A stretch of 64,000 nt of DNA. It comes from Artocarpus heterophyllus (lineage: Eukaryota > Streptophyta > Magnoliopsida > Rosales > Moraceae). The position numbers were made by a program, and so were the translations under genes. Shown here one piece after another: positions 1 through 64,000 of the stretch. How positions within the stretch are numbered: the first letter of the stretch is position 1; each line of letters opens with the position of its first letter. The DNA lies in the NCBI GenBank assembly GCA_025403435.1, contig CM046350.1, forward strand, positions 9,521,512-9,585,511. The letters run 5' to 3'. The notes beneath the pieces are model-generated. The model saw only the letters and a list, made by a program, of their open reading frames with translations. It had not been told where the DNA came from and made no database searches.

Positions 1-4
1 AAAC

Positions 5-341
5 TAGGAGCATCTCTAATGTAATATACTAAATTGCTGTGCCAATGTCAAATTTAATATTTGAGTGTAAAAAAAAACCCCTTCAAGATAATGTCATTTT
101 TAATACTAAATTTGCTGTATGTTAAACTCTGTGGCTTTTATTGTTTGATAGATTAATTTTTTTACTTTAATAATTACAATATTCCCACTTTTAATTATTT
201 TAATATTTAAAGTTATTATTACAAATTTTAAAGTTTAATAACTACGACAAAAAAAGACAAATGAGAAATTGACTTGGATGGCCAATTCTCACACAAAACA
301 ATCTTTTGTCCTAACTTTTCTAAAATTAGAGAGATGCTCAA
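5..341. mobile_element. MITE with GAGCATCTCT terminal inverted repeats
   Basis: The left end reads GGAGCATCTCTAAT at 7-20. The right end at about 325-340, read on the other strand, gives TGAGCATCTCTCTAAT, so the ends are inverted repeats with one small indel. The interior is AT-rich and non-coding. A related sequence, in the same orientation, recurs at about 38130-38370. The size of about 335 bp and the lack of an ORF fit a non-autonomous DNA transposon. The superfamily is not certain, and I see no clear target duplication. Confidence 0.6.
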
Positions 342-430
342 CATTTTATACAGTTTTTAGGCTCTTCTAGAGAAGAAATTTGCCTCGTCGATGCCGACTG
401 CGCCAGTTCAATGATGAATATATGTAAATC

Positions 431-637
431 TCAGTTGATGATGAAGGCGAGGAGAGAGAAGATCAACATAACGGAGGCGGAGGCTCCGACGAAGTTGGCA
501 ATGGCTAATCCTTTCTTAACTGCCAGCGATGGTGCCGGAGATGAAGAGGCCTCGAATTCTTGGTCGGAGACGGTCGAAAACATCAATAGAAAGACGCTGA
601 AGATGACAATGGCTGAGAAGCTGGCCTCAACCACCAT
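431..637 (-). CDS. small arabinogalactan-peptide-like membrane protein
   Basis: A 68-residue ORF. A hydrophobic N-terminus (AIVIFSVFLLMFSTV) is followed by a short Ser/Pro/Ala stretch (SSSPAPSLA) and a C-terminal hydrophobic tail (ASVMLIFSLLAFII). This is the layout of plant AG-peptides: secretion signal, short glycosylated core, GPI or membrane tail. The frame stays open upstream to an ATG at 799, but that extension is Lys-rich only because it reads through a poly-T tract (757-776). The stretch between is CT-rich like a plant 5' leader, so I place the start at 637. The mature core would be very short. The family assignment rests on composition, not on a specific motif. Confidence 0.55.
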   Translation of the reverse strand: MVVEASFSAIVIFSVFLLMFSTVSDQEFEASSSPAPSLAVKKGLAIANFVGASASVMLIFSLLAFIIN

Positions 638-1918
638 GTCTGATGCTCCAAACGAATAGAGAAAGAGAGAGAAGATTGAAAATGGCAGTAGAGAGATAAA
701 AGGTGAGGACAAGAAAGTTGAAGGTGTTGGGTTTTGGGACAAGGAGGTGAAGGGTTTTTTTTTTTTTTTTTTTGTCTTTTTTGGTCTCATTAGTCTCATA
801 TATTGGGCGGCCGTATCTTAAGGCAAATACAAACAAATATATCTATAGACTAATAGAATAACAAAACACAAACATATACTAAGAAAAAATGTTTACGAAT
901 TTTAAGTATTTATTTCTTTATTAATTTAGTTTACAAATTTTTGTTTAACTCAAACACCCTGAATAAATTTTCTGGTTTCGTCAGCGGTTGATATGGGGCT
1001 GTAATCTGTCAATCGTTGGGAGTGGTGCGGTGTGCTATATGAGGGTGTTTTGTCCGTACCTTTCATAAGAATGCAGGCTTCTGGACCGTCTCCAAGTATT
1101 TCTGTTGGCCCAATTAATTCATGGCTTTCTGAAAAAAAAAAAAAAAAAGCATTCGGCAACCTTTATTCCAACTACACCCTTAAAACTGTTACAATATAAA
1201 ACTCTTATATTTTAGTATAAAATAAAAATATGTTATAATATAAAGCTCTCACATGCTCACTAAAATTTTTAACTTTTAGTTTTAACTACGCTGCTAAACA
1301 CGCTAATTTTTTTTTTAAAAAAGTACTTTTTAGTTTAAGCTACTATTTTAATATGATTTTAGAATAAAATGAGAGGGTCATGATTCATAAAATTTATGTC
1401 GTACCCTCTTCTATTTCAACTCTTCTTTTTTCACCCTGAAAGAAGCTTTATTGTTTATTATGACGGTGACGGGTCCATCCTTTGTAATGACATTTAAAAC
1501 TTGGCTAGATTTGTCGCCTCTCTTGTAGAGAAATTTTCAACAGTTTAAAAGCTCTATTTTTAGGGAACCAATATTTTCTCTCTCATTTTTGAAAATAAAC
1601 ACTATAGTGTTATTTTTTGAAAATTGATCTCCCAATACAAGATCCTATTTTCTTTTTCTTTTTTTTTAATGCATTGCAAACCTCTTTAGCCCTTTTAATA
1701 CGTAAACAGTGTCTCTTCTGAAGGTGTAGTTTGTGAGAAACAAAGCAAACAGGATTGATCCAGGCAAAAAGTAGATCTTTACTTCCGTGTCTTTGTATGG
1801 CTTGTGGTCAAGATCAAACTTTTGCAAAATTGTTTTTGTTGACGATCAAAATTCGCCAACACCAAAATCGTAGTAAATGAGAGAGATGGATGGTTAATGC
1901 TACTAGAAGAACAATTAA
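638..1918. other. intergenic, AT-rich with MITE remnants
   Basis: Upstream region of the small gene on the minus strand, containing a 20-base poly-T tract near 757-776. The stretch 1160-1320 holds inverted AT-rich segments resembling a decayed MITE. A CAAACACCCT end typical of the TGTTTGG MITE family seen elsewhere in the window lies near 948-958. No gene is supported. Confidence 0.4.
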
Positions 1919-2271
1919 AACTTGAATTGAAATGAAAATGTAAAATGCAGAAAAGTAAACGAACATTAGAGTTTATAGTGGTTCAGCTAAAAACGGCTTA
2001 CGTCCACTTGTTCTTCACTATAATTCTTTGAAAAGTACACGCTCAAGGTCTCTCCTCAAACACTTAGATATGTTTCTTAGATGAAAATTTTGAAAAATCA
2101 AAACTCACTTTCTAAATTCTAAGCCCCTCCTCTAGTCTCTCTTTCCTCTGCTTATAGAGAAGCTTTTGTCCAATGAATCACTCCCAAAACTGCTCTCCCC
2201 TTGTAACCGTTGTCTCCACATTCTTATCTCAACTAATATTGTCTCCTTTTTTTCACGTGGAGTTAACCGCT
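1919..2271 (+). repeat. direct repeat copy A, left part (split by LTR element)
   Basis: The sequence matches 12378-12725 over its whole length at roughly 80-85% by eye. Its continuation is found at 10525-10966, on the other side of the inserted LTR element. The last five bases (2267-2271, CCGCT) are the target-site duplication. Confidence 0.75.
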
Positions 2272-4213
2272 TGTAACGCCCCTATATGGGGGTTAACAGT
2301 TTTTAATGAGATAAAATAAAAATAAATAATAAAAGTAAAACCTTAAAAATAAAATTTGCCCGAGACTTAAATGAAAACTCTCAACTCAAAAATAAAAATA
2401 TAAACGACAAATAAACCACAGTTTTAATGTAGCACCTTTAATTTAATAATATAAACTGTTGTCATCATCATTTTAACCCTCAACACATTGTAATACAGTC
2501 ATAGAAAGTAACAATTGATGCTTACATTATCATGAAGAACATTCTCAACGATTGAAGCAGTCCCAATGTAATATAGTTACATTACTTCCTCAACTATATT
2601 TCTCGTAGCCACCTCACACTTAGTGAGTCCTGAAAAGATATAAACAAAAGGGAATGAGCAACACTATGCTCAGTAGAGAAAGCCATTACTCACCTCTATC
2701 ATTACCACATTAAAATCTGCATGGTTAGTAAGTTACATCATATTCCAGATTATGAGGTTTATTATGATCATATCTTATGGATACCGTAGTTAATCATTAC
2801 CAAGTGTCATAATTACACATTTATACAAATATTACCAATCATTACCAAGTATCACTCAACTCATCGAAACCCAAATGGGCGCACTTGATCACCCTATAAA
2901 CATTCCAAGGGTGTTCCGGTGAGGGGACATCAAGCCCCGAGTCCTCACCAAATCGATTCCTGTACAGTGTGTTCTGGGACTTTCAACCCAAGGAAGCGTC
3001 ATCGCCTTCCCCCTACTTTATCTTTTAGGGTATTCATGCCCAAGGACGTAACCGTCGCCCTTTTCATGTCTCACAATTTCTCTATATTAAATCATTATTA
3101 ATAGAGTTAATTTTCCTAACCATGCTTCTCAATTTATAACATGTGTCAATTCATTATGTTCCTCGCCGTACAATACAAGACGAGTCCATGTCATAGTTTC
3201 ATATGTGATACACATATAATATCAGTTCAACATAGATATATATATATTGCGGCAAAACAATCAATTTTAATTCTATAAAAACCTCACAAAAGATGAGTAA
3301 TAGAATCCCTACCTTTTAAGCTTATCAACAGTCTCTTAATCCTGGAATCAATTAACGTTAGCTCCATACTCCCTTGATCCTAAGGCGTGCATAAGGACAA
3401 TTAAAACTAAAGCACAACATACAACTACATTCATAAAATTTATTTTAATTTAATCTTAGAATTTCAAGAAATAACCACTGCCCATAGAGGTATTATAAAG
3501 TTTAACAATATAAATTTTCTGTCTAGGGCATATACACTTAGACTTCATACATATGCTCCAAAATAGCAACAAACATATACTTAGGTTTAAGAACGTAAAT
3601 TTGAATAATCCTTTAGTATAAAAGAAAATTTATAAATGAAAGACTAAATTTGTTCATAAGATTCTAACCTCGGATTATGGTTAGTTGGAAGCTTGAAATG
3701 GCTTCAAAACAGGTTCCTTTACTTCGATATGACTGAAATTCTTGCTCAAATGGAGGTGATGGTGGCTGATTTTTATGGCTGCCTTGAAGAAGTTCTCTAA
3801 GTATTTTGCTTCAGCAAAGAAATGAGAAGAAGAGTGTGGGAACCGTGGAAGAGAAAGGAAGAAAAGATGAAGTCTTTGAAAAGAAGTGATAGAAACAATT
3901 ATAGAGGAGACATGTTGAAGCATGTCACGGAGGAAATAAAGAAAATGAGGGTCAAGAGTAGTTGGAAAAGATATCCTTATGTCTCATCTAAAGACTTTAA
4001 CACATATAATGCCAATATGACATTTTTGAGATTTATTAGAAGTTCTAAGGCTTTTTAGTAATCATACTAAATAAATATAGGAGAATTTTAGAAAATTTAA
4101 AAATAGATAAAAATAAATATTATAAAATAAATTTAAATGAAGCAATTTTTTTTTATACATTAAAAATTAATTTAATTACCTCAATACCCGTTAGGAGAAT
4201 AACGGGTGTCACA
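2272..4213 (-). repeat. 3' LTR of the non-autonomous element
   Basis: 1,942 bp, virtually identical to 8578-10519. Its plus-strand left end (TGTAACGCCCCTATATGGGG) corresponds to the element's 3' terminus. The segment around 2880-3110 closely matches the gypsy LTR at about 40365-40600. The part at 3680-4213 (the element's U3 side) is not shared with the gypsy LTR apart from the extreme end. Short ORFs inside are not treated as genes. Confidence 0.93.
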
Positions 4214-4230
4214 GCTCTACCCCCCTTAAA
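4214..4230 (-). other. polypurine tract of the non-autonomous element
   Basis: On the minus strand this reads TTTAAGGGGGGTAGAGC, ending exactly at the 3' LTR. It is purine-rich with a single T after the G run. The adjacent internal sequence (a GAAATTTCGAGGACGAAATT box) also occurs just before the polypurine tract of the gypsy element. It is the expected plus-strand priming site. Confidence 0.8.
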
Positions 4231-5169
4231 GAAATTTCGTCCTCGAAATTTCAATTCTAGCAATACTAGTAAAAATTATGATTCCACTATGATTCCAATT
4301 CTGAGTCTAAACCGTTAATGTTATTTGTCCTCAAAATTTAAGTTATCGTATTTCCACTTATTTACTTGCATAATAAATCTTACTCCTAAATCCCTCAATA
4401 AGAGTATTTCTGACAAGTTTCAACTTATAACACCGTATAATAGTCTAAGAATCTGATCAGGCATACATATTGACCATATCATGATTCCAGTCCTTCATTG
4501 TCCATGGACTGTGATTTACAATCACATTTAAGGAGATTGCCAGAGAAATTTTATATACTTCATCTTTAGGTTCCTTTTCCTTTTTGAGTAAGGAAAAGTC
4601 AAATATATTTGATTTCATACCTCAACTAATAAACTAAAACATAATCATAAAACATATATCACAAACACTTATATTCAAAACCATACATTAAACTTACTCA
4701 TAGAGATATTAAACGGAATCTCAGAGTTGCAAACATACCCGACATATTTTTCATTAAACAGCTATCCTCATGACACAAACATTCAACCCAAATAATATAC
4801 TCATATTTCATATGGAATATCCCCATAATTGACTCTGGTACTTCCACATAATATTAACAGAATATTACACATTACAAACATAATACGGATACGTTTCGAG
4901 AGTACAAGGCACTCCGTATACCAGCTATCCATATCATGCATGCTTATAGGATACAAAAACATCGATAAACAAAAGATCGGACCTTAAGAAGGATGCGTTT
5001 CGAGAGCATCAAGTACTCCGTATCCAGCCATCCCGGCATTAGGCTCAATGAATCTAAAAGATTGAACAACGACGTACCACAAGAAACACAGAATACAAGG
5101 CAAACGGTTATTCGTAACACACGAAATACGGACACACATGCCTACATGCCAAAGATAAAACAAAAAAAA
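4231..5169. other. 3' untranslated interior of the non-autonomous element
   Basis: About 0.94 kb between the LOG-like stop codon and the polypurine tract. It has no coding potential on the element's strand. A short repeat occurs here: GCGTTTCGAGAG(C/T)A followed by CACTCCGTATCCAGC recurs near 4890-4930 and 4993-5030, about 100 bases apart. Confidence 0.5.
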
Positions 5170-5820
5170 TTACAGATGGAGATTCAAATCAATTGGCCGC
5201 TCCCGGCTTTCCCTTTCCCATTCAAGCTTGGATGTTGCAGTGTCGGATTCTGGATGTATGATTTGCATTTTATCTATCAATTCCTCAGCTGTTGAAGCAG
5301 TGACAAAGATTTGTCTCTCCGATTCTGTAGTGATGTTTTCTTCCACAGCGTAATCTAGAAATTTCAAAAGAGCGTCATAAAAACCCTTTACATTCAGCAG
5401 ACCCAAAGGTTTGGAATAAAAGCCCAACAATTGCCCACAAGCAACTATAAATATTTCCTCAAGAGTACCTAGACCACCAGGTAATGCTATAAAAGCATCA
5501 GAATTATAGATTATGTCTTTAAAATTTTTAGGGATACTCCTGACTCCTTCTCCCTTACCTATGGCTTCCTTACAAAGGTTTCCTTCAACTGGAATATGAG
5601 GCCAAATTTTTACATCAGTAGCGTCGCTAGACCTAGCTACTAGTGCCATATTTACCATCATTTTTATACTACCACCCCCATAGATTATGTTAATCTTCTT
5701 GCGTGCTAGGACTTGCCCTAAGTGATTTGCAGCTTCTAAATAAGCTTTATCTTTTCCAAGGCTGGAACCACAAAAGACACAGACATTCTTTATTTTCTTC
5801 GTGGACTGGGAGGTAGACAT
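5170..5820 (-). CDS. LOG-like phosphoribohydrolase homologue, transposon cargo
   Basis: A 216-residue intact ORF starting at the ATG at 5820. The frame extends to 5859 only through a GTG behind a stop. It belongs to the LOG family (cytokinin riboside 5'-monophosphate phosphoribohydrolase), which releases active cytokinin base in the cytosol. Visible: N-terminal VCVFCGSSLGKDKAY, the GGGS loop, SDAFIALPGG followed by LGTLEE (the PGGxGTxxE signature with catalytic Glu), GLLNVKGFYDALL and a C-terminal SKLEWE. Length matches the family. The Gly-rich loop after GGGS reads IKMMV instead of the usual xGLMG, and the position of the conserved active-site Arg upstream of SDAF appears to be Asn. Catalysis is therefore doubtful. 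Plant LOG genes normally have several introns and this copy has none, which suggests capture from an mRNA. Confidence 0.85.
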   Translation of the reverse strand: MSTSQSTKKIKNVCVFCGSSLGKDKAYLEAANHLGQVLARKKINIIYGGGSIKMMVNMALVARSSDATDVKIWPHIPVEGNLCKEAIGKGEGVRSIPKNFKDIIYNSDAFIALPGGLGTLEEIFIVACGQLLGFYSKPLGLLNVKGFYDALLKFLDYAVEENITTESERQIFVTASTAEELIDKMQIIHPESDTATSKLEWERESRERPIDLNLHL

Positions 5821-6463
5821 ATTTGGTTTATAGAAGTGGTTGCTTAATGTCTGCTCCACTTAGACTTCGGGTTCTACATAAGTTTTTAAAGATGAGAAAT
5901 ATACAAAAAGGGCTAAAGAGATAGACGAGTAGGTAATGAAAAGGTAATCCAAAGATTTAAACAAAATCTTGTGCGGATAAGAAAGTAAGATAAGGTGATT
6001 GATAGTTTACAGAAAATCTGATTCACTTTTTGAAAAAGATTAGACTCTAATTGTATAACTTTTGACAATTGAGAACAATTTGACAGAAGACCCTCATGAC
6101 ACAACTGTAGACTTTTTGACAAATATACACCAAGTCTAGAAATTTAATATAAACGACAAATACTGTAGAACTTTTGAAATTTGAGACACAAATCTTGAAA
6201 TATCTGGATAAGCTTTTCAAAATTCAAACATATTACTGTACCGTATGTAACGTGTCTGATAAGATAATATATTTTATTATATATATATTTAAGAAAATCA
6301 TAAATTAAATAAGATATTAACACTTACTGTATCAATCTAATAATCACAATTATTTCAAACACAAAAGCAAATATTCTGAGTAAAAGAAAAACACAAACTG
6401 TTGAACATCAGCTAAAACTGCTTCAAATAAGTAAAGACTAAATAACCTTTATAGAGCGATGAC

Positions 6464-6985
6464 TTATTCCCCATCCAATTTTCTTATGGCTTGACAAACA
6501 GGATCTAGAAATACCATATTCCTGAGGCGTTGTCTTTCTGTATAAAATTTAGGCCAGAGTTTAAAAATAGCTCCTTGAACATATCCACTAGGGTGACCGT
6601 GGAGAGGAGGATGGATGCTATCCAAGTTCTCCTTTGAAAGTCCATCCCTACAAAACCTTATTTTATCCTCTCTATTCGTAGACATATAACCAGGTGAAGT
6701 ACATTTACCGTTACAATTTTGTCTTCCACATTTGTTACAAGTGACCACGATGGCACGAGCTCTTCTTTTCATTGCACTACGACTGGTACCTGTTCTTGGT
6801 AAACCGACATCTTGACTAAAGTCACTCGGACGGATTTTCCCCTCTATCAACATTCTCACATCACAAGGGATACCAAAACGCATAAGAATCCACAACCGAG
6901 TAATTCTAGCCTTATATTTCTTTCTGAGAATCTTTTGGGAGAGTGATGGGAAATACTTTCTCATGTGTTGGTACTTTGGGTCCAT
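6464..6985 (-). CDS. unknown Cys-rich basic ORF, transposon cargo
   Basis: A 173-residue intact ORF with an ATG start, on the same strand as the element and 643 bp before the LOG-like ORF. I do not recognise the family. The first 90 residues are basic (KILRKKYKARITRLW, then SAMKRRARAIVV). They are followed by CNKCGRQNCNGKC, a CX2CX4CX3C cluster that could bind zinc. The cluster differs from the gag knuckle CX2CX4HX4C found in the gypsy element. The C-terminal half has no clear domain. It could be a second captured host fragment or a highly diverged nucleic-acid-binding protein. Its intact frame in a young element is the main reason to treat it as real. Confidence 0.5.
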   Translation of the reverse strand: MDPKYQHMRKYFPSLSQKILRKKYKARITRLWILMRFGIPCDVRMLIEGKIRPSDFSQDVGLPRTGTSRSAMKRRARAIVVTCNKCGRQNCNGKCTSPGYMSTNREDKIRFCRDGLSKENLDSIHPPLHGHPSGYVQGAIFKLWPKFYTERQRLRNMVFLDPVCQAIRKLDGE

Positions 6986-8558
6986 GATGAGATGAAAGAA
7001 GAGTAAATAGAAAGGAAAAATTAAGATAGTAAATTGCAGAATCCTAGAATTCCTTCTTCTTTTAGAGGAAAAGAAGAATTTTTAATGAAAAAGAAGAGGA
7101 TTTGCGATTTAGAGAAAAAATAACAAATTAAGAGAGAAAAAGTGAACTCGGAGAAATAAGGTCTTACGCACAGTAAACGTATATGTAAACAATAATTAAA
7201 CCACTGTATATGACACGTATAGAGACCACGTGGGAGAGACAGTGTGAATCAAACTGATTTAAGATTTGAACTAGGCCCAAATGTTCTAAGTTGAAAATGG
7301 TCAGGTTGTTTCGGGCCTTAACACATTTGGAACGAGTTAAATAACAAACATAAAATTGAAAACCAATTTGTATAAATCTTAAACCCAATTCAAAGTCCAC
7401 TATAGATAAAGTTAACTATAAACAACAAATCTAATTTAACGACAACAAGGATCTTCCTAAATGATCCAGCAACTCAAATAATTTTGTTTTAATCAAAACC
7501 TTATTGAACAATGCATACACCCATATGTTATTCCTAATACTTAACATCTATCAATGGATTCATCATCATTACTACCAAGGGTTTAGAATGCGACTAACCT
7601 TGAAATCAATACGATTTACGTCTTCCAACATAGACCATATCAATGAACAAAGACACTAGATGTTACTACTTAAGAAAATCTACAATCCCCACAATTCTAC
7701 TTATACAATATATAATTTCCTCATATAACAAAACCTTAGGTAACCAAAAGATTCACATCTAAACATCTAAAACTTAAACATTTTATCGTAATTATCCAAA
7801 ATTATTATAAGTGCCTTAAGTATTATGATTTACTTAAGGAAACTCCTATTGATCATTTTTCTATTGCATCTATATATAAAGATTCACTGATACACTTAAA
7901 TACAATGTACGTAACAAAATATTCCAATTTTGAGATTCATGCATTCTAGACTTTACACAGTCTCAACAGACCAAAAGTCTAACATTTATCTCTCTCAAGA
8001 TTCAATACCATGATTCCCAACTTATATCATATTCCTCAAATAAATAGAACTTTCAAGAAAAGTTATTGACACTTATGTGCTCCATCGAATCCACACATAA
8101 TCATTACTTAGGTTTGAATCAATTACGAAAAATTTGGCATATCTATGCCAAACTTTAAAATCAATAAATCAAGCCTTATATTTCTTTTTTATTGTTTTTC
8201 ACGAGACAAAAGGCTCTTAAATCCTCGTATCTACACGAATTTCTCATCGTTTATACGAATTAGATATGCTTATAGATCCAAATATTATACGAATCTCTCA
8301 TAAGCATTCTACTTATAAACTCATTTCATATAATTATCATTCCCTTATAACTATTAATACTTTCATTCTATATAATTATTGTACTCATATAACTATTAAT
8401 ATTTTCATTCTATGGCCTTTCCATGTTACATCCTTCTAGACTGTATAAATCAATGTGAAGGTTCATTTTGATGATGACAATGAAAATTCAGCTTCAAAAC
8501 CATCTCAAAAATATATTTTTTAAAGTGGTGCTACACTCCCTAGGTTAACCGAACCTAG
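6986..8558 (-). other. long leader of the non-autonomous element
   Basis: About 1.57 kb between the primer site and the first ORF. The first ~60 bases after the primer site match the gypsy leader (hairpin, then a TAGCACCAC motif). The rest is AT-rich and shows no ORF I would support. A stretch at 8260-8410 repeats a motif around TATAATTAT/CATTCTAT several times. Confidence 0.5.
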
Positions 8559-8559
8559 G
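8539..8559 (-). other. palindromic hairpin next to primer site
   Basis: CCTAGGTT (8539-8546) and AACCTAGG (8552-8559) can form an 8-bp stem with a 5-base loop. The same stem with one loop base changed lies at 41230-41250 in the gypsy element, also touching its primer site. It may be a packaging or dimerisation signal; that role is inference. Confidence 0.6.
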
Positions 8560-8570
8560 CTCTGATACCA
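8559..8570 (-). other. primer-binding site (initiator Met-tRNA)
   Basis: The minus strand reads TGGTATCAGAGC, complementary to the 3' end of plant initiator methionine tRNA. It sits seven bases inside the 5' LTR, the same spacing as in the gypsy element. Confidence 0.88.
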
Positions 8571-8577
8571 AAAATTC

Positions 8578-10519
8578 TGTAACGCCCCTATATGGGGGTT
8601 AACAGTTTTTAATGAGATAAAATAAAAATAAATAATAAAAGTAAAACCTTAAAAATAAAATTTGCCCGGGACTTAAATGAAAACTCTCAACTCAAAAATA
8701 AAAATATAAACGACAAATAAACCACAGTTTTAATGTAGCACCTTTAATTTAATAATATAAACTGTTGTCATCATCATTTTAACCCTCAACACATTGTAAT
8801 ACAGTCATAGAAAGTAACAATTGATGCTTACATTATCATGAAGAACATTCTCAACGATTGAAGCAGTCCCAATGTAATATAGTTACATTACTTCCTCAAC
8901 TATATTTCTCGTAGCCACCTCACACTTAGTGAGTCCTGAAAAGATATAAACAAAAGGGAATGAGCAACACTATGCTCAGTAGAGAAAGCCATTACTCACC
9001 TCTATCATTACCACATTAAAATCTGCATGGTTAGTAAGTTACATCATATTCCAGATTATGAGGTTTATTATGATCACATCTTATGGATACCGTAGTTAAT
9101 CATTACCAAGTGTCATAATTACACATTTATACAAATATTACCAATCATTACCAAGTATCACTCAACTCATCGAAACCCAAATGGGCGCACTTGATCACCC
9201 TATAAACATTCCAAGGGTGTTCCGGTGAGGGGACATCAAGCCCCGAGTCCTCACCAAATCGATTCCTGTACAGTGTGTTCTGGGACTTTCAACCCAAGGA
9301 AGCGTCATCGCCTTCCCCCTACTTTATCTTTTAGGGTATTCATGCCCAAGGACGTAACCGTCGCCCTTTTCATGTCTCACAATTTCTCTATATTAAATCA
9401 TTATTAATAGAGTTAATTTTCCTAACCATGCTTCTCAATTTATAACATGTGTCAATTCATTATGTTCCTCGCCGTACAATACAAGACGAGTCCATGTCAT
9501 AGTTTCATATGTGATACACATATAATATCAGTTCAACATAGATATATATATATTGCGGCAAAACAATCAATTTTAATTCTATAAAAACCTCACAAAAGAT
9601 GAGTAATAGAATCCCTACCTTTTAAGCTTATCAACAGTCTCTTAATCCTGGAATCAATTAACGTTAGCTCCATACTCCCTTGATCCTAAGGCGTGCATAA
9701 GGACAATTAAAACTAAAGCACAACATACAACTACATTCATAAAATTTATTTTAATTTAATCTTAGAATTTCAAGAAATAACCACTGCCCATAGAGGTATT
9801 ATAAAGTTTAACAATATAAATTTTCTGTCTAGGGCATATACACTTAGACTTCATACATATGCTCCAAAATAGCAACAAACATATACTTAGGTTTAAGAAC
9901 GTAAATTTGAATAATCCTTTAGTATAAAAGAAAATTTATAAATGAAAGACTAAATTTGTTCATAAGATTCTAACCTCGGATTATGGTTAGTTGGAAGCTT
10001 GAAATGGCTTCAAAACAGGTTCCTTTACTTCGATATGACTGAAATTCTTGCTCAAATGGAGGTGATGGTGGCTGATTTTTATGGCTGCCTTGAAGAAGTT
10101 CTCTAAGTATTTTGCTTCAGCAAAGAAATGAGAAGAAGAGTGTGGGAACCGTGGAAGAGAAAGGAAGAAAAGATGAAGTCTTTGAAAAGAAGTGATAGAA
10201 ACAATTATAGAGGAGACATGTTGAAGCATGTCACGGAGGAAATAAAGAAAATGAGGGTCAAGAGTAGTTGGAAAAGATATCCTTATGTCTCATCTAAAGA
10301 CTTTAACACATATAATGCCAATATGACATTTTTGAGATTTATTAGAAGTTCTAAGGCTTTTTAGTAATCATACTAAATAAATATAGGAGAATTTTAGAAA
10401 ATTTAAAAATAGATAAAAATAAATATTATAAAATAAATTTAAATGAAGCAATTTTTTTTTATACATTAAAAATTAATTTAATTACCTCAATACCCGTTAG
10501 GAGAATAACGGGTGTCACA
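8578..10519 (-). repeat. 5' LTR of the non-autonomous element
   Basis: 1,942 bp, matching 2272-4213 except for about two substitutions seen by eye. In the element's orientation it begins TGTGACACCCGTTATTC at 10519 and ends GGCGTTACA at 8578. The following five bases (10520-10524) repeat CCGCT from 2267-2271. Confidence 0.93.
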
Positions 10520-10524
10520 CCGCT

Positions 10525-10966
10525 CCCCTACTTTGTTTCCTCTTTATTGCTTTCTCAAAACTATAACACGTAATGAGTGACGGTTCCTTCGGCAGTTACT
10601 TTAGATTACTTGATGTGAGACGGTTACTTTTGGTGACTTCTCCTAGATAAAAACATATGTGATTTGTGAGGGGCGTGTAGTACCTTGGCCTTGCTACCAT
10701 GTCCTTGCTACTATGGTCTTGCTCGCATAGTAGCTTCTACCTTGACTTTACTCGCATAATAGACCTTGCTACCTTGGCCTTGCTACTATGGTCTTGCTGG
10801 TATAGCCTTGTTGCTATGGCCTTGTTACTATGGTCTTGTTCTCACACTATCTTTCACCTTTATAAACTTGGAGCTTCCTTAATTCAACGGTTGTATTCTT
10901 GTGTAAAGCATTAAATGCTTTGAGTTAAGGTTATTTCCTAACTCTTTAAACCTAATGGTATAACAA
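10525..10966 (+). repeat. direct repeat copy A, right part, with short tandem array
   Basis: Continuation of 1919-2271 after the inserted element; it matches 12718-13157. Positions 10680-10850 are an irregular minisatellite built on TTGCTACTATGGTCTTGCT and CTTGGCCTTGCTACC. The same array in a different arrangement is in copy B at 12880-13030. The copy ends at GGTATAACAATT. Confidence 0.7.
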
Positions 10967-12377
10967 TTATCCCTCAACTCTTAGTGCAAAATATTTGCAC
11001 TAAGACCTCAATCTTATTGCTTGAGGTTTGAAATACTTTTAAAGATACTAGGTGGTTGTGAACTACTCAAGTAGTGCTAAGTGGCATCCACCCAACTCTT
11101 TGGTACAAGTAAGGCCATCCCAAGGAGCGTGAGTAAGGCCTGCTTATAGGACATCACTAAAACTAAGACTAGGGGCGTAAGCAAAGCATTCTTGAGGGGC
11201 GCAACTGGGGCATGAAGCAAGGCGTATGAAAGGGGGCCTCGGGAATTCTTAGGGACACAACCAAAGCTTAGGCCAAAGTACTCTTGCGAGACAAGCGGGT
11301 GGCCCTGCGCGAGCATGGCTGAGACTGTCCCAAGGGTGGCCCTACACAAGCAGGACCGAGGCCTCCCGCAGGGACCCACGTGACCAAGGCCATGCCACAC
11401 ACTTTTTTTCCCTGGTGGGGGGCCCACAAGATTAGGTTACACACACCCTGCTCCCTCTTATAGAGGGAGTGGGGCCTCCCTTTTTCTCTTATACCTTCTC
11501 TCTTTCTCTTTTTTCTTTAAAATTTTAAAATCTCTAAAGCTTTTTTCATTTTTTCTCTATTTCCACACTCTAATTTCTTTCATAAAAATCCTTTAATTCT
11601 TTGCCTTTACTTTCAAAAATGGGATTAAAAGTTAAGTTTTGGTGATTAAAAGAGAGGAAAAGAAGTTCATAAATTTCAAGTTGTGGCCACCGACACAATC
11701 CGGGTTTAAGTTCATCTTTTTTGGATTCTTTCAAGGAGTTCTTCAAGCATTTTTGAAGGTTCATTCAATTTTGATCTTTGATTTTTCCCTTTTGCAAGTT
11801 TTCTTTGTTTGTTGGTGAACTAATTTTTAATTAAACATTGTTGGAATTTGATGCAGTCCAAGTGTTTGTTAATTGGCCTAAACCATCTTTAGGCTTAGGT
11901 TTTGTTTTGGAAGCTTATATTTCATGCCAAACATTTCATTATTTTTCCCAAATCAACATAGGGCTTAGGGCTTAGTTTTTTTAAATGCCCACGTACACAT
12001 TGTGTTTTTAGACTTACCAAGACCAATTTAGAGATTGTGTTTCTTTAAGGAGTAGTCGCACGTTAGGTGTTTGATATTTTGCGTTGACGAAATTGGGACT
12101 TAGTATTTTGCCGAATTGTCTTGTGTTATGTTTTGGATCCCATTGTTTGTGTGGTTAGTTTTTATTTTATTGAATATTTCAGCCAAAAACGGTCGAGGCA
12201 CCAAGTGCTTTGGCTTTAGGAATAAGAGTCCGATCTGTGTAAGGCGAGGGAAAATCAAGCGTCGTTAAGGATGCGGCCAAGGCTAAAGCCAAGGCCTCCT
12301 GCGAGTGGCCCTGTGCAAGCAAAAAATTGAAATGAATTGAAATGCTTGAATTAATGTGACTAGGAGAAAATGCTTGA
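10967..12377. other. spacer between direct repeats A and B
   Basis: About 1.4 kb flanked by the two direct repeats. Positions 11090-11420 are notably GC-rich for this window and contain degenerate repeats around GTGGCCCTGCGCGAGC and AAGGCCTCC. Related motifs return at 12240-12320. No gene is supported; the minus-strand frame across 11077-11427 is low-complexity repeat. The A-spacer-B layout could be an old LTR-type element (2.2 kb without the insertion), but I found no primer site or target duplication. Confidence 0.45.
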
Positions 12378-13157
12378 AGTGAAATGAAAATGTAAAATGC
12401 GGAAAAGTAAACGGACACCAGAGTTTATAGTGGTTCGGCTAAAGACGGCCTACATCCACTTGTTCTTCGTTATAATTCTTTGAAAAGATACATACTCATG
12501 ATCTCTCCTCAAACACTTAGATTCGTTTTTTGGATGCAAATTTTGAAAAATGAAACTTACTCTCCAAATTCCAAACCCCTCTTTTAGTCTTTCTTTCCTC
12601 TACTTATAGAAAAGCTTTTGTCTAATCAACTTCTCCCAAAACTGCTTTCTCCTTGTAACTATTGTTTCTATGTTCTTATCTACGCTAGTATTGTCTCCCT
12701 TTTTCGATGTGGAGGTAACCGCTCCCCCACTTCGTTCGCTTTTTATCACTTTCTCTAAACTCTAATGCGTGTTAAGCGAGGGTTCCTTCGACAGTTACTC
12801 AGGATAACTAGATGCGAGACAATCACTTTTAGTGCTTCTTTTAGATAAAAACGTATGTGATTCATGAGGGGTATATGGTACCTTAGCCTTCTGCCATGGC
12901 CTTGCTCATATAATAGCTTTTATCTTGACCTTGCTACTATGGCCTTGCTGGCATAGTAACTTATACTTTGGTCTTGCTACCTTGGCCTTGGCCTTGCTCG
13001 CATAGCAACTTCTATCATGGCTTTGCTCTCACACAAGCTTTCACGTTTATGAGCTTGGAGCTTCCTTGATTCAACGGTTGTATTCTTGTGCAAAGCAGTA
13101 AATGCTTTGAGTTGGGGTTATTTCCCAACTTCTTAAACCTAATGGTATAACAATTTT
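12378..13157 (+). repeat. direct repeat copy B
   Basis: About 780 bp, matching copy A (353 + 442 bp, split by the LTR element). Shared landmarks include GAAATGAAAATGTAAAATGC near the start, GAGTTTATAGTGGTTC, CTTTGAAAAG, GATTCAACGGTTGTATTCTTGT and the end GGTATAACAATT. The uninterrupted copy shows that the CCGCT junction is a clean insertion site. Confidence 0.75.
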
Positions 13158-14900
13158 AGTACTTATTTTTCTAAAATTTACCATTAAAATAACTTGACTT
13201 TTCTCATTCGCATACATAATTTGTTTTTGGAAAAAGAAAAAGAAAGAAAATCAAAACACTCATGTAAAAGTAATTTTAATTTATGGCCCCCATAAAAATT
13301 AATTAGGATAAATGAAGCATATACTAACATTATTAAGAAAAATAAAAAGAAAGAGATATGAAACTTTAGGGTAGGCATTAGGCGAAATATAATTCTTATA
13401 AAATTGATATATAATACTAAAAAAATAATTCAAGGAAGGCGGTCATCTATCCTCCTGTATGTAGTCCGCCCTGCTTTAGAGTCTCGAAGAATAAAGCCAA
13501 ATAAAAAAATAGAATAGCTTAGCATTATTATTATATCCCTTAACTACCAAATTGAATTTGTTTGGATAGACTATAGAGCACTAAGCAATAGACCCATGAA
13601 AACCCCGCTCTTTTTTTTAAACAACAAAATTCAACTCTTTCTTTGGGCCACAAATGCAGGGTTTGGTTAAAAGTTGAGAACTTGAATCACACAATTGTGT
13701 TGAATTGAAATATTTGAAGGTTAAATTTCATGGTAAAATTTTTGGCTCAACTTTAAATTATAGAAAAAAAAAAACTTGAAAGAGATGTGAAAATATGGAT
13801 CAATTGGAATGTCTCACAAGTTGGCAAAAAGATACCTTAATTATCTCCAACTATCACTAGAAGCAAGAGTCAAGATTTGCTATATTATTTTCATGTCATA
13901 TTGGCTGTATCTGTAATTAAATTTTGACACATAAATAAATTTTTAATTATTTTTTATATTCTAGACTCCATCTAGACTCCAGAAGCAATGTTAAAAAAAG
14001 ACTATTGAAGAAAAAAAAAGGAGAGAGAAAGGGACACAAAACTTAAGGCAGAAATTGTTACCCAAAAAAAAAAAAAAGGCAATAATGACCAGTTGGTAAT
14101 CATTTGAAATCATTAATGTTGTTTTCAGTCAATTACCAACTTAAGACCCATCAACATTTTAGCGGAGTAAAATACGACTTTTGTCCTTTTAAAACAATAT
14201 AGGACTTTTGTCAAAAATTCGAAGTTTTATTTTTTTTTAAGGAAAATTTGAAGTCTAATTTTTCATCAAATTGTTGTAAATGAATAACTAAACTTTAGGT
14301 GGCATACGGTCTAGACACCCATTTGCAAGTGTCAACTTAAAAATTTCTAAAACAAATGTCAAAAGTTTTGAGTAAAAATATGGTGTTATATAACATTTTC
14401 GTCACTTCACTATAATACGAATGTTTGTTAATTTTTTTAAGTCATTATCTATTTTTTTAAGTTGTTATGAGTTGCGGAAAAAAATCGCTTATGATTTATC
14501 CCTAAATATTTTCCAAATATATAATATGAAGAGGAACTGAATTGAAGAATGAGGATAAAAATAAAAAGAGGAAGCCATTTATGGGCCCCAACTAATCCAA
14601 ATCCCATGCCATCCGTACCCCAAATGGCACAGTGAAAAAAAAAAATCCCAAATAAAAAATTATTGAAAACATAAGCCGCCTGGATCACCCTTTGGTCTTG
14701 TTCTCTGCTGGGGTTTTGCAGTTTGGCTCTGACACAAGAGTTTACATGGGGTTTATAGTCTAATATAAGCTATTTTCCCGATATCATTCTCTAGTTGGTC
14801 TCTGAATATATAAACAGTTCAACCGGGTTTTAGTTTCCTGAAAGTTTGGGCCACTTTGCTTCTTCCTTTGGTCCCTAAACAAGGTTCACCGAATTTTTCA
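13158..14900. other. intergenic region upstream of BADC
   Basis: AT-rich with several A and T runs. It ends in the putative promoter and 5' leader of the BADC gene. No gene or strong repeat structure was seen. Confidence 0.4.
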
Positions 14901-17513
14901 ATGGCTGCCTGTGAGTATCTCTACGTCTGAAAATAAATTAGCTTTTGTGTTCTTGATTATTTCTTTTGTAACTTTTTCTGCATATTGGAATATGGGTGTT
15001 TTGCATAATTCAAGTTCTTGTTTGTGTGATTGGTTGATTGTATTTTTTGGGTATCAAGAGGAACTCAGAATTTTTTAACCTTTATTTTTCTTTGCGTTGC
15101 TAAAATGCATATAATTTTGTGCTTTCAGTTGTTTAGCCTTGGCTTATATCTGCCGCCAATAGTTGAAAATAGCACAATCTTTATTCTTTACTTCTGGTGA
15201 AAAGAATATGCACAGATAGAAACAAAAAGTAATCTTTGTTGGAAGGGGAAAAAAAATCATTTTTTTTTAATTTCTTTTGCAGTTAGCTTGGGAACGATAA
15301 ATGTCAAGGTTTCAACCTTGGACTGCGGTAGAAGAAATGGTGGGATTTTGCGATTGAATTGTTTAAGGACATGGACAGGAAAAAATTCACTAGAATATGG
15401 AGGTTTGAGAATATCAAGACGGTCAGGGAAAGTATTAAACGCATCCACTAGTCCATCATTGGAAACCCTGCGTAAGTTCTTTCTTTTGTGTGTGTATTTT
15501 TTTTCTTCTTTCTTGGCTAATTCTGCAATCTGAATTTTGGTTACAACTTATCAGTACCCACCTCATCAATTTTTCTGGATAACCATTCCTCATCTTATTG
15601 GATGAGCTAAGTTTGTTTAGATAAAAATTACAGGTACCCTTTTACCCCCACTTACCAAAAACTTTGAAATATGCTATCATTACAATTTTTAACTGTGAAT
15701 TTGGACAAAATTTGGACATTTTGTCCCTTTTTTTTTTCTCTACATAATGCAATATGTCATAGGAGTCAAACTTTTAAGATTTTCTTTTAATATTTTTTGA
15801 GACGTATGGAGAAGCTTTGCAGTGCATATTATAATGGTAGATAATCCTAATTTCTTGTTTACTGCTAGCTTATATTTGACACTTTTGTTGATGATGTAAC
15901 AGCTGTTGTAAGTTCAGAAGATGATGTTGAAGAGTCACAATATTCTGGTCCAACAAGCCAGCTCATTCCAAATTTTGACGAGGTAAGTTTGTTGATAATC
16001 GATCATCACAAATCTTTGTTTTGTCATTTAACTTGCAGTTTATTTTCATTCTATTTTGTGCTTCGTTTAGAGATGCATATACTTTCAGGAAGATGTAAAT
16101 TTTTATGAACCAAAGTCGTATTTGAAATCCATAATTTAGTATATATTCTATGTGTAGGTAGAATCTCTGCTCACAACAATATGTGACACAACTTCAATTG
16201 TAGAATTTGAAATGAAAGTAAGTAGCGATAAATTTTTCCTCTCTCTCTTCATGTTTTATATAATTTTTTCTTTATAAGCACGACCTCTTTCCTAATCCTA
16301 AAATTTCTTCATTCTACTTAACCAGCTCAGTGGATTCTGGTTGCACGTGACGAGAAACTTGGCTGAAGAAGTCAACACTCCGCCACCCCCGAGTGCTACT
16401 CCTACCAGTGCATATAATTTAGTTGCTGAAGTCCCTGATTTGAATGGATCCGTTTCTGCACCATCTTTGGCTATAACTAGGTCAGAAACATCTTCAAAGA
16501 ATATTCAGACAATGGTAGATAGAGCTGCAGATGAAGGCTTGGTGATAATAAAGTCTCCGAGGGTAAATAGCGCGAATTCAATTTCTTTGGTTGTCCTGTT
16601 AAATTTTGGTCCTAAATATGAAAATGTTGCAGGTTGGTTTTTTTAGAAGATCTCGAACTATAAAGGGGAAGCGTGCTCCGCATGCATGTAAAGAGGTATG
16701 CATGCCTTCATTAAAAAATTTGTTTATTGCAAGATAAAAGCACACAAAAAGTGATAACCTTTTCTTTTGAGAATCATCACAGCGTTAGTTTCTTGCTCTG
16801 AATGTAGCGCAGGCGGTTACCATCCATAACTAGATATCTCAACTCTTTTTAACAATGTCTAACAGACCTTTTAGGAATCATATATTGTTGTGTTCTGATT
16901 AAAAGACATGGAAGTTACATTTTACTTAAAGTCATAAGCCACACTTTGCAGCGAGGAGTATGGTAGTTTTTTCCAACCAATTCTATGTATTTTCACTACC
17001 GACCTACGGATTGATAACACAATAGGGGGTCACATTTTGAGTCTTGAAATTGCAGTAAATGACTCTGATCAAGTCAAATACCAGGGCTTATAATGACCTT
17101 TTGTGTTATGATTCAACAGAAGCAAATAGTGAAGGAAGGCCAAGTGGTTTGCTTCATTGAACAGCTTGGTGGGGAGCTCCCGATTGAGGTTTGAGTCATG
17201 CCATATTTCTCATTTCTTTCCAACTATTGTTTTCCCTTCTTCCTTCTATCTAATAATAACTAATTAGCCATTGAAAATACTGGATGCCCTTCTATGTCTT
17301 TAATGATTTCTCTCTTCCAGTCTGATGTATCTGGCGAGGTTATCAAGATACTAAGAGAGGATGGTGGTAAGTTTTTGATCATATATTATCTGTTGTCTCT
17401 TTTTGCTTACTTAAATGTCCTCTAAAATGTTGTCTGTTTTCCTCTGAACAGATCCTGTTGGATATAATGATCCTCTCATTGCGATTCTCCCCTCATTTCC
17501 TGGGATAAAGTAG
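14901..17513 (+). CDS. BADC: BADC: biotin/lipoyl attachment domain-containing protein
   Basis: Nine coding exons: 14901-14910, 15283-15471, 15903-15982, 16158-16217, 16326-16562, 16633-16695, 17120-17188, 17321-17366 and 17452-17513. Together they make 816 bp and 271 residues. BADC proteins are inactive relatives of the plastid biotin carboxyl carrier protein that replace it in acetyl-CoA carboxylase and lower fatty-acid synthesis. Visible: a Ser/Arg-rich N-terminus suited to a plastid transit peptide, a Pro-rich linker (TPPPPSATPTS), and a C-terminal lipoyl-like domain with VCFIEQLGGELPIE, GEVIKILREDGDPVGYNDPL and IAILPSFPGIK. Where true carriers have AMKL with the biotinylated Lys, this protein has QLGG, the BADC hallmark. 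Exon 1 has only 10 coding bases, with donor GTGAGT. It could be any of the Arabidopsis BADC1-3 types. Confidence 0.92.
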
Positions 17514-18126
17514 CTTCAGTAGATTAGTTGCTTCTATCTTCTCATTTCTGAGACTAAAAATAAAATAAAAATAAAAAAGAACAAGAGAGAAAATGTAATT
17601 CTTTTTTAAGTTTCTCTTTCTAAGTTCCCCTACTAAACTCTTTGGCAAGCACTTTCTGTCGGCTCTTGGTATATTTACCGAATTTGCATACAAATTCTGA
17701 GTATCTCATTCTAAGTCATAATGTTTAGTTACCATGAACAAAATATGGTGGTTAGTGAGCTAAAGTGACGTGCAGTTTCGTGTATTTAATTTGACCAGAA
17801 AAGTAGAACAAAATTTCTTTTAGATTGATGACACTTATTGAAGACTTTGTTCTCAATGCCCTTTCAAGCGGATTATATGTTACTTGACCATAAATAGTCA
17901 AGGTCAAATCCGTACTTTCCAGTTAGTTTATGAAATAAAGTATGTGTCACGGGAAAATTACGCCTTACATTAATTTAACAAAATGAGCCAAAGAACATCA
18001 ATCACAAGCTCATTTTGAAATTTAACCTTTGAAAATATATTCTTCAAATAAGTCATTAATGATTCCGTGATAAAGCATTTAAACCCCCTATGTAAAAGAA
18101 GCAGATTTACCCAAGTGAGCTACAAA
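17514..18126. other. intergenic, BADC 3' region and upstream of Cys-rich gene
   Basis: About 0.6 kb with the BADC 3' untranslated region at its start. No further feature seen. Confidence 0.4.
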
Positions 18127-18615
18127 ATGGAGGATATGGGCAGAAGTAGAGTGGTTGGGGTTGTGATTTTGGTATTACTGAAGATGATGTTCATAGTCCC
18201 ACTTCTAGTTCAAGCTGTTAAACCCCTTCCTGTCTCTCAACCTCCTTCCATACCTCCAACTTTCCTTCCCTTTTCTCCTTATTTTGATCTTACAATGCGA
18301 CAATCCTGCCCCGTCATCTGCAAGGCGGGTTGCCTTGTCTATATGAGAATACTCCCACTGTATTTGAATTGCAAGCTGACATGCGATGAATGGCATTGCT
18401 TTACAATGTTACAGGGTATAGACGCTTATCAAAGTGCAATGTCCAGAAAGAACAATCGAAACCCGATTGTTTCTAGTTCTTCAGGAAAAGAAAAACTTCT
18501 TTCCGATTGTCTTGTGACTACCAGCGCAGCTTGCCTTCAATTTTCAGGAAAGCCCTCCGCGTTTGCGGTGTGTATTTCTTTTTCTGCCACGCTATGCGAT
18601 GGATCTCGTTCATGA
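18127..18615 (+). CDS. secreted Cys-rich small protein, unknown function
   Basis: A single-exon ORF of 162 residues starting at the first in-frame ATG. The frame is open back to 18067 without an ATG. Residues 8-30 are strongly hydrophobic (VVGVVILVLLKMMFIVPLLV) followed by QA, a good signal peptide. Next is a Pro-rich spacer (PPSIPPTFLPFSP), then Cys in the pattern CxxxCxxxC, later CxxxCxxxxC, and three further single Cys near the C-terminus. The arrangement suggests a disulphide-rich apoplastic peptide, loosely like plant thionin-like proteins, but I do not recognise the family. No frameshift or internal stop. Confidence 0.6.
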   Translation: MEDMGRSRVVGVVILVLLKMMFIVPLLVQAVKPLPVSQPPSIPPTFLPFSPYFDLTMRQSCPVICKAGCLVYMRILPLYLNCKLTCDEWHCFTMLQGIDAYQSAMSRKNNRNPIVSSSSGKEKLLSDCLVTTSAACLQFSGKPSAFAVCISFSATLCDGSRS

Positions 18616-18660
18616 AACCAGTACAGAATCCAATGTGCCAAGTCCATTGGCACTAAGGAT

Positions 18661-19167
18661 ATGGTTGGTAGTTCGTATTAAAACACCGTATTGTATAATA
18701 ATACAACCATATTGTATAATAATGCATTAATATAATGTTTAGTATGATCATTATATTGTATAAGTTAAAACAAATGATAAATTAATACGATTTACGTTGT
18801 ATTATAGAATATGCCCAGTTTTGATATGTTGTACAATATTAGTCGGAGTTGGATCCAAAACGGGATTGAGGTCATGCCAACATAAAATTTGGCTAGAACG
18901 TATAATTTTTTAAAAATTTCAAGCTAAATTTATATTTTTAAAATTACATTTTAGCCCATTAACTTTTTGAAAATCACATTTTGATCCATTTTTTTTTAAA
19001 AAAAAAAAACTATATTTTGACCCCTCAAAGTTCAAAAAAAAAAAAAATGCATTTTGACTCTTTATACAATATGTTATGCACCAAACATTATATTGCATTA
19101 TGATGATACAACATAATACAATACAATCCAATACATCTTATACAATACGATACGGTCTACCAAACAT
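18661..19167. mobile_element. MITE, about 0.5 kb, TTGGTAG ends
   Basis: The left end is ATGGTTGGTAG (18661-18671). The right end (19157-19167), read on the other strand, is ATGTTTGGTAG. Similarity continues inward through CGTATTGTATAA on both arms. GAT flanks both sides (18658-18660 and 19168-19170). The interior is TATTGTATAA-rich with no gene. It lies just downstream of the Cys-rich gene. Confidence 0.6.
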
Positions 19168-19769
19168 GATCTAAATCTATATCTAGTAAGACTTACATAT
19201 TTGATCTCTATCAGCAGACAGCAACACTTTGTATAAAAATTTATAGTTTTTAAGATTTTACAAGGTTTCCAGTCCACCAGTTTAATGATTTACATAGGTT
19301 CGATTACAGATTCAATGAGAAGAAAAAGCAACTTTTTACAAAGAACCCCAATAAGATTCTTATTCTTAAGAATGCAATAGGGTGAATTTGGGTCTAATGT
19401 AAGAGCATTTTATTATGGGTATATTCTACGCATAAGTTCCTTTCAACTATAAGAATCTTATGGCAGTTTTTTAATATGGCAGCTGCACTGAACATACATG
19501 ACCATGTTGGGATGTGGTCTGGCAAATGCAAGAATTATTAGTTGTTGTTGCTGAATACGAGAATAAGTGCGATTTGTACCTCGAGCAAATTGAAATGTAG
19601 CATGTGGCAAATACTGCATTAATGAATAGTTTGAATTTCTTCAAGTACAAGTGAAGGATTCTATATGCTTAAATGTTGAGTAGACCAATGAACTACTTTT
19701 TTAAACACAATCTTTAACAGAATCGTTTTCTTACCATAACTCTCAATCGCAAAGGCCCTATGGAAGAAT
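19168..19769. other. intergenic, 3' side of Asp/Glu racemase gene
   Basis: About 0.6 kb with no ORF or clear repeat. It may include distal 3' sequence of the minus-strand racemase gene. Confidence 0.35.
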
Positions 19770-19784
19770 ACAAGGAGAAGTTTT

Positions 19785-19856
19785 ACCGCTCGAACCCGAG
19801 ACCTAAATTCTAGGTGGCCTGCGCTCTAGCCACTCTTACCACTTAACCTGGCCAAC
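19785..19856 (-). mobile_element. tRNA-derived short insertion (SINE-like) with perfect 15-bp duplication
   Basis: The 72 bp insert is flanked by exact copies of ACAAGGAGAAGTTTT at 19770-19784 and 19857-19871. On the minus strand it has an A-box-like TTAAGTGGTAAGAG and, about 30 bases on, a B box GGTTCGAGC. This is the internal promoter layout of a tRNA or tRNA-derived SINE. It ends just after the B box, so any SINE body and tail are absent. It lies in the likely 3' untranslated region of the racemase gene. Confidence 0.7.
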
Positions 19857-19971
19857 ACAAGGAGAAGTTTTCAATGGAAATGTTCCCCTGACTTCACAAC
19901 AGCAAAATAAAATGGAAGTTTTACACCAATAACAAGTTTCTATAAGTATTTCAATGGTAAACTGTACACCT

Positions 19972-21243
19972 TTACGCAGCTTTCTCAGCGGATTGAGCCC
20001 ACTTGATAGTTGACCAGGCCAGCGCATCCATGGGGTCAACACATTTCTTAAGAAGGGGATCATCCCGAGGCAAAAGATCCCTCATATCATCCGAGGCAAG
20101 AATCACGGAATTAACAGCCCTCACCAGAAGAACTTGTAGAGCAATTCTTAACAAGGTCCGAGCTCCTTCTATGTCGTTTCTACCCATGGCATCAATAGCA
20201 GGAACTACAGCATGTTCCATGGTTGCTTTATCTGGAAGCACAACCTCAAATCCCTACAAGGATAGTGATTATAATCACCTTTTAAGATTGCAGAGCCCCA
20301 AACTAGTTTCGCAAGTGAGGTGAAATATCATTTAAACAAATTTGGAGAATTAGAAAAAAAAAAAAATTGAAGAAAAGGCTAGTAAAAAAAAGGAAAAGGA
20401 AAGAAAGGTAAAAAAAAGTTAATGATATGGAGTTTCGATATGGTTTATTCTTTTTTTGTCCAAGGCCAGTCGAAAAAATCTGTCACAAATTATTTTTCTA
20501 GACCATGCTTTAAGGCAATAAATTTAAGGCAATAAAAGATATTAGATATGCAATTAATTTACCTCATTCTGCAATTTTTCCTGATAAAATCCCGCGTTTA
20601 GTGTTGCACTGGTTGCAAGTACACCGATCCGCAGAGGACTTCCAGCTTCGAGAGGCTTCAACTTGGCTTCCTTGAGCTGCTTAGCAACGCACTCTCCCAT
20701 ATGCAAGAAAGGAACAGCAGACCCCTTAGAAACTTCTTCATGCCAAGAATGCGAAACATGACACGGCATCACAATGCAACGAGCTCCCGAATTCTCAAGG
20801 AAAGTCCTCTTACTTCTCAGATTCTCCACGATTGGTGTAGGATCTAATTGTGCACGCTCCATTTTGCCACTAGTAAGAGAAGGCAAAGAACTCCTTTCGT
20901 GTAATAGAAGCTCCTTACTCAACATGGGATCAGAGCAAAGCACAAAAGGAATGCTATTTTCGTCTTTCGAACTCCATTCTACTAGCTTTCTCAAGAATTT
21001 CAGCGTAGAATTCACCGATGCCCCTCCAACTATACCTACAGTGTTATCCAGATTAATAGCTGAGTCACTAGTTGTGGAAGCTGTATTGGAATTAGGACCC
21101 TTATTGGATTCAGACAATTTCCCACTTTCATCAGTGTGCAAGAGATACGAAGATGGAGGCATAGCTAGAACACGATTTGACTGTGTCTTAAAAAGGGTTC
21201 TATGCGTGTTTACATAGCCCAACTTGTGGGATGGATAGCTCAT
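19972..21243 (-). CDS. aspartate/glutamate racemase family protein
   Basis: Two coding exons, 21243-20563 and 20253-19972, giving 320 residues. The start is the ATG at 21243, because in-frame stops lie just upstream. Visible: VGIVGGASVNSTLKFL at the start of the fold, CIVMPCHVSHSW with the first catalytic Cys, and PLRIGVLATSATL. Near the C-terminus VLPDKATMEH and VNSVILASDDMRDLLP occur, where bacterial racemases have a second Cys in a GCTE motif; here a Ser is at the matching place. This fits the plant branch of the family (compare Arabidopsis At1g15410). Whether it racemises aspartate or glutamate is not shown. The ~80-residue N-terminal extension is low in acidic residues and may be a plastid transit peptide. 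Confidence 0.9.
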
Positions 21244-21280
21244 AGGCGTGGAAAGGCATTATCACACAACCATCAAACAT

Positions 21281-21917
21281 CTGCAGAAGAAAAACCAAAC
21301 AGTCAAAGAAAGCCAATGGAAATATTTGGGGTTTTTGAGTTTTTGATAAAATATCTTTGAAATCTAAACCAGCTCCTATTACTAAAAATCACCTATGAAC
21401 CTCCCGTTGTAGAAACAACAATTTGACTATTAGTTTATCACAATAGATCATTTGTTATATCAATCTTGGTATTTCTACAAGATCTCTAATTTGTACTAAT
21501 ATTTGTTTCACTTGACTAAAATTGTCGTCTTTATTTAATAATAATAATAAAAAAATGAAACCCAATTCTTGATAAACCCCACTGAAAAAAACCCATAGCT
21601 TCAAGAACCATTACACTTCCGAAAATTCCTATTAACTGTCTCACAAACCCAAAGTTGCTCCTGGGTTTTAGAAATGCGAGCTAAAAACAAAAAACCCATC
21701 TCAATTAATCCGGTCTTAGAATAGTAAAGGTTGATACTTTTTTTGGATAAAGAGAGAGAGATCGACAAAAGGTAGATACTTGGTCTAACTATGCAAATCC
21801 TTGGAAGAAGCAAACTCTAAAACCCATCAGAAACCTCCATAATTTTGTGTACAAATTAAAGCTTAAGACTACATACAAGGTAGGAAAAGTAAAATGAAAT
21901 GAGATTGAAAAACTTAC
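21281..21917 (-). other. 5'-UTR intron of the racemase gene
   Basis: On the minus strand a donor (CAA followed by GTAAGT, cut after 21918) and an acceptor (TTTTTCTTCTGCAG, exon resuming at 21280) bracket 637 bp. The 37 bases between the acceptor and the ATG contain a short upstream ATG in another frame. Predicted from splice signals only. Confidence 0.5.
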
Positions 21918-21918
21918 T

Positions 21919-23371
21919 TGATGGTCGTATTTCTGGCCGAGAAAAGTAACAACAAATCATTCACCGAGATGGATCAAAAGGAATCGCTGAATGTTGACTT
22001 TCAGAAAGAAATGAAAGAACTCAGAAGAAAAAGAAATTTCTTGTCAACTTAAATAAATTATGGATATCAAGCTCTTCACTGAAACTACTAATCAGCACTA
22101 GCTAAGTACAAGACTAACCATTCCCAAGCTGACACGTGCTGCGAGCTCTCACTAAACACAAAACTAACTTCCAAGTTGTCAACAGCCAGATAACAAATTT
22201 AAATAATTAATCACAACTATTAACTCTAAACACTGAACCGTGACAAGGAAATGGAAGTTAACAAATGAGAATATCACTTCAAGAATCTCCTATGCTGCAC
22301 TCGTCCCTTATGAAAATGTTCAGCCGGCATTCATGTTTGCAAGGTGTTGTGTTTTTTTTTTTTTCTTTTTTTCTTTTTTTAACATAGTGGGCCGGTTCTT
22401 GGGCTTTTGCTGGGCTCTTGCTTCTGGCTTGGCTTTTTCTTCCGTTGTTGTGTTGTGTACTTGTGATCCCTATAATGGATAATTCTTTAAAAGCAGAAAA
22501 GCTGCTTGTCTTTGACCCTCTGTACCTTACTGCTTTTGTCCGTAGCAAGTCCTTTTTTTTTTTTTTTCATGTTTTTTTCTTTTTTCTTTTTTCATTTTTT
22601 GCAGTTCTAGTGGCGCGACTAATATTTTTTTTTTAATTTTATTTTGACCACTACTTGTACTAGATTATAGATAGTTTAACTGGGACTTGATTCTTTTACA
22701 GTTTGGCTTCCGGATTATTGCAAAAGTGAGTCAAAATGTATATCATTCATCATGTTTTGCCAGCAAACAAGTCGTGGTCCACATATGGTTAATCGTCACG
22801 AAACGAAAGACACGGTTTTGAGGCCCTCTTGCCGGAAGATTTTGACAAACGGGTCCAAAAAAAATTTTAATTGGGTAAATGGTCTTTTTTTTTTTTTTAA
22901 CTAAAAAACACGCTTTTTTATGAGGTAAGCTGTCTCAGTTTTTTCAAAAAAATAAAGAAAATAACTGTAGCAGGATAAGGAACCTCAACAGAATGAAAAA
23001 AAAAAAAAACTGAAACCGTTTTAACGTCTAAAAAATTTTTTTTTGTACCAAAAACTGTTCAAAAAAATTTGGACCATTTACCCAAAAAAAAAATCTTAGG
23101 AGGCTCTTTTTTAAAATCTCTCGTGTTTGCCTCAAACTCGTGGGCACTTTAGGGAATAGCCAAGTACAAAATACAAGAAAATTATATTTATCAGAATATT
23201 TCTAAGTTTCTAGCTAGGAAGAAGTAGGAGTCACTAGTCCTAGAGTGAACATATCAACATAAATGAATCATCAATCCAAACTACTACTTGTCCGATTCCT
23301 CAGAAACAGGAAATGATAAAATGAGGAGAATCCTTGTTGGACATGTTAGAACTTTTTTTGGCCGCCTCGTG
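21919..23371. other. intergenic between racemase and membrane-protein genes
   Basis: Promoter side of the racemase gene and 3' side of the membrane-protein gene. It contains T-rich tracts (22350-22380, 22550-22640) and the inverted-repeat element at 22873-23083. No gene supported. Confidence 0.4.
22873..23083. mobile_element. 211-bp inverted-repeat element (GGGTAAATGGTC ends)
   Basis: GGGTAAATGGTC at 22873-22884 and its exact complement GACCATTTACCC at 23072-23083 bound an A/T-run-rich interior without an ORF. Similarity extends a few bases beyond the 12-mer on both sides. Likely a MITE; no definite target duplication because of the flanking A runs. Confidence 0.5.
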
Positions 23372-25186
23372 TTATACAAGTTTCGCTTTCGGAACTTGTC
23401 GGCCTCTGCAGGTACGAAATATCCTCCTTACATCGTTTCTCACAGACAAGAAGGCAGAAACCAGGGCAATGGACATTGCAGGGTAAATATATAAATCTTT
23501 TCCAGTGTCGTTGTCGGCTGCTTTTCCCGTAATGACTTCCCTAACAAGACCCCATATGATCAATAGTGTTCCAAAGAGGCTTGTTCTTCCTGGTATTATG
23601 AGACACACAAATGCTCCAGCCACTGACAAATAACTTCCTGCAAGCACCTGATGCTAGCCAAAGTAAGAATTAGCTTTCCAGAACATGATGTAATAGTCTT
23701 TTCACTGGAATGCTTTTACTATTTTACTTTTCCCAACAAGAACAATAAAATGTGAAAGAGATCATGGTACAACTTATTATTTTGAGATGGATCGAACAAC
23801 CTGTTTTGATGATATATTAGTTAGATTTGGACCGTCAAAAACTAAGGTGCTTTTTTATTAGGTCCCACGCAACAACAAAAACTTTTAATGGTCTAAAATT
23901 AATTTATCCATCAATCCAGTGGCTGAAAAACAGGCTGCATGCTACAATCAAAATAAGGGCAGTACTCTGGTTCTGTCCCTAAAACGTGTACCATTTATAT
24001 TCTAATATTGCGTTCTCATGTAACATGGTTATACTGTACTTTCACCCCCAAAACAAAAATTCTTTCTAAAGAAGATATCCTCAGAAAAACAAAAAATTGC
24101 CCTGCATAATCAATTGAAAAACAAGATTCTTACAATATTAAATGAGGGTCATTGGAAATATGGGTTGACATACTAACCTCCAGACGTTGTAGATCATCAA
24201 AGGCCGTCGTAGAGGCCGTATTTAGAGTGGAGGATTGGTGTGACTTCAGAAAGTTGTAGTAGCTTGGCATGGTTTTGTTGTTAAAGAAAGCATTTGCAGT
24301 GGCGCCAGGGTACAGAAGAGTCTTCACTGCAACTTCAGGGATTAGTTTGGTGGCAATTAGCTGGGAAGATGTCAACTCTAATGGAGCTCTACATATTCCA
24401 GCTCTGCAAGGGACCCTGTTTAGCAATGAGAAAGATTGCAATCAATGAGCAGTTAAAAGAGAACATTTTACATACCCGTAAGACCATCTTCGATGTCAAT
24501 GCTATATTTGGCACAAAAAATATGGCAGCTTGTTTAATTCGTTGTTCTGGATATCGATAAATAAACAACAAATTTGGCATAAGTACAAAATATGTGCCAA
24601 ATATGACATAAAGTATAGCATTAATATCAAATTTTGACATTGGTATAGAAATTTTAGCAGTGCATGTTGGAATGTAAATGATGACAAGTTTAGTTTCAAA
24701 TGTAGATTCGAGCAGAATGTAGGCTTTTTCCAGCCAAAAACAAGTGAGAAACAAATTGGTCGCAATGCTCTTTGGTAACGTAGGAGTGTGAATTAATATA
24801 CATAACAGAACTTAAGAACCCAAAACAATATTGATAAAAAAATCAGTAGTAAGTTTCAGAGACAGATATGTTATAAATGACGATTGACAAACAATAACTT
24901 AGGTCTAAATAAGGAAATAAATAACAGAAAGAACAAATGGGTGTAAATAATAAATTTCCCATGCCAAATGTTAAAGCTAGATCTGCATTTATTTATTATT
25001 TTAGTTTCGTTTGGTTTCTTTGAATGGCATTTCGAAAATCTCCTTTCGAGCTGATAATTAAGAGACAATGAGACAATAAAGAAATGGGTTTTACCTGAAA
25101 AGAGGAATTTGAAGGATAATGACGAGAAAAAATATAAAAGAAGCAATGGAAGATATGGTGCTTGCCCATTTCTTTGAAGAAGCCAT
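23372..25186 (-). CDS. plant membrane protein of unknown function
   Basis: Three exons, 25186-25095, 24415-24178 and 23647-23372, total 606 bp and 201 residues; both junctions keep the frame. Residues 8-30 form an N-terminal membrane segment or signal anchor (ISSIASFIFFLVIILQIPLF). A soluble middle part follows (CRAGICRAPLELTSSQLIAT). After that come two to three hydrophobic segments: YLSVAGAFVCLIIPG, SLFGTLLIIWGLV and AMSIALVSAFLSV. The C-terminus is basic (RRIFRTCRGRQVPKAK). I do not recognise a characterised family. Intron 1 (24416-25094) contains a small foldback element. Confidence 0.75.
24498..24622. mobile_element. foldback MITE in intron 1 of the membrane-protein gene
   Basis: The left end AATGCTATATTTGGCACA and the right end, read on the other strand, AATGCTATACTTTATGTCATATTTGGCACA are inverted copies apart from a 12-base indel. 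The hairpin lies wholly inside the intron. Weaker outer complementarity (GATGTC against GACATT, then TTTACAT) suggests the original element reached about 24465-24685. Confidence 0.5.
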
Positions 25187-26997
25187 GACAGTGAAATCTT
25201 GAAAAAGTGCCCAATTAGGGTTAATTTAGGCACTTGAAAACGTAAAACTAGTTTTTTGCAATCACAAATTTGTCGGTGTCCTTTCTTCTATCTTTTTCCT
25301 TGAGAAGATGACACCCTCTTTGATTTTTATTTTTATTTTTATTTTTTTACCTTTAACCGCAAGTATGACCCGTTTTATGAGCCAAACGACAATAAAAGAG
25401 GAGAAGCTGAAATGGTTTTACAAATGATATTTGGTAAATAAAAGAGATTTTGGTTACTTGTTACATTTAAACAGTAGACATATATATATATACAGTAACA
25501 TAATTTTAAATTTACTTAATTTTTGCTCACTGATTTTTTTTTTTTTTTTTTTGGTCTACACAGGACCAGAGCCAAAGGTGTAGCAAGGAAAATTTGTTGG
25601 TCTGCGACCACCCCAACTACGAAATATTGGGGGAATCCAAGTAATGATGAAAAGGTAAATCATTGCACGACATAGATCTCACAGAGAATTTCAGATATTA
25701 AAGATAAATAAATAACCAAAAAGAGAGCATAAATAATTTATTTTCTGTTTGCTTGAAGTATTCAAACTAAATCTAACTAAAATTTAAGACCATTTGATAC
25801 GTAGTAGTTTTCGAGTAAACTATTTAAATTTTTATAAAAATAATACTATAATAAAATAGTTTGAAATAAAATATAAAACTATGAACCAAATGTCATGTTA
25901 ATCGACGGAAGACAGCTGACATGAGGGTTTTTTTTAATCATAACTGACACAAGAGTTAGAAGAACCGGGTCCTATGCAATAGAATACATTTACTTCAATT
26001 GCAAAAAAAAAAATGATAATAATATAAAATAAAATCGCAAAACCCCACTAAATGATAGGCACTTAAGCTTAGTGGTTTCATGTATGTATCATCCTTTGTT
26101 TTTTTAATTAAAAAAAGAAAAAAGAAAAAACTCAAGATTAATACAGGTGAAATTGACAAATACTTGTTTTAGCATTGATTATAATATTAGTTTTGCATAA
26201 ATAAGGAAAGTCCATCGCAGTCCCAACCTCTTGATGGCACTTGGATTTGGGGTAGCAATTCTTCTTCAGGATAATGATAACAACTAATGATATCAATGGT
26301 TGGTCTTAATATACAAAAATAAGTGGCTGTAAAAGTTTCCGTTTGGTTTAAGTAAGTTAATGATAAAGATGAAATGATATCAATGCCATAATTCTCATGT
26401 TCCAAAACAACGCTGAGTCATTATACAAGCAAGTGGTCACCTTGGCGTGCTAATCTCCCCTTATCCTTTGGCATAGAAACTTTTGAACAAAGTTTTCAAC
26501 CTTAGTACAGCAGATTCGACACCTATAATTGGCTACTCTATGGATAAAAATATCATTAAGAATCATTATCTTGATTAATTTAAGGTAAAATCATTATGAC
26601 TCTATGAGCATCTTATTCCATGGAAGGACTAAGGAGGACCACAAAACCCTAAAAAGTGACAATTGCAAAGAGAGCGACCCACAAAAGGGGAGAGGAACTT
26701 TGTCCATTTATTTCTTGCCTCTTCACTCCTCAAAGAATCACCCTTTAGTCCATTCTATAACAGAAGAAAAGGGCACAAGAAAAATTCAACAAAACATATA
26801 AAACAATTTGACAAGTTCACATGTGGGTCAGCTCATATAATTCCAAACATCATCATGTGGGTCACACATCCTAAGGCCAAATAATTCACCACCAATTACC
26901 GCACATCAGCCACCACGTTCGCTATTATATGCAGAACTAGTTTACTGCTCTTTATTCTAATCAATCAATCTTTTTTTTTCCCTCCCACCACCACACC
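25187..26997. other. intergenic between divergent membrane-protein and F-box genes
   Basis: 1.8 kb shared upstream region, AT-rich, with a TA-repeat near 25480 and long T or A runs (25525-25550, 26000-26010). TATTATATGC at 26923-26932 is a possible weak TATA element for the F-box gene. No gene supported. Confidence 0.35.
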
Positions 26998-28145
26998 ATG
27001 TGGAGGGACCTTCCCTTGGATCTCTTATCCACCATCTTCTCCTTCCTCCCCCCGGACGCTCTTGCCTGTGCTGCCTCCGCGTGTCGAAACTGGCATAACT
27101 GTGCGAAAACTCGCACCCTTCTACTCTCAAACTCGAACCCGTCTTCGTCGTCCAATTGGTTCATTGCCTTGCCACTTCACAACCACAACAACAATCCTTC
27201 TTGCTATGCTCAAAACCCCGCCAACAAAAATTGGCACTTTATCTCTCTAGACTTCTTGCCACTCCCAATCAAACCTCTCACTTCTGTTGGTAGCCTCATC
27301 CTTTTCAAAACCACCACAAACCCAACAAATCTTCTCAATCTACTTGTTTGTAACCCCTTCACAAGGGAATTCAAGAAACTTCCCATCTTAAACACGCCAA
27401 GATCCAACCCCGCCATTGGCGTCATCATACTCATGATCAGCAAGACGCTTCCTATCCTTCCTTCCAAGTCTACGTGGCGGGCGGGATGTCGAGCGGGGGA
27501 TCCACATACGAGCCCACATTGGAACTTTACGACTCCAGACACGACACGTGGCGGGTAATCGGGTCCTTGCCGATGGAGTTCGCCGTGAGGCTGACGGTTT
27601 GGACGCCGAACGACGGCGTATGGTGCGACGGGGTGATGTACTGGATAACTGCCGCCCGGGCTTACAGTCTGATGGGGTGGGACATTTCGTCGAACAGCTG
27701 GAGGGAGCCGAGGGTGCCCATGGCGGAGAAGCTCGAGTTTGCGGCGGTGGTTCGGAGAAAGGGGAGATTGGCCCTCATTGGCGGCGGCGGCGGCGCACGT
27801 GCGTGGGTGTGGGAATTGGGTGAGGGGGATGAGTGGGTTTTGGTTGAGGAAGTGCCGCTGGAAGTGGGAGTGAAGTTTGTAGGTGGGGAAATGGGGAGCT
27901 GGGGAAGGACAAAGTGTGTGGGTTTTGACAGAGGGATTTATTTGTACAGAGATGTTTTTGGGTTGGGAAATGGAATGATTGCTTGGAAAGAGATTGGAGG
28001 AGAGAGGGGGGAATGGGAATGGTGTTGGGTTGAAGGATGCTCTTCGTCTTCTTCTGTTGGAGGGAAAAAAGTGCCGCAAAATTTGCAGGTGAAAGGAGTG
28101 GTTATTCCCCCTAATCTTGCTCGGTCGTGCTTTTTTTCTGAGTGA
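26998..28145 (+). pseudogene. F-box/kelch-like protein gene with a frameshift
   Basis: Single-exon F-box gene in two overlapping frames. The first frame (26998-27558) starts with WRDLPLDLLSTIFSFLPPD, a canonical F-box of about 45 residues that binds Skp1 in SCF ubiquitin ligases. It continues through NLLVCNPFTREFKKLPIL. The second frame (read from about 27432 to 28145) gives VYVAGGMSSGG, TLELYDSRHDTWRVIGSLP, WDISSNSWREP and KGRLALIGGGGG, which are kelch-type substrate-binding blades. The reading shifts by -1 near 27430-27432, as if one base is missing. Both halves look otherwise well conserved, with about 380 codons in all. It may be a recent pseudogene, an allele or a sequencing error. The region has higher GC than its surroundings. 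Confidence 0.8.
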
Positions 28146-31110
28146 GTGAATGAGACGGCTTTGTGGTAATGCGGGTCCTTTTGTGTCTCTGGCACTGCTT
28201 TGTGTGTCGGTTGTTTTATAAAGCTATAGTTGAATCAAGATGTGGGAGTGTTATAATGCAAGAGAGTGTATAGGTTAATCCTCCGTTTGGCATATGGTTT
28301 GTTTCAACCAACAGACAAAGTTTCTACAGTATAAAACTCTTATATGTCATAATTTTTAAATCAATATTTTTAATTCCAACCGTTGCCTCAAACACCCTGT
28401 ATATAAATATAAACAATAAACGATCTAGCATTGTTAAAGTGCTTTTTAGTTTGCAATCAACCGAAAAGCGGCGACTTAATGGACTCACTCCGATAGTCAC
28501 CAATTCTTCTGACAAAACACACAAAAACATATTGAGAATAATGGCATTCTAGTTAATGGTTGTCTAAATAGGATCACTTAGTGAAGTTGAGTTTTGTATC
28601 ATAATGTTACTTTAGGCTTTTATAGTCCATTTGCATGTGGATTTTATTACGTGTTATGCTTCTGTGTATTTTATCTAATAAAAAATGAAAGCCCCAGGAG
28701 TGTCGGTGATGTATTACAAAGCTTCTAAACTAGAGACTTCAACTCCAACCTTGGAGCAAAGGCACTGGACTTTTTCCCATGGCTTATGGCGCACTATTTG
28801 TCATGTTCGGTGGTGGACCGTGTGGGAATACAACTGTTATTGTAAAAATAAAATTATTAAATGTTGCGCGATAGTTTTGATGCAATGACATCTATGAAAC
28901 AAACATTTTTTTTTCCCCACAACGCAGGATCAAACTTGCAATTCTTGAAGTCTCTTTTCACTCATACCCATACTCCCCGTCCCACTAGTCAAAAAAAAAA
29001 TCTTGTAGCTCTATATATGGGCTTGTAAAAGGGTGTCAGAAACAAAACATCACGCGCTAGAAAGCAAGAAGAACAAAGGTTACCAGAACGCAATACAACA
29101 ACCAAATGAAGGCCCCCTGGAAGAAAATTTGGAATTTGTTTGATCGTGGATTCGGAACATGACGATTTAAACGGTAAAGTTTGAAAAGTGTAGTTTGAAG
29201 TTACAATTCAAATTAGGTGGAAAAGGAGCAGGTAATAAGTTCTGCAAATACTATCAAGCTAGTGGTGGTGGGAAGGAGGTCTCACCTGAAGACTTCATCA
29301 ACAAGAAGTCAGAGGTTTCAATTATTTCATGCGCAAGAGTCTGCCTTAAATGGCATAACTATGTGTTAAATAGGCTTTATGAATCCTGCTTTGCTATCTA
29401 CTGAAATCCTATAGTTAAGATTCTTGCCATCCTATTTATGGTACAAGTAGATTTTGAAAGTGACATTAGTTCGAAGGTGTAAATACAGCATTGATCCTTT
29501 TTTCTATCGAGCAAAAATCTTTTTTTGTTGAGATAAAAAATCATCACATCAAGTCTAAAATGAGGCCAAAAATTTTAAACATAAACACCAGTTGAAATTG
29601 GCTCATGTGTTCAATGTTAACCATGAGCTAAAAATAGGCTTAGACATGTAACATAATCTTATTGATAGGGTGTGAAATAACTTATAATTTAAAATATTTT
29701 ACAAATAGCAATTATTACTAAGTCATTTCATAGTATAGAGTGTAAAAAATACTATAATAAATGCTGTATAATTACTGTGCAAAAAATATTAAAAAAAGAA
29801 TTGCTATGTTTGAATTCCCATAATCTAAACCAGCCAATTGCTATATTTTAATTCCCATACTCTAAACCAGCGATGTAAAATAATTTTTGCTTGTTTAACT
29901 TAAATCGCTTCTTTACCTTCTTTTTTTTTTTTTTGGCCACAGTTAAAAGTATCATGACGCCTTTCTTGAAAAAAAATAAATAAATCATCTCATGATGCCT
30001 AAGACATTCACAATGGTGGCAATTTTTATTCCATTATTTTTAAGTGGTTATGGAGGGTAAATAAACAATCCAGCCTCATTACAACTCTTATTAATCCTTT
30101 TTTGACTTTAGAGTTCAACAAAAGCTGTGAAATTTATGAGTTGGTTGAAAGTTTCTCAAGGCAAACTGCCTTACAGCAAGGTGACGTATCTAGCTCACCA
30201 ACGCACTATGATTTACTCAAAATCATCCTTCCTCACACGTAACAATGCCAATTTTCATTGGCCGGGAACGTGACTGCATCCCCTGCATGTGACGATATAT
30301 CTATTTCTGGCTTTTCAGCTGTGCCTGCAGTTGACCAAGTCCATCAAGTTCAATATTATCTTCCTTTTTTGTCTTTGTTCTCTTTTCATTTTTCTGTCAT
30401 TGGATCATTCTGTTCGTTCAAAATCCAAAATCCAAAATCCAAAATTACAAGAGTTGATTGCGTCAATTTTTTTAAGCTACTCAAAAAGTTGGTTCATTTT
30501 CTTTTCTTTTCCTTTCCTACCGTTGATGTCTTAGATTTTGTTCTGAGGTCCAAACTTGAAGGTAATACCATCATATTTCTAACATTTTGTTCTCAAAATC
30601 CTGTCTTTATATGTTTTTGAATAATTTTCTGATCATTAAACTGCTTGCTTCCTCATTTTCTCGCTTTGGAAGTGGACATTTAATTGTTTAAATCGATTTG
30701 CAGTTTCAACTCTTGTATTTTCGTGCATTGAGAAGCGGGTTTGATAGCGTTCGTGGACACTGATGGTTTTGTAGACTGTAGTATTTGTAATAATTGGGTC
30801 TGAATTTTGGGTTGTGGTCTGAAATCAGTTTTAACTTTTGATAGGTCGAAATGTTTGTGTTTCTACAAATGGGATTGGAAATTTGGAGTTTAGGGCTTGG
30901 TTTTTATATTTGTTATGCATTGTGGATGGAAGAAGGGCTTATGTAGTTAGAAACTCCTGAACAAAAGCAATATTTTGATTTGTTCATGAAATGGAGAAAA
31001 AGTTGAGGAATCTCCATATCCTTGGATCATTCTTTGATGATTTGTGTGAGGACTTGATGTGATTGGGAAAACAAAGAAACAACTAGTAGCACATTCTTTC
31101 AAGTAGTAGA
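28146..31110. other. intergenic, about 3 kb, with a small MITE
   Basis: Contains a TGTTTGG-family MITE at about 28279-28398 and AT-rich sequence. The right part (30560-31110) probably holds 5'-UTR or promoter sequence of the NB-ARC gene. A possible UTR donor AAGGTAATACC lies near 30559, but I found no matching acceptor with confidence. The open frame at 30258-30620 lacks support as a protein. Confidence 0.35.
28279..28398. mobile_element. TGTTTGG-family MITE remnant
   Basis: The left end TCCGTTTGGCATATGG and the right end, read on the other strand, AGGGTGTTTGAGGCAACGG are imperfect inverted repeats, followed inward on both arms by a GGTT(T/G)G motif. The interior contains TATAAAACTCTTATAT, also present near 1195-1215 and 53580-53620. 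About 120 bp. Confidence 0.4.
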
Positions 31111-34100
31111 ATGGATGCTTTGCAGATTATTGCTTCCTCCACACAAATAGTGTCAGGTATGGTAGGTGCTGTTGCTGCATTAGAGCAAGCATCAAGGAAT
31201 CTTGACGAAGCTCCAAAGAGAGTTCAGAGCTTAGAGGAGTTTGTGTGTGAGCTTGAAAGCTTGACTCGCCGAGTTAAGCAAAAACATGCCTATAAACTCC
31301 ATAACTCGCAACTAGATAGCCAAATTCAAAGCTTGAATGTGCTTATAGAACGGCTGCATCCCAAGCTTGGCAAGGCTAGGAGGATTCTATCGAAGAGTAA
31401 AATTAAGAACTTGGCTAAAGTAGTATGGGGTTCTGTGGTTGGTGACCCTCTTGGAAAGGTAGCGAACGCAATTAGGGATGACTTGAATTGGTGGCTAGAA
31501 ACTCAGAAGCTGGCCCACAATGTTGAGAAGGCCATAGAATCAACGGCTCAAGCTGTCCCAGCTCAATTGAAAATCAAGAGTGAACAAGGTTATCCAGTTT
31601 CTAGCAAATGTAGTTATGTTAAGAATTTACTTGAACAAGAAGGTTCTCATCGAGTGATTTTGATTGTTGGGCTATCAGGCATTGGGAAATCGTGCTTAGC
31701 TCGGCAAGTGGCTTCTGATCCTCCTAAGAGATTTGTGGAAGGAGCAGTTGACCTTCGATTTGGGCAATGGTGCAGTAGATCTGCTTGCAATGGAAGTAAG
31801 GCCGAGTACCAAAAGCGCTTGGCGAGAAAAATTTGTAGGTTTCTGGTGCAAACTGGGTTTTGGAAGAAAATTAATGATGAAAATGCTGGAGATCTTGATT
31901 ATTTGTGTTGCTTGCTTCAAGAAGCCTTATACGGAAAGAGCATTCTTATCCTTCTTGATGATGTGTGGGAGCAGGATATAGTTGAGCGCTTTGCTAAATT
32001 ATATGATAATGATTGCAAGTATGTTGTAACAACAAGAGATGAGGCTGTCTACGAAATAACAGAAGCAGAAAAGGTAGAGCTAAGCAAAGATGACATAAGA
32101 GAGATTAGCAAGGCGGTTCTTCTATACCATACCCACCTTAGTGAAGAAGAACTGCCGGTATGGCCCAAAATACTTATATTTGCTGTATATTTTGCTTGTG
32201 TATGTTTGCAATGACACGATAATGTATTGTGTGTTATAATGTTAATGATCCTAGACCACACTATGTTTTTCAAATATAGAAAAATGTTCCAGTCTTCTTC
32301 TACTACTGTAAGGATGTATGATCATTAACAGATATTATCTAAAAAATGTCTATTTCTAGTTTATTTTATATCTACTGTGGTTGAGTTCATGAAAGTTTTA
32401 TCTCCTTCGTAGGCAACCAGTACATGTTACTTTGGGGGTGTTTGCAATTCTTATACTTGAGTTATGACAATAGGTACCTTCAATTTCTAACCGTTATGGA
32501 TTCCATGTTGTCATAAACCAAGTTTAGTTCTCAGACAAACATGTTCCCAATTTGTTCTTGCCTAATAATTTTGCTATGATTTTTTCCTCTATGGTGTGAT
32601 GAAACTATTCTCATTTTATTCCACAGGGTGTCGCTGACAACTTACTTGATCGGTGTGGTCACCACCCTCTAACAGTTGCTGTTATGGGTAAGGCTCTTCG
32701 GAATGAAAAAAGAGTTGAGAAATGGGAAAAGGCCATCACCAACTTATCTACATTTGCCACCTGTGCACCAGGCCCCTTGTCATATGTAAATGAAAAGGAA
32801 GCTGAGAATACGTTGACCATTTTCGGGTCTTTCGAATTTAGTCTGAATGCAATGCCTGGAGACTCTAGAAACCTGTTCATAGCTCTGGCTGCTCTTTCGT
32901 GGGCCGAACCTGTGCCAGAAGCATGTGTGGAGGCCATTTGGTCAGTTCTTGGTCAGGAGAGCTTGTTCCCTCTTATAGTCTGCAAGCTTGTTGAAGGCTC
33001 TTTGCTTATGCAAACTGAAACAGATCCATTGTACTTGGTTCATGACATGGTTGCTCTTTACCTTGATAGCAAGAGAAATGATTCAATAGAGAAGCTGGTA
33101 AGAGAATCCAGACCTGAAGAAACTGCATATATCTGCCCTTGGCTTCTTATATTTGGGAAAGAGGACATAAAAAGTGTTTCTGAGAAGCAAATTGTGCACT
33201 TTCTCAGTGCTGAGGAAAAACAGGCGATCATCACGTTAAAAGCTATCATCCAGGCTCTAATGGCTAGCAAATCTATTTCTGAACTGGAAGCCAGCAGAGC
33301 AAGCTTCAGTAGCATCCTGGGTCCTAGGATTTCAAACGTGATCTCAACTGGGTCAAACAGTCTAATCGCAGTCTCCGCCGAAGCTATCACGAACGTATTC
33401 GGTAAGAGTGATTACTGCAATTATATTCCATCCCTTGAAGCTACAGGTGCAGTCAGCAAGTTGGCAAGCATCTTAGAAAATTGTGATGACCCCATGATCC
33501 AAACCAACATTTCGGTGGTTCTTGCAAAGCTTGCAGAATTTGGAAGTCTAGAGACAATTGACGAAGTTCTTCAAAGAATTCCATTTGATCGAATGGCTGA
33601 ATTGCTCTCTCCAAATGCTGAGGAATGGCACGAGAGCATGTTTACTATATTGATGTCATTGACCAAGGCTGGGAAATCAAAAGCTGTTCAGAGGATGTTC
33701 GGCTTTGAGATTGACAAAAGTCTTCTTAAACTTCTCGGGAATGGATCTGAAGTAGCTCAACACCATGCTATTGTCATATTGAAGACATTTTATGAGTTGG
33801 GAGGACCAGAAGCAAATGGTTCTCTTGAACCCACAAATCTAAATCTTTTGCCATGGCAAGTTAGACTTCGTCTGGAGACTTTTATTTTATCAGATAGAAA
33901 CGATCCCTTTTCACCAGAGCATCACTCTTTTGAAGATCTCATCCACAAGGTAGTTGACGGTGATAACAAGCAAGTGTTGGAGGCAATGCAAGATCTCATA
34001 CCAATCATCGAAAAAGCAGGAGAGCTGAGCATTAGGGACATGATTTTGAAAAGTCCCCTAATTAAACGATTAGCTGAACTTCTGCAACAGGGACACCACG

Positions 34101-34723
34101 AAGAAAACTCGATGAAATCTCAATCTGCCTTTCTATTAATGAAGTTGGCCTGTTCTGGTGGAGAACCCTGCACTAAGAAGTTTCTCGAATATGACATCAT
34201 ACCTGAGCTAGTTAAGATGATGCAGAACAGTAGCCCAGAGTTACAAGATGCAGCCTACACGGCACTTCACCAGATGCTATTTAGCAGTGGTGGTGTTCTC
34301 ATCTTGAACCGACTTCTTCTGATGGGACTTGTAGAGAGAATGGTTCAATCACTTGAAAGCAAATCGACAAAGACAAGAGACGTGAACGGGCAATGCCTTT
34401 TGGATATTGTTCAGCTTGGAAGCAAGGCCTGTTTAGAAAGGATGTTTGCTTTACAAGTGGTTGAAAAACTCGTGAAGTCAGAAAAGTCTGCTGGAGGAAG
34501 TGGTGGGTATCTTCTTGAATTTCTCAAGGGAATAGATAGATGTAAGCACCTTTCAGTGGCAGAGCGTAGGGTGATGAAGCAGCAAGTTATTAGGAAGGTA
34601 AGGGTTGCTATTAAGGGGCATAAACTTGAATATAAGATCTTACAAGCATTGGATGCTTGTGTATCCGAGGGTTCAAAGAGTGGGGGCAGTGGTAGTGGTA
34701 GTAGTGGTAGACATAGAAAGTAG
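31111..34723 (+). CDS. coiled-coil / NB-ARC / armadillo-type NLR-like protein
   Basis: Two exons, 31111-32157 and 32627-34723, joined in phase; 1,047 residues. Residues 1-160 are helical and coiled-coil-like. The NB-ARC follows: P-loop VGLSGIGKSCLARQV, kinase-2 KSILILLDDVWEQD, RNBS-B KYVVTTRDE, a GLPL-like CGHHPLTVAVMG at the start of exon 2, and MHD-type LVHDMVALYLD. In place of leucine-rich repeats the C-terminal ~500 residues are helical repeats of armadillo type (such as GAVSKLASILENCDDPMIQT, IIPELVKMMQNSSPELQDAA, LQVVEKLVKSEKSAG). It ends in a Ser/Gly-rich tail. This NB-ARC plus ARM layout is a conserved but poorly studied class in land plants. A nucleotide-switched scaffold or immune role is inference. 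Confidence 0.9.
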
Positions 34724-35358
34724 AACCCCCCATTTGTTACTACGAATATTGTATCGATATATTTTTGCTAACCATATTGTATTTATATTTACATCTCAAA
34801 TTACAAGAGCAAATTCAATTACAATTTTGATGGAAAAAGGGTAATGTAGCATTGCATAGTAGCCAAAAACGTAAATATACATATAAAATCATTTAGATAT
34901 CTGTATTCCTGAGAAAGAATGTGCACATTTACTCATTTAAATGTAAAATCAATTAAAAGTATAGTCTCAAGTTACAAAGTGAACTTTCCCCTCTTGTTCA
35001 TGTAATACACTATTTATGGGCTCAACCAAATACAGGAATCTTTAGACCGAAATCATTCTCCAAGAAACAGCCCAGTGACAAACATCTACCTTACACTATA
35101 AACAGAGGCTGAAAGTTGTTAGGTCGCCCCCTGCGGTGAAGAGAAATATACGGGTGCGTTTGTTTCGTGGTTTGAATTACTGTTCGAATCATTTTGTTAC
35201 AGTATTTTTTCTCATAAAAATTTAAATCTTCATTCAAATACTCTATTTAAATACTTGAACCAAAGGGACTTTACATGTCGTGATAAAGTTCAACCTTATT
35301 GAGGGCCCAATCCCAACGTGATGGAATGGTATAAGAACAATTAGCAGCGAGACTTGAA
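34724..35358. other. convergent 3' ends of NB-ARC-ARM and PSF1 genes
   Basis: About 0.63 kb between two genes facing each other. It contains a TGTTTGG-type MITE remnant at about 35153-35268. No other feature seen. Confidence 0.4.
35153..35268. mobile_element. small TTTG-type MITE remnant
   Basis: The left end GGGTGCGTTTGTTTCGTGG and the right end, read on the other strand, TCCCTTTGGTTCAAG are imperfect inverted repeats. GTTTGAATTAC and its partner GTTCAAGTATT continue the match. AT-rich interior, no ORF. Confidence 0.35.
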
Positions 35359-37286
35359 TCAGCCTGTGAGCTCCTCCATCAAACCCTGTTGAGAAAAGCC
35401 ACTGCCTAATAGATGAGAAATTTAATAAATCCAGAAGTATATGCTATTAAAATAACGAAGTTAGTCATAACTTACCCTCGATATAAACTGCTCAGCATCA
35501 GTTCTTTTGAGAAAATGCATTGAATGACGAGCAAAATTGGTTGTCTTATCATCACTTAGTACTATTCCTTCGCCGATATCATCAAGGACTCTCACCTGAA
35601 TGTAAGGATCTTTTGGCGGCACCATGTCCTGGTTAAACAAGAAATCATCAGTGGCTGTCAAGATGATTGGTTAGCTTTTGGTGCCTTTGGGGCAGAAAAA
35701 GATGAAAAAGTGTTGCACCAGAACATCTATTATAAAGCAAAAGCATACTAGTGAGAACTTTACAAACACACACAACCATAACTTACCACAGCCAAGTCGA
35801 GATCAATTCTTGACATATATGATTTCAAAGATGCAGAATGTTTCTTGAAATACTCTTCCTCAAAGTGGCTCAGCTTCTCTTGAATTTCTTGCGGAAGCAC
35901 AGGCCCCACCTTCCAAATCAGATTTCTAAGAATTTCAGCTCGGTTATACCTGCATTGTCATAAATACACAAGGAAGAATAGCTGGCATTTGCCTAAAAGC
36001 AATAAGCCTCGTTTGACTAGTTAGAAGCAAGCTGACGCACGTAGAGATAAAGAAAAGATAAGAAATTACTTACAGATATGACATTAGGCACCGTTTGTTG
36101 CGAACTAAAGAAAGGTGGTGGATGAGGGCCCCAAAGTGATCTTCGTTTTTAGTTGTTTGGACATCCAGTCCTTTTTCCTGCATGTTCCTGTTGAACATCC
36201 GGTCATTACAGGTCAACTATGCAATACTAGACAGAGAAATATAAGATTGGCTTCTAAACATTCCTATCATCTCAAGCAACACTAATATTCCAAATAGATT
36301 ACCTTATCAAGGTTTGAAGCTCAAGATAATGTTGACTACATTCTGCAATTACTTGATCAAATAGGTCACTCTACAATATCAAGATGATTAAAAAAGTTAG
36401 GGACGCCAATATAAGAGAGAAGGAAGACTTCAATAAGTTACAATTCAAGAAAGTATCAAATCTTCAATCATGAATGCAAAATATTCAAACATGTAATTGA
36501 GAAAACAAAGCTAAATACCCGATGGTTTCTTGGATAAATCACACAAGCTTAAAGTTGAAGTACTTCAAATTTAGTACTTGGATAGTTCGACTTTGTGCCA
36601 ACAAAAAGAGAAAATAAGAAACAATGCCTACAAAAAAGCTAGGAGCTTCATACAGGGGATAGCAAAATCATAGCTAAATATCATGTAGCAAGTCAAAATC
36701 ACAATTGAATGGAGGTAATGAACATAATTGTTTCATCAAATAAATCATTGTTGCGAAATGAATTCCTTTTGAATTTCGATTATCCGAACTCAACTCAAGT
36801 TCACTGTTCCAATTCATTCACAAACCCTATTAAAAAATTTTCACACTCTACTAACTTAATGAAGGAAAAAAAATGTTAATAAAGCATTGTCAGTCGTCAA
36901 AATTCAGTTGAACCATGCAATTATCCAACAATATTTGTCACTCGGAACATACTAAACACCGAATTAAACTTTTCCATTACAGCAAAAACAAGATAACACT
37001 AAACTATACCAAAAACAGATATACAGAGCTCTAAATTTAAACAAACTTTTAGAAGAATGATCAAAAATTGCAATTTTCTCACAGGTTGGAGCAGACTTAG
37101 AACCGCCAACAAGAATTCCAAAGCTAATCTTACTAAAAACCCAAATCCCAGACATAAACAGGTCTTGTTAAACCAAACCCATTACTAAAATCACCATAAT
37201 TTGGGACGTACATTGAACGGCGAAAGCTGCCCTTTCTCTCCGCTTGTGAGTTCTTTCACCAGTTGGCACGCCTTTCTGCCGTACAT
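35359..37286 (-). CDS. PSF1: GINS complex subunit PSF1
   Basis: Six exons: 37286-37212, 36370-36303, 36187-36074, 35949-35787, 35628-35476 and 35385-35359. They total 600 bp and 199 residues, close to the ~196-200 usual for PSF1. PSF1 is one of four GINS subunits that join MCM2-7 and CDC45 to form the replicative helicase in the nucleus. Visible: N-terminal MYGRKACQLVKEL (GINS A domain), FDQVIAECSQHYLELQTLIR, LVRNKRCLMSYLYNRAE, SRIDLDLAVDMVPPKDPYIQ and the C-terminal B domain QVRVLDDIGEGIVLSD with HFLKRTDAEQFISRGLMEEL. All junctions have GT-AG signals on the minus strand. An E2F-type site lies about 250 bases upstream of the ATG. Confidence 0.95.
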
Positions 37287-37530
37287 TTCCCAATTTCTAC
37301 CTGTGATTTCTATGAAAAATTTCAGGAAACAAGAAGAACCCTCTCAATTGAACAAACGGGAACACAGAAACTTGAGAAAGATTCGGAATTGGGTTTGCGA
37401 GGTTTTCGAGAACCGAAATTGAAATGCCAAGAGATTCCAGATCGTTAAAACAGAACCCAATTTTTTTAGGTTTTGAGTTTTATTAAAAGGGAAAAGAAGG
37501 TGGGAATTGGAGCTTCAAGATCTGGATTGT

Positions 37531-37540
37531 TTTGGCGGGA
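37531..37540 (+). promoter_or_regulatory. E2F binding site upstream of PSF1
   Basis: TTTGGCGGGA matches the E2F consensus (TTTSSCGS core) and lies 245-254 bases upstream of the PSF1 ATG. Replication genes, including GINS subunits, are typical E2F targets at the G1/S transition. The match is in sequence; binding is inference. Confidence 0.7.
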
Positions 37541-39242
37541 TTTATTTTAACTAGGGTTCGAGGGAAAATTAAAAGTTCGAATATTCTCAACAAATTGAGA
37601 CCAAAAAAAAAAGCCAACACGATAAGTCGTAAGATAATCATGAGTTAAACTGTAGTAAGTTTACTGTCGTTTACAAATAGCGGCATGTCGTTTTCAATGC
37701 GAGGTTTCCTGCCTTCAGTAAAATATTTAAGAAGTCGTATGGTTCTAAAGTTTGTTGTCGTTAAAGTGCAATAAGCAGATAACTGACAAATCTTCCAAAT
37801 ATGGCTAGCATACAGCTACAGGTTTGCCGACTGTCGTCTCTTATGTAAAAATGGTTACGTGTCGTTTGTCCAGAGGTGTGCAATTGTGACATGTCGTTTT
37901 AATATTCGACACGGAACTACGTTTCGTTTGGACATTCGTGCATCCTTGAATCCATCGTTGCCAAATATGTGTATAAATATATGAAAGAGGCATCAAGTCA
38001 TGGAAAGAACAGAAAAAAAAAACAAGAAATAAATAGACGGAGGCAACAAATGGAAACACGTATTGATCATAACAAAACAAAAAATGAAATTATCAGCTTC
38101 CTTCTTTTTTTTTTTTACGCGATCATGTCTATAAAATGTTAAATTAATACGCCATGACTTTTAATGTTAAATTTTATGATAAATTTGTCGCAATGTTTAA
38201 CATATAACAAATTTAGTATCTAATTCTTATTGGTTGATAGATTGATTTTTTTACTTAAATAATTACAACATTCTTATTTTTTTAATTATTTTAATATAAT
38301 ACTTTTACAAAGTTTTGGTCTTTATTAATTTTGATAAAAGACAGATATGATATTTTAAATAGTATTATGCATTGAAATATAAAATAAAATAACATATATT
38401 ATTTTTATACGCTTTGATAGTCTCAATTGAAAGAACAATATGAGGAAAACTGCAATGAAACATATTTTTTTTCTCATCAATGAGGCATTTCCTTTGTCCA
38501 TGATATCCACGTCAATCGTATGAAAAGAACAAGTAGGTTGTTTTAAAAAAAGTTCATAACTCTAAAGTTCAAGCCGCATATTTAGCATGTAAAAGCTTTT
38601 ACACTATAGTATATAAGTGTTTTATACTATTTGTTGTTTGAACTATATAGTTTTATATTATTTACGATTTGAACTCTAAATCTCACAACAACAATATAAA
38701 CCTATACATATCAAATAATTAAAACCCAAAAATACAATTTTTTTAATTGAAAAAAAGCAACTCTTCTAATAGTGGCGACCATCGTGGGTCACATATCTGG
38801 TGATTCCATCGTGAATAAGGTCATGAGTCTCACGACCTATAGTGGGCTGCAAGTCTTTCGCCATTCTTTCGCGACAGAGGTCACAACCCTTTTGTGATTC
38901 TGTCACGACAGTGGTCACAACCTACTATGAGTGATGACCATTTCGCAATTCCATTGTGGCGAAGGTTATGACCCACAAGTCAACGACTCAAAGTTGCGAT
39001 CTATGGGTTGCGATCCCGTTGGATCACTGTCGTAACAATTTCGTCAATTCATTGCGATGCCTTGGCCTTTAATCCATCGCTCCTCTGCCTACCCGGCTTT
39101 GCCACTCTCCACCTACGCCCCTTGCAAGCAGTCCTTTTTATAAATTTTTTTGGTTTATTTATCTTTTTACAATTGTTTGATTAAAAATTTGTTATATTCA
39201 AATGTAGTTGTGTCCATTCTTGTTTCACTGAGGAAGCAATAT
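37541..39242. other. intergenic with MITE-like and degenerate repeat sequence
   Basis: The stretch 37660-37930 carries several TGTCGTTT motifs. 38130-38370 resembles the MITE at 5-341 (shared TTGATAGATT, TAATTACAA and TTAATTATTTTAATAT). 38760-39060 is a degenerate repeat around GTCACAACC, TTGTGATTC and CGACAG(T/A)GGTCACAA, less AT-rich than its surroundings. No gene supported. Confidence 0.4.
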
Positions 39243-41211
39243 TGTAACACCCGTATTTTTAACGGGCATAATTTTGTAAAATTTAATGAATAAAATGTGA
39301 CTATTTAAAATTACTAAGTTGTTTATGATCATTTAAAAAAAAAATGCCACTTTAGTATTTTCTTACCAAGTCTTCCTAAGAAACATTCAAAACTTACCAA
39401 CACTTACTTCTACCAATCTTGTCTCCCTAAATTATTGCTCAATTATATAGACTTCTTCTCATTTTGCTAAAGGTATCCGAAGGGGACATTGAATTATTTT
39501 CCGTCAATTCATAGAAGACATGGAGATATTTTCTCAACCACCGAATTAATTATTTCCTTATCTTCTTCTATAATTCACTCCAATTATCCCCTCAATTATG
39601 TTGGCATTATTTGCTAAAAGTCTTCATAGGAGACAAGATGATATTTTCCTTTAAGACTCTTTTGTTCCTTCTTACAATTTTCCCCCGTAAACATCACATT
39701 CCTCTTAAGCATTTTGATATCTTTTTATTTAACTATCACCACCTTCTTCTCTAGTTCTCATTCTCTTCCTTCTCACTTCAAATTTCTAACTAAAGACATA
39801 GAGCACAAAGCTCTCTTTGTGGCCAAGACAATTATAATTCCCAACCATGATCGAGGCGGTTTTAGAGTTAATTCAAGCTTGATTGATAACCCAAACTTTG
39901 GTGCTTTTCAAAGAAGTTTTGAGGTAGGTTTTCTTTAATCTAAACTTAGTTTTTAGTATGTATTTTCTCCATGTTTAATGCATAAAAATACTTTAATGGC
40001 ACTAGTAGACGGGTTTACACATAACTCACTTATGAATGTGATTATACGTTGTGCTTTAGTTTTAATTGTCCTTATGCATGCCTTAGGGTCAAGGATGTGT
40101 GGAGCTAACGTTAATTGATTCCAGGATTAAAAGATTGTTGATAAGCTTGAAAGGTAGGGATTCTATTACTCATTTTTTGTGAGGTTTTTATAGAATTAAA
40201 ATTGATTGTTTTGCCGCAATATATATATATCTATGTTGAACTGATATTATATGAGTATCACATATGAAACTATGACATGGACTCGTCTTGTATTGTACGG
40301 CGAGGAACATAATGAATTGACACATGTTATAAATTGAGAAGCATGGTTAGGAAAACTGACTCTATTAATAATGATTTAATATAGAGAAATGGTGAGACAT
40401 GAAGAGGGCGGCGGTTACGTCCTTGGGCATGAATACCCAAAAAGGTAAAATAGGGGGAAGGTGATGACGCTTCCTTGGGTTGAAAGTCCCAGAACACACT
40501 GTACATGAATTGATTTGGTGAGGACTCGGGGCTTGATGTCCCCTCACCGGAACACCCTTGGAATGTTTATAGGGTGATCAAGTGCGCCCATTTGGGTTTC
40601 GATGAGTTGAGTGATACTCAATTTAACATGGATACCTAGGAACAATGATGATTGGTAATATTTGTATAAATGTGTAATTATGACACTTGGTAATGATTAA
40701 CTACGGTATCCATAAGATGTGATCATAATAAACCTCATAATCTGGAATATGATGTAACCTACTAACCATGCAGTTTTTAATGTGGTAATGGATAAACCAT
40801 AAGGTGAGTCATGATTTCCCTACTGGGCATGTCGATGCTCATCCCTATCATATCTTCATATCTCAGGTGGAACTCAGTGCAACATATCTGAAGAGGAATA
40901 AGCGAAAACAATCCTGTTGTTTTCGTGTTAGAAGACCCTGTTTAATTACAACTTATCTACAACATGTAAGAGTTGTATTATTTTTTTTATAGCTGTGTTA
41001 AGTTATTTGGGAATTGTACTATGGTGATGATGACTGTAATTATATATATTTGGTGCTACACTAAAAACTGTGGTTTGTATTTAAAACGTTTATTTTTATT
41101 TTTCTTGTTGTTTAAAGACCCATGGGCATTGTTTAATTGATTTAAATAATTTAAAATTTAAAATTATTTTTATTTATTTAAAACTGTTAACCCCCACATA
41201 GGGGTGTTACA
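39243..41211 (+). repeat. 5' LTR of the gypsy element
   Basis: 1,969 bp, from TGTAACACCCG to GGGGTGTTACA. The region 40140-40760 is close to the LTR of the non-autonomous element. This includes a 60-codon antisense open stretch (40365-40547) that differs from its counterpart at about seven residues. Confidence 0.95.
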
Positions 41212-41218
41212 GAATTTT

Positions 41219-41230
41219 TGGTATCAGAGC
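41219..41230 (+). other. primer-binding site (initiator Met-tRNA)
   Basis: TGGTATCAGAGC, complementary to the 3' end of initiator methionine tRNA, seven bases after the 5' LTR. It is followed directly by an 8-bp stem palindrome (CCTAGGTT at 41230-41237, AACCTAGG at 41243-41250). Confidence 0.92.
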
Positions 41231-41362
41231 CTAGGTTCGATTAACCTAGGGGGTATAGCACCACCTTAAAAATTAATCTGTGGAAATGGTTTTAAAGTTA
41301 GGTGTTAATGTCATCATCATTTGGTACTGATCCTAGTTAAATTTTCGCAGCCAGTAGAAACT

Positions 41363-41665
41363 ATGCCACCAAGACGTCAAATGCAATCGTCTGAGCTGTC
41401 ACAACCGGTTGAACATGCTCAAGAAGTTGAGCAACCGGAACCGATGGAACAAGCTCAAGAAGATGAGCAACTACGACATGCAACACAATCCCCGCCAGTT
41501 GCACCAGAAGTAAATAATTTAGGACAAATTCTTCAAGCATTACAAATTGTGCAAAAACCTGTGGAGGTTCGTGATCCTGAACAACGACATCTAACTCTGT
41601 TGAAGGAGTTTATGAAGCAGAAACCACCCACATTTAGTGGAGAACCTAACCCGGTCATAGCATAA
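41363..41665 (+). pseudogene. gag, N-terminal part ended by a stop codon
   Basis: Starts at the ATG of MPPRRQMQ, a usual start for plant gypsy gag. It runs 100 codons through repeats of QPVEHAQEVEQPEP type to PTFSGEPNP, where gag homology begins, and stops at TAA (41663-41665). The following frame (from 41666) is the same and continues with gag, so this is a nonsense change rather than a natural boundary. In-frame TTG codons upstream (41321) are not credible starts. Confidence 0.85.
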
Positions 41666-44600
41666 CAATGGCTAAAGGCAGTCAAAAAGAAGTTGGACAC
41701 CTTGAGGATTCCACGGGAGTATTGGGTTAGCTTTTCAACCTATATATTTGAGAGTAAAGCCGAAGAATGGTGGGATCTTCAGAAAGACGACTACGACGTG
41801 CCGAATCTTACATGGGAGCAGTTCGAAACCATTTTTCGCAACACCTATATTCCTCAGAGCCATAGGCAAGCAATGATGCGAGAATTTGAAAACCTAGTGC
41901 AGGGAGATACAACAGTTGCCGAATACCATGCTCGATTTATAGAATTGTCTCGCTACAATCCCGAGGCTGTATCGGATCCAATGGCGAGATGCGAAAAATT
42001 TAGAAATAACCTGAGGCCAAAAATCAGACAAATGATAGCTGCTGTTCCATCAACAGAATTTCTTGATCTTGTAGCTGCGGCACAGCGGGCAGAGACAGAA
42101 CTAAATAACTCCTATGGAGAGTATAAGGGTTCTGGTGGGCGTCAAAGGAAAATAAGTAAGAAAGAGAAGTCACAAGGGCAAGTCATTCAGCATAGTAGAG
42201 TGACTATTGGTGGTGGATCTTCTGGCAGTGGTCGTTTCCAACCGTATGCTTGTCATAACTGTGGACAAGTGGGACATCTGAGGAGAAATTGCCCTAACCG
42301 CCCTACACAATCATCCTTTGCACCATGGCCACAAGGAAGTCATTTTGGCTCCACTGTTTGGGGAGGGAGTCAAAATCGTGGAGCGCCTCAGCAAAACACT
42401 CCAGCTTCCCAAGTCTCAGTAACTCAACCTCGAGGGTTCCAGCCTCAGTACAACTATCAACAGCGGCCACAGGGTTCCAATTTTTATGCTAATCAGAACT
42501 TCCAACCGACTCCACAAGGCTCAGTGAATCAAAGGCCATATTTTTCTGGGAGAAATAATAATAAGGCTAGTAGTAGCCAAGGAAACCGAGGAAAAAGTGA
42601 TAAAGGAAAAGCACCAGCACAAGCTTATACAATTACGGCTACAGCTGGACAAGCAAAACAGGCTGATCACTCAGTTGTAGATGGTATGATTCACGTGTCT
42701 CATTCTTGGGCTCATGTATTATTTGACACTGGTGCCACTCATTCATTTATATCTATGTTATTTGCTTCCGTACTACAATTAGAAACTGAGACATGTAGTT
42801 CATCATTAACCCTTAGTACACCAATGGGCGGGATAGCTGAAGTATCCATAATTTGTAAATCAGTGTGTATTGTTATAGGAGAACATAAACTATCGGCTGA
42901 CCTATATGTAATAACTATGACAGAGTTTGATGTAATCTTAGGAATGGATTGGCTAACTAAATACCAGGCAATAGTAGATTGTCATAGGAAACGTGTCTCT
43001 TTATTCACCAAGAATGGACAAGTCATCGAATTTCAGGCAAAAACAGGAACAGTGACGCCAGCCCCGGTGCTAAAGGCTTGTATTGGAGGACGAAGGAATT
43101 TCACCAATCTTGGGACGATCTTTGCTTCAAATGGAGAACTAAAGAAGAGTGACCTATCCTCTCACACTCCTGTGGTGGACGAATTTTCAGATGTTTTTCC
43201 AGATGAATTGCCCGGACTTCCGCCTAATAGAGAAATTGAGTTTGTCATCGACCTAACTCAAGGAGCAGCGCCTGTTTCTATTGCTCCGTATCGAATGGCA
43301 CCTGCTGAGAAAGTGGAATTGAGGAAGCAGTTGGACGAATTACTGGAAAAAGGATTTATTCGACCAAGTACATCACCTTGGGGAGCTCCAGTACTTTTTG
43401 TGAAGAAACATGACAGATCGTTGAGGCTCTGTGTCGATTATCGCCAGCTTAATCGATTGACTATCAAGAACAAGTACCCTCTACCCCGAATTGATGAGTT
43501 GTTTGATCAGTTAGGAGAATCTTGCTATTTCTCAAAGATTGACTTACGATCCGGATATCACCAACTGAAGATAAGAGAAGAGGACATTCCAAAGACAGCT
43601 TTTCGGACTCGCTACGGTCATTTTGAGTTTCTTGTCATGCCTTTCGGGTTGACTAATGCACCAGCGGCTTTCATGGACTTGATGAACCGTGTCTTTCGAC
43701 AGTACTTAGATCAATTTATCATTGTCTTCATAGATGATATCTTGATCTATTCTAAAAACGAAGAAGAACATGCTGAGCATTTGAGGATCGCTCTACAAAC
43801 GTTGAGAGAACATGCTCTTTATGCAAAAAGAGAAAAATGTGATTTCTGGATGACGAAGGTCAAGTTCCTTGGACACGTTGTCTCTGAAGAAGGCATCTCA
43901 GTGGACCCCTCCAAAATTGAAGCAGTGCTAAATTGGGAACGACCAAAGAACGTGTCGGAGATTCGAAGTTTCCTCGGACTAGCTGGATACTATCGACGCT
44001 TCGTAGAGAATTTTTCAAAGATTGCTTCTCCATTAACAAAACTCACAAGGAAGAATGTCAAGTTCGTGTGGGATGATAAATGTGAAGAAGCATTTGAGGA
44101 ACTGAAGCGAAGACTCACCAGTGCACCTGTGCTAATCATACCTAACAATGAGGAGCCTTACACAGTATACACTGATGCCTCAGGAAACGGTTTGGGTTGT
44201 GTGTTAATGCAGCATGGACGAGTAGTTGCCTACGCCTCACGCCAGTTGAAACCCCATGAGAGGAACTACCCCACACATGATCTTGAGTTAGCTGCTGTGG
44301 TTTTCGCACTCAAAATTTGGAGATGTTATCTATATGGCGCAAAGTTCGAGCTATATTCAGATCATCAAAGTCTGAAATATTTGTTTACTCAAAAGGATCT
44401 CAATCTAAGGCAACGAAGATGGACTGAGTACATGGTGGACTATGACTTTAGTATCCAATATCATCCTGGAAAAGCAAATGCCGTGGCAGATGCTCTAAGT
44501 CGTAAGAACAACGGACGTATAGCCAGTTTAGCATTGGAAGATTGGAGACGAGTCACCATCGCCGACTTCAACTTGCAATATTATGAAGATGACGAGAGAG

Positions 44601-46060
44601 CTTTCCTATTCAATGTGATAGCAACTCCTATGTTAATTCAGAAAGTAAAACAAGGACAATGGCACGATGAAGGATTACGTAGGGTTTGGGAGCAAATACA
44701 AAATGGAGAACAACTGGATGGATGGCAGATTGAGCCAGAAGGATTTTTACTTTACAAAGGAAGATTAGTTATTCCAGAGGATCCATATCTCAGGCATGCG
44801 GTGCTAGATGAGGCTTACCGTTCAAAGTTTGCTATTCATCCTGGAAGCACAAAAATGTATATGGATCTAAAACGACAATACTGGTGGCGAGGAATGAAAC
44901 GAGATGTAGCAACCTTTGTCTCTAAGTGCATGACGTGCCAACAGGTTAAAGTGGAACATCAAAAGCCTGGAGGCGAGTTGAGGAGCTTACCTATTCCAGA
45001 ATGGAAGTGGGATCATGTGACAATGGACTTTGTAACCGGATTTCCTAAGACTCAAATAGGGCATGACGCCGTTTGGGTAATTGTAGATCGTTTAACTAAG
45101 ACAGCCCACTTCATCCCAATCAGAACTAGTTATAGTGTCTCAAAATTATGTCAATTATACGTGGAAAAGGTAGTGACATTGCATGGAGTGCCAATGTCAA
45201 TAGTTTCCGATAGAGATACACGTTTCACGTCGAAATTTTGGAGAGGATTGCAGAGGGCCTTGGGAACTCAATTGAATTTTAGTACAGCTTTTCATCCTCA
45301 AACAGATGGACAATCTGAACGTGTCATTCAGATTCTCGAGGATATGCTTCGGGCTTGTGTGCTGGACTTTGGAACAAATTGGGCTGCACAGCTGCCATAT
45401 GTTGAATTCGCATATAACAACAGTTACCAAGCAAGTATTAGAATGGCTCCATATGAGGCCTTATATGGTAGACCTTGTAGATCTCCATTGTGTTGGGCTG
45501 AAAAGGAAGAACGTCTTGAACTTGGGCCTCAGTTTATCAGAGAAACAACGGACAAGATCCAGATTATTCGCGAACGTCTTCAGACAGCTCAAAGTCGACA
45601 AAAGAGTTATGTAGATAAGAGGAGGCGACCTTTAGAGTTCATGATCGGAGACTTTGTGTTCTTAAAAGTGAAACCAAAACGAGGTATATCTCGATTTGGT
45701 GTTAAAGAAAAGTTAGCACCAAGGTATACAAGACTGTTTGAGATTGTGGAACGCATTGGAACGTTGGCATACCGTTTAGACCTACCACCACAATTGTCTC
45801 ATGTACATAATGTGTTTCATGTATCGATGTTGAGAAAGTATGAACCCGACCCTTCACATGTGATCATGTGGACAGATGTGCCAATTCAAGGAGATACGAA
45901 TTATGAAGAAATTCCAGTTCAAATACTGGATCATGAAATAAAATTATTACGTCGTCGTGGAATTCCTCTGGTGAAAGTGATGTGGCAACACCATGATGTG
46001 GAGGAAGCCACATGGGAACTTGAATATGAAATGAGAGAAAAGTACCCACATTTGTTTTAA
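41666..46060 (+). CDS. gypsy gag-pol polyprotein (remaining frame)
   Basis: About 1,464 codons open to TAA at 46060, in frame with the gag start but separated by one stop. Order: gag capsid region (41690-42120); zinc knuckle [14 protein letters not shown] (42251-42292); aspartic protease DTGATHSF (near 42725); reverse transcriptase (about 43290-43800) with [11 protein letters not shown] and the FIDD active site (43728-43739); RNase H with [10 protein letters not shown] (near 44165); integrase with an HHCC zinc region (44835-44945), then [18 protein letters not shown] and HPQTDGQSE carrying the D, D and E. The C-terminus ([19 protein letters not shown]) is the chromodomain-like tail of chromoviruses. 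All catalytic motifs appear intact, so pol may still act if gag is bypassed or supplied. The first in-frame ATG after the stop is well inside gag. Confidence 0.93.
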
Positions 46061-46102
46061 CATTGTAATCAGTGTACGAAATTTCGAGGACAAAATTTTT
46101 AT

Positions 46103-46115
46103 AGGAGGGGAGAGC
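46103..46115 (+). other. polypurine tract of the gypsy element
   Basis: AGGAGGGGAGAGC directly precedes the 3' LTR. Upstream, an AAATTTCGAGGACAAAATTT box matches the non-autonomous element at the equivalent place. Confidence 0.85.
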
Positions 46116-48085
46116 TGTAACACCCGTATTTTTAACGGGCATAATTTTATAAAATTTAATGAATAAAATGTGACTATTTAAAATTACTAAGTTGTTTATG
46201 ATCATTTAAAAAAAAAAATGCCACTTTAGTATTTTCTTACCAAGTCTTCCTAAGAAACATTCAAAACTTACCAACACTTACTTCTACCAATCTTGTCTCC
46301 CTAAATTATTGCTCAATTATATAGACTTCTTCTCATTTTGCTAAAGGTATCCGAAGGGGACATTGAATTATTTTCCGTCAATTCATAGAAGACATGGAGA
46401 TATTTTCTCAACCACCGAATTAATTATTTCCTTATCTTCTTCTATAATTCACTCCAATTATCCCCTCAATTATGTTGGCATTATTTGCTAAAAGTCTTCA
46501 TGGGAGACAAGATGATATTTTCCTTTAAGACTCTTTTGTTCCTTCTTACAATTTTCCCCCGTAAACATCCCATTCCTCTTAAGCATTTTGATATCTTTTT
46601 ATTTAACTATCACCACCTTCTTCTCTAGTTCTCATTCTCTTCCTTCTCACTTCAAATTTCTAACTAAAGACATAGAGCACAAAGCTCTCTTTGTGGCCAA
46701 GACAATTATAATTCCCAACCATGATCGAGGCGGTTTTAGAGTTAATTCAAGCTTGATTGATAACCCAAACTTTGGTGCTTTTCAAAGAAGTTTTGAGGTA
46801 GGTTTTCTTTAATCTAAACTTAGTTTTTAGTATGTAGTTTCTCCATGTTTAATGCATAAAAATACTTTAATGGCACTAGTAGACGGGTTTACACATAACT
46901 CACTTATGAATGTGATTATACGTTGTGCTTTAGTTTTAATTGTCCTTATGCATGCCTTAGGGTCAAGGATGTGTGGAGCTAACGTTAATTGATTCCAGGA
47001 TTAAAAGATTGTTGATAAGCTTGAAAGGTAGGGATTCTATTACTCATTTTTTGTGAGGTTTTTATAGAATTAAAATTGATTGTTTTGCCGCAATATATAT
47101 ATATCTATGTTGAACTGATATTATATGAGTATCACATATGAAACTATGACATGGACTCGTCTTGTATTGTACGGCGAGGAACATAATGAATTGACACATG
47201 TTATAAATTGAGAAGCATGGTTAGGAAAACTGACTCTATTAATAATGATTTAATATAGAGAAATGGTGAGACATGAAGAGGGCGGCGGTTACGTCCTTGG
47301 GCATGAATACCCAAAAAGGTAAAATAGGGGGAAGGTGATGACGCTTCCTTGGGTTGAAAGTCCCAGAACACACTGTACATGAATTGATTTGGTGAGGACT
47401 CGGGGCTTGATGTCCCCTCACCGGAACACCCTTGGAATGTTTATAGGGTGATCAAGTGCGCCCATTTGGGTTTCGATGAGTTGAGTGATACTTAATTTAA
47501 CATGGATACCTAGGAACAATGATGATTGGTAATATTTGTATAAATGTGTAATTATGACACTTGGTAATGATTAACTACGGTATCCATAAGATGTGATCAT
47601 AATAAACCTCATAATCTGGAATATGATGTAACCTACTAACCATGCAGTTTTTAATGTGGTAATGGATAAACCATAAGGTGAGTCATGATTTCCCTACTGG
47701 GCATGTCGATGCTCATCCCTATCATATCTTCATATCTCAGGTGGAACTCAGTGCAACATATCTGAAGAGGAATAAGCGAAAACAATCCTGTTGTTTTCGT
47801 GTTAGAAGACCCTGTTTAATTACAACTTATCTACAACATGTAAGAGTTGTATTATTTTTTTTATGGCTGTGTTAAGTTATTTGGGAATTGTACTATGGTG
47901 ATGATGACTGTAATTATATATATTTGGTGCTACACTAAAAACTGTGGTTTGTATTTAAAACGTTTATTTTTATTTTTCTTGTTGTTTAAAGACCCATGGG
48001 CATTGTTTAATTGATTTAAATAATTTAAAATTTAAAATTATTTTTATTTATTTAAAACTGTTAACCCCCACATAGGGGTGTTACA
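46116..48085 (+). repeat. 3' LTR of the gypsy element
   Basis: 1,970 bp, nearly identical to the 5' LTR. Differences seen include an extra A in the A run near 46208, CATGGGAGAC for CATAGGAGAC near 46500, CATCCC for CATCAC near 46568, and TATGTAG for TATGTAT near 46835. Confidence 0.95.
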
Positions 48086-48343
48086 AATATTCGAAGACTA
48101 AATGAAGTACATATTTTCACTGAGGAAGCAATATTGTTTCACTGAGGATAATATTTGATTTATCCGACGACTAAATGAAGTACGCCTTGTTGATAAGTAA
48201 TTTTGACCTTCCTCATCATCATATTTTCCTTTTTTTTTTTTTTTAGTAAATTGTAATGAAATACATTTATTTTTAGAACGTAACTTGTAACTCTTCTTTA
48301 TCAAGGAAAAAATGGGATGCAATTTTAAATTGGATTTTAATAG
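48086..48343. other. short tandem array at the gypsy target site
   Basis: TTTCACTGAGGA(A)GCAATAT and CGA(A/C)GACTAAATGAAGTAC recur at 39224-39242, 48090-48137 and 48138-48190. They show a repeat of about 50 bp into which the gypsy element inserted. The rest is AT-rich. Confidence 0.5.
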
Positions 48344-50100
48344 TGTTAGGATAGATGCCCTCAAAACATGTATTATAGTGGACATTATTAATAAATAAAT
48401 AAATTAAATTTCTTATTATATTTATGTGCATGTATTTTGAATATTTTATGAATATCATTAAGATTTCATAATTATTTATCTAACCTCAAATATTGTATAA
48501 TTGTTATAATACACAAGGATAGTATTTAAGGATGATAATTAAAATAGTTAGTAATATATAATTAATTATTCAATTAAGAGTATGAAATCTTTAATTAAGC
48601 ATTGCGAGTGCAAATAATTTACATAAGAATGGAACGGGCTTATTGAGTCGTTAATGTAATGTGTCGTTGAATAAGTGCATTATACATAATGAGATTATGC
48701 AGAAACGGGACGATGTGATATAACTTGGTAAATAAGTTTTGTTAAAATATAGCAAGTTCTAATCACATCAACCGATGTCTATATATAAGAAGATCTTAAT
48801 CTTAAGTTATTAGCAGACTTATATTTATGAAATTATATTTTTTTGATTTACTCGGTATAAATTCGAGAATGTTAATCCTATCATTTGTATTTTAGAGGTA
48901 TAGTGAAATTAGTGGCCGAGAATATTAATATTACAAGATAGAATATATTCTTTCTTTATCAAGAAGCAAATAAATAATTCTCTTGCAGGTCTTGAATAAA
49001 ATAAGTGATCAAATTCGTGATTAAGTTCATGAAATTATTATTTATTAGGAAGTCAATTACACTCAAGGATAAAGATGTAATTGGAGAGGTTAATGAATTT
49101 TACTTAGCTCAAATTATGAATTCTTTATGGATGATCAATTTATACACAATGGCTATATCAAATGGACAACATTGAATATGAGGAAATATGTATTTGAAAT
49201 TTTAAGATTGCAGTTCCAAATTTTTAATGGAGTCACATTCGCATTAATAAAAAAGTAATATATCAAATAAAGATTTTAATTAATATATTGATTTTATTAA
49301 AATTATGGGTCTATTAGTCCCCCATCATCCTTGGCAACACTACTTGGATAGGTATAATTATCGATTTTATTAATTAATTTAGAATTATGAAATTCTAAAT
49401 TAAAATGACTTAAAATAAATTAATTTATAATTATTAAACAATAAAATTATTTTATAATAATTAAATTTGGAAGATGCAATGTGGGACTCACCTAGATTGT
49501 CTGGCATGCTCTTGCACAAGAAGGGGTTCCCTGTGTAGTGTAAAGTTGTTCTCCATGTTTGCTTATTCTAGAAATTCAAAAATTTATAATTTTGGAAAAT
49601 AATTTTTTTTCCAAACAGAGAATTTGAATTTTAAAAACAAATCATAATGGGTAACAAGTGGCACCACACATAGAGAAGTGTGTGGTGCCTACATCAGATA
49701 AGAAGAGGAAAGTTTATTTTTTATATTTTAATTAAATATGTGATGTTTCATTTAAAATGAAAGGAAGCTTCAATATTTAATTAAATATATCTAATTTTTC
49801 CTAAAAAGATGACACCTCTATTCATTCTACACACAATTAGAGAGCCTTATTTTATACTATAGAAACTTTGACGGTTTCCCCATAGTGGGCTTGTAGAGGA
49901 GAGGAAGAGAGAAAAGAGTGCTCCCATTCCTAATCACAGCTTGCTCATGTGTTGAGATTAGTGGGAGAGAAAAAAAAGAAGAGTGATTATCTAGAAACCC
50001 TAATTCTTCTACACCTACATATATGTCCAAATGGTAACGAGGACTAGGCGAGAAAAACAGTGGTCTTATAACGAATGTTGTCCGTGACAGATTTCTGACA
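48344..50100 (+). mobile_element. solo-LTR-like sequence, diverged
   Basis: Begins TGTTAGGATAGATGCCC and ends GATTTCTGACA (TG...CA), with no internal coding region. A diverged copy in the opposite orientation lies at about 60350-62145, sharing among others AATGAATTTTACTTAGCTC (near 49091) and CTCAAGGATAAAGA. Flanks (AATAG and TAATC) do not form a clean duplication, so boundaries are provisional. Likely a copia-type LTR family. Confidence 0.5.
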
Positions 50101-53100
50101 TAATCGCTTCTATTTAGTAATCAATAATTATCTATTTAAATTAATATAAATCTATAGCATTATACTTCAAAAGTTTTATGAAAAATTTTTATTTTATACG
50201 TTTCATACGTTTACTGCTTTTTTTGTTATTTTTCTCTAAATATGGTTTAGAAAACTAACAAATAGTCTATTGATGTTTATTTTTTCCCCTTTTCATAAAA
50301 CAATCCATCCTTATTTAGACTTTAGATTAGGACAAGCCTCGTGGTTGACCAGATAAATAATCAATCACAACGAAAATTTGCTAAAGTAATAATAGCTTGG
50401 TGGTTGATACTAGGAAGAGTTGTTATTTCCTATATAGTTATCTTTTATTAGTAGTTTTGATTTTATTATATTTATATAATTTGATAGTAGGCAAATAACT
50501 GTAACTTGTATTTATATGTAGTTTAAATAATAAATGTTAAATTTTGTTAAATGGTATTAGGTCTTCTTAATCCCAAAAGCTAGCTCAAAAGGTAAAAATT
50601 TTCCCAAACTTATAAATTGACCACTAACACCTTCCACAACCGAGATAAAATTACCTCAATAATCATTCCATCCCACATCGAGTTTAAGTAGGATAACCAT
50701 CGGCCTTTTTTATTTTTTTTGTCGAGACTTGTTGGCTCATTTGACTCATATTTTAATGTTGGGTGATATTTGGTCTTCTCAACCCAAAAACTAGCTCAAT
50801 AGACGAGGCTTTCTTTCCCGCTTATAAACGGGACGTTTTAACAACCGACACAACATTACCTCAACAAATCTCCTTCTGTTCTCCTCTTTATTTTATTTCC
50901 TTATTTAATTTTTTACACTTTTATTCTGTAGTTGAATGATGCGTGTGTGTGTGCATGCAAATGACTAGTACCCATGATGTGCGTGCGTGCAAATGACTAG
51001 TACCCACCTTGGTGAAAATGCATTCCAAATCTGCATCTGCACCGAAAAAACCGATTCAGAATCAACATGCCATTCGATTGAGTATCTGATTGCCACATAT
51101 ATCACAGTGACGTACTCGATTCTTTGTCTGGTCATTTTGAAGGTCCAAACAATTGAAGCTAACTTTTTTCCTAGCAAAAAAAATAAAGCTATTTTAAATT
51201 ATTTGATCAATCATGGCACGACAGATGTTGGATTTGGTTTATTTAATTTTTTTTTGGGTCAAATCCCTTTTATGAAGAAAAACTCTTTTTAACGGGCAAT
51301 TACCAGAGCCTTTCATAAGATGGGCCCCACCCATATGAGAGCCACATCTGCCCTTTTATTAACTATACTATGTATGTCTATATATATATATATACACTTT
51401 CTCTTACATGTCGACATGATAAGTGCCAATGATGTAATGATGTGACAATGACCCTTCGCAAATTAGAGAATGATAGTGTTTAAAGACTTCGAATTGGTGC
51501 AAATTTCTTTGGTGTTGATCACGGTGGTTTACCAAATATTCAATGCCCCCAATTATTAATATTCTTTTATTTGTTGCGGGCCAGGTGTGCGGCTGCTTGT
51601 GTTTCTGACCCCAATGATTATTCAAAATCGAAGAAAATCGACGGTTATATTTGACTTGTACGAGTAAAGCAAAGGAGTAACAGTTCTAAGCTGTCATGTT
51701 TGAAAGGAAATAAAAAAATAATAAAACTTAAAATGTATCATTGAAAAGGAGATGTTCAAAAGGTTCGAAGGGAATTCGTGGACGGCAGGCGAGTGCAACC
51801 AAAAACACATGATAAATGCAGTTTTTACCTTGGAATTTTCTTTGAATGAGATAAGGCCCTTTTTTTTTTTTTTTTTTTTTAAGGATCCAATTCTGTGTTT
51901 TTCCCTCTGTCGGAAGTAGATGGCATGGAACCGCCTTAAATTGGGTACTTGTTACCTTGTTACCACTCTCTTATTGTTTACAAGTATATCGTCCATGTTT
52001 TAGTTTTTATTTTATTTTATTTTTAAGTTCATTATCAACGGTTATTGTAAAAAATAATTCTAAAATTTTGGATAAGAATTATATTTATAGATAGATCCTA
52101 GCGAATCCAAATTTATCTTTTCAAATTAGCTACTTTTGTTTTGGTACCAAAAAAAAAATAAAAAACCTCCCTGTTTCACCTTTGTATGAATAGGATAGGC
52201 CAATAAAAAATACTTCTTTGTTTGGAATTTTGGAAATTAGTTTGTTAATTTTCATAACCTTCCAAACGTTTTTATGCGCCACATAATGCGCCGGATACCA
52301 TTTTTTGTTTTTGTTTTTTTTTAATATCTCCATCCAATATTTTGTTCATAAGTCAAATTCAACTTATCACATATTTTAATTATTGTTCGAACTGAAAACA
52401 TAATAATAATAACAATACAAATTCCGTAAAAAAAAAAAAATGTAACATAAAAGATACAAATAAGAAATTTTTTGGTTCCAATCAGCTAACTAAATGTCGC
52501 ATAAATCAACTAGCGACGTTACAAACTATTTACAGCAAAGGGCCCCCAAAAAGGGCAACCAACAAGTAGTCTATACTCTGGAGTGACACTAAACGTAAAT
52601 GTAGACCATCACTAAATCATCATCCCTCGAGTCTCAAATCTTTTCTTAATTTTTCTTCTTTGGAGCACAACCTTTTCCTAATTAGTTGGCTTAGGTTGTA
52701 TAAGCACAAAATCACTTTAGAATAACCTAATTAATTATTAATTTAACTAATCGTGTCGAAAAAAAGATTGACAAAATTAATCAAAGCAAGGTGGCTACCT
52801 TTGCTTTGGGGGAGGACCAAAGCCAGGTCAGCCATGGTGGACAAACATCACCAATCACGCGCCCGTTAGCAACCCACACACAGAAAAGCTATTAAAGTGT
52901 TAACTGAACCATTATCACGTTGAAATTTTTTACGACAATTAAAAACTTAGCAAATAAACACCATAATAATGGTGAGACACATTAAATTCATACCCAGGGA
53001 GGCATAAACAACAAATTTCGGTACAACACATTAACCAACTTCATAATATTTTACAAAAGAAAAAGATTACTCATGAATATTTTATTGAAAATTTGCGTTT

Positions 53101-53222
53101 CACCTTATATTTTCAGGACTCTTGCAACATCATTAGAAGATAAGTTTTTAACACAACCTATTAAATGCATGTAATATATAAATTATTTTCAGTTGGGAGG
53201 TCAGGGAATTTTAATTTTATTA
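50101..53222. other. repeat-derived intergenic DNA
   Basis: Two related segments (about 50545-50660 and 50762-50865) share GGTCTTCT(T/C)AA(T/C)CC, AAAACTAGCTCAA and ACCTCAA(T/C)AA, a direct duplication of a dispersed repeat. TGCAAATGACTAGTACCCA occurs at 50956-50974 and 50988-51006. A TA microsatellite is near 51378-51394. Long T or A runs lie at 51859-51880 and 52429-52441. No gene is supported. Confidence 0.4.
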
Positions 53223-53380
53223 GGGTGTTTGGAAATTTTGGTTCAACCCAATACTATAAACTCAAATAGTGTAAAATATTAATCTGCTACAATGTAAAAC
53301 AAAAATAAGATCCAATATAAAGCTCTTAAATGCTATAATGTTTTGAATCAAAATGGTTTAAACTAAGATTGTCAAACATT
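53223..53380. mobile_element. 158-bp MITE, PIF/Harbinger-like, TTA duplication
   Basis: The left end GGGTGTTTGGAAATTTTGGTT and the right end, read on the other strand, AATGTTTGACAATCTTAGTTT are imperfect inverted repeats. They are flanked by TTA at 53220-53222 and 53381-53383, a typical PIF/Harbinger duplication. AT-rich interior. Confidence 0.55.
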
Positions 53381-53794
53381 TTAGTAACATTTATGATAGA
53401 ATCAAATATGAAACTATTATTAAGTTATGCCTACTATGACATGTATTGAGATATTTTTAACACATACCCAAAAAAAAAGGTAAAACGCAACATCTCAGAG
53501 CAAGAGAGATTTTTTTTTGGTTGAAAGTGTTTGAAAATCAAAATAAAACTTGAGATTAAAACTTAAACATTTTACTGTATAAAACTTCATACTGTATAAT
53601 ATGTAAGAGTTTTATTACGGTGGATCAGTTGAAACTTTGGCGCTGCAATTTTATAACATCTCTTGTTAGACTTTTACCGAGTCCCGTTTAACGGAAAGAA
53701 TCCAATTAGATTAAAAAAGTTGACCGAGCAGCCATGTTCTGACCTTCTCGCTTAGCCATTCTCTCTGTTCTTCAGATCTCTTGTCCTCTGCCCT

Positions 53795-53802
53795 TATATA
53801 AA
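53795..53802 (+). promoter_or_regulatory. TATA box of the MASP1-like gene
   Basis: TATATAAA 144 bases before the ATG at 53946. It is followed by a CT-rich leader (TTTTTTCTTTCTCTTTTT) and an AGAGAGAGGAGAGAGA stretch, the usual form of a plant 5' leader. Confidence 0.7.
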
Positions 53803-53945
53803 CAGAAACCAAAAAGTCACACAACCAACAACTCAATAATAATTCTCATTTTTTCTTTCTCTTTTTACCCACAACAATTCCCTTTTAGTTTTATACACAC
53901 TGTAAAAGGAAGGATCCAGAGAGAGAGGAGAGAGAAAGAGAAGCC

Positions 53946-54335
53946 ATGGCCGGTTTGCAAAGATCTGCCGTGTCGTTCAGGAGGCAAGGCTCGTCAGGGC
54001 TGGTGTGGGAGGACAGGTTCTTGTCCGGAGAGCTAAATCAAGTCCCTCAAAAGGAAGATCAACAAGATCGGCAAGACGACCAGCAAGGATCGGCAGATCA
54101 ACAAGAGCAAAAGCCGGAGACGTTGATGAAGGCGCCGAGGCCGATCAACACTGTCGAGAGGAGCCGATCCAACGGCGGAGGACGCGGCTACCGCACCGGC
54201 AGGGTCTCCCCGGCGATTGAGCCTCCGTCGCCCAAAGTCTCCGCCTGTGGATGTTGTAGCGCCTTCCGTAAACCGGCGAGTAACAGGGATCGCAGAACGA
54301 AATCTATCAGTACCGGTAAGCGTAGATCGCGGTAA
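53946..54335 (+). CDS. MASP1-like MAPK substrate protein
   Basis: A single-exon ORF of 129 residues starting MAGLQRSAVSFRRQGSSGLVW, the signature N-terminus of the plant family around Arabidopsis At1g80180 (MAPK substrate phosphoprotein). It has an acidic Gln/Asp-rich middle (KEDQQDRQDDQQGSADQQE). It then has basic, Ser-rich sequence with two Ser-Pro sites (RVSPAIEPPSPKVS) that fit MAPK phosphorylation, a CGCC motif, and a basic tail. No catalytic domain. In Arabidopsis the family affects growth and stomatal patterning, as I recall it. Predicted cytosolic or nuclear. Higher GC than the surrounding DNA. Confidence 0.87.
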   Translation: MAGLQRSAVSFRRQGSSGLVWEDRFLSGELNQVPQKEDQQDRQDDQQGSADQQEQKPETLMKAPRPINTVERSRSNGGGRGYRTGRVSPAIEPPSPKVSACGCCSAFRKPASNRDRRTKSISTGKRRSR

Positions 54336-56324
54336 TAGTTCTGGAATTTTCGATTCCCGGTGACCGGAAAGGGATTTTCTGGTGAATATCTGGAATCTTC
54401 CGGTCCGCTCAGCTCAGGGTCATGTATGGTGATTTATCATATTTCTCGTTATAGCGTGGTAGAGAGATTTAGGTTTATCCATCCAGTATCTGAGAAGAAC
54501 CAAAAAAAAAAATCATAAAAAATATATATTTTTTCTTTTGGGTTTTTGAGTTTTGAATTTTTATGGTGCTGTTGTTCATCATGTTTTTGTTTTTGTTAGA
54601 TCTCTTAGACAGTTTTTGTGCTTTGGTTGGGAGTTTAATGTAATTATCTGTGTATATTTGTTGCATTTTTTGGATGAAAAATGAAAATCTCATTTGCACA
54701 AATTAAGCATTAAAGCAAAGTCTTTTTTCTTTTTTGATGGAAAAACCAAAGCTTTTCACATCATTGTAATTAATATTTCTCTCTCTCCCAATTGCGAGCT
54801 ATTCTTTAATGAATGCTACTTGTCAACTTGACAATTTAATATTCCAGACAAACAACTGTTTCAGATAAATCATAAATTCATAATTGTGGATTGTGTCGGT
54901 TCTGTTTTTCGGTTTCTTCCAAGTTGGGTTTTTGATGTGGGTTTTCTTCATATCCATTATATAAAAAAGGGGGGAAAAATGTAACTAAGCTTGGAATATT
55001 TTGGAGAGTTTATACAGACGACACGACGACAGACTTCAAATTTTTGAAACGGGATCTTCTCCATGAAAAAACTCTGCGGCGAAAAGGCAGAGGGATAAGG
55101 AGAATCTCTCCGGTACTGATTCCTTTGGCAGGGATTAAAAAGGTGTTCTTGCGATCAGCAAAGAGAAGTGGACCCTAGATCCTGATGCCACCCAGATTGA
55201 ATAGTAGTGCCCAGTGAGAGAGAGAAGTTATTGTGGGCATATCATTGATTTGTTTGTTATGCTGTTATACTGTTCAAGGCTGTGGTTCTGATCTGAGGCT
55301 TATCCTTATGCCCCTTGTCAGTTTCTTATCTGGTTGGAACAAATAAGATTCGGACAAAAGTGTCGTAAATCTATGATGAATATGGCTGCAGAGTTTCTGA
55401 GAGAAGCACAATACGATGAGCAATTCTTTTAAAGAGTTTTCTCTCTTTCAAGGCATTTATGGCTAGACAAAAGAAAAAGCCCAACTCGGTCCATTAATCT
55501 CAAAAGGATTGGGGTCGAGACAATCAGTTGACAGCATCTTAGGTCGAGCTTAAATCATGTCCTCCATCTATTACTTATAAATTATTCCAAGTGCAACAAT
55601 CAAGTGAGACCAGCAGGCAACAAAAACGATCTCAATTAGAATAATTCATCACTATTGGGCAGACAAAAACGGGTGTTCTTTTGTAGTTGGAGTAATGTAT
55701 CTTCCTTCTGAGTATGAGGTTTGTTTTCTCACCTTTCTTCGGTTATTAAACATTGACAGAAAGGGAATCGCTCTATAAGGAAACAGACTAGTAGTGTTTT
55801 ATGCCATATTTGTTTATTATTAATTCTTGGTCAATTCACCTTGTCATAATCCATGCCAATAAAATTTATGGTCTAACATGGTAACTTGCCACAAAAAAAA
55901 AAAAAAAAAAAAAAAATCTGCATAAGTTAACAAAACATCTTTAATTCAATAAATTTGACGCTGAAGTTTTTTTTTTTTTTGTTTAATCCCTTTATCAACA
56001 ACAGCATGACCATTAAAATACCTAAAGGATCTAATTTCCAGAAAAAGGAAAAAAATCCAGCAAGTGTGCCTCATTCTCTATAACAGCATATATATATATG
56101 TGTGTGTGTTTTGTTTCCTGCCGATTCTCAATAACAGTATTAGACCAGTTAATGCTGTACAAGGACGCGTCATCGACATTCGCCAGAGTAGCCAAATCAG
56201 ACCCTCTGTTGATTGGGCGTTCCTCTCTGTCATAGTCCCCCGGTCCCGGAAGCCTTCACATATTTGTCCTCCCCCCCTCTCAATAAATTTTAGACTATCT
56301 TGGCATTAACCCTTTAAATTTCTG
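54336..56324. other. 3' region of MASP1-like gene and intergenic DNA
   Basis: The first 350 bases are probably 3' UTR. Positions 55020-55330 are less AT-rich and could be transcribed, but no ORF or known RNA is recognisable. A 22-base A run sits near 55892-55916, and a TA/TG microsatellite at 56087-56109. Confidence 0.35.
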
Positions 56325-57320
56325 CTCATCTTATACCATACTCCCGATTTTGTTGTTACTATACACCATGGATTATTTTCACATTTGCGTCTCCTAAACT
56401 ATGTCACTTATGTTACTTTTCCCATTGACTTTTAAAACATACAATTTAATCCCTTCACACTTTATTTAGTTAGCAAGTTTCTCTATTCCTTCTACCTCTA
56501 TTAGTTTTTGGACAGTTTTTTACAAAATATTTTTATATTTACTCCTAAAATATGTCATTTAGGTTATTTTGCCCCTACTTTTAGAATGTGTCACTATGCT
56601 CTTTTTTTTTTTTTTAGCAAATAACCCCATTCCTTCTAAATTTTGTTTGGCTTTATAAGTCAATTTTATTTTATTTTTTTTACAAGTTCGGGGAAAAACC
56701 CAAGTATAAAAAAGAGTTTAAGTGGAAAAAAATAGATTAAGGAAAAAAGATTTCAAAGAGTACATATTTTAGCTCCTACATAAAAGAGCTTAAGAAGGAA
56801 AAAAAAAAACCTATAAAAATCCTTAAAAGAATGGAGTTTTTGAAGCGTTTTTCCAAAAAAAAAATAAAGAACATATTATTTTAATTTCTTGTTAAAAAGC
56901 TCTCTTGAATTTTCTTTGTGTTTTTATTTGAATGGCAAGATGTAAAAAATATTCGTGGAGGTATTGGAAAGTTGGACAAAAAACAAATTAATTTATTAGC
57001 CGAACAGAATTGGATGGAAAGAAGTTATTCGCTAAAAAAAAAAATTAAAGAGATATAGTGATAAGTTTTTAAAGTCGGGGGTTAAAATAACATAAGTGAC
57101 ATAGTTTGGGGGAAAATATAAAAGTATTATGCAAACAATTGTCCAAAACTAGCGGAGTTGGATGAAAGGAGGAAACTTGCTAATAAAATAAAGTTTGAGG
57201 AGATTAAATTGTACAGTTTAAAAGTTAAAGGATAAAGTGATATAAGTTATATAATTCTACGACAAATGTGAAAATTATTCATACACTAACGACACTGCAT
57301 TATAGTTTATTAGCACTTTC
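56325..57320. mobile_element. long-arm foldback element, about 1 kb
   Basis: Two arms of about 340 bp (56325-56670 and 56975-57320) are inverted copies at roughly 75-80% by eye. Shared on both arms (right arm read on the other strand): ATTATTTTCACATTTG, AACTATGTCACTTATGTTA, ACAATTTAATC, TTAGCAAGTTTC, TAGTTTTTGGACA and TTTTTAGC(A/G)AATAAC. The 300 bp centre is A-rich and non-coding. The shape fits a foldback or long-TIR Mutator-like non-autonomous transposon. A transcript would form a long imperfect hairpin. Confidence 0.7.
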
Positions 57321-60300
57321 CTACTTGAATTATTAATATATTAGGTACAACCCTATATGATTGTTTATCAGAATCTTGTCTCCCTGATTGAAAATTTGAT
57401 CAAATTGGGGTCGTTTAGTTTAACTAACAAATTGGTCGACATCATAAAAGCTAATTGCTCAGCTAGTGCCAAAGCATCGTGAGAAGAAAATGTAACAACA
57501 AATTAAGAACTATTGTCTTATTTTTATAGTTTCTTTGGTAGTCTCTTCAATTAAATTTTGACACATAAGTGAATTGCTTAATTATTTTTAATATTTAGGT
57601 CTTATTTATATGTTTAGGTTATTAAGTTTAAATGATGTATCAAATAAATAGTAGGGGGACAATCTAAGGGACAAAAAATACAACAACAGACTTGTACTCT
57701 CGTTTTGTTGGCCTTATGACACTCGGCCTTTCAGTTTTGAAACTCCGCCTTCCTATTTTATGTGTGCATACATAAACCTATGAGTTGTTTGACAAGTTGG
57801 TTAGAACTTTAAGAACTATAGAATGTAAGCACTTTATATTAAAGCAGTTTTTGCTTTTCATTGTAGTTGCTTACAGTTTTACATTATAATTAATCAAAAC
57901 CAATTAAATTTAACTACCATTCTAAACACATGCTTGATAGGAGGGAGTCAAATGGTGTCGTTTTGGAACCGCTGCGCTCATCCCAATGCCAACAAGTGAA
58001 TCACCAGGCTATCAAGAAGTTGGATTTTCCAACAGACAGAAAGTTGGTGTTGATGTGGTACTGCCCTGTTAGTTAAATTAGACCACCTTAATTTAAACAA
58101 CTCCGAACTTGGGAAGTAAATGTGCTAATTCGTATGGATGGGTTATGTTCATGTTGGGTCTAAGCTTAAACATATAAAATATACCTCGACATTAACACAA
58201 TTGGTAACACGAATGGGTTAGAAAATCTTGATATTAACACGATCTACTTTGACACGAGTTAATACAAATACGACTCGCCTTAACTCGCGACATATGTAGC
58301 ACGCAACTCTCAATCAATCCATAACCTGAAATCAACCTGCAACCTAAAATCAACCTATGATTTTTTAGTACTTTAAATTATAATTTATATGCTAAAATTA
58401 CATGAAAGCAGAGTAAAACACACATTTTCTCAAAATTAAGTTACTTTCATACTACAAAAACATCACATTTAGTGTCAATTAATTTATTGATACTATAAAT
58501 ACTAAAGCAAAATATTTTTCAAAAAATAATAAAGTAATAAGTTATGGGTTAATTTAGTATCAAACGAGTTGACATAAGCACGACCCGTTTTTGAGCATGT
58601 CAACTTCTGGTTAACGCAAAAATAAAACATAGCTTATTTTTTTTATACTAACATATAAAAAATCATATCGTGTTCGTGTTGTGTCGTAAACCTATATTAT
58701 CAGTCCTACCGGGAAGTAAAGTGCCAATGTACAATATTTTACGGTCTTTAATGCCCAGTAATATAGTTTGGGATGAATCGCCAAATCAACAATAATATAA
58801 TAAAATTCTTTCTCCCTCAGTATATTAACTTAAAAGGATTGGAATTCAATGGCCTGCACATCCCGTAATTTTCTCTTTGTTAGGTTGCTTTTCGTTTTTG
58901 AGAGTTAGATTGGTAGCAAAAATTTTTTTTTTTGTCATGTTTAAATTAAACTAAATTTAAATAAATACAAATAACATAAATATAATAATTTTTTATCCTA
59001 TAAAACGTAAATATCATTTTAATAATTACCAAGTAATTTTACTATTTTTGAAATATTCTTAAAAAAGTACTATATTTTAAATTATAATAAATGTGACTTT
59101 TTTAAAACTAATTGTTTGAAAATAACTGTAGTATATAGTAGATTTATGGTGTAAATAATTTATTTACATTCTTATTTACAATGTAAATAATTTTTATTTA
59201 TACAATAACTAGAATTAATGCATAAATAATTTATTTACACTATTGTTTACGGTGTAAATAATTATTATTTATATAACAAAAACTATTTATATCATAAATA
59301 TGTTATTTACGATAAATATTTTTAAAACTTACTATTTACTTCAAAAAATTCAAAAGTTTGCTATTTCCCTCGTTATCCCATCAGGCCAATCTCTAGTACA
59401 AAGTTTGCCATTGTTCAAAGGTCAACGTCCTTTATTTATACCATTCAAAGGTTGTCGTCCTCCATTCTGCAGCCATTTGAAGTTCTCCATCATTCAAGGT
59501 CGGTCTCCAGTGCAAAGCTCATTGTCGTTCGAAGCTTGTTCTCATTCAAGGTGTTAGTTTTGCAAAACAATTTTCGCAAAAATAATAGAAACGTGGTGAT
59601 GGTGCAGAACGTAAATAACAAAAATTTTCTCAATAACTTTTTGTTAAACACACTATATATTATATTAATTTAACGCTTAAATAAATATGTATTAAACTTT
59701 ACATACCTGAATGAAGACGAGAGATGAAATTCTTTGAATGAGTATGGACGTTCTTAAGACTAAAACGTTGTCTCTTCATAGGGCGAGTAATTTCAGACAT
59801 GGTACAATGACACGATACAAAAACGACATGAAATAAACGGGTTTAGAACACACGTTTATTAATTGGGCCATAAATGGGTTGGCATGAATAACACGAAAAT
59901 AAATGGGCTGGATTCGTGCTAATACGTCTAACACGCTCGAACACATTTAATTAAACGGGCTGTAAACATGTCGATACGACACAACACGACTCGTCTATTT
60001 ATAACACTTTTAAACTTAGAAATAAAATATTTGAAATATTTGTAGTAGGTCAGTATTAATTAGATATTGTGTTTTTGTTAATTTTTTATTGGTTTTTTTT
60101 AATTTTTTTTTAATTTTTAGTTAATTGGGTCATAAACGTGCCATATGTGTGTTGTTATCGTGTCAACTTGTCACGGCCCGCTTAGTAATCTCATTAATCA
60201 TGTTATGCCATGTTACGTGTATCATAGGCGAGTTGTGTTCGCGTTTGTATTTCTAGCACGTTTATTAATCGTATTGCGTTCATGTTCGGCCTAAACGTGT

Positions 60301-60349
60301 TATGCTGTAAACGTGCTGACACGAACATGAATTTTGCCACCCCTACTTC
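57321..60349. other. repeat-rich, hAT-like CACG motif region
   Basis: 58190-58700 and 59800-60344 are rich in AACACGA(C/A), GACACGA and CGTGTTCGTG motifs, characteristic of hAT-type non-autonomous elements with TAGGGGTGGCAA-type ends. The second block ends at TTTTGCCACCCCTA (60331-60344), one such end. 59385-59555 has CATTCAA(A)GGT(T)GTCGTCCTCC-like tandem units. Part of it recurs at 62186-62225. No gene supported. Confidence 0.4.
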
Positions 60350-62145
60350 TTCGCCTAGTCTTTGATACTAAAATAAACGCACGTGTGGGTGTTGGAGGAA
60401 TTATCGCTTCTACTAATCACTCGCCTCACTTTAGTCACCTGTTAATCTTAAGGCATGAACAAAACAGGTCTTAAGTGTCTTACATGCCTGTGAGGAGATT
60501 TTGGTAGAGCACTCTCAGTCTCTCCAAAACTTACAAGTGTGTGTCTAATGAATAGACGATGCCTTTATTAATAGAGAATGAGATAGCCAATTAATTTTGA
60601 AAAGTCTTTTTATTTTAATATAATATCAAATATTTAATTATAATAAAGACACAAGTTTTCTATTCTTTACACTATGATAGATGCCACACACAGATACCAT
60701 ATCTGTGCATGAGGCGCCAATAAGATGAGAAAGGAAAAAGAATATATGCTTGTTTCTCAATCACATTTGTCTCCACATCCAACTTTCTATATTTGAATTA
60801 AATAATATGTATTCAAAATTTAGAATTATTAAGAAGAAAGCTTAGTAAACAAGCTTTAGTGTGCACAAAGGATTTTCCCTTTATGCTAGAGGTGCCACAC
60901 ACATAGTGGGACCCTTCCATCTATGTGCCACCTAAACAGTGGGACCCACTCATTGTAAGTCTTTTAAAATTAATTAATTTATTACATAATATTATTATTG
61001 AAATTATGAAATATTTATCAAATAATTTTATTATTTAATAGATATAAATTAATTTATTTTGAGTGATATTTAATTTAGAATTCTATAATTCTAAATTAAT
61101 TATTTAAACTAATAATTCCATTTGTCCAAACAGTGTTTGCAAGACGAGGGACTAATGGACCTATAATTTCAAGCTCCAAAAAATCCAATATATTAATTAA
61201 ACTCTTTAATTAATATATTACTATTTTATCAATTCCAATGTAATTCTATTATAAATACTTGGAATTGCACTCTTGAAATTATAGATATTTAATTACTTAT
61301 TTCTTATATTCATTGATTGGATATGGCCATTACATAAAGTCAATTCTCCATAAATAATTTATAATTAGAGTTAAGTAAAATTCGTTAACCTTTCTAATTA
61401 ATTCTTTATCCTTGAGTGCTATTGATTCTCTAATGAATAATAAATTCATGAACTTAATCATTAATTGAACGCTTTTATTATTTAAAGTTTGAATTAATAC
61501 TCAAGAGAACTATTTATCTATTTCTCATTAGAGAAGGAATGGATTCAATTTTGTAATATTAACATTCCCTGCTACTTACTTCATTATGCCTCAAAAATAC
61601 AAGGGATAGGGTTAGATACTCAAATCCGTACTGAGTAAATCAAAAGACATAGATCCATAAACAGGAGCTTGCTAATAACTCAAGATTGAGAGCATCTTAT
61701 ATATGACTCAATGTGATTAGAACATGCTATATTTAATGCAAATGATTAGCTATTCATATCATATCATATCTCAATCCTACATAATTCTATTGTGTATAGT
61801 GTACTCATTCAACGACTCAGTACATTAACAGTTTAGATAAGACTATTCCATTCTTAATATAAATGACCTGCACTAGTAATGCTCAATTCAAGATTTCATA
61901 TTTTAATTGAATAATTAATTATAAGTTATTGACTATTTTAATTATTATCCTTAGATATATCCTCCTGTATGTAACACTTTTACACAATATTTAAGATCAT
62001 AGAAATAATTATGAAATTTAATGATATTCATAAAGAATTAAAATAAATACATGCTAATATGATGAACAAATTCACTTTATTTATTTATTTATAAATATGT
62101 CATTTACAAAACATTATATTCTTTAAGGACATTTTGTTCTAATAT
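60350..62145 (-). mobile_element. decayed LTR copy, opposite orientation to 48344-50100
   Basis: Read on the minus strand it starts near TATTAGAACAAAATGTCC (62145) and follows the same order of motifs as 48344-50100: TATGAATATCATTA, GAGTTAAGTAAAATTCGTTAACC, ATTAATATATTGGA and GGTCCATTAGTCCCTCGTC. The far end is cut at about 60350, beside the hAT-like end. No coding capacity remains. Many substitutions separate the two copies, so the family is old. Confidence 0.45.
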
Positions 62146-62466
62146 AAGGTTAGTCTCCAAAAAAAGTCTTTGCCATTAAAGCTCGATCTCTGGTGCAAAG
62201 CTCATTGTCATTCAAAGCTCGCTGTCGTTTAGGGTTTCACTCAAAAATTTTTTTGAAACACAAGTGCAATGCAAAAAGAGAGGAGTTTGATTGTTTTGTA
62301 TTTTGAATGATGATTTCAATAGTGAAAAACTTAGTTGTACACGTCAAATGTCCAAGGTGAGGTTTATTTTTTTTAAGAAAAATTATGCTATTGTTTTTCC
62401 CTCTTATAAAAATGTGTGATTATTTTTTTCCTCCCGTAACATGACCTATTTGTCATTCTCCCTTTA

Positions 62467-63639
62467 GGTGGTGTTTGGTTAGGAGGAATCACCGTTGGAA
62501 TGGAATGCTGATTACTTGAAAATGATATTTTCATTGTTTGGTTCAATTTTCAACCTGAAGAACACTTGCTCCATAGGAATGACAATAACCCAGACTTAAG
62601 TAATTGTCATTCCTAAATAAAATGGGTGGAAAAGCCATGTCAACATTTTTTTTGGGGTCAAGATATCAACATCTGCCTTTTAAAAAAATTTATAAGATAT
62701 CAATTAGCAAAAAAAAATAAAACAAAATAAAAATAAAGCTCTTAGCCAATCATCGTTCACGTCTGCCAACCACTTCTGTTGTCTCTGTCACTCGTCAAAC
62801 CCCGCGGCGTCGTCGACCTTGCCAGATGACAGCGCCGCCACTGTGACTAGTCCTTCGTCGCCGACGACAATTGGGACAAACCAGATTTGCACGTCGCCAA
62901 CGATTCGGCAAACCTAGATATGTCGTGCCTCACCAGCTTTGCCTTCGTTGTTGTGTCGATGTAGCCCTCGCGCCATCGTCAAATCATGAACCAGATCATT
63001 GCCGAGCTGCGTCGTCATCGATCCATGAACCAGATCGTTGTTGAAGTGTGCCACCATCAATCCAGGATGCAGATCGTCGTCGACCTAGGTGTCTCCATTT
63101 GAGGTGCCATTGCGACCCACTAGTAGCCATCAACATATCCCCCACGATCCCAGATCTGCCATCGACCTAGCCTCCTGCGAACCCAGTGCCTGTTGACCAA
63201 TACCACACCGCCATCGCGACCCACTCCCAGCCTTCCCACCGTCTCACCATCCCTAAAACCGAGCATCATCCTTTGCCATGCTCTAAGAATCGTCGTTCAC
63301 TGAGGAAGCCCACCCCCTGCTCAGGCCTCTGTATAGATTGGATTTTTGCTTTATTTTTATTTTAAATTTTGTTCTAATAATATAATTTAAATTTTTTAAC
63401 GAAAAATGCCTATTAGGTTAATTTTTTTTTTCATATATTGGGTAAAGATGTATTAATTGGTTAAAGACAAGGGTATTTTGGTCAAATCAAATCAAATAAT
63501 TTTGTTTTATAATAGAATTCCAACATCTCAACCAACACGATAAGATTATAATCTCTTTCCATTCAATTCCTGTTATCACTCTATTCTTGTTACCACTAGC
63601 AAGCTGTCAACATTTTGATGGTATAACCAAATACAAGCT
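62467..63639. mobile_element. PIF/Harbinger-like non-autonomous element, about 1.17 kb
   Basis: The left end GGTGGTGTTTGGTTAGGAGG and the right end, read on the other strand, AGCTTGTATTTGGTTATACC share TTTGGTTA at nearly equal distance from the tips. They are flanked by TTA at 62464-62466 and 63640-63642. The centre (62760-63310) is GC-rich and full of CGTCGTCGAC- and ACCAGATCG-like repeats, unlike any neighbour, with no open frame. It may hold scrambled captured gene sequence. Confidence 0.45.
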
Positions 63640-64000
63640 TTAGGTCAGGCGACCTTTATGGTCCAACTCAATGAGATAGCTACTGTCATGCTCCTTTTTT
63701 CCTCTATATATTTGATAATTTTATCGCCTCTTTTGTGATGAAAAGACAGACAAATGATCATTTTTTAAAAAAAAATGATTGATTGATTGACTCTTTGATT
63801 GATGGTCAATTATTGATTGATGTCATCATAGCTTGCTCAACTAGAGCACTAACTACTTTAAAAGAGTTTGATAGACTTGGTACACGATTAATGATTGGCT
63901 AGACTTAATTGACCAACAAATAAACTATTTTACCGAGAAATTTTTTTAAGAACAAATTAACTATCAATTGAAATAGGTGGCCAAAACTAGGGGCGGCAAT

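What the first reader, a model, noticed from the sequence alone, without database searches (positions are those of the whole stretch)
2272..10519. Young LTR retroelement that carries an intact LOG-like gene instead of gag-pol
The sequence shows perfect element structure (1,942-bp LTRs, CCGCT duplication, primer site, polypurine tract). The interior has no retroviral-type protein and instead holds two intact same-strand ORFs, one clearly from the cytokinin-activating LOG family. The LTRs differ at about two sites, so it moved very recently while keeping both ORFs open. LTR elements that carry a whole hormone-metabolism homologue are rare, and this could spread cytokinin-related coding sequence through the genome.
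Basis: partly seen in the sequence, partly recalled or inferred. Interest (0 to 1): 0.93.

Follow-up and report, generated by a model that had tools for sequence, protein, structure and literature searches.

The report
Gutted retroelement with virus-type zinc-finger gene
A plant genome holds about 3,000 copies of a jumping element, most of those sampled very young, that lacks the usual replication genes and so likely borrows them from a relative, yet keeps two protein genes open: one related to plant RNA-virus zinc-finger proteins and predicted to bind nucleic acid and counter silencing, the other a cytokinin-enzyme relative predicted to be inactive.

Summary
The element is real: two 1,942-bp LTRs with 2 differences, CCGCT duplication, PBS and PPT. 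It reads on the minus strand without gag-pol. Its 985-Mb genome holds about 3,000 copies: 3,017 LOG 30-mer places, 2,979 PPT-LTR junctions. Of 20 copies read whole, 18 have perfect duplications and 12 have LTR pairs without a substitution. ORF1 is open in 44 of 50 copies, LOG in 48 of 50; 2 further junctions lack LOG. ORF1 is clearly constrained, LOG weakly. The LOG cargo lacks catalytic Arg99 in all 51 sequences checked, so spreading cytokinin activation is unlikely. LOG domains in Ty3/gypsy elements are already published (PMC9289625). New here: a gag-pol-less, young, high-copy family keeping a virus-type zinc-finger gene beside a likely LOG pseudoenzyme. A related gag-pol element lies about 29 kb away. 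Best reading: a helper-dependent retroelement with a likely anti-silencing or RNA-binding gene; its helper was not found.

The parts
8578..10519 (-). 5' LTR of the element (element reads on the minus strand), 1,942 bp
   Evidence: 2 differences from the other LTR
8558..8570 (-). primer binding site TGGTATCAGAGCC (initiator tRNA-Met type, recalled)
   Evidence: sequence; same motif beside the neighbouring gag-pol element's 5' LTR at 41219-41231
6986..8577 (-). 1.6-kb leader without gag-pol; 38 ATGs before ORF1
6464..6985 (-). ORF1, 173 aa, zinc-finger protein related to viral cysteine-rich nucleic-acid-binding proteins
6701..6769 (-). ORF1 residues 73-95: basic KRRAR stretch followed by C83, C86, C91, C95
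   Evidence: K73, R74, R75 and the four cysteines unchanged in 41 sequences (one cell unreadable at C86); one of 8 diverged open copies (L070) has lost C83; the 100-nt block over it is the least diverse of the interior
5170..5820 (-). LOG-family ORF, 216 aa, intronless
5521..5535 (-). LOG residues 96-100 (IPKNF): Arg99 and its neighbours replaced
5455..5481 (-). LOG motif PGGLGTLEE kept
4214..4227 (-). polypurine tract AAGGGGGGTAGAGC next to the 3' LTR
   Evidence: 2,979 PPT-LTR junctions in the genome
2272..4213 (-). 3' LTR of the element
2267..2271 (.). target-site duplication CCGCT, left copy
10520..10524 (.). target-site duplication CCGCT, right copy
39243..48085 (+). related Ty3/gypsy element with gag-pol: LTRs 39243-41211 and 46116-48085, TSD AATAT, gag-pol frame 41666-46060; shows the type of helper. 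This copy has a stop codon within its gag region

Best explanation
This is a gag-pol-less LTR retroelement, one of about 3,000 copies in its plant genome, that likely moves with the enzymes of a related Ty3/gypsy element and keeps two genes open: a zinc-finger protein related to plant RNA-virus cysteine-rich proteins, predicted to bind nucleic acid and protect the element from silencing, and a LOG-family protein predicted to have lost cytokinin-activating catalysis. Shown: anatomy, copy number, young LTR pairs in the sample, absence of gag-pol, family relationship of ORF1 through its plant relatives, constraint on ORF1 (strong) and on the LOG frame (weak), replaced catalytic residues, and a gag-pol element in the same window with the same primer site, a similar purine tract and 817 bp of LTR at 91% identity. 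Inferred: mobilisation in trans by such a helper, because primer site and LTR ends match. Inferred from the viral relatives: ORF1 acts as a silencing suppressor and/or RNA- or DNA-binding factor, and mainly benefits the copy that encodes it, which would explain constraint in an element without its own polymerase. Inferred: the LOG protein has been recruited to a non-enzymatic role.
For: Copy number: 3,017 LOG 30-mer places at up to 2 mismatches, reversed control 0; 2,979 PPT-LTR junctions, control 0. Of 95 listed junctions on C1 and C2 that fall in the range of both lists, 93 carry LOG: 83 have a listed LOG place beside them and 10 of the other 12 were read and carry a full-length LOG frame; 2 are internally deleted. 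No room for gag-pol in the 20 whole copies: interior parts add up to about 4.1-4.4 kb. Youth: LTR pairs free of substitutions in 12 of 20. Integrity: ORF1 open in 36 of 40, LOG in 39 of 40; in 10 diverged copies ORF1 8, LOG 9. Selection: ORF1 shared polymorphisms 7 nonsynonymous to 17 synonymous, ratio 0.12, p 6e-7; LOG 9 to 8, ratio 0.36, p 0.035; indel events ORF1 2, spacer 13, LOG 1 in 40 copies. ORF1 family: 855 proteins by profile; of 57 members scanned, 48 match Carla_C4 (best 1.9e-7) and 47 Viral_NABP (best 1.1e-8). Viral relatives are reported as RNA-silencing suppressors, and one as a transcription factor causing hyperplasia (PMC12172455, passages). LOG: Arg99 is Asn and Lys100 is Phe in all 51 sequences; Arg99 and Glu122 are the proposed catalytic residues of CgLOG, and alanine substitutions of the AMP-binding and catalytic residues are reported to abolish activity almost completely, Ser19 excepted (PMC4979012, passages). 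Helper type.
Against: The window ORF1 itself scores below both Pfam cut-offs (16.7 v 23 bits; 12.4 v 20.9); the link runs through relatives at 43-59% identity. Its predicted fold is of low confidence (pLDDT 70, pTM 0.35) and has no significant match; the top BFVD hit, a silencing suppressor of Helleborus mosaic virus, has E 1.9. One diverged copy with an open ORF1 has lost a motif cysteine. LOG constraint is weak: pooled pN/pS 0.56 among 11 sequences, some pairs at or above 1. The gag-pol copy in the window is interrupted and only part of its LTR matches, so the true helper was not found, and its copy number could not be asked. No expression data.
Confidence: 0.53

Rival explanations
1. ORF1 is a structural or packaging protein, not a silencing suppressor: it coats the element's RNA and leads it into the particles of a helper, as a substitute nucleocapsid; the LOG protein, whose fold is predicted intact, may assist assembly.
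For: ORF1 has a basic stretch and four-cysteine motif under the least diverse block of the interior, and cis preference for the RNA that encodes it would explain constraint in a polymerase-less element. The LOG model matches solved LOG structures.
Against: Viral relatives are reported as suppressors and regulators; in L049 an ORF1 relative follows an integrase frame, i.e. it accompanies an element that has its own pol.
Confidence: 0.22
2. Passive cargo: the ORFs are open only because the burst is recent; they do nothing for the element.
For: Low divergence overall; LOG singletons are near neutral (28 to 12, expected 0.757 nonsynonymous, p 0.25); LOG pN/pS at or above 1 in some pairs.
Against: ORF1 shared polymorphisms 7 to 17 (p 6e-7), few indels in either ORF, ORF1 pooled ratio 0.23 in diverged copies, and long-term conservation of both proteins across plants.
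Confidence: 0.1
3. Deletion derivative of an autonomous family: masters with gag-pol, ORF1 and LOG exist in this genome and selection on the ORFs happens in the masters.
For: LOG domains occur in RT-bearing Ty3/gypsy consensus sequences of Citrus and Populus (PMC9289625); an ORF1 relative follows pol in L049; the own genome has at least 150 further, better-scoring LOG frames whose surroundings were not read. The 12 junctions read over 2 kb would not have shown a pol lying upstream of ORF1, and shared polymorphisms could have been inherited from several masters.
Against: None of the 20 whole copies has room for gag-pol, and junctions and LOG places are nearly equal in number, so masters with these ends would have to be few.
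Confidence: 0.27
4. The LOG protein still activates cytokinin and pushes host cells towards division, helping the element spread in meristems.
For: LOG fold and PGGLGTLEE motif kept in the window, Glu122 kept in all 51 sequences; relatives in other plants keep Arg99.
Against: Asn99, Phe100, Pro97, Ile96, Gly129 and Lys53 in place of Arg, Lys, His, Met, Trp and Gly in all 51 sequences; very long branch, 1.19 changes per column.
Confidence: 0.05

Closest known systems
Ty3/gypsy elements with LOG (YgdH) domains in Citrus and Populus (PMC9289625 section 12, citing Steinbauerova 2011, which is not held)
   Same: LOG-family domain inside plant LTR elements; the best-placed named relatives of the cargo are Xanthoceras and Populus proteins
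   Different: Those were found in consensus sequences built on a reverse transcriptase marker; this family has no gag-pol, carries ORF1, and its LOG has lost Arg99
Plant LTR elements with additional ORFs between pol and 3' LTR (PMC7264820, part 1 of 3 read)
   Same: Sense ORFs just upstream of the 3' LTR, kept in most copies
   Different: No gag-pol at all; ORF1 resembles a virus protein
Orchid Ty3/gypsy elements with an AlkB-type RNA demethylase (PMC9289625, passages and section 12)
   Same: An accessory function also known from flexiviruses sits in a plant retroelement
   Different: Another protein, and those elements keep gag-pol
Cysteine-rich proteins of carlaviruses, allexiviruses and mandariviruses (PMC12172455, passages)
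   Same: Basic stretch followed by a cysteine zinc-finger motif; Pfam Carla_C4/Viral_NABP match in relatives
   Different: ORF1 is 173 aa (most relatives 178-185) with conserved N- and C-terminal parts outside the Pfam match; it sits in retroelements
LARD/TRIM-type non-autonomous LTR elements (recalled)
   Same: Two LTRs, PBS, PPT, no gag-pol, high copy number
   Different: Those are defined by lacking coding capacity; this one keeps two ORFs, one clearly constrained
VANDAL elements with VANC anti-silencing protein (recalled)
   Same: Plant mobile element with its own predicted counter-silencing gene
   Different: DNA transposon; unrelated protein; no test of function here

Membership tests
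LTR retrotransposon | Two near-identical LTRs, 5-bp target duplication, PBS, PPT | tested here: met
   18 of 20 other copies with perfect 5-bp duplication
LTR retrotransposon, autonomous | gag-pol in the interior | tested here: not met
   no other frame of 150 aa or more in the element
Ty3/gypsy, Tekay/Del-type chromovirus lineage | Lineage-specific reverse transcriptase, integrase and chromodomain | tested here: inconclusive
   The element has no pol. Its LTR (817 bp at 91%), PBS and PPT resemble a Ty3/gypsy element at 39243-48085; no chromodomain was reported by Pfam there, and the Tekay label is recalled
LARD (large non-autonomous LTR element) | No coding capacity (definition recalled) | tested here: not met
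   ORF1 open in 44 of 50, LOG in 48 of 50; constraint
LOG (cytokinin riboside monophosphate phosphoribohydrolase) | Fold and PGGxGTxxE motif | tested here: met
   two diverged copies have Lys at position 121
LOG (cytokinin riboside monophosphate phosphoribohydrolase) | Catalytic Arg99 and Glu122 | tested here: not met
   Glu122 kept, Arg99 is Asn in 51 of 51
LOG (cytokinin riboside monophosphate phosphoribohydrolase) | Enzyme activity | not testable with these tools
   needs protein
Viral_NABP / Carla_C4 (Pfam) | Score above the curated cut-off | tested here: not met
   window ORF1 16.7 v 23 and 12.4 v 20.9; some relatives pass, e.g. P0007 28.5 v 23 and 24.5 v 20.9, L049 ORF 34.2 v 23
Viral_NABP / Carla_C4 (Pfam) | Basic stretch followed by four-cysteine motif | tested here: met
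   KRRAR and C83, C86, C91, C95
RNA-silencing suppressor | Suppression activity | not testable with these tools
   inferred from viral relatives

The most novel reading that the evidence does not exclude
A gene for a plant-RNA-virus-type cysteine-rich silencing suppressor has become a shared accessory module of plant LTR retroelements. In this genome it has let a polymerase-less 'satellite' retroelement burst to about 3,000 copies by defending its own RNA while using a helper's enzymes, with a LOG pseudoenzyme recruited as its partner.
Probability: 0.35. Interest if true: 0.9.

Novelty: new variant of a known kind. Interest (0 to 1): 0.76.

Why it matters
Non-autonomous LTR elements are usually seen as empty passengers. 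A family that has discarded gag-pol but keeps a virus-type gene under constraint suggests that counter-defence or RNA binding, rather than enzymes, can be what an element must carry for itself. It links plant RNA viruses and retroelements through a shared protein family, gives a clean natural test of whether a retroelement protein suppresses RNA silencing in cis, and warns that some plant 'LOG' gene models (for example Populus LOGL10-like ones, inferred) may be element-borne.

Tried and rejected
Rejected: 'cytokinin-activating cargo' (active-site losses). Rejected: 'single odd copy or assembly artefact' (about 3,000 copies; duplications in 18 of 20 read). Rejected: decayed gag-pol inside the element. 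Led nowhere: viral-contig scans with A1, P0156 and P0020 (54, 13 and 16 pattern matches, none confirmed); PDB sequence search with ORF1 (best E 0.046, unrelated); fold searches with ORF1; literature searches for LOG, extra ORFs or carlavirus-type proteins with retrotransposons: only PMC9289625 holds both YgdH and retrotransposon, and none holds Carla_C4 with retrotransposon. G-box pair upstream of ORF1: present in 21 of 21 sequences, but I do not take it to exceed what low divergence would leave (judged by eye). LTR dating set L013 aside because one LTR has an internal duplication and the other end was not found in the piece (its raw count was 107 differences). Not reached: surroundings of the 150 LOG frames, copy number of the gag-pol element in the window, host species.

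Bias to tell: the 40 copies all hold the exact LOG 30-mer, which slightly favours open LOG frames. Twenty (C1) were picked at intervals by me from 56 listed, twenty (C2) are the first twenty listed; all from the first 100 of 3,017 places. The 12 junctions are those of 95 compared that had no listed LOG place beside them; only 2 kb upstream of the 3' LTR was read, which would not show a pol upstream of ORF1; ORF1 was not looked for in the 2 without LOG. The expected nonsynonymous fraction comes from the spacer's substitution spectrum (84 alleles); p-values treat sites as independent. The best 150 of 5,816 ORF1 candidates are all without stops, but they are the best-scoring ones. In the tree the canonical group was named beforehand by its Arg-Lys motif.
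Full report
The LTRs at 2272-4213 and 8578-10519 are 1,942 bp long and differ at two sites, flanked by CCGCT. The primer site and the purine tract are on the minus strand, so the element reads right to left and both ORFs are in sense. No gag-pol was found in its interior: the gag-pol frame of the neighbouring element finds one match, at E 0.56.

It is one member of a large and young family. A 30-base word inside the LOG ORF occurs, with up to two mismatches, 1,453 + 1,564 = 3,017 times in the 985-Mb genome, with no match to the reversed control. The PPT-LTR junction occurs 1,438 + 1,541 = 2,979 times, control 0. I read 20 copies over up to 9.85 kb each. All 20 show LTR-interior-LTR, one (L013) with an LTR that runs to the edge of the piece. 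Eighteen have perfect 5-bp duplications; L018 runs on into a further copy (inferred from the sequence after its last LTR), and L013 has an LTR with an internal duplication. Twelve of 20 LTR pairs have no substitution; seven have 1 to 13; L013 was set aside. The 19 pairs sum to 33 differences in 40,257 sites, about 8e-4, or some tens of thousands of years at 1.3e-8 per site and year (rate recalled; collapse of repeats in assembly could make this too young). If the 20 are typical, the family fills about 25 Mb, 2.5% of the genome (inference).

The cargo belongs to the family, not to one copy. On C1 and C2, 95 listed junctions fall in the range of both lists; 83 have a listed LOG place beside them and 12 do not. 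I fetched 2 kb upstream of each of the 12. Ten carry a full-length LOG frame at 88-98% protein identity, two are internally deleted; so 93 of 95 carry LOG. No pol was seen in those 12 pieces, but they would not reach a pol upstream of ORF1. In the 20 whole copies the interior parts add up to about 4.1-4.4 kb, which leaves no room for gag-pol. ORF1 is open in 36 of 40 and LOG in 39 of 40 word-sampled copies, and in 8 of 10 and 9 of 10 of the diverged copies.

Selection is clear for ORF1 and weak for LOG. With the neutral expectation taken from the spacer's own substitution spectrum, ORF1 has 7 nonsynonymous to 17 synonymous shared polymorphisms (ratio 0.12, p 6e-7) and 29 to 29 in all, two of the 29 being stops (ratio 0.29, p 4e-6). 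LOG has 9 to 8 shared (0.36, p 0.035) and 37 to 20 in all (0.60, p 0.045), with no stop. Indel events in 40 copies: ORF1 2, spacer 13, LOG 1; the spacer is richer in A+T, so part of this contrast may be composition. A plain count on the first 21 sequences gave lower ratios, 0.11 and 0.29. In the diverged copies the pooled ratio is 0.23 for ORF1 (9 sequences) and 0.56 for LOG (11 sequences), some LOG pairs at or above 1. Singletons, mostly younger, are near neutral for LOG (p 0.25) and borderline for ORF1 (p 0.06).

ORF1 is the overlooked gene. One-sequence search found 15 relatives; a profile of 16 sequences found 855 proteins at E up to 0.01. Among the 120 listed, most are unnamed; named sources are Hibiscus cannabinus, Xanthoceras sorbifolium, Populus x canadensis, P. 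alba, Acer yangbiense, Rhamnella rubrinervis, Orobanche minor and O. hederae. Of 57 aligned members, 48 match Carla_C4 and 47 Viral_NABP at E up to 0.01. The window protein itself stays below both cut-offs. The alignment shows a basic stretch, a cysteine motif and a conserved C-terminal part; the 100-nt block over the zinc finger is the least diverse of the interior, though one diverged copy has lost one of the cysteines. Viral cysteine-rich proteins with a nuclear-localisation motif and a zinc finger are reported as RNA-silencing suppressors, and that of chrysanthemum virus B also as a transcription factor causing hyperplasia (PMC12172455, passages). That ORF1 does the same is inference; the predicted fold is poor and gave no significant match.

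The ORF1 family also lives in other retroelements. Contig L049, from a MAG labelled Nomurabacteria but evidently plant DNA, has an integrase frame, then about 200 bases downstream on the same strand an ORF1 relative at 49% identity, then a purine tract. Its pol is only 23% identical to the gag-pol of the window, so it is a different Ty3/gypsy lineage (Athila-like by a recalled motif). ORF1 therefore behaves like an accessory module placed after pol in at least one other lineage. A LOG protein (P0058) and an ORF1 relative (P0150) both list a longest contig of 8,723 bases, which hints that the two are linked elsewhere too.

The LOG cargo is a likely pseudoenzyme. Its model matches solved LOG structures (best 2a33, E 1.8e-14) and it keeps PGGLGTLEE, but Arg99, one of the two proposed catalytic residues of CgLOG, is Asn in all 51 sequences checked (window, 40 copies, 10 diverged copies), and Met96, His97, Lys100 and Trp129 are replaced by Ile, Pro, Phe and Gly in all 51. 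Alanine substitutions of the AMP-binding and catalytic residues are reported to abolish CgLOG activity almost completely, Ser19 excepted; the passages I saw do not list every mutant (PMC4979012). Against a wholly dead site, Glu122 is kept in all, and Glu121 in all but two diverged copies. In a tree of 48 proteins, 39 element-like LOGs separate from 9 canonical plant LOGs with SH-aLRT 100, and the window lineage (window and P0016) sits on a branch of 1.19 changes per column. The 9 canonical rows have Lys100 and Glu125; none of the 39 does, though 36 of the 39 keep Arg99.

How it likely moves. At 39243-48085 the window holds a Ty3/gypsy element with gag, protease, RT, RNase H and integrase domains, duplication AATAT, the same primer site with near-identical flank, a similar purine tract, and 817 bp of LTR at 91% identity to the LOG element. 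It marks the kind of helper; this copy has a stop in its gag region, and no copy was identified as the actual helper. The same genome also has at least 150 other LOG-domain frames, each matched in one stretch without introns, at 102.6-122.9 bits against the LOG profile (window cargo 77 bits); 26 of the 150 have an internal stop by my count of the listing. Whether these sit in gag-pol elements could not be read.

Prior art. [quoted passage not shown] In the searches named in Tried and rejected I found no report of the ORF1 family in retroelements, nor of a gag-pol-less family carrying these two genes; most subscription papers are not in that library.

Verdict: new variant of a known kind. The gene that makes it interesting is the one it did not name, and the hormone story is the part least supported.

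Noticed in passing
window 39243-48085: Ty3/gypsy element with gag-pol, near-identical LTRs (1,969 and 1,970 bp), TSD AATAT; one in-frame stop separates an N-terminal gag stretch from the 1,464-aa frame. LTR partly shared with the LOG element.
   Followed up: partly
G000, 150 places listed: At least 150 further LOG-domain frames without introns (4,846 first-look candidates, 150 scored) scoring higher than the window cargo; probably other LOG-carrying element families in the same genome.
   Followed up: no
window 7211-7233: G-box/ABRE-like pair CCACGTGGT and TACGTGTCA about 240 nt upstream of ORF1; cores present in 21 of 21 sequences; 38 ATGs lie between PBS and ORF1, so a separate promoter or splicing would likely be needed to express it.
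   Followed up: partly
L049: Plant retroelement contig (integrase frame plus ORF1 relative) binned into a Candidatus Nomurabacteria genome, i.e. apparent contamination in a reference MAG.
   Followed up: yes
L009-L028: Two LTR length classes among copies (about 1.97 kb and 2.35-2.42 kb), both with the same cargo.
   Followed up: no
window 1921-2102 and 12373-12555; 10675-10847 and 12915-12970: Diverged direct repeats on both sides of the element (90% and 83% identity) and a 14-base tandem-like repeat (CCTTGCTACYATGG) to its right.
   Followed up: no
window 31090-34723: Frames with an NB-ARC domain and armadillo repeats, in line, probably one gene.
   Followed up: no
P0019, P0021: Populus proteins, one named LOGL10, fall with the element-type LOGs, so some annotated LOG genes may be element-borne (inference).
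   Followed up: partly
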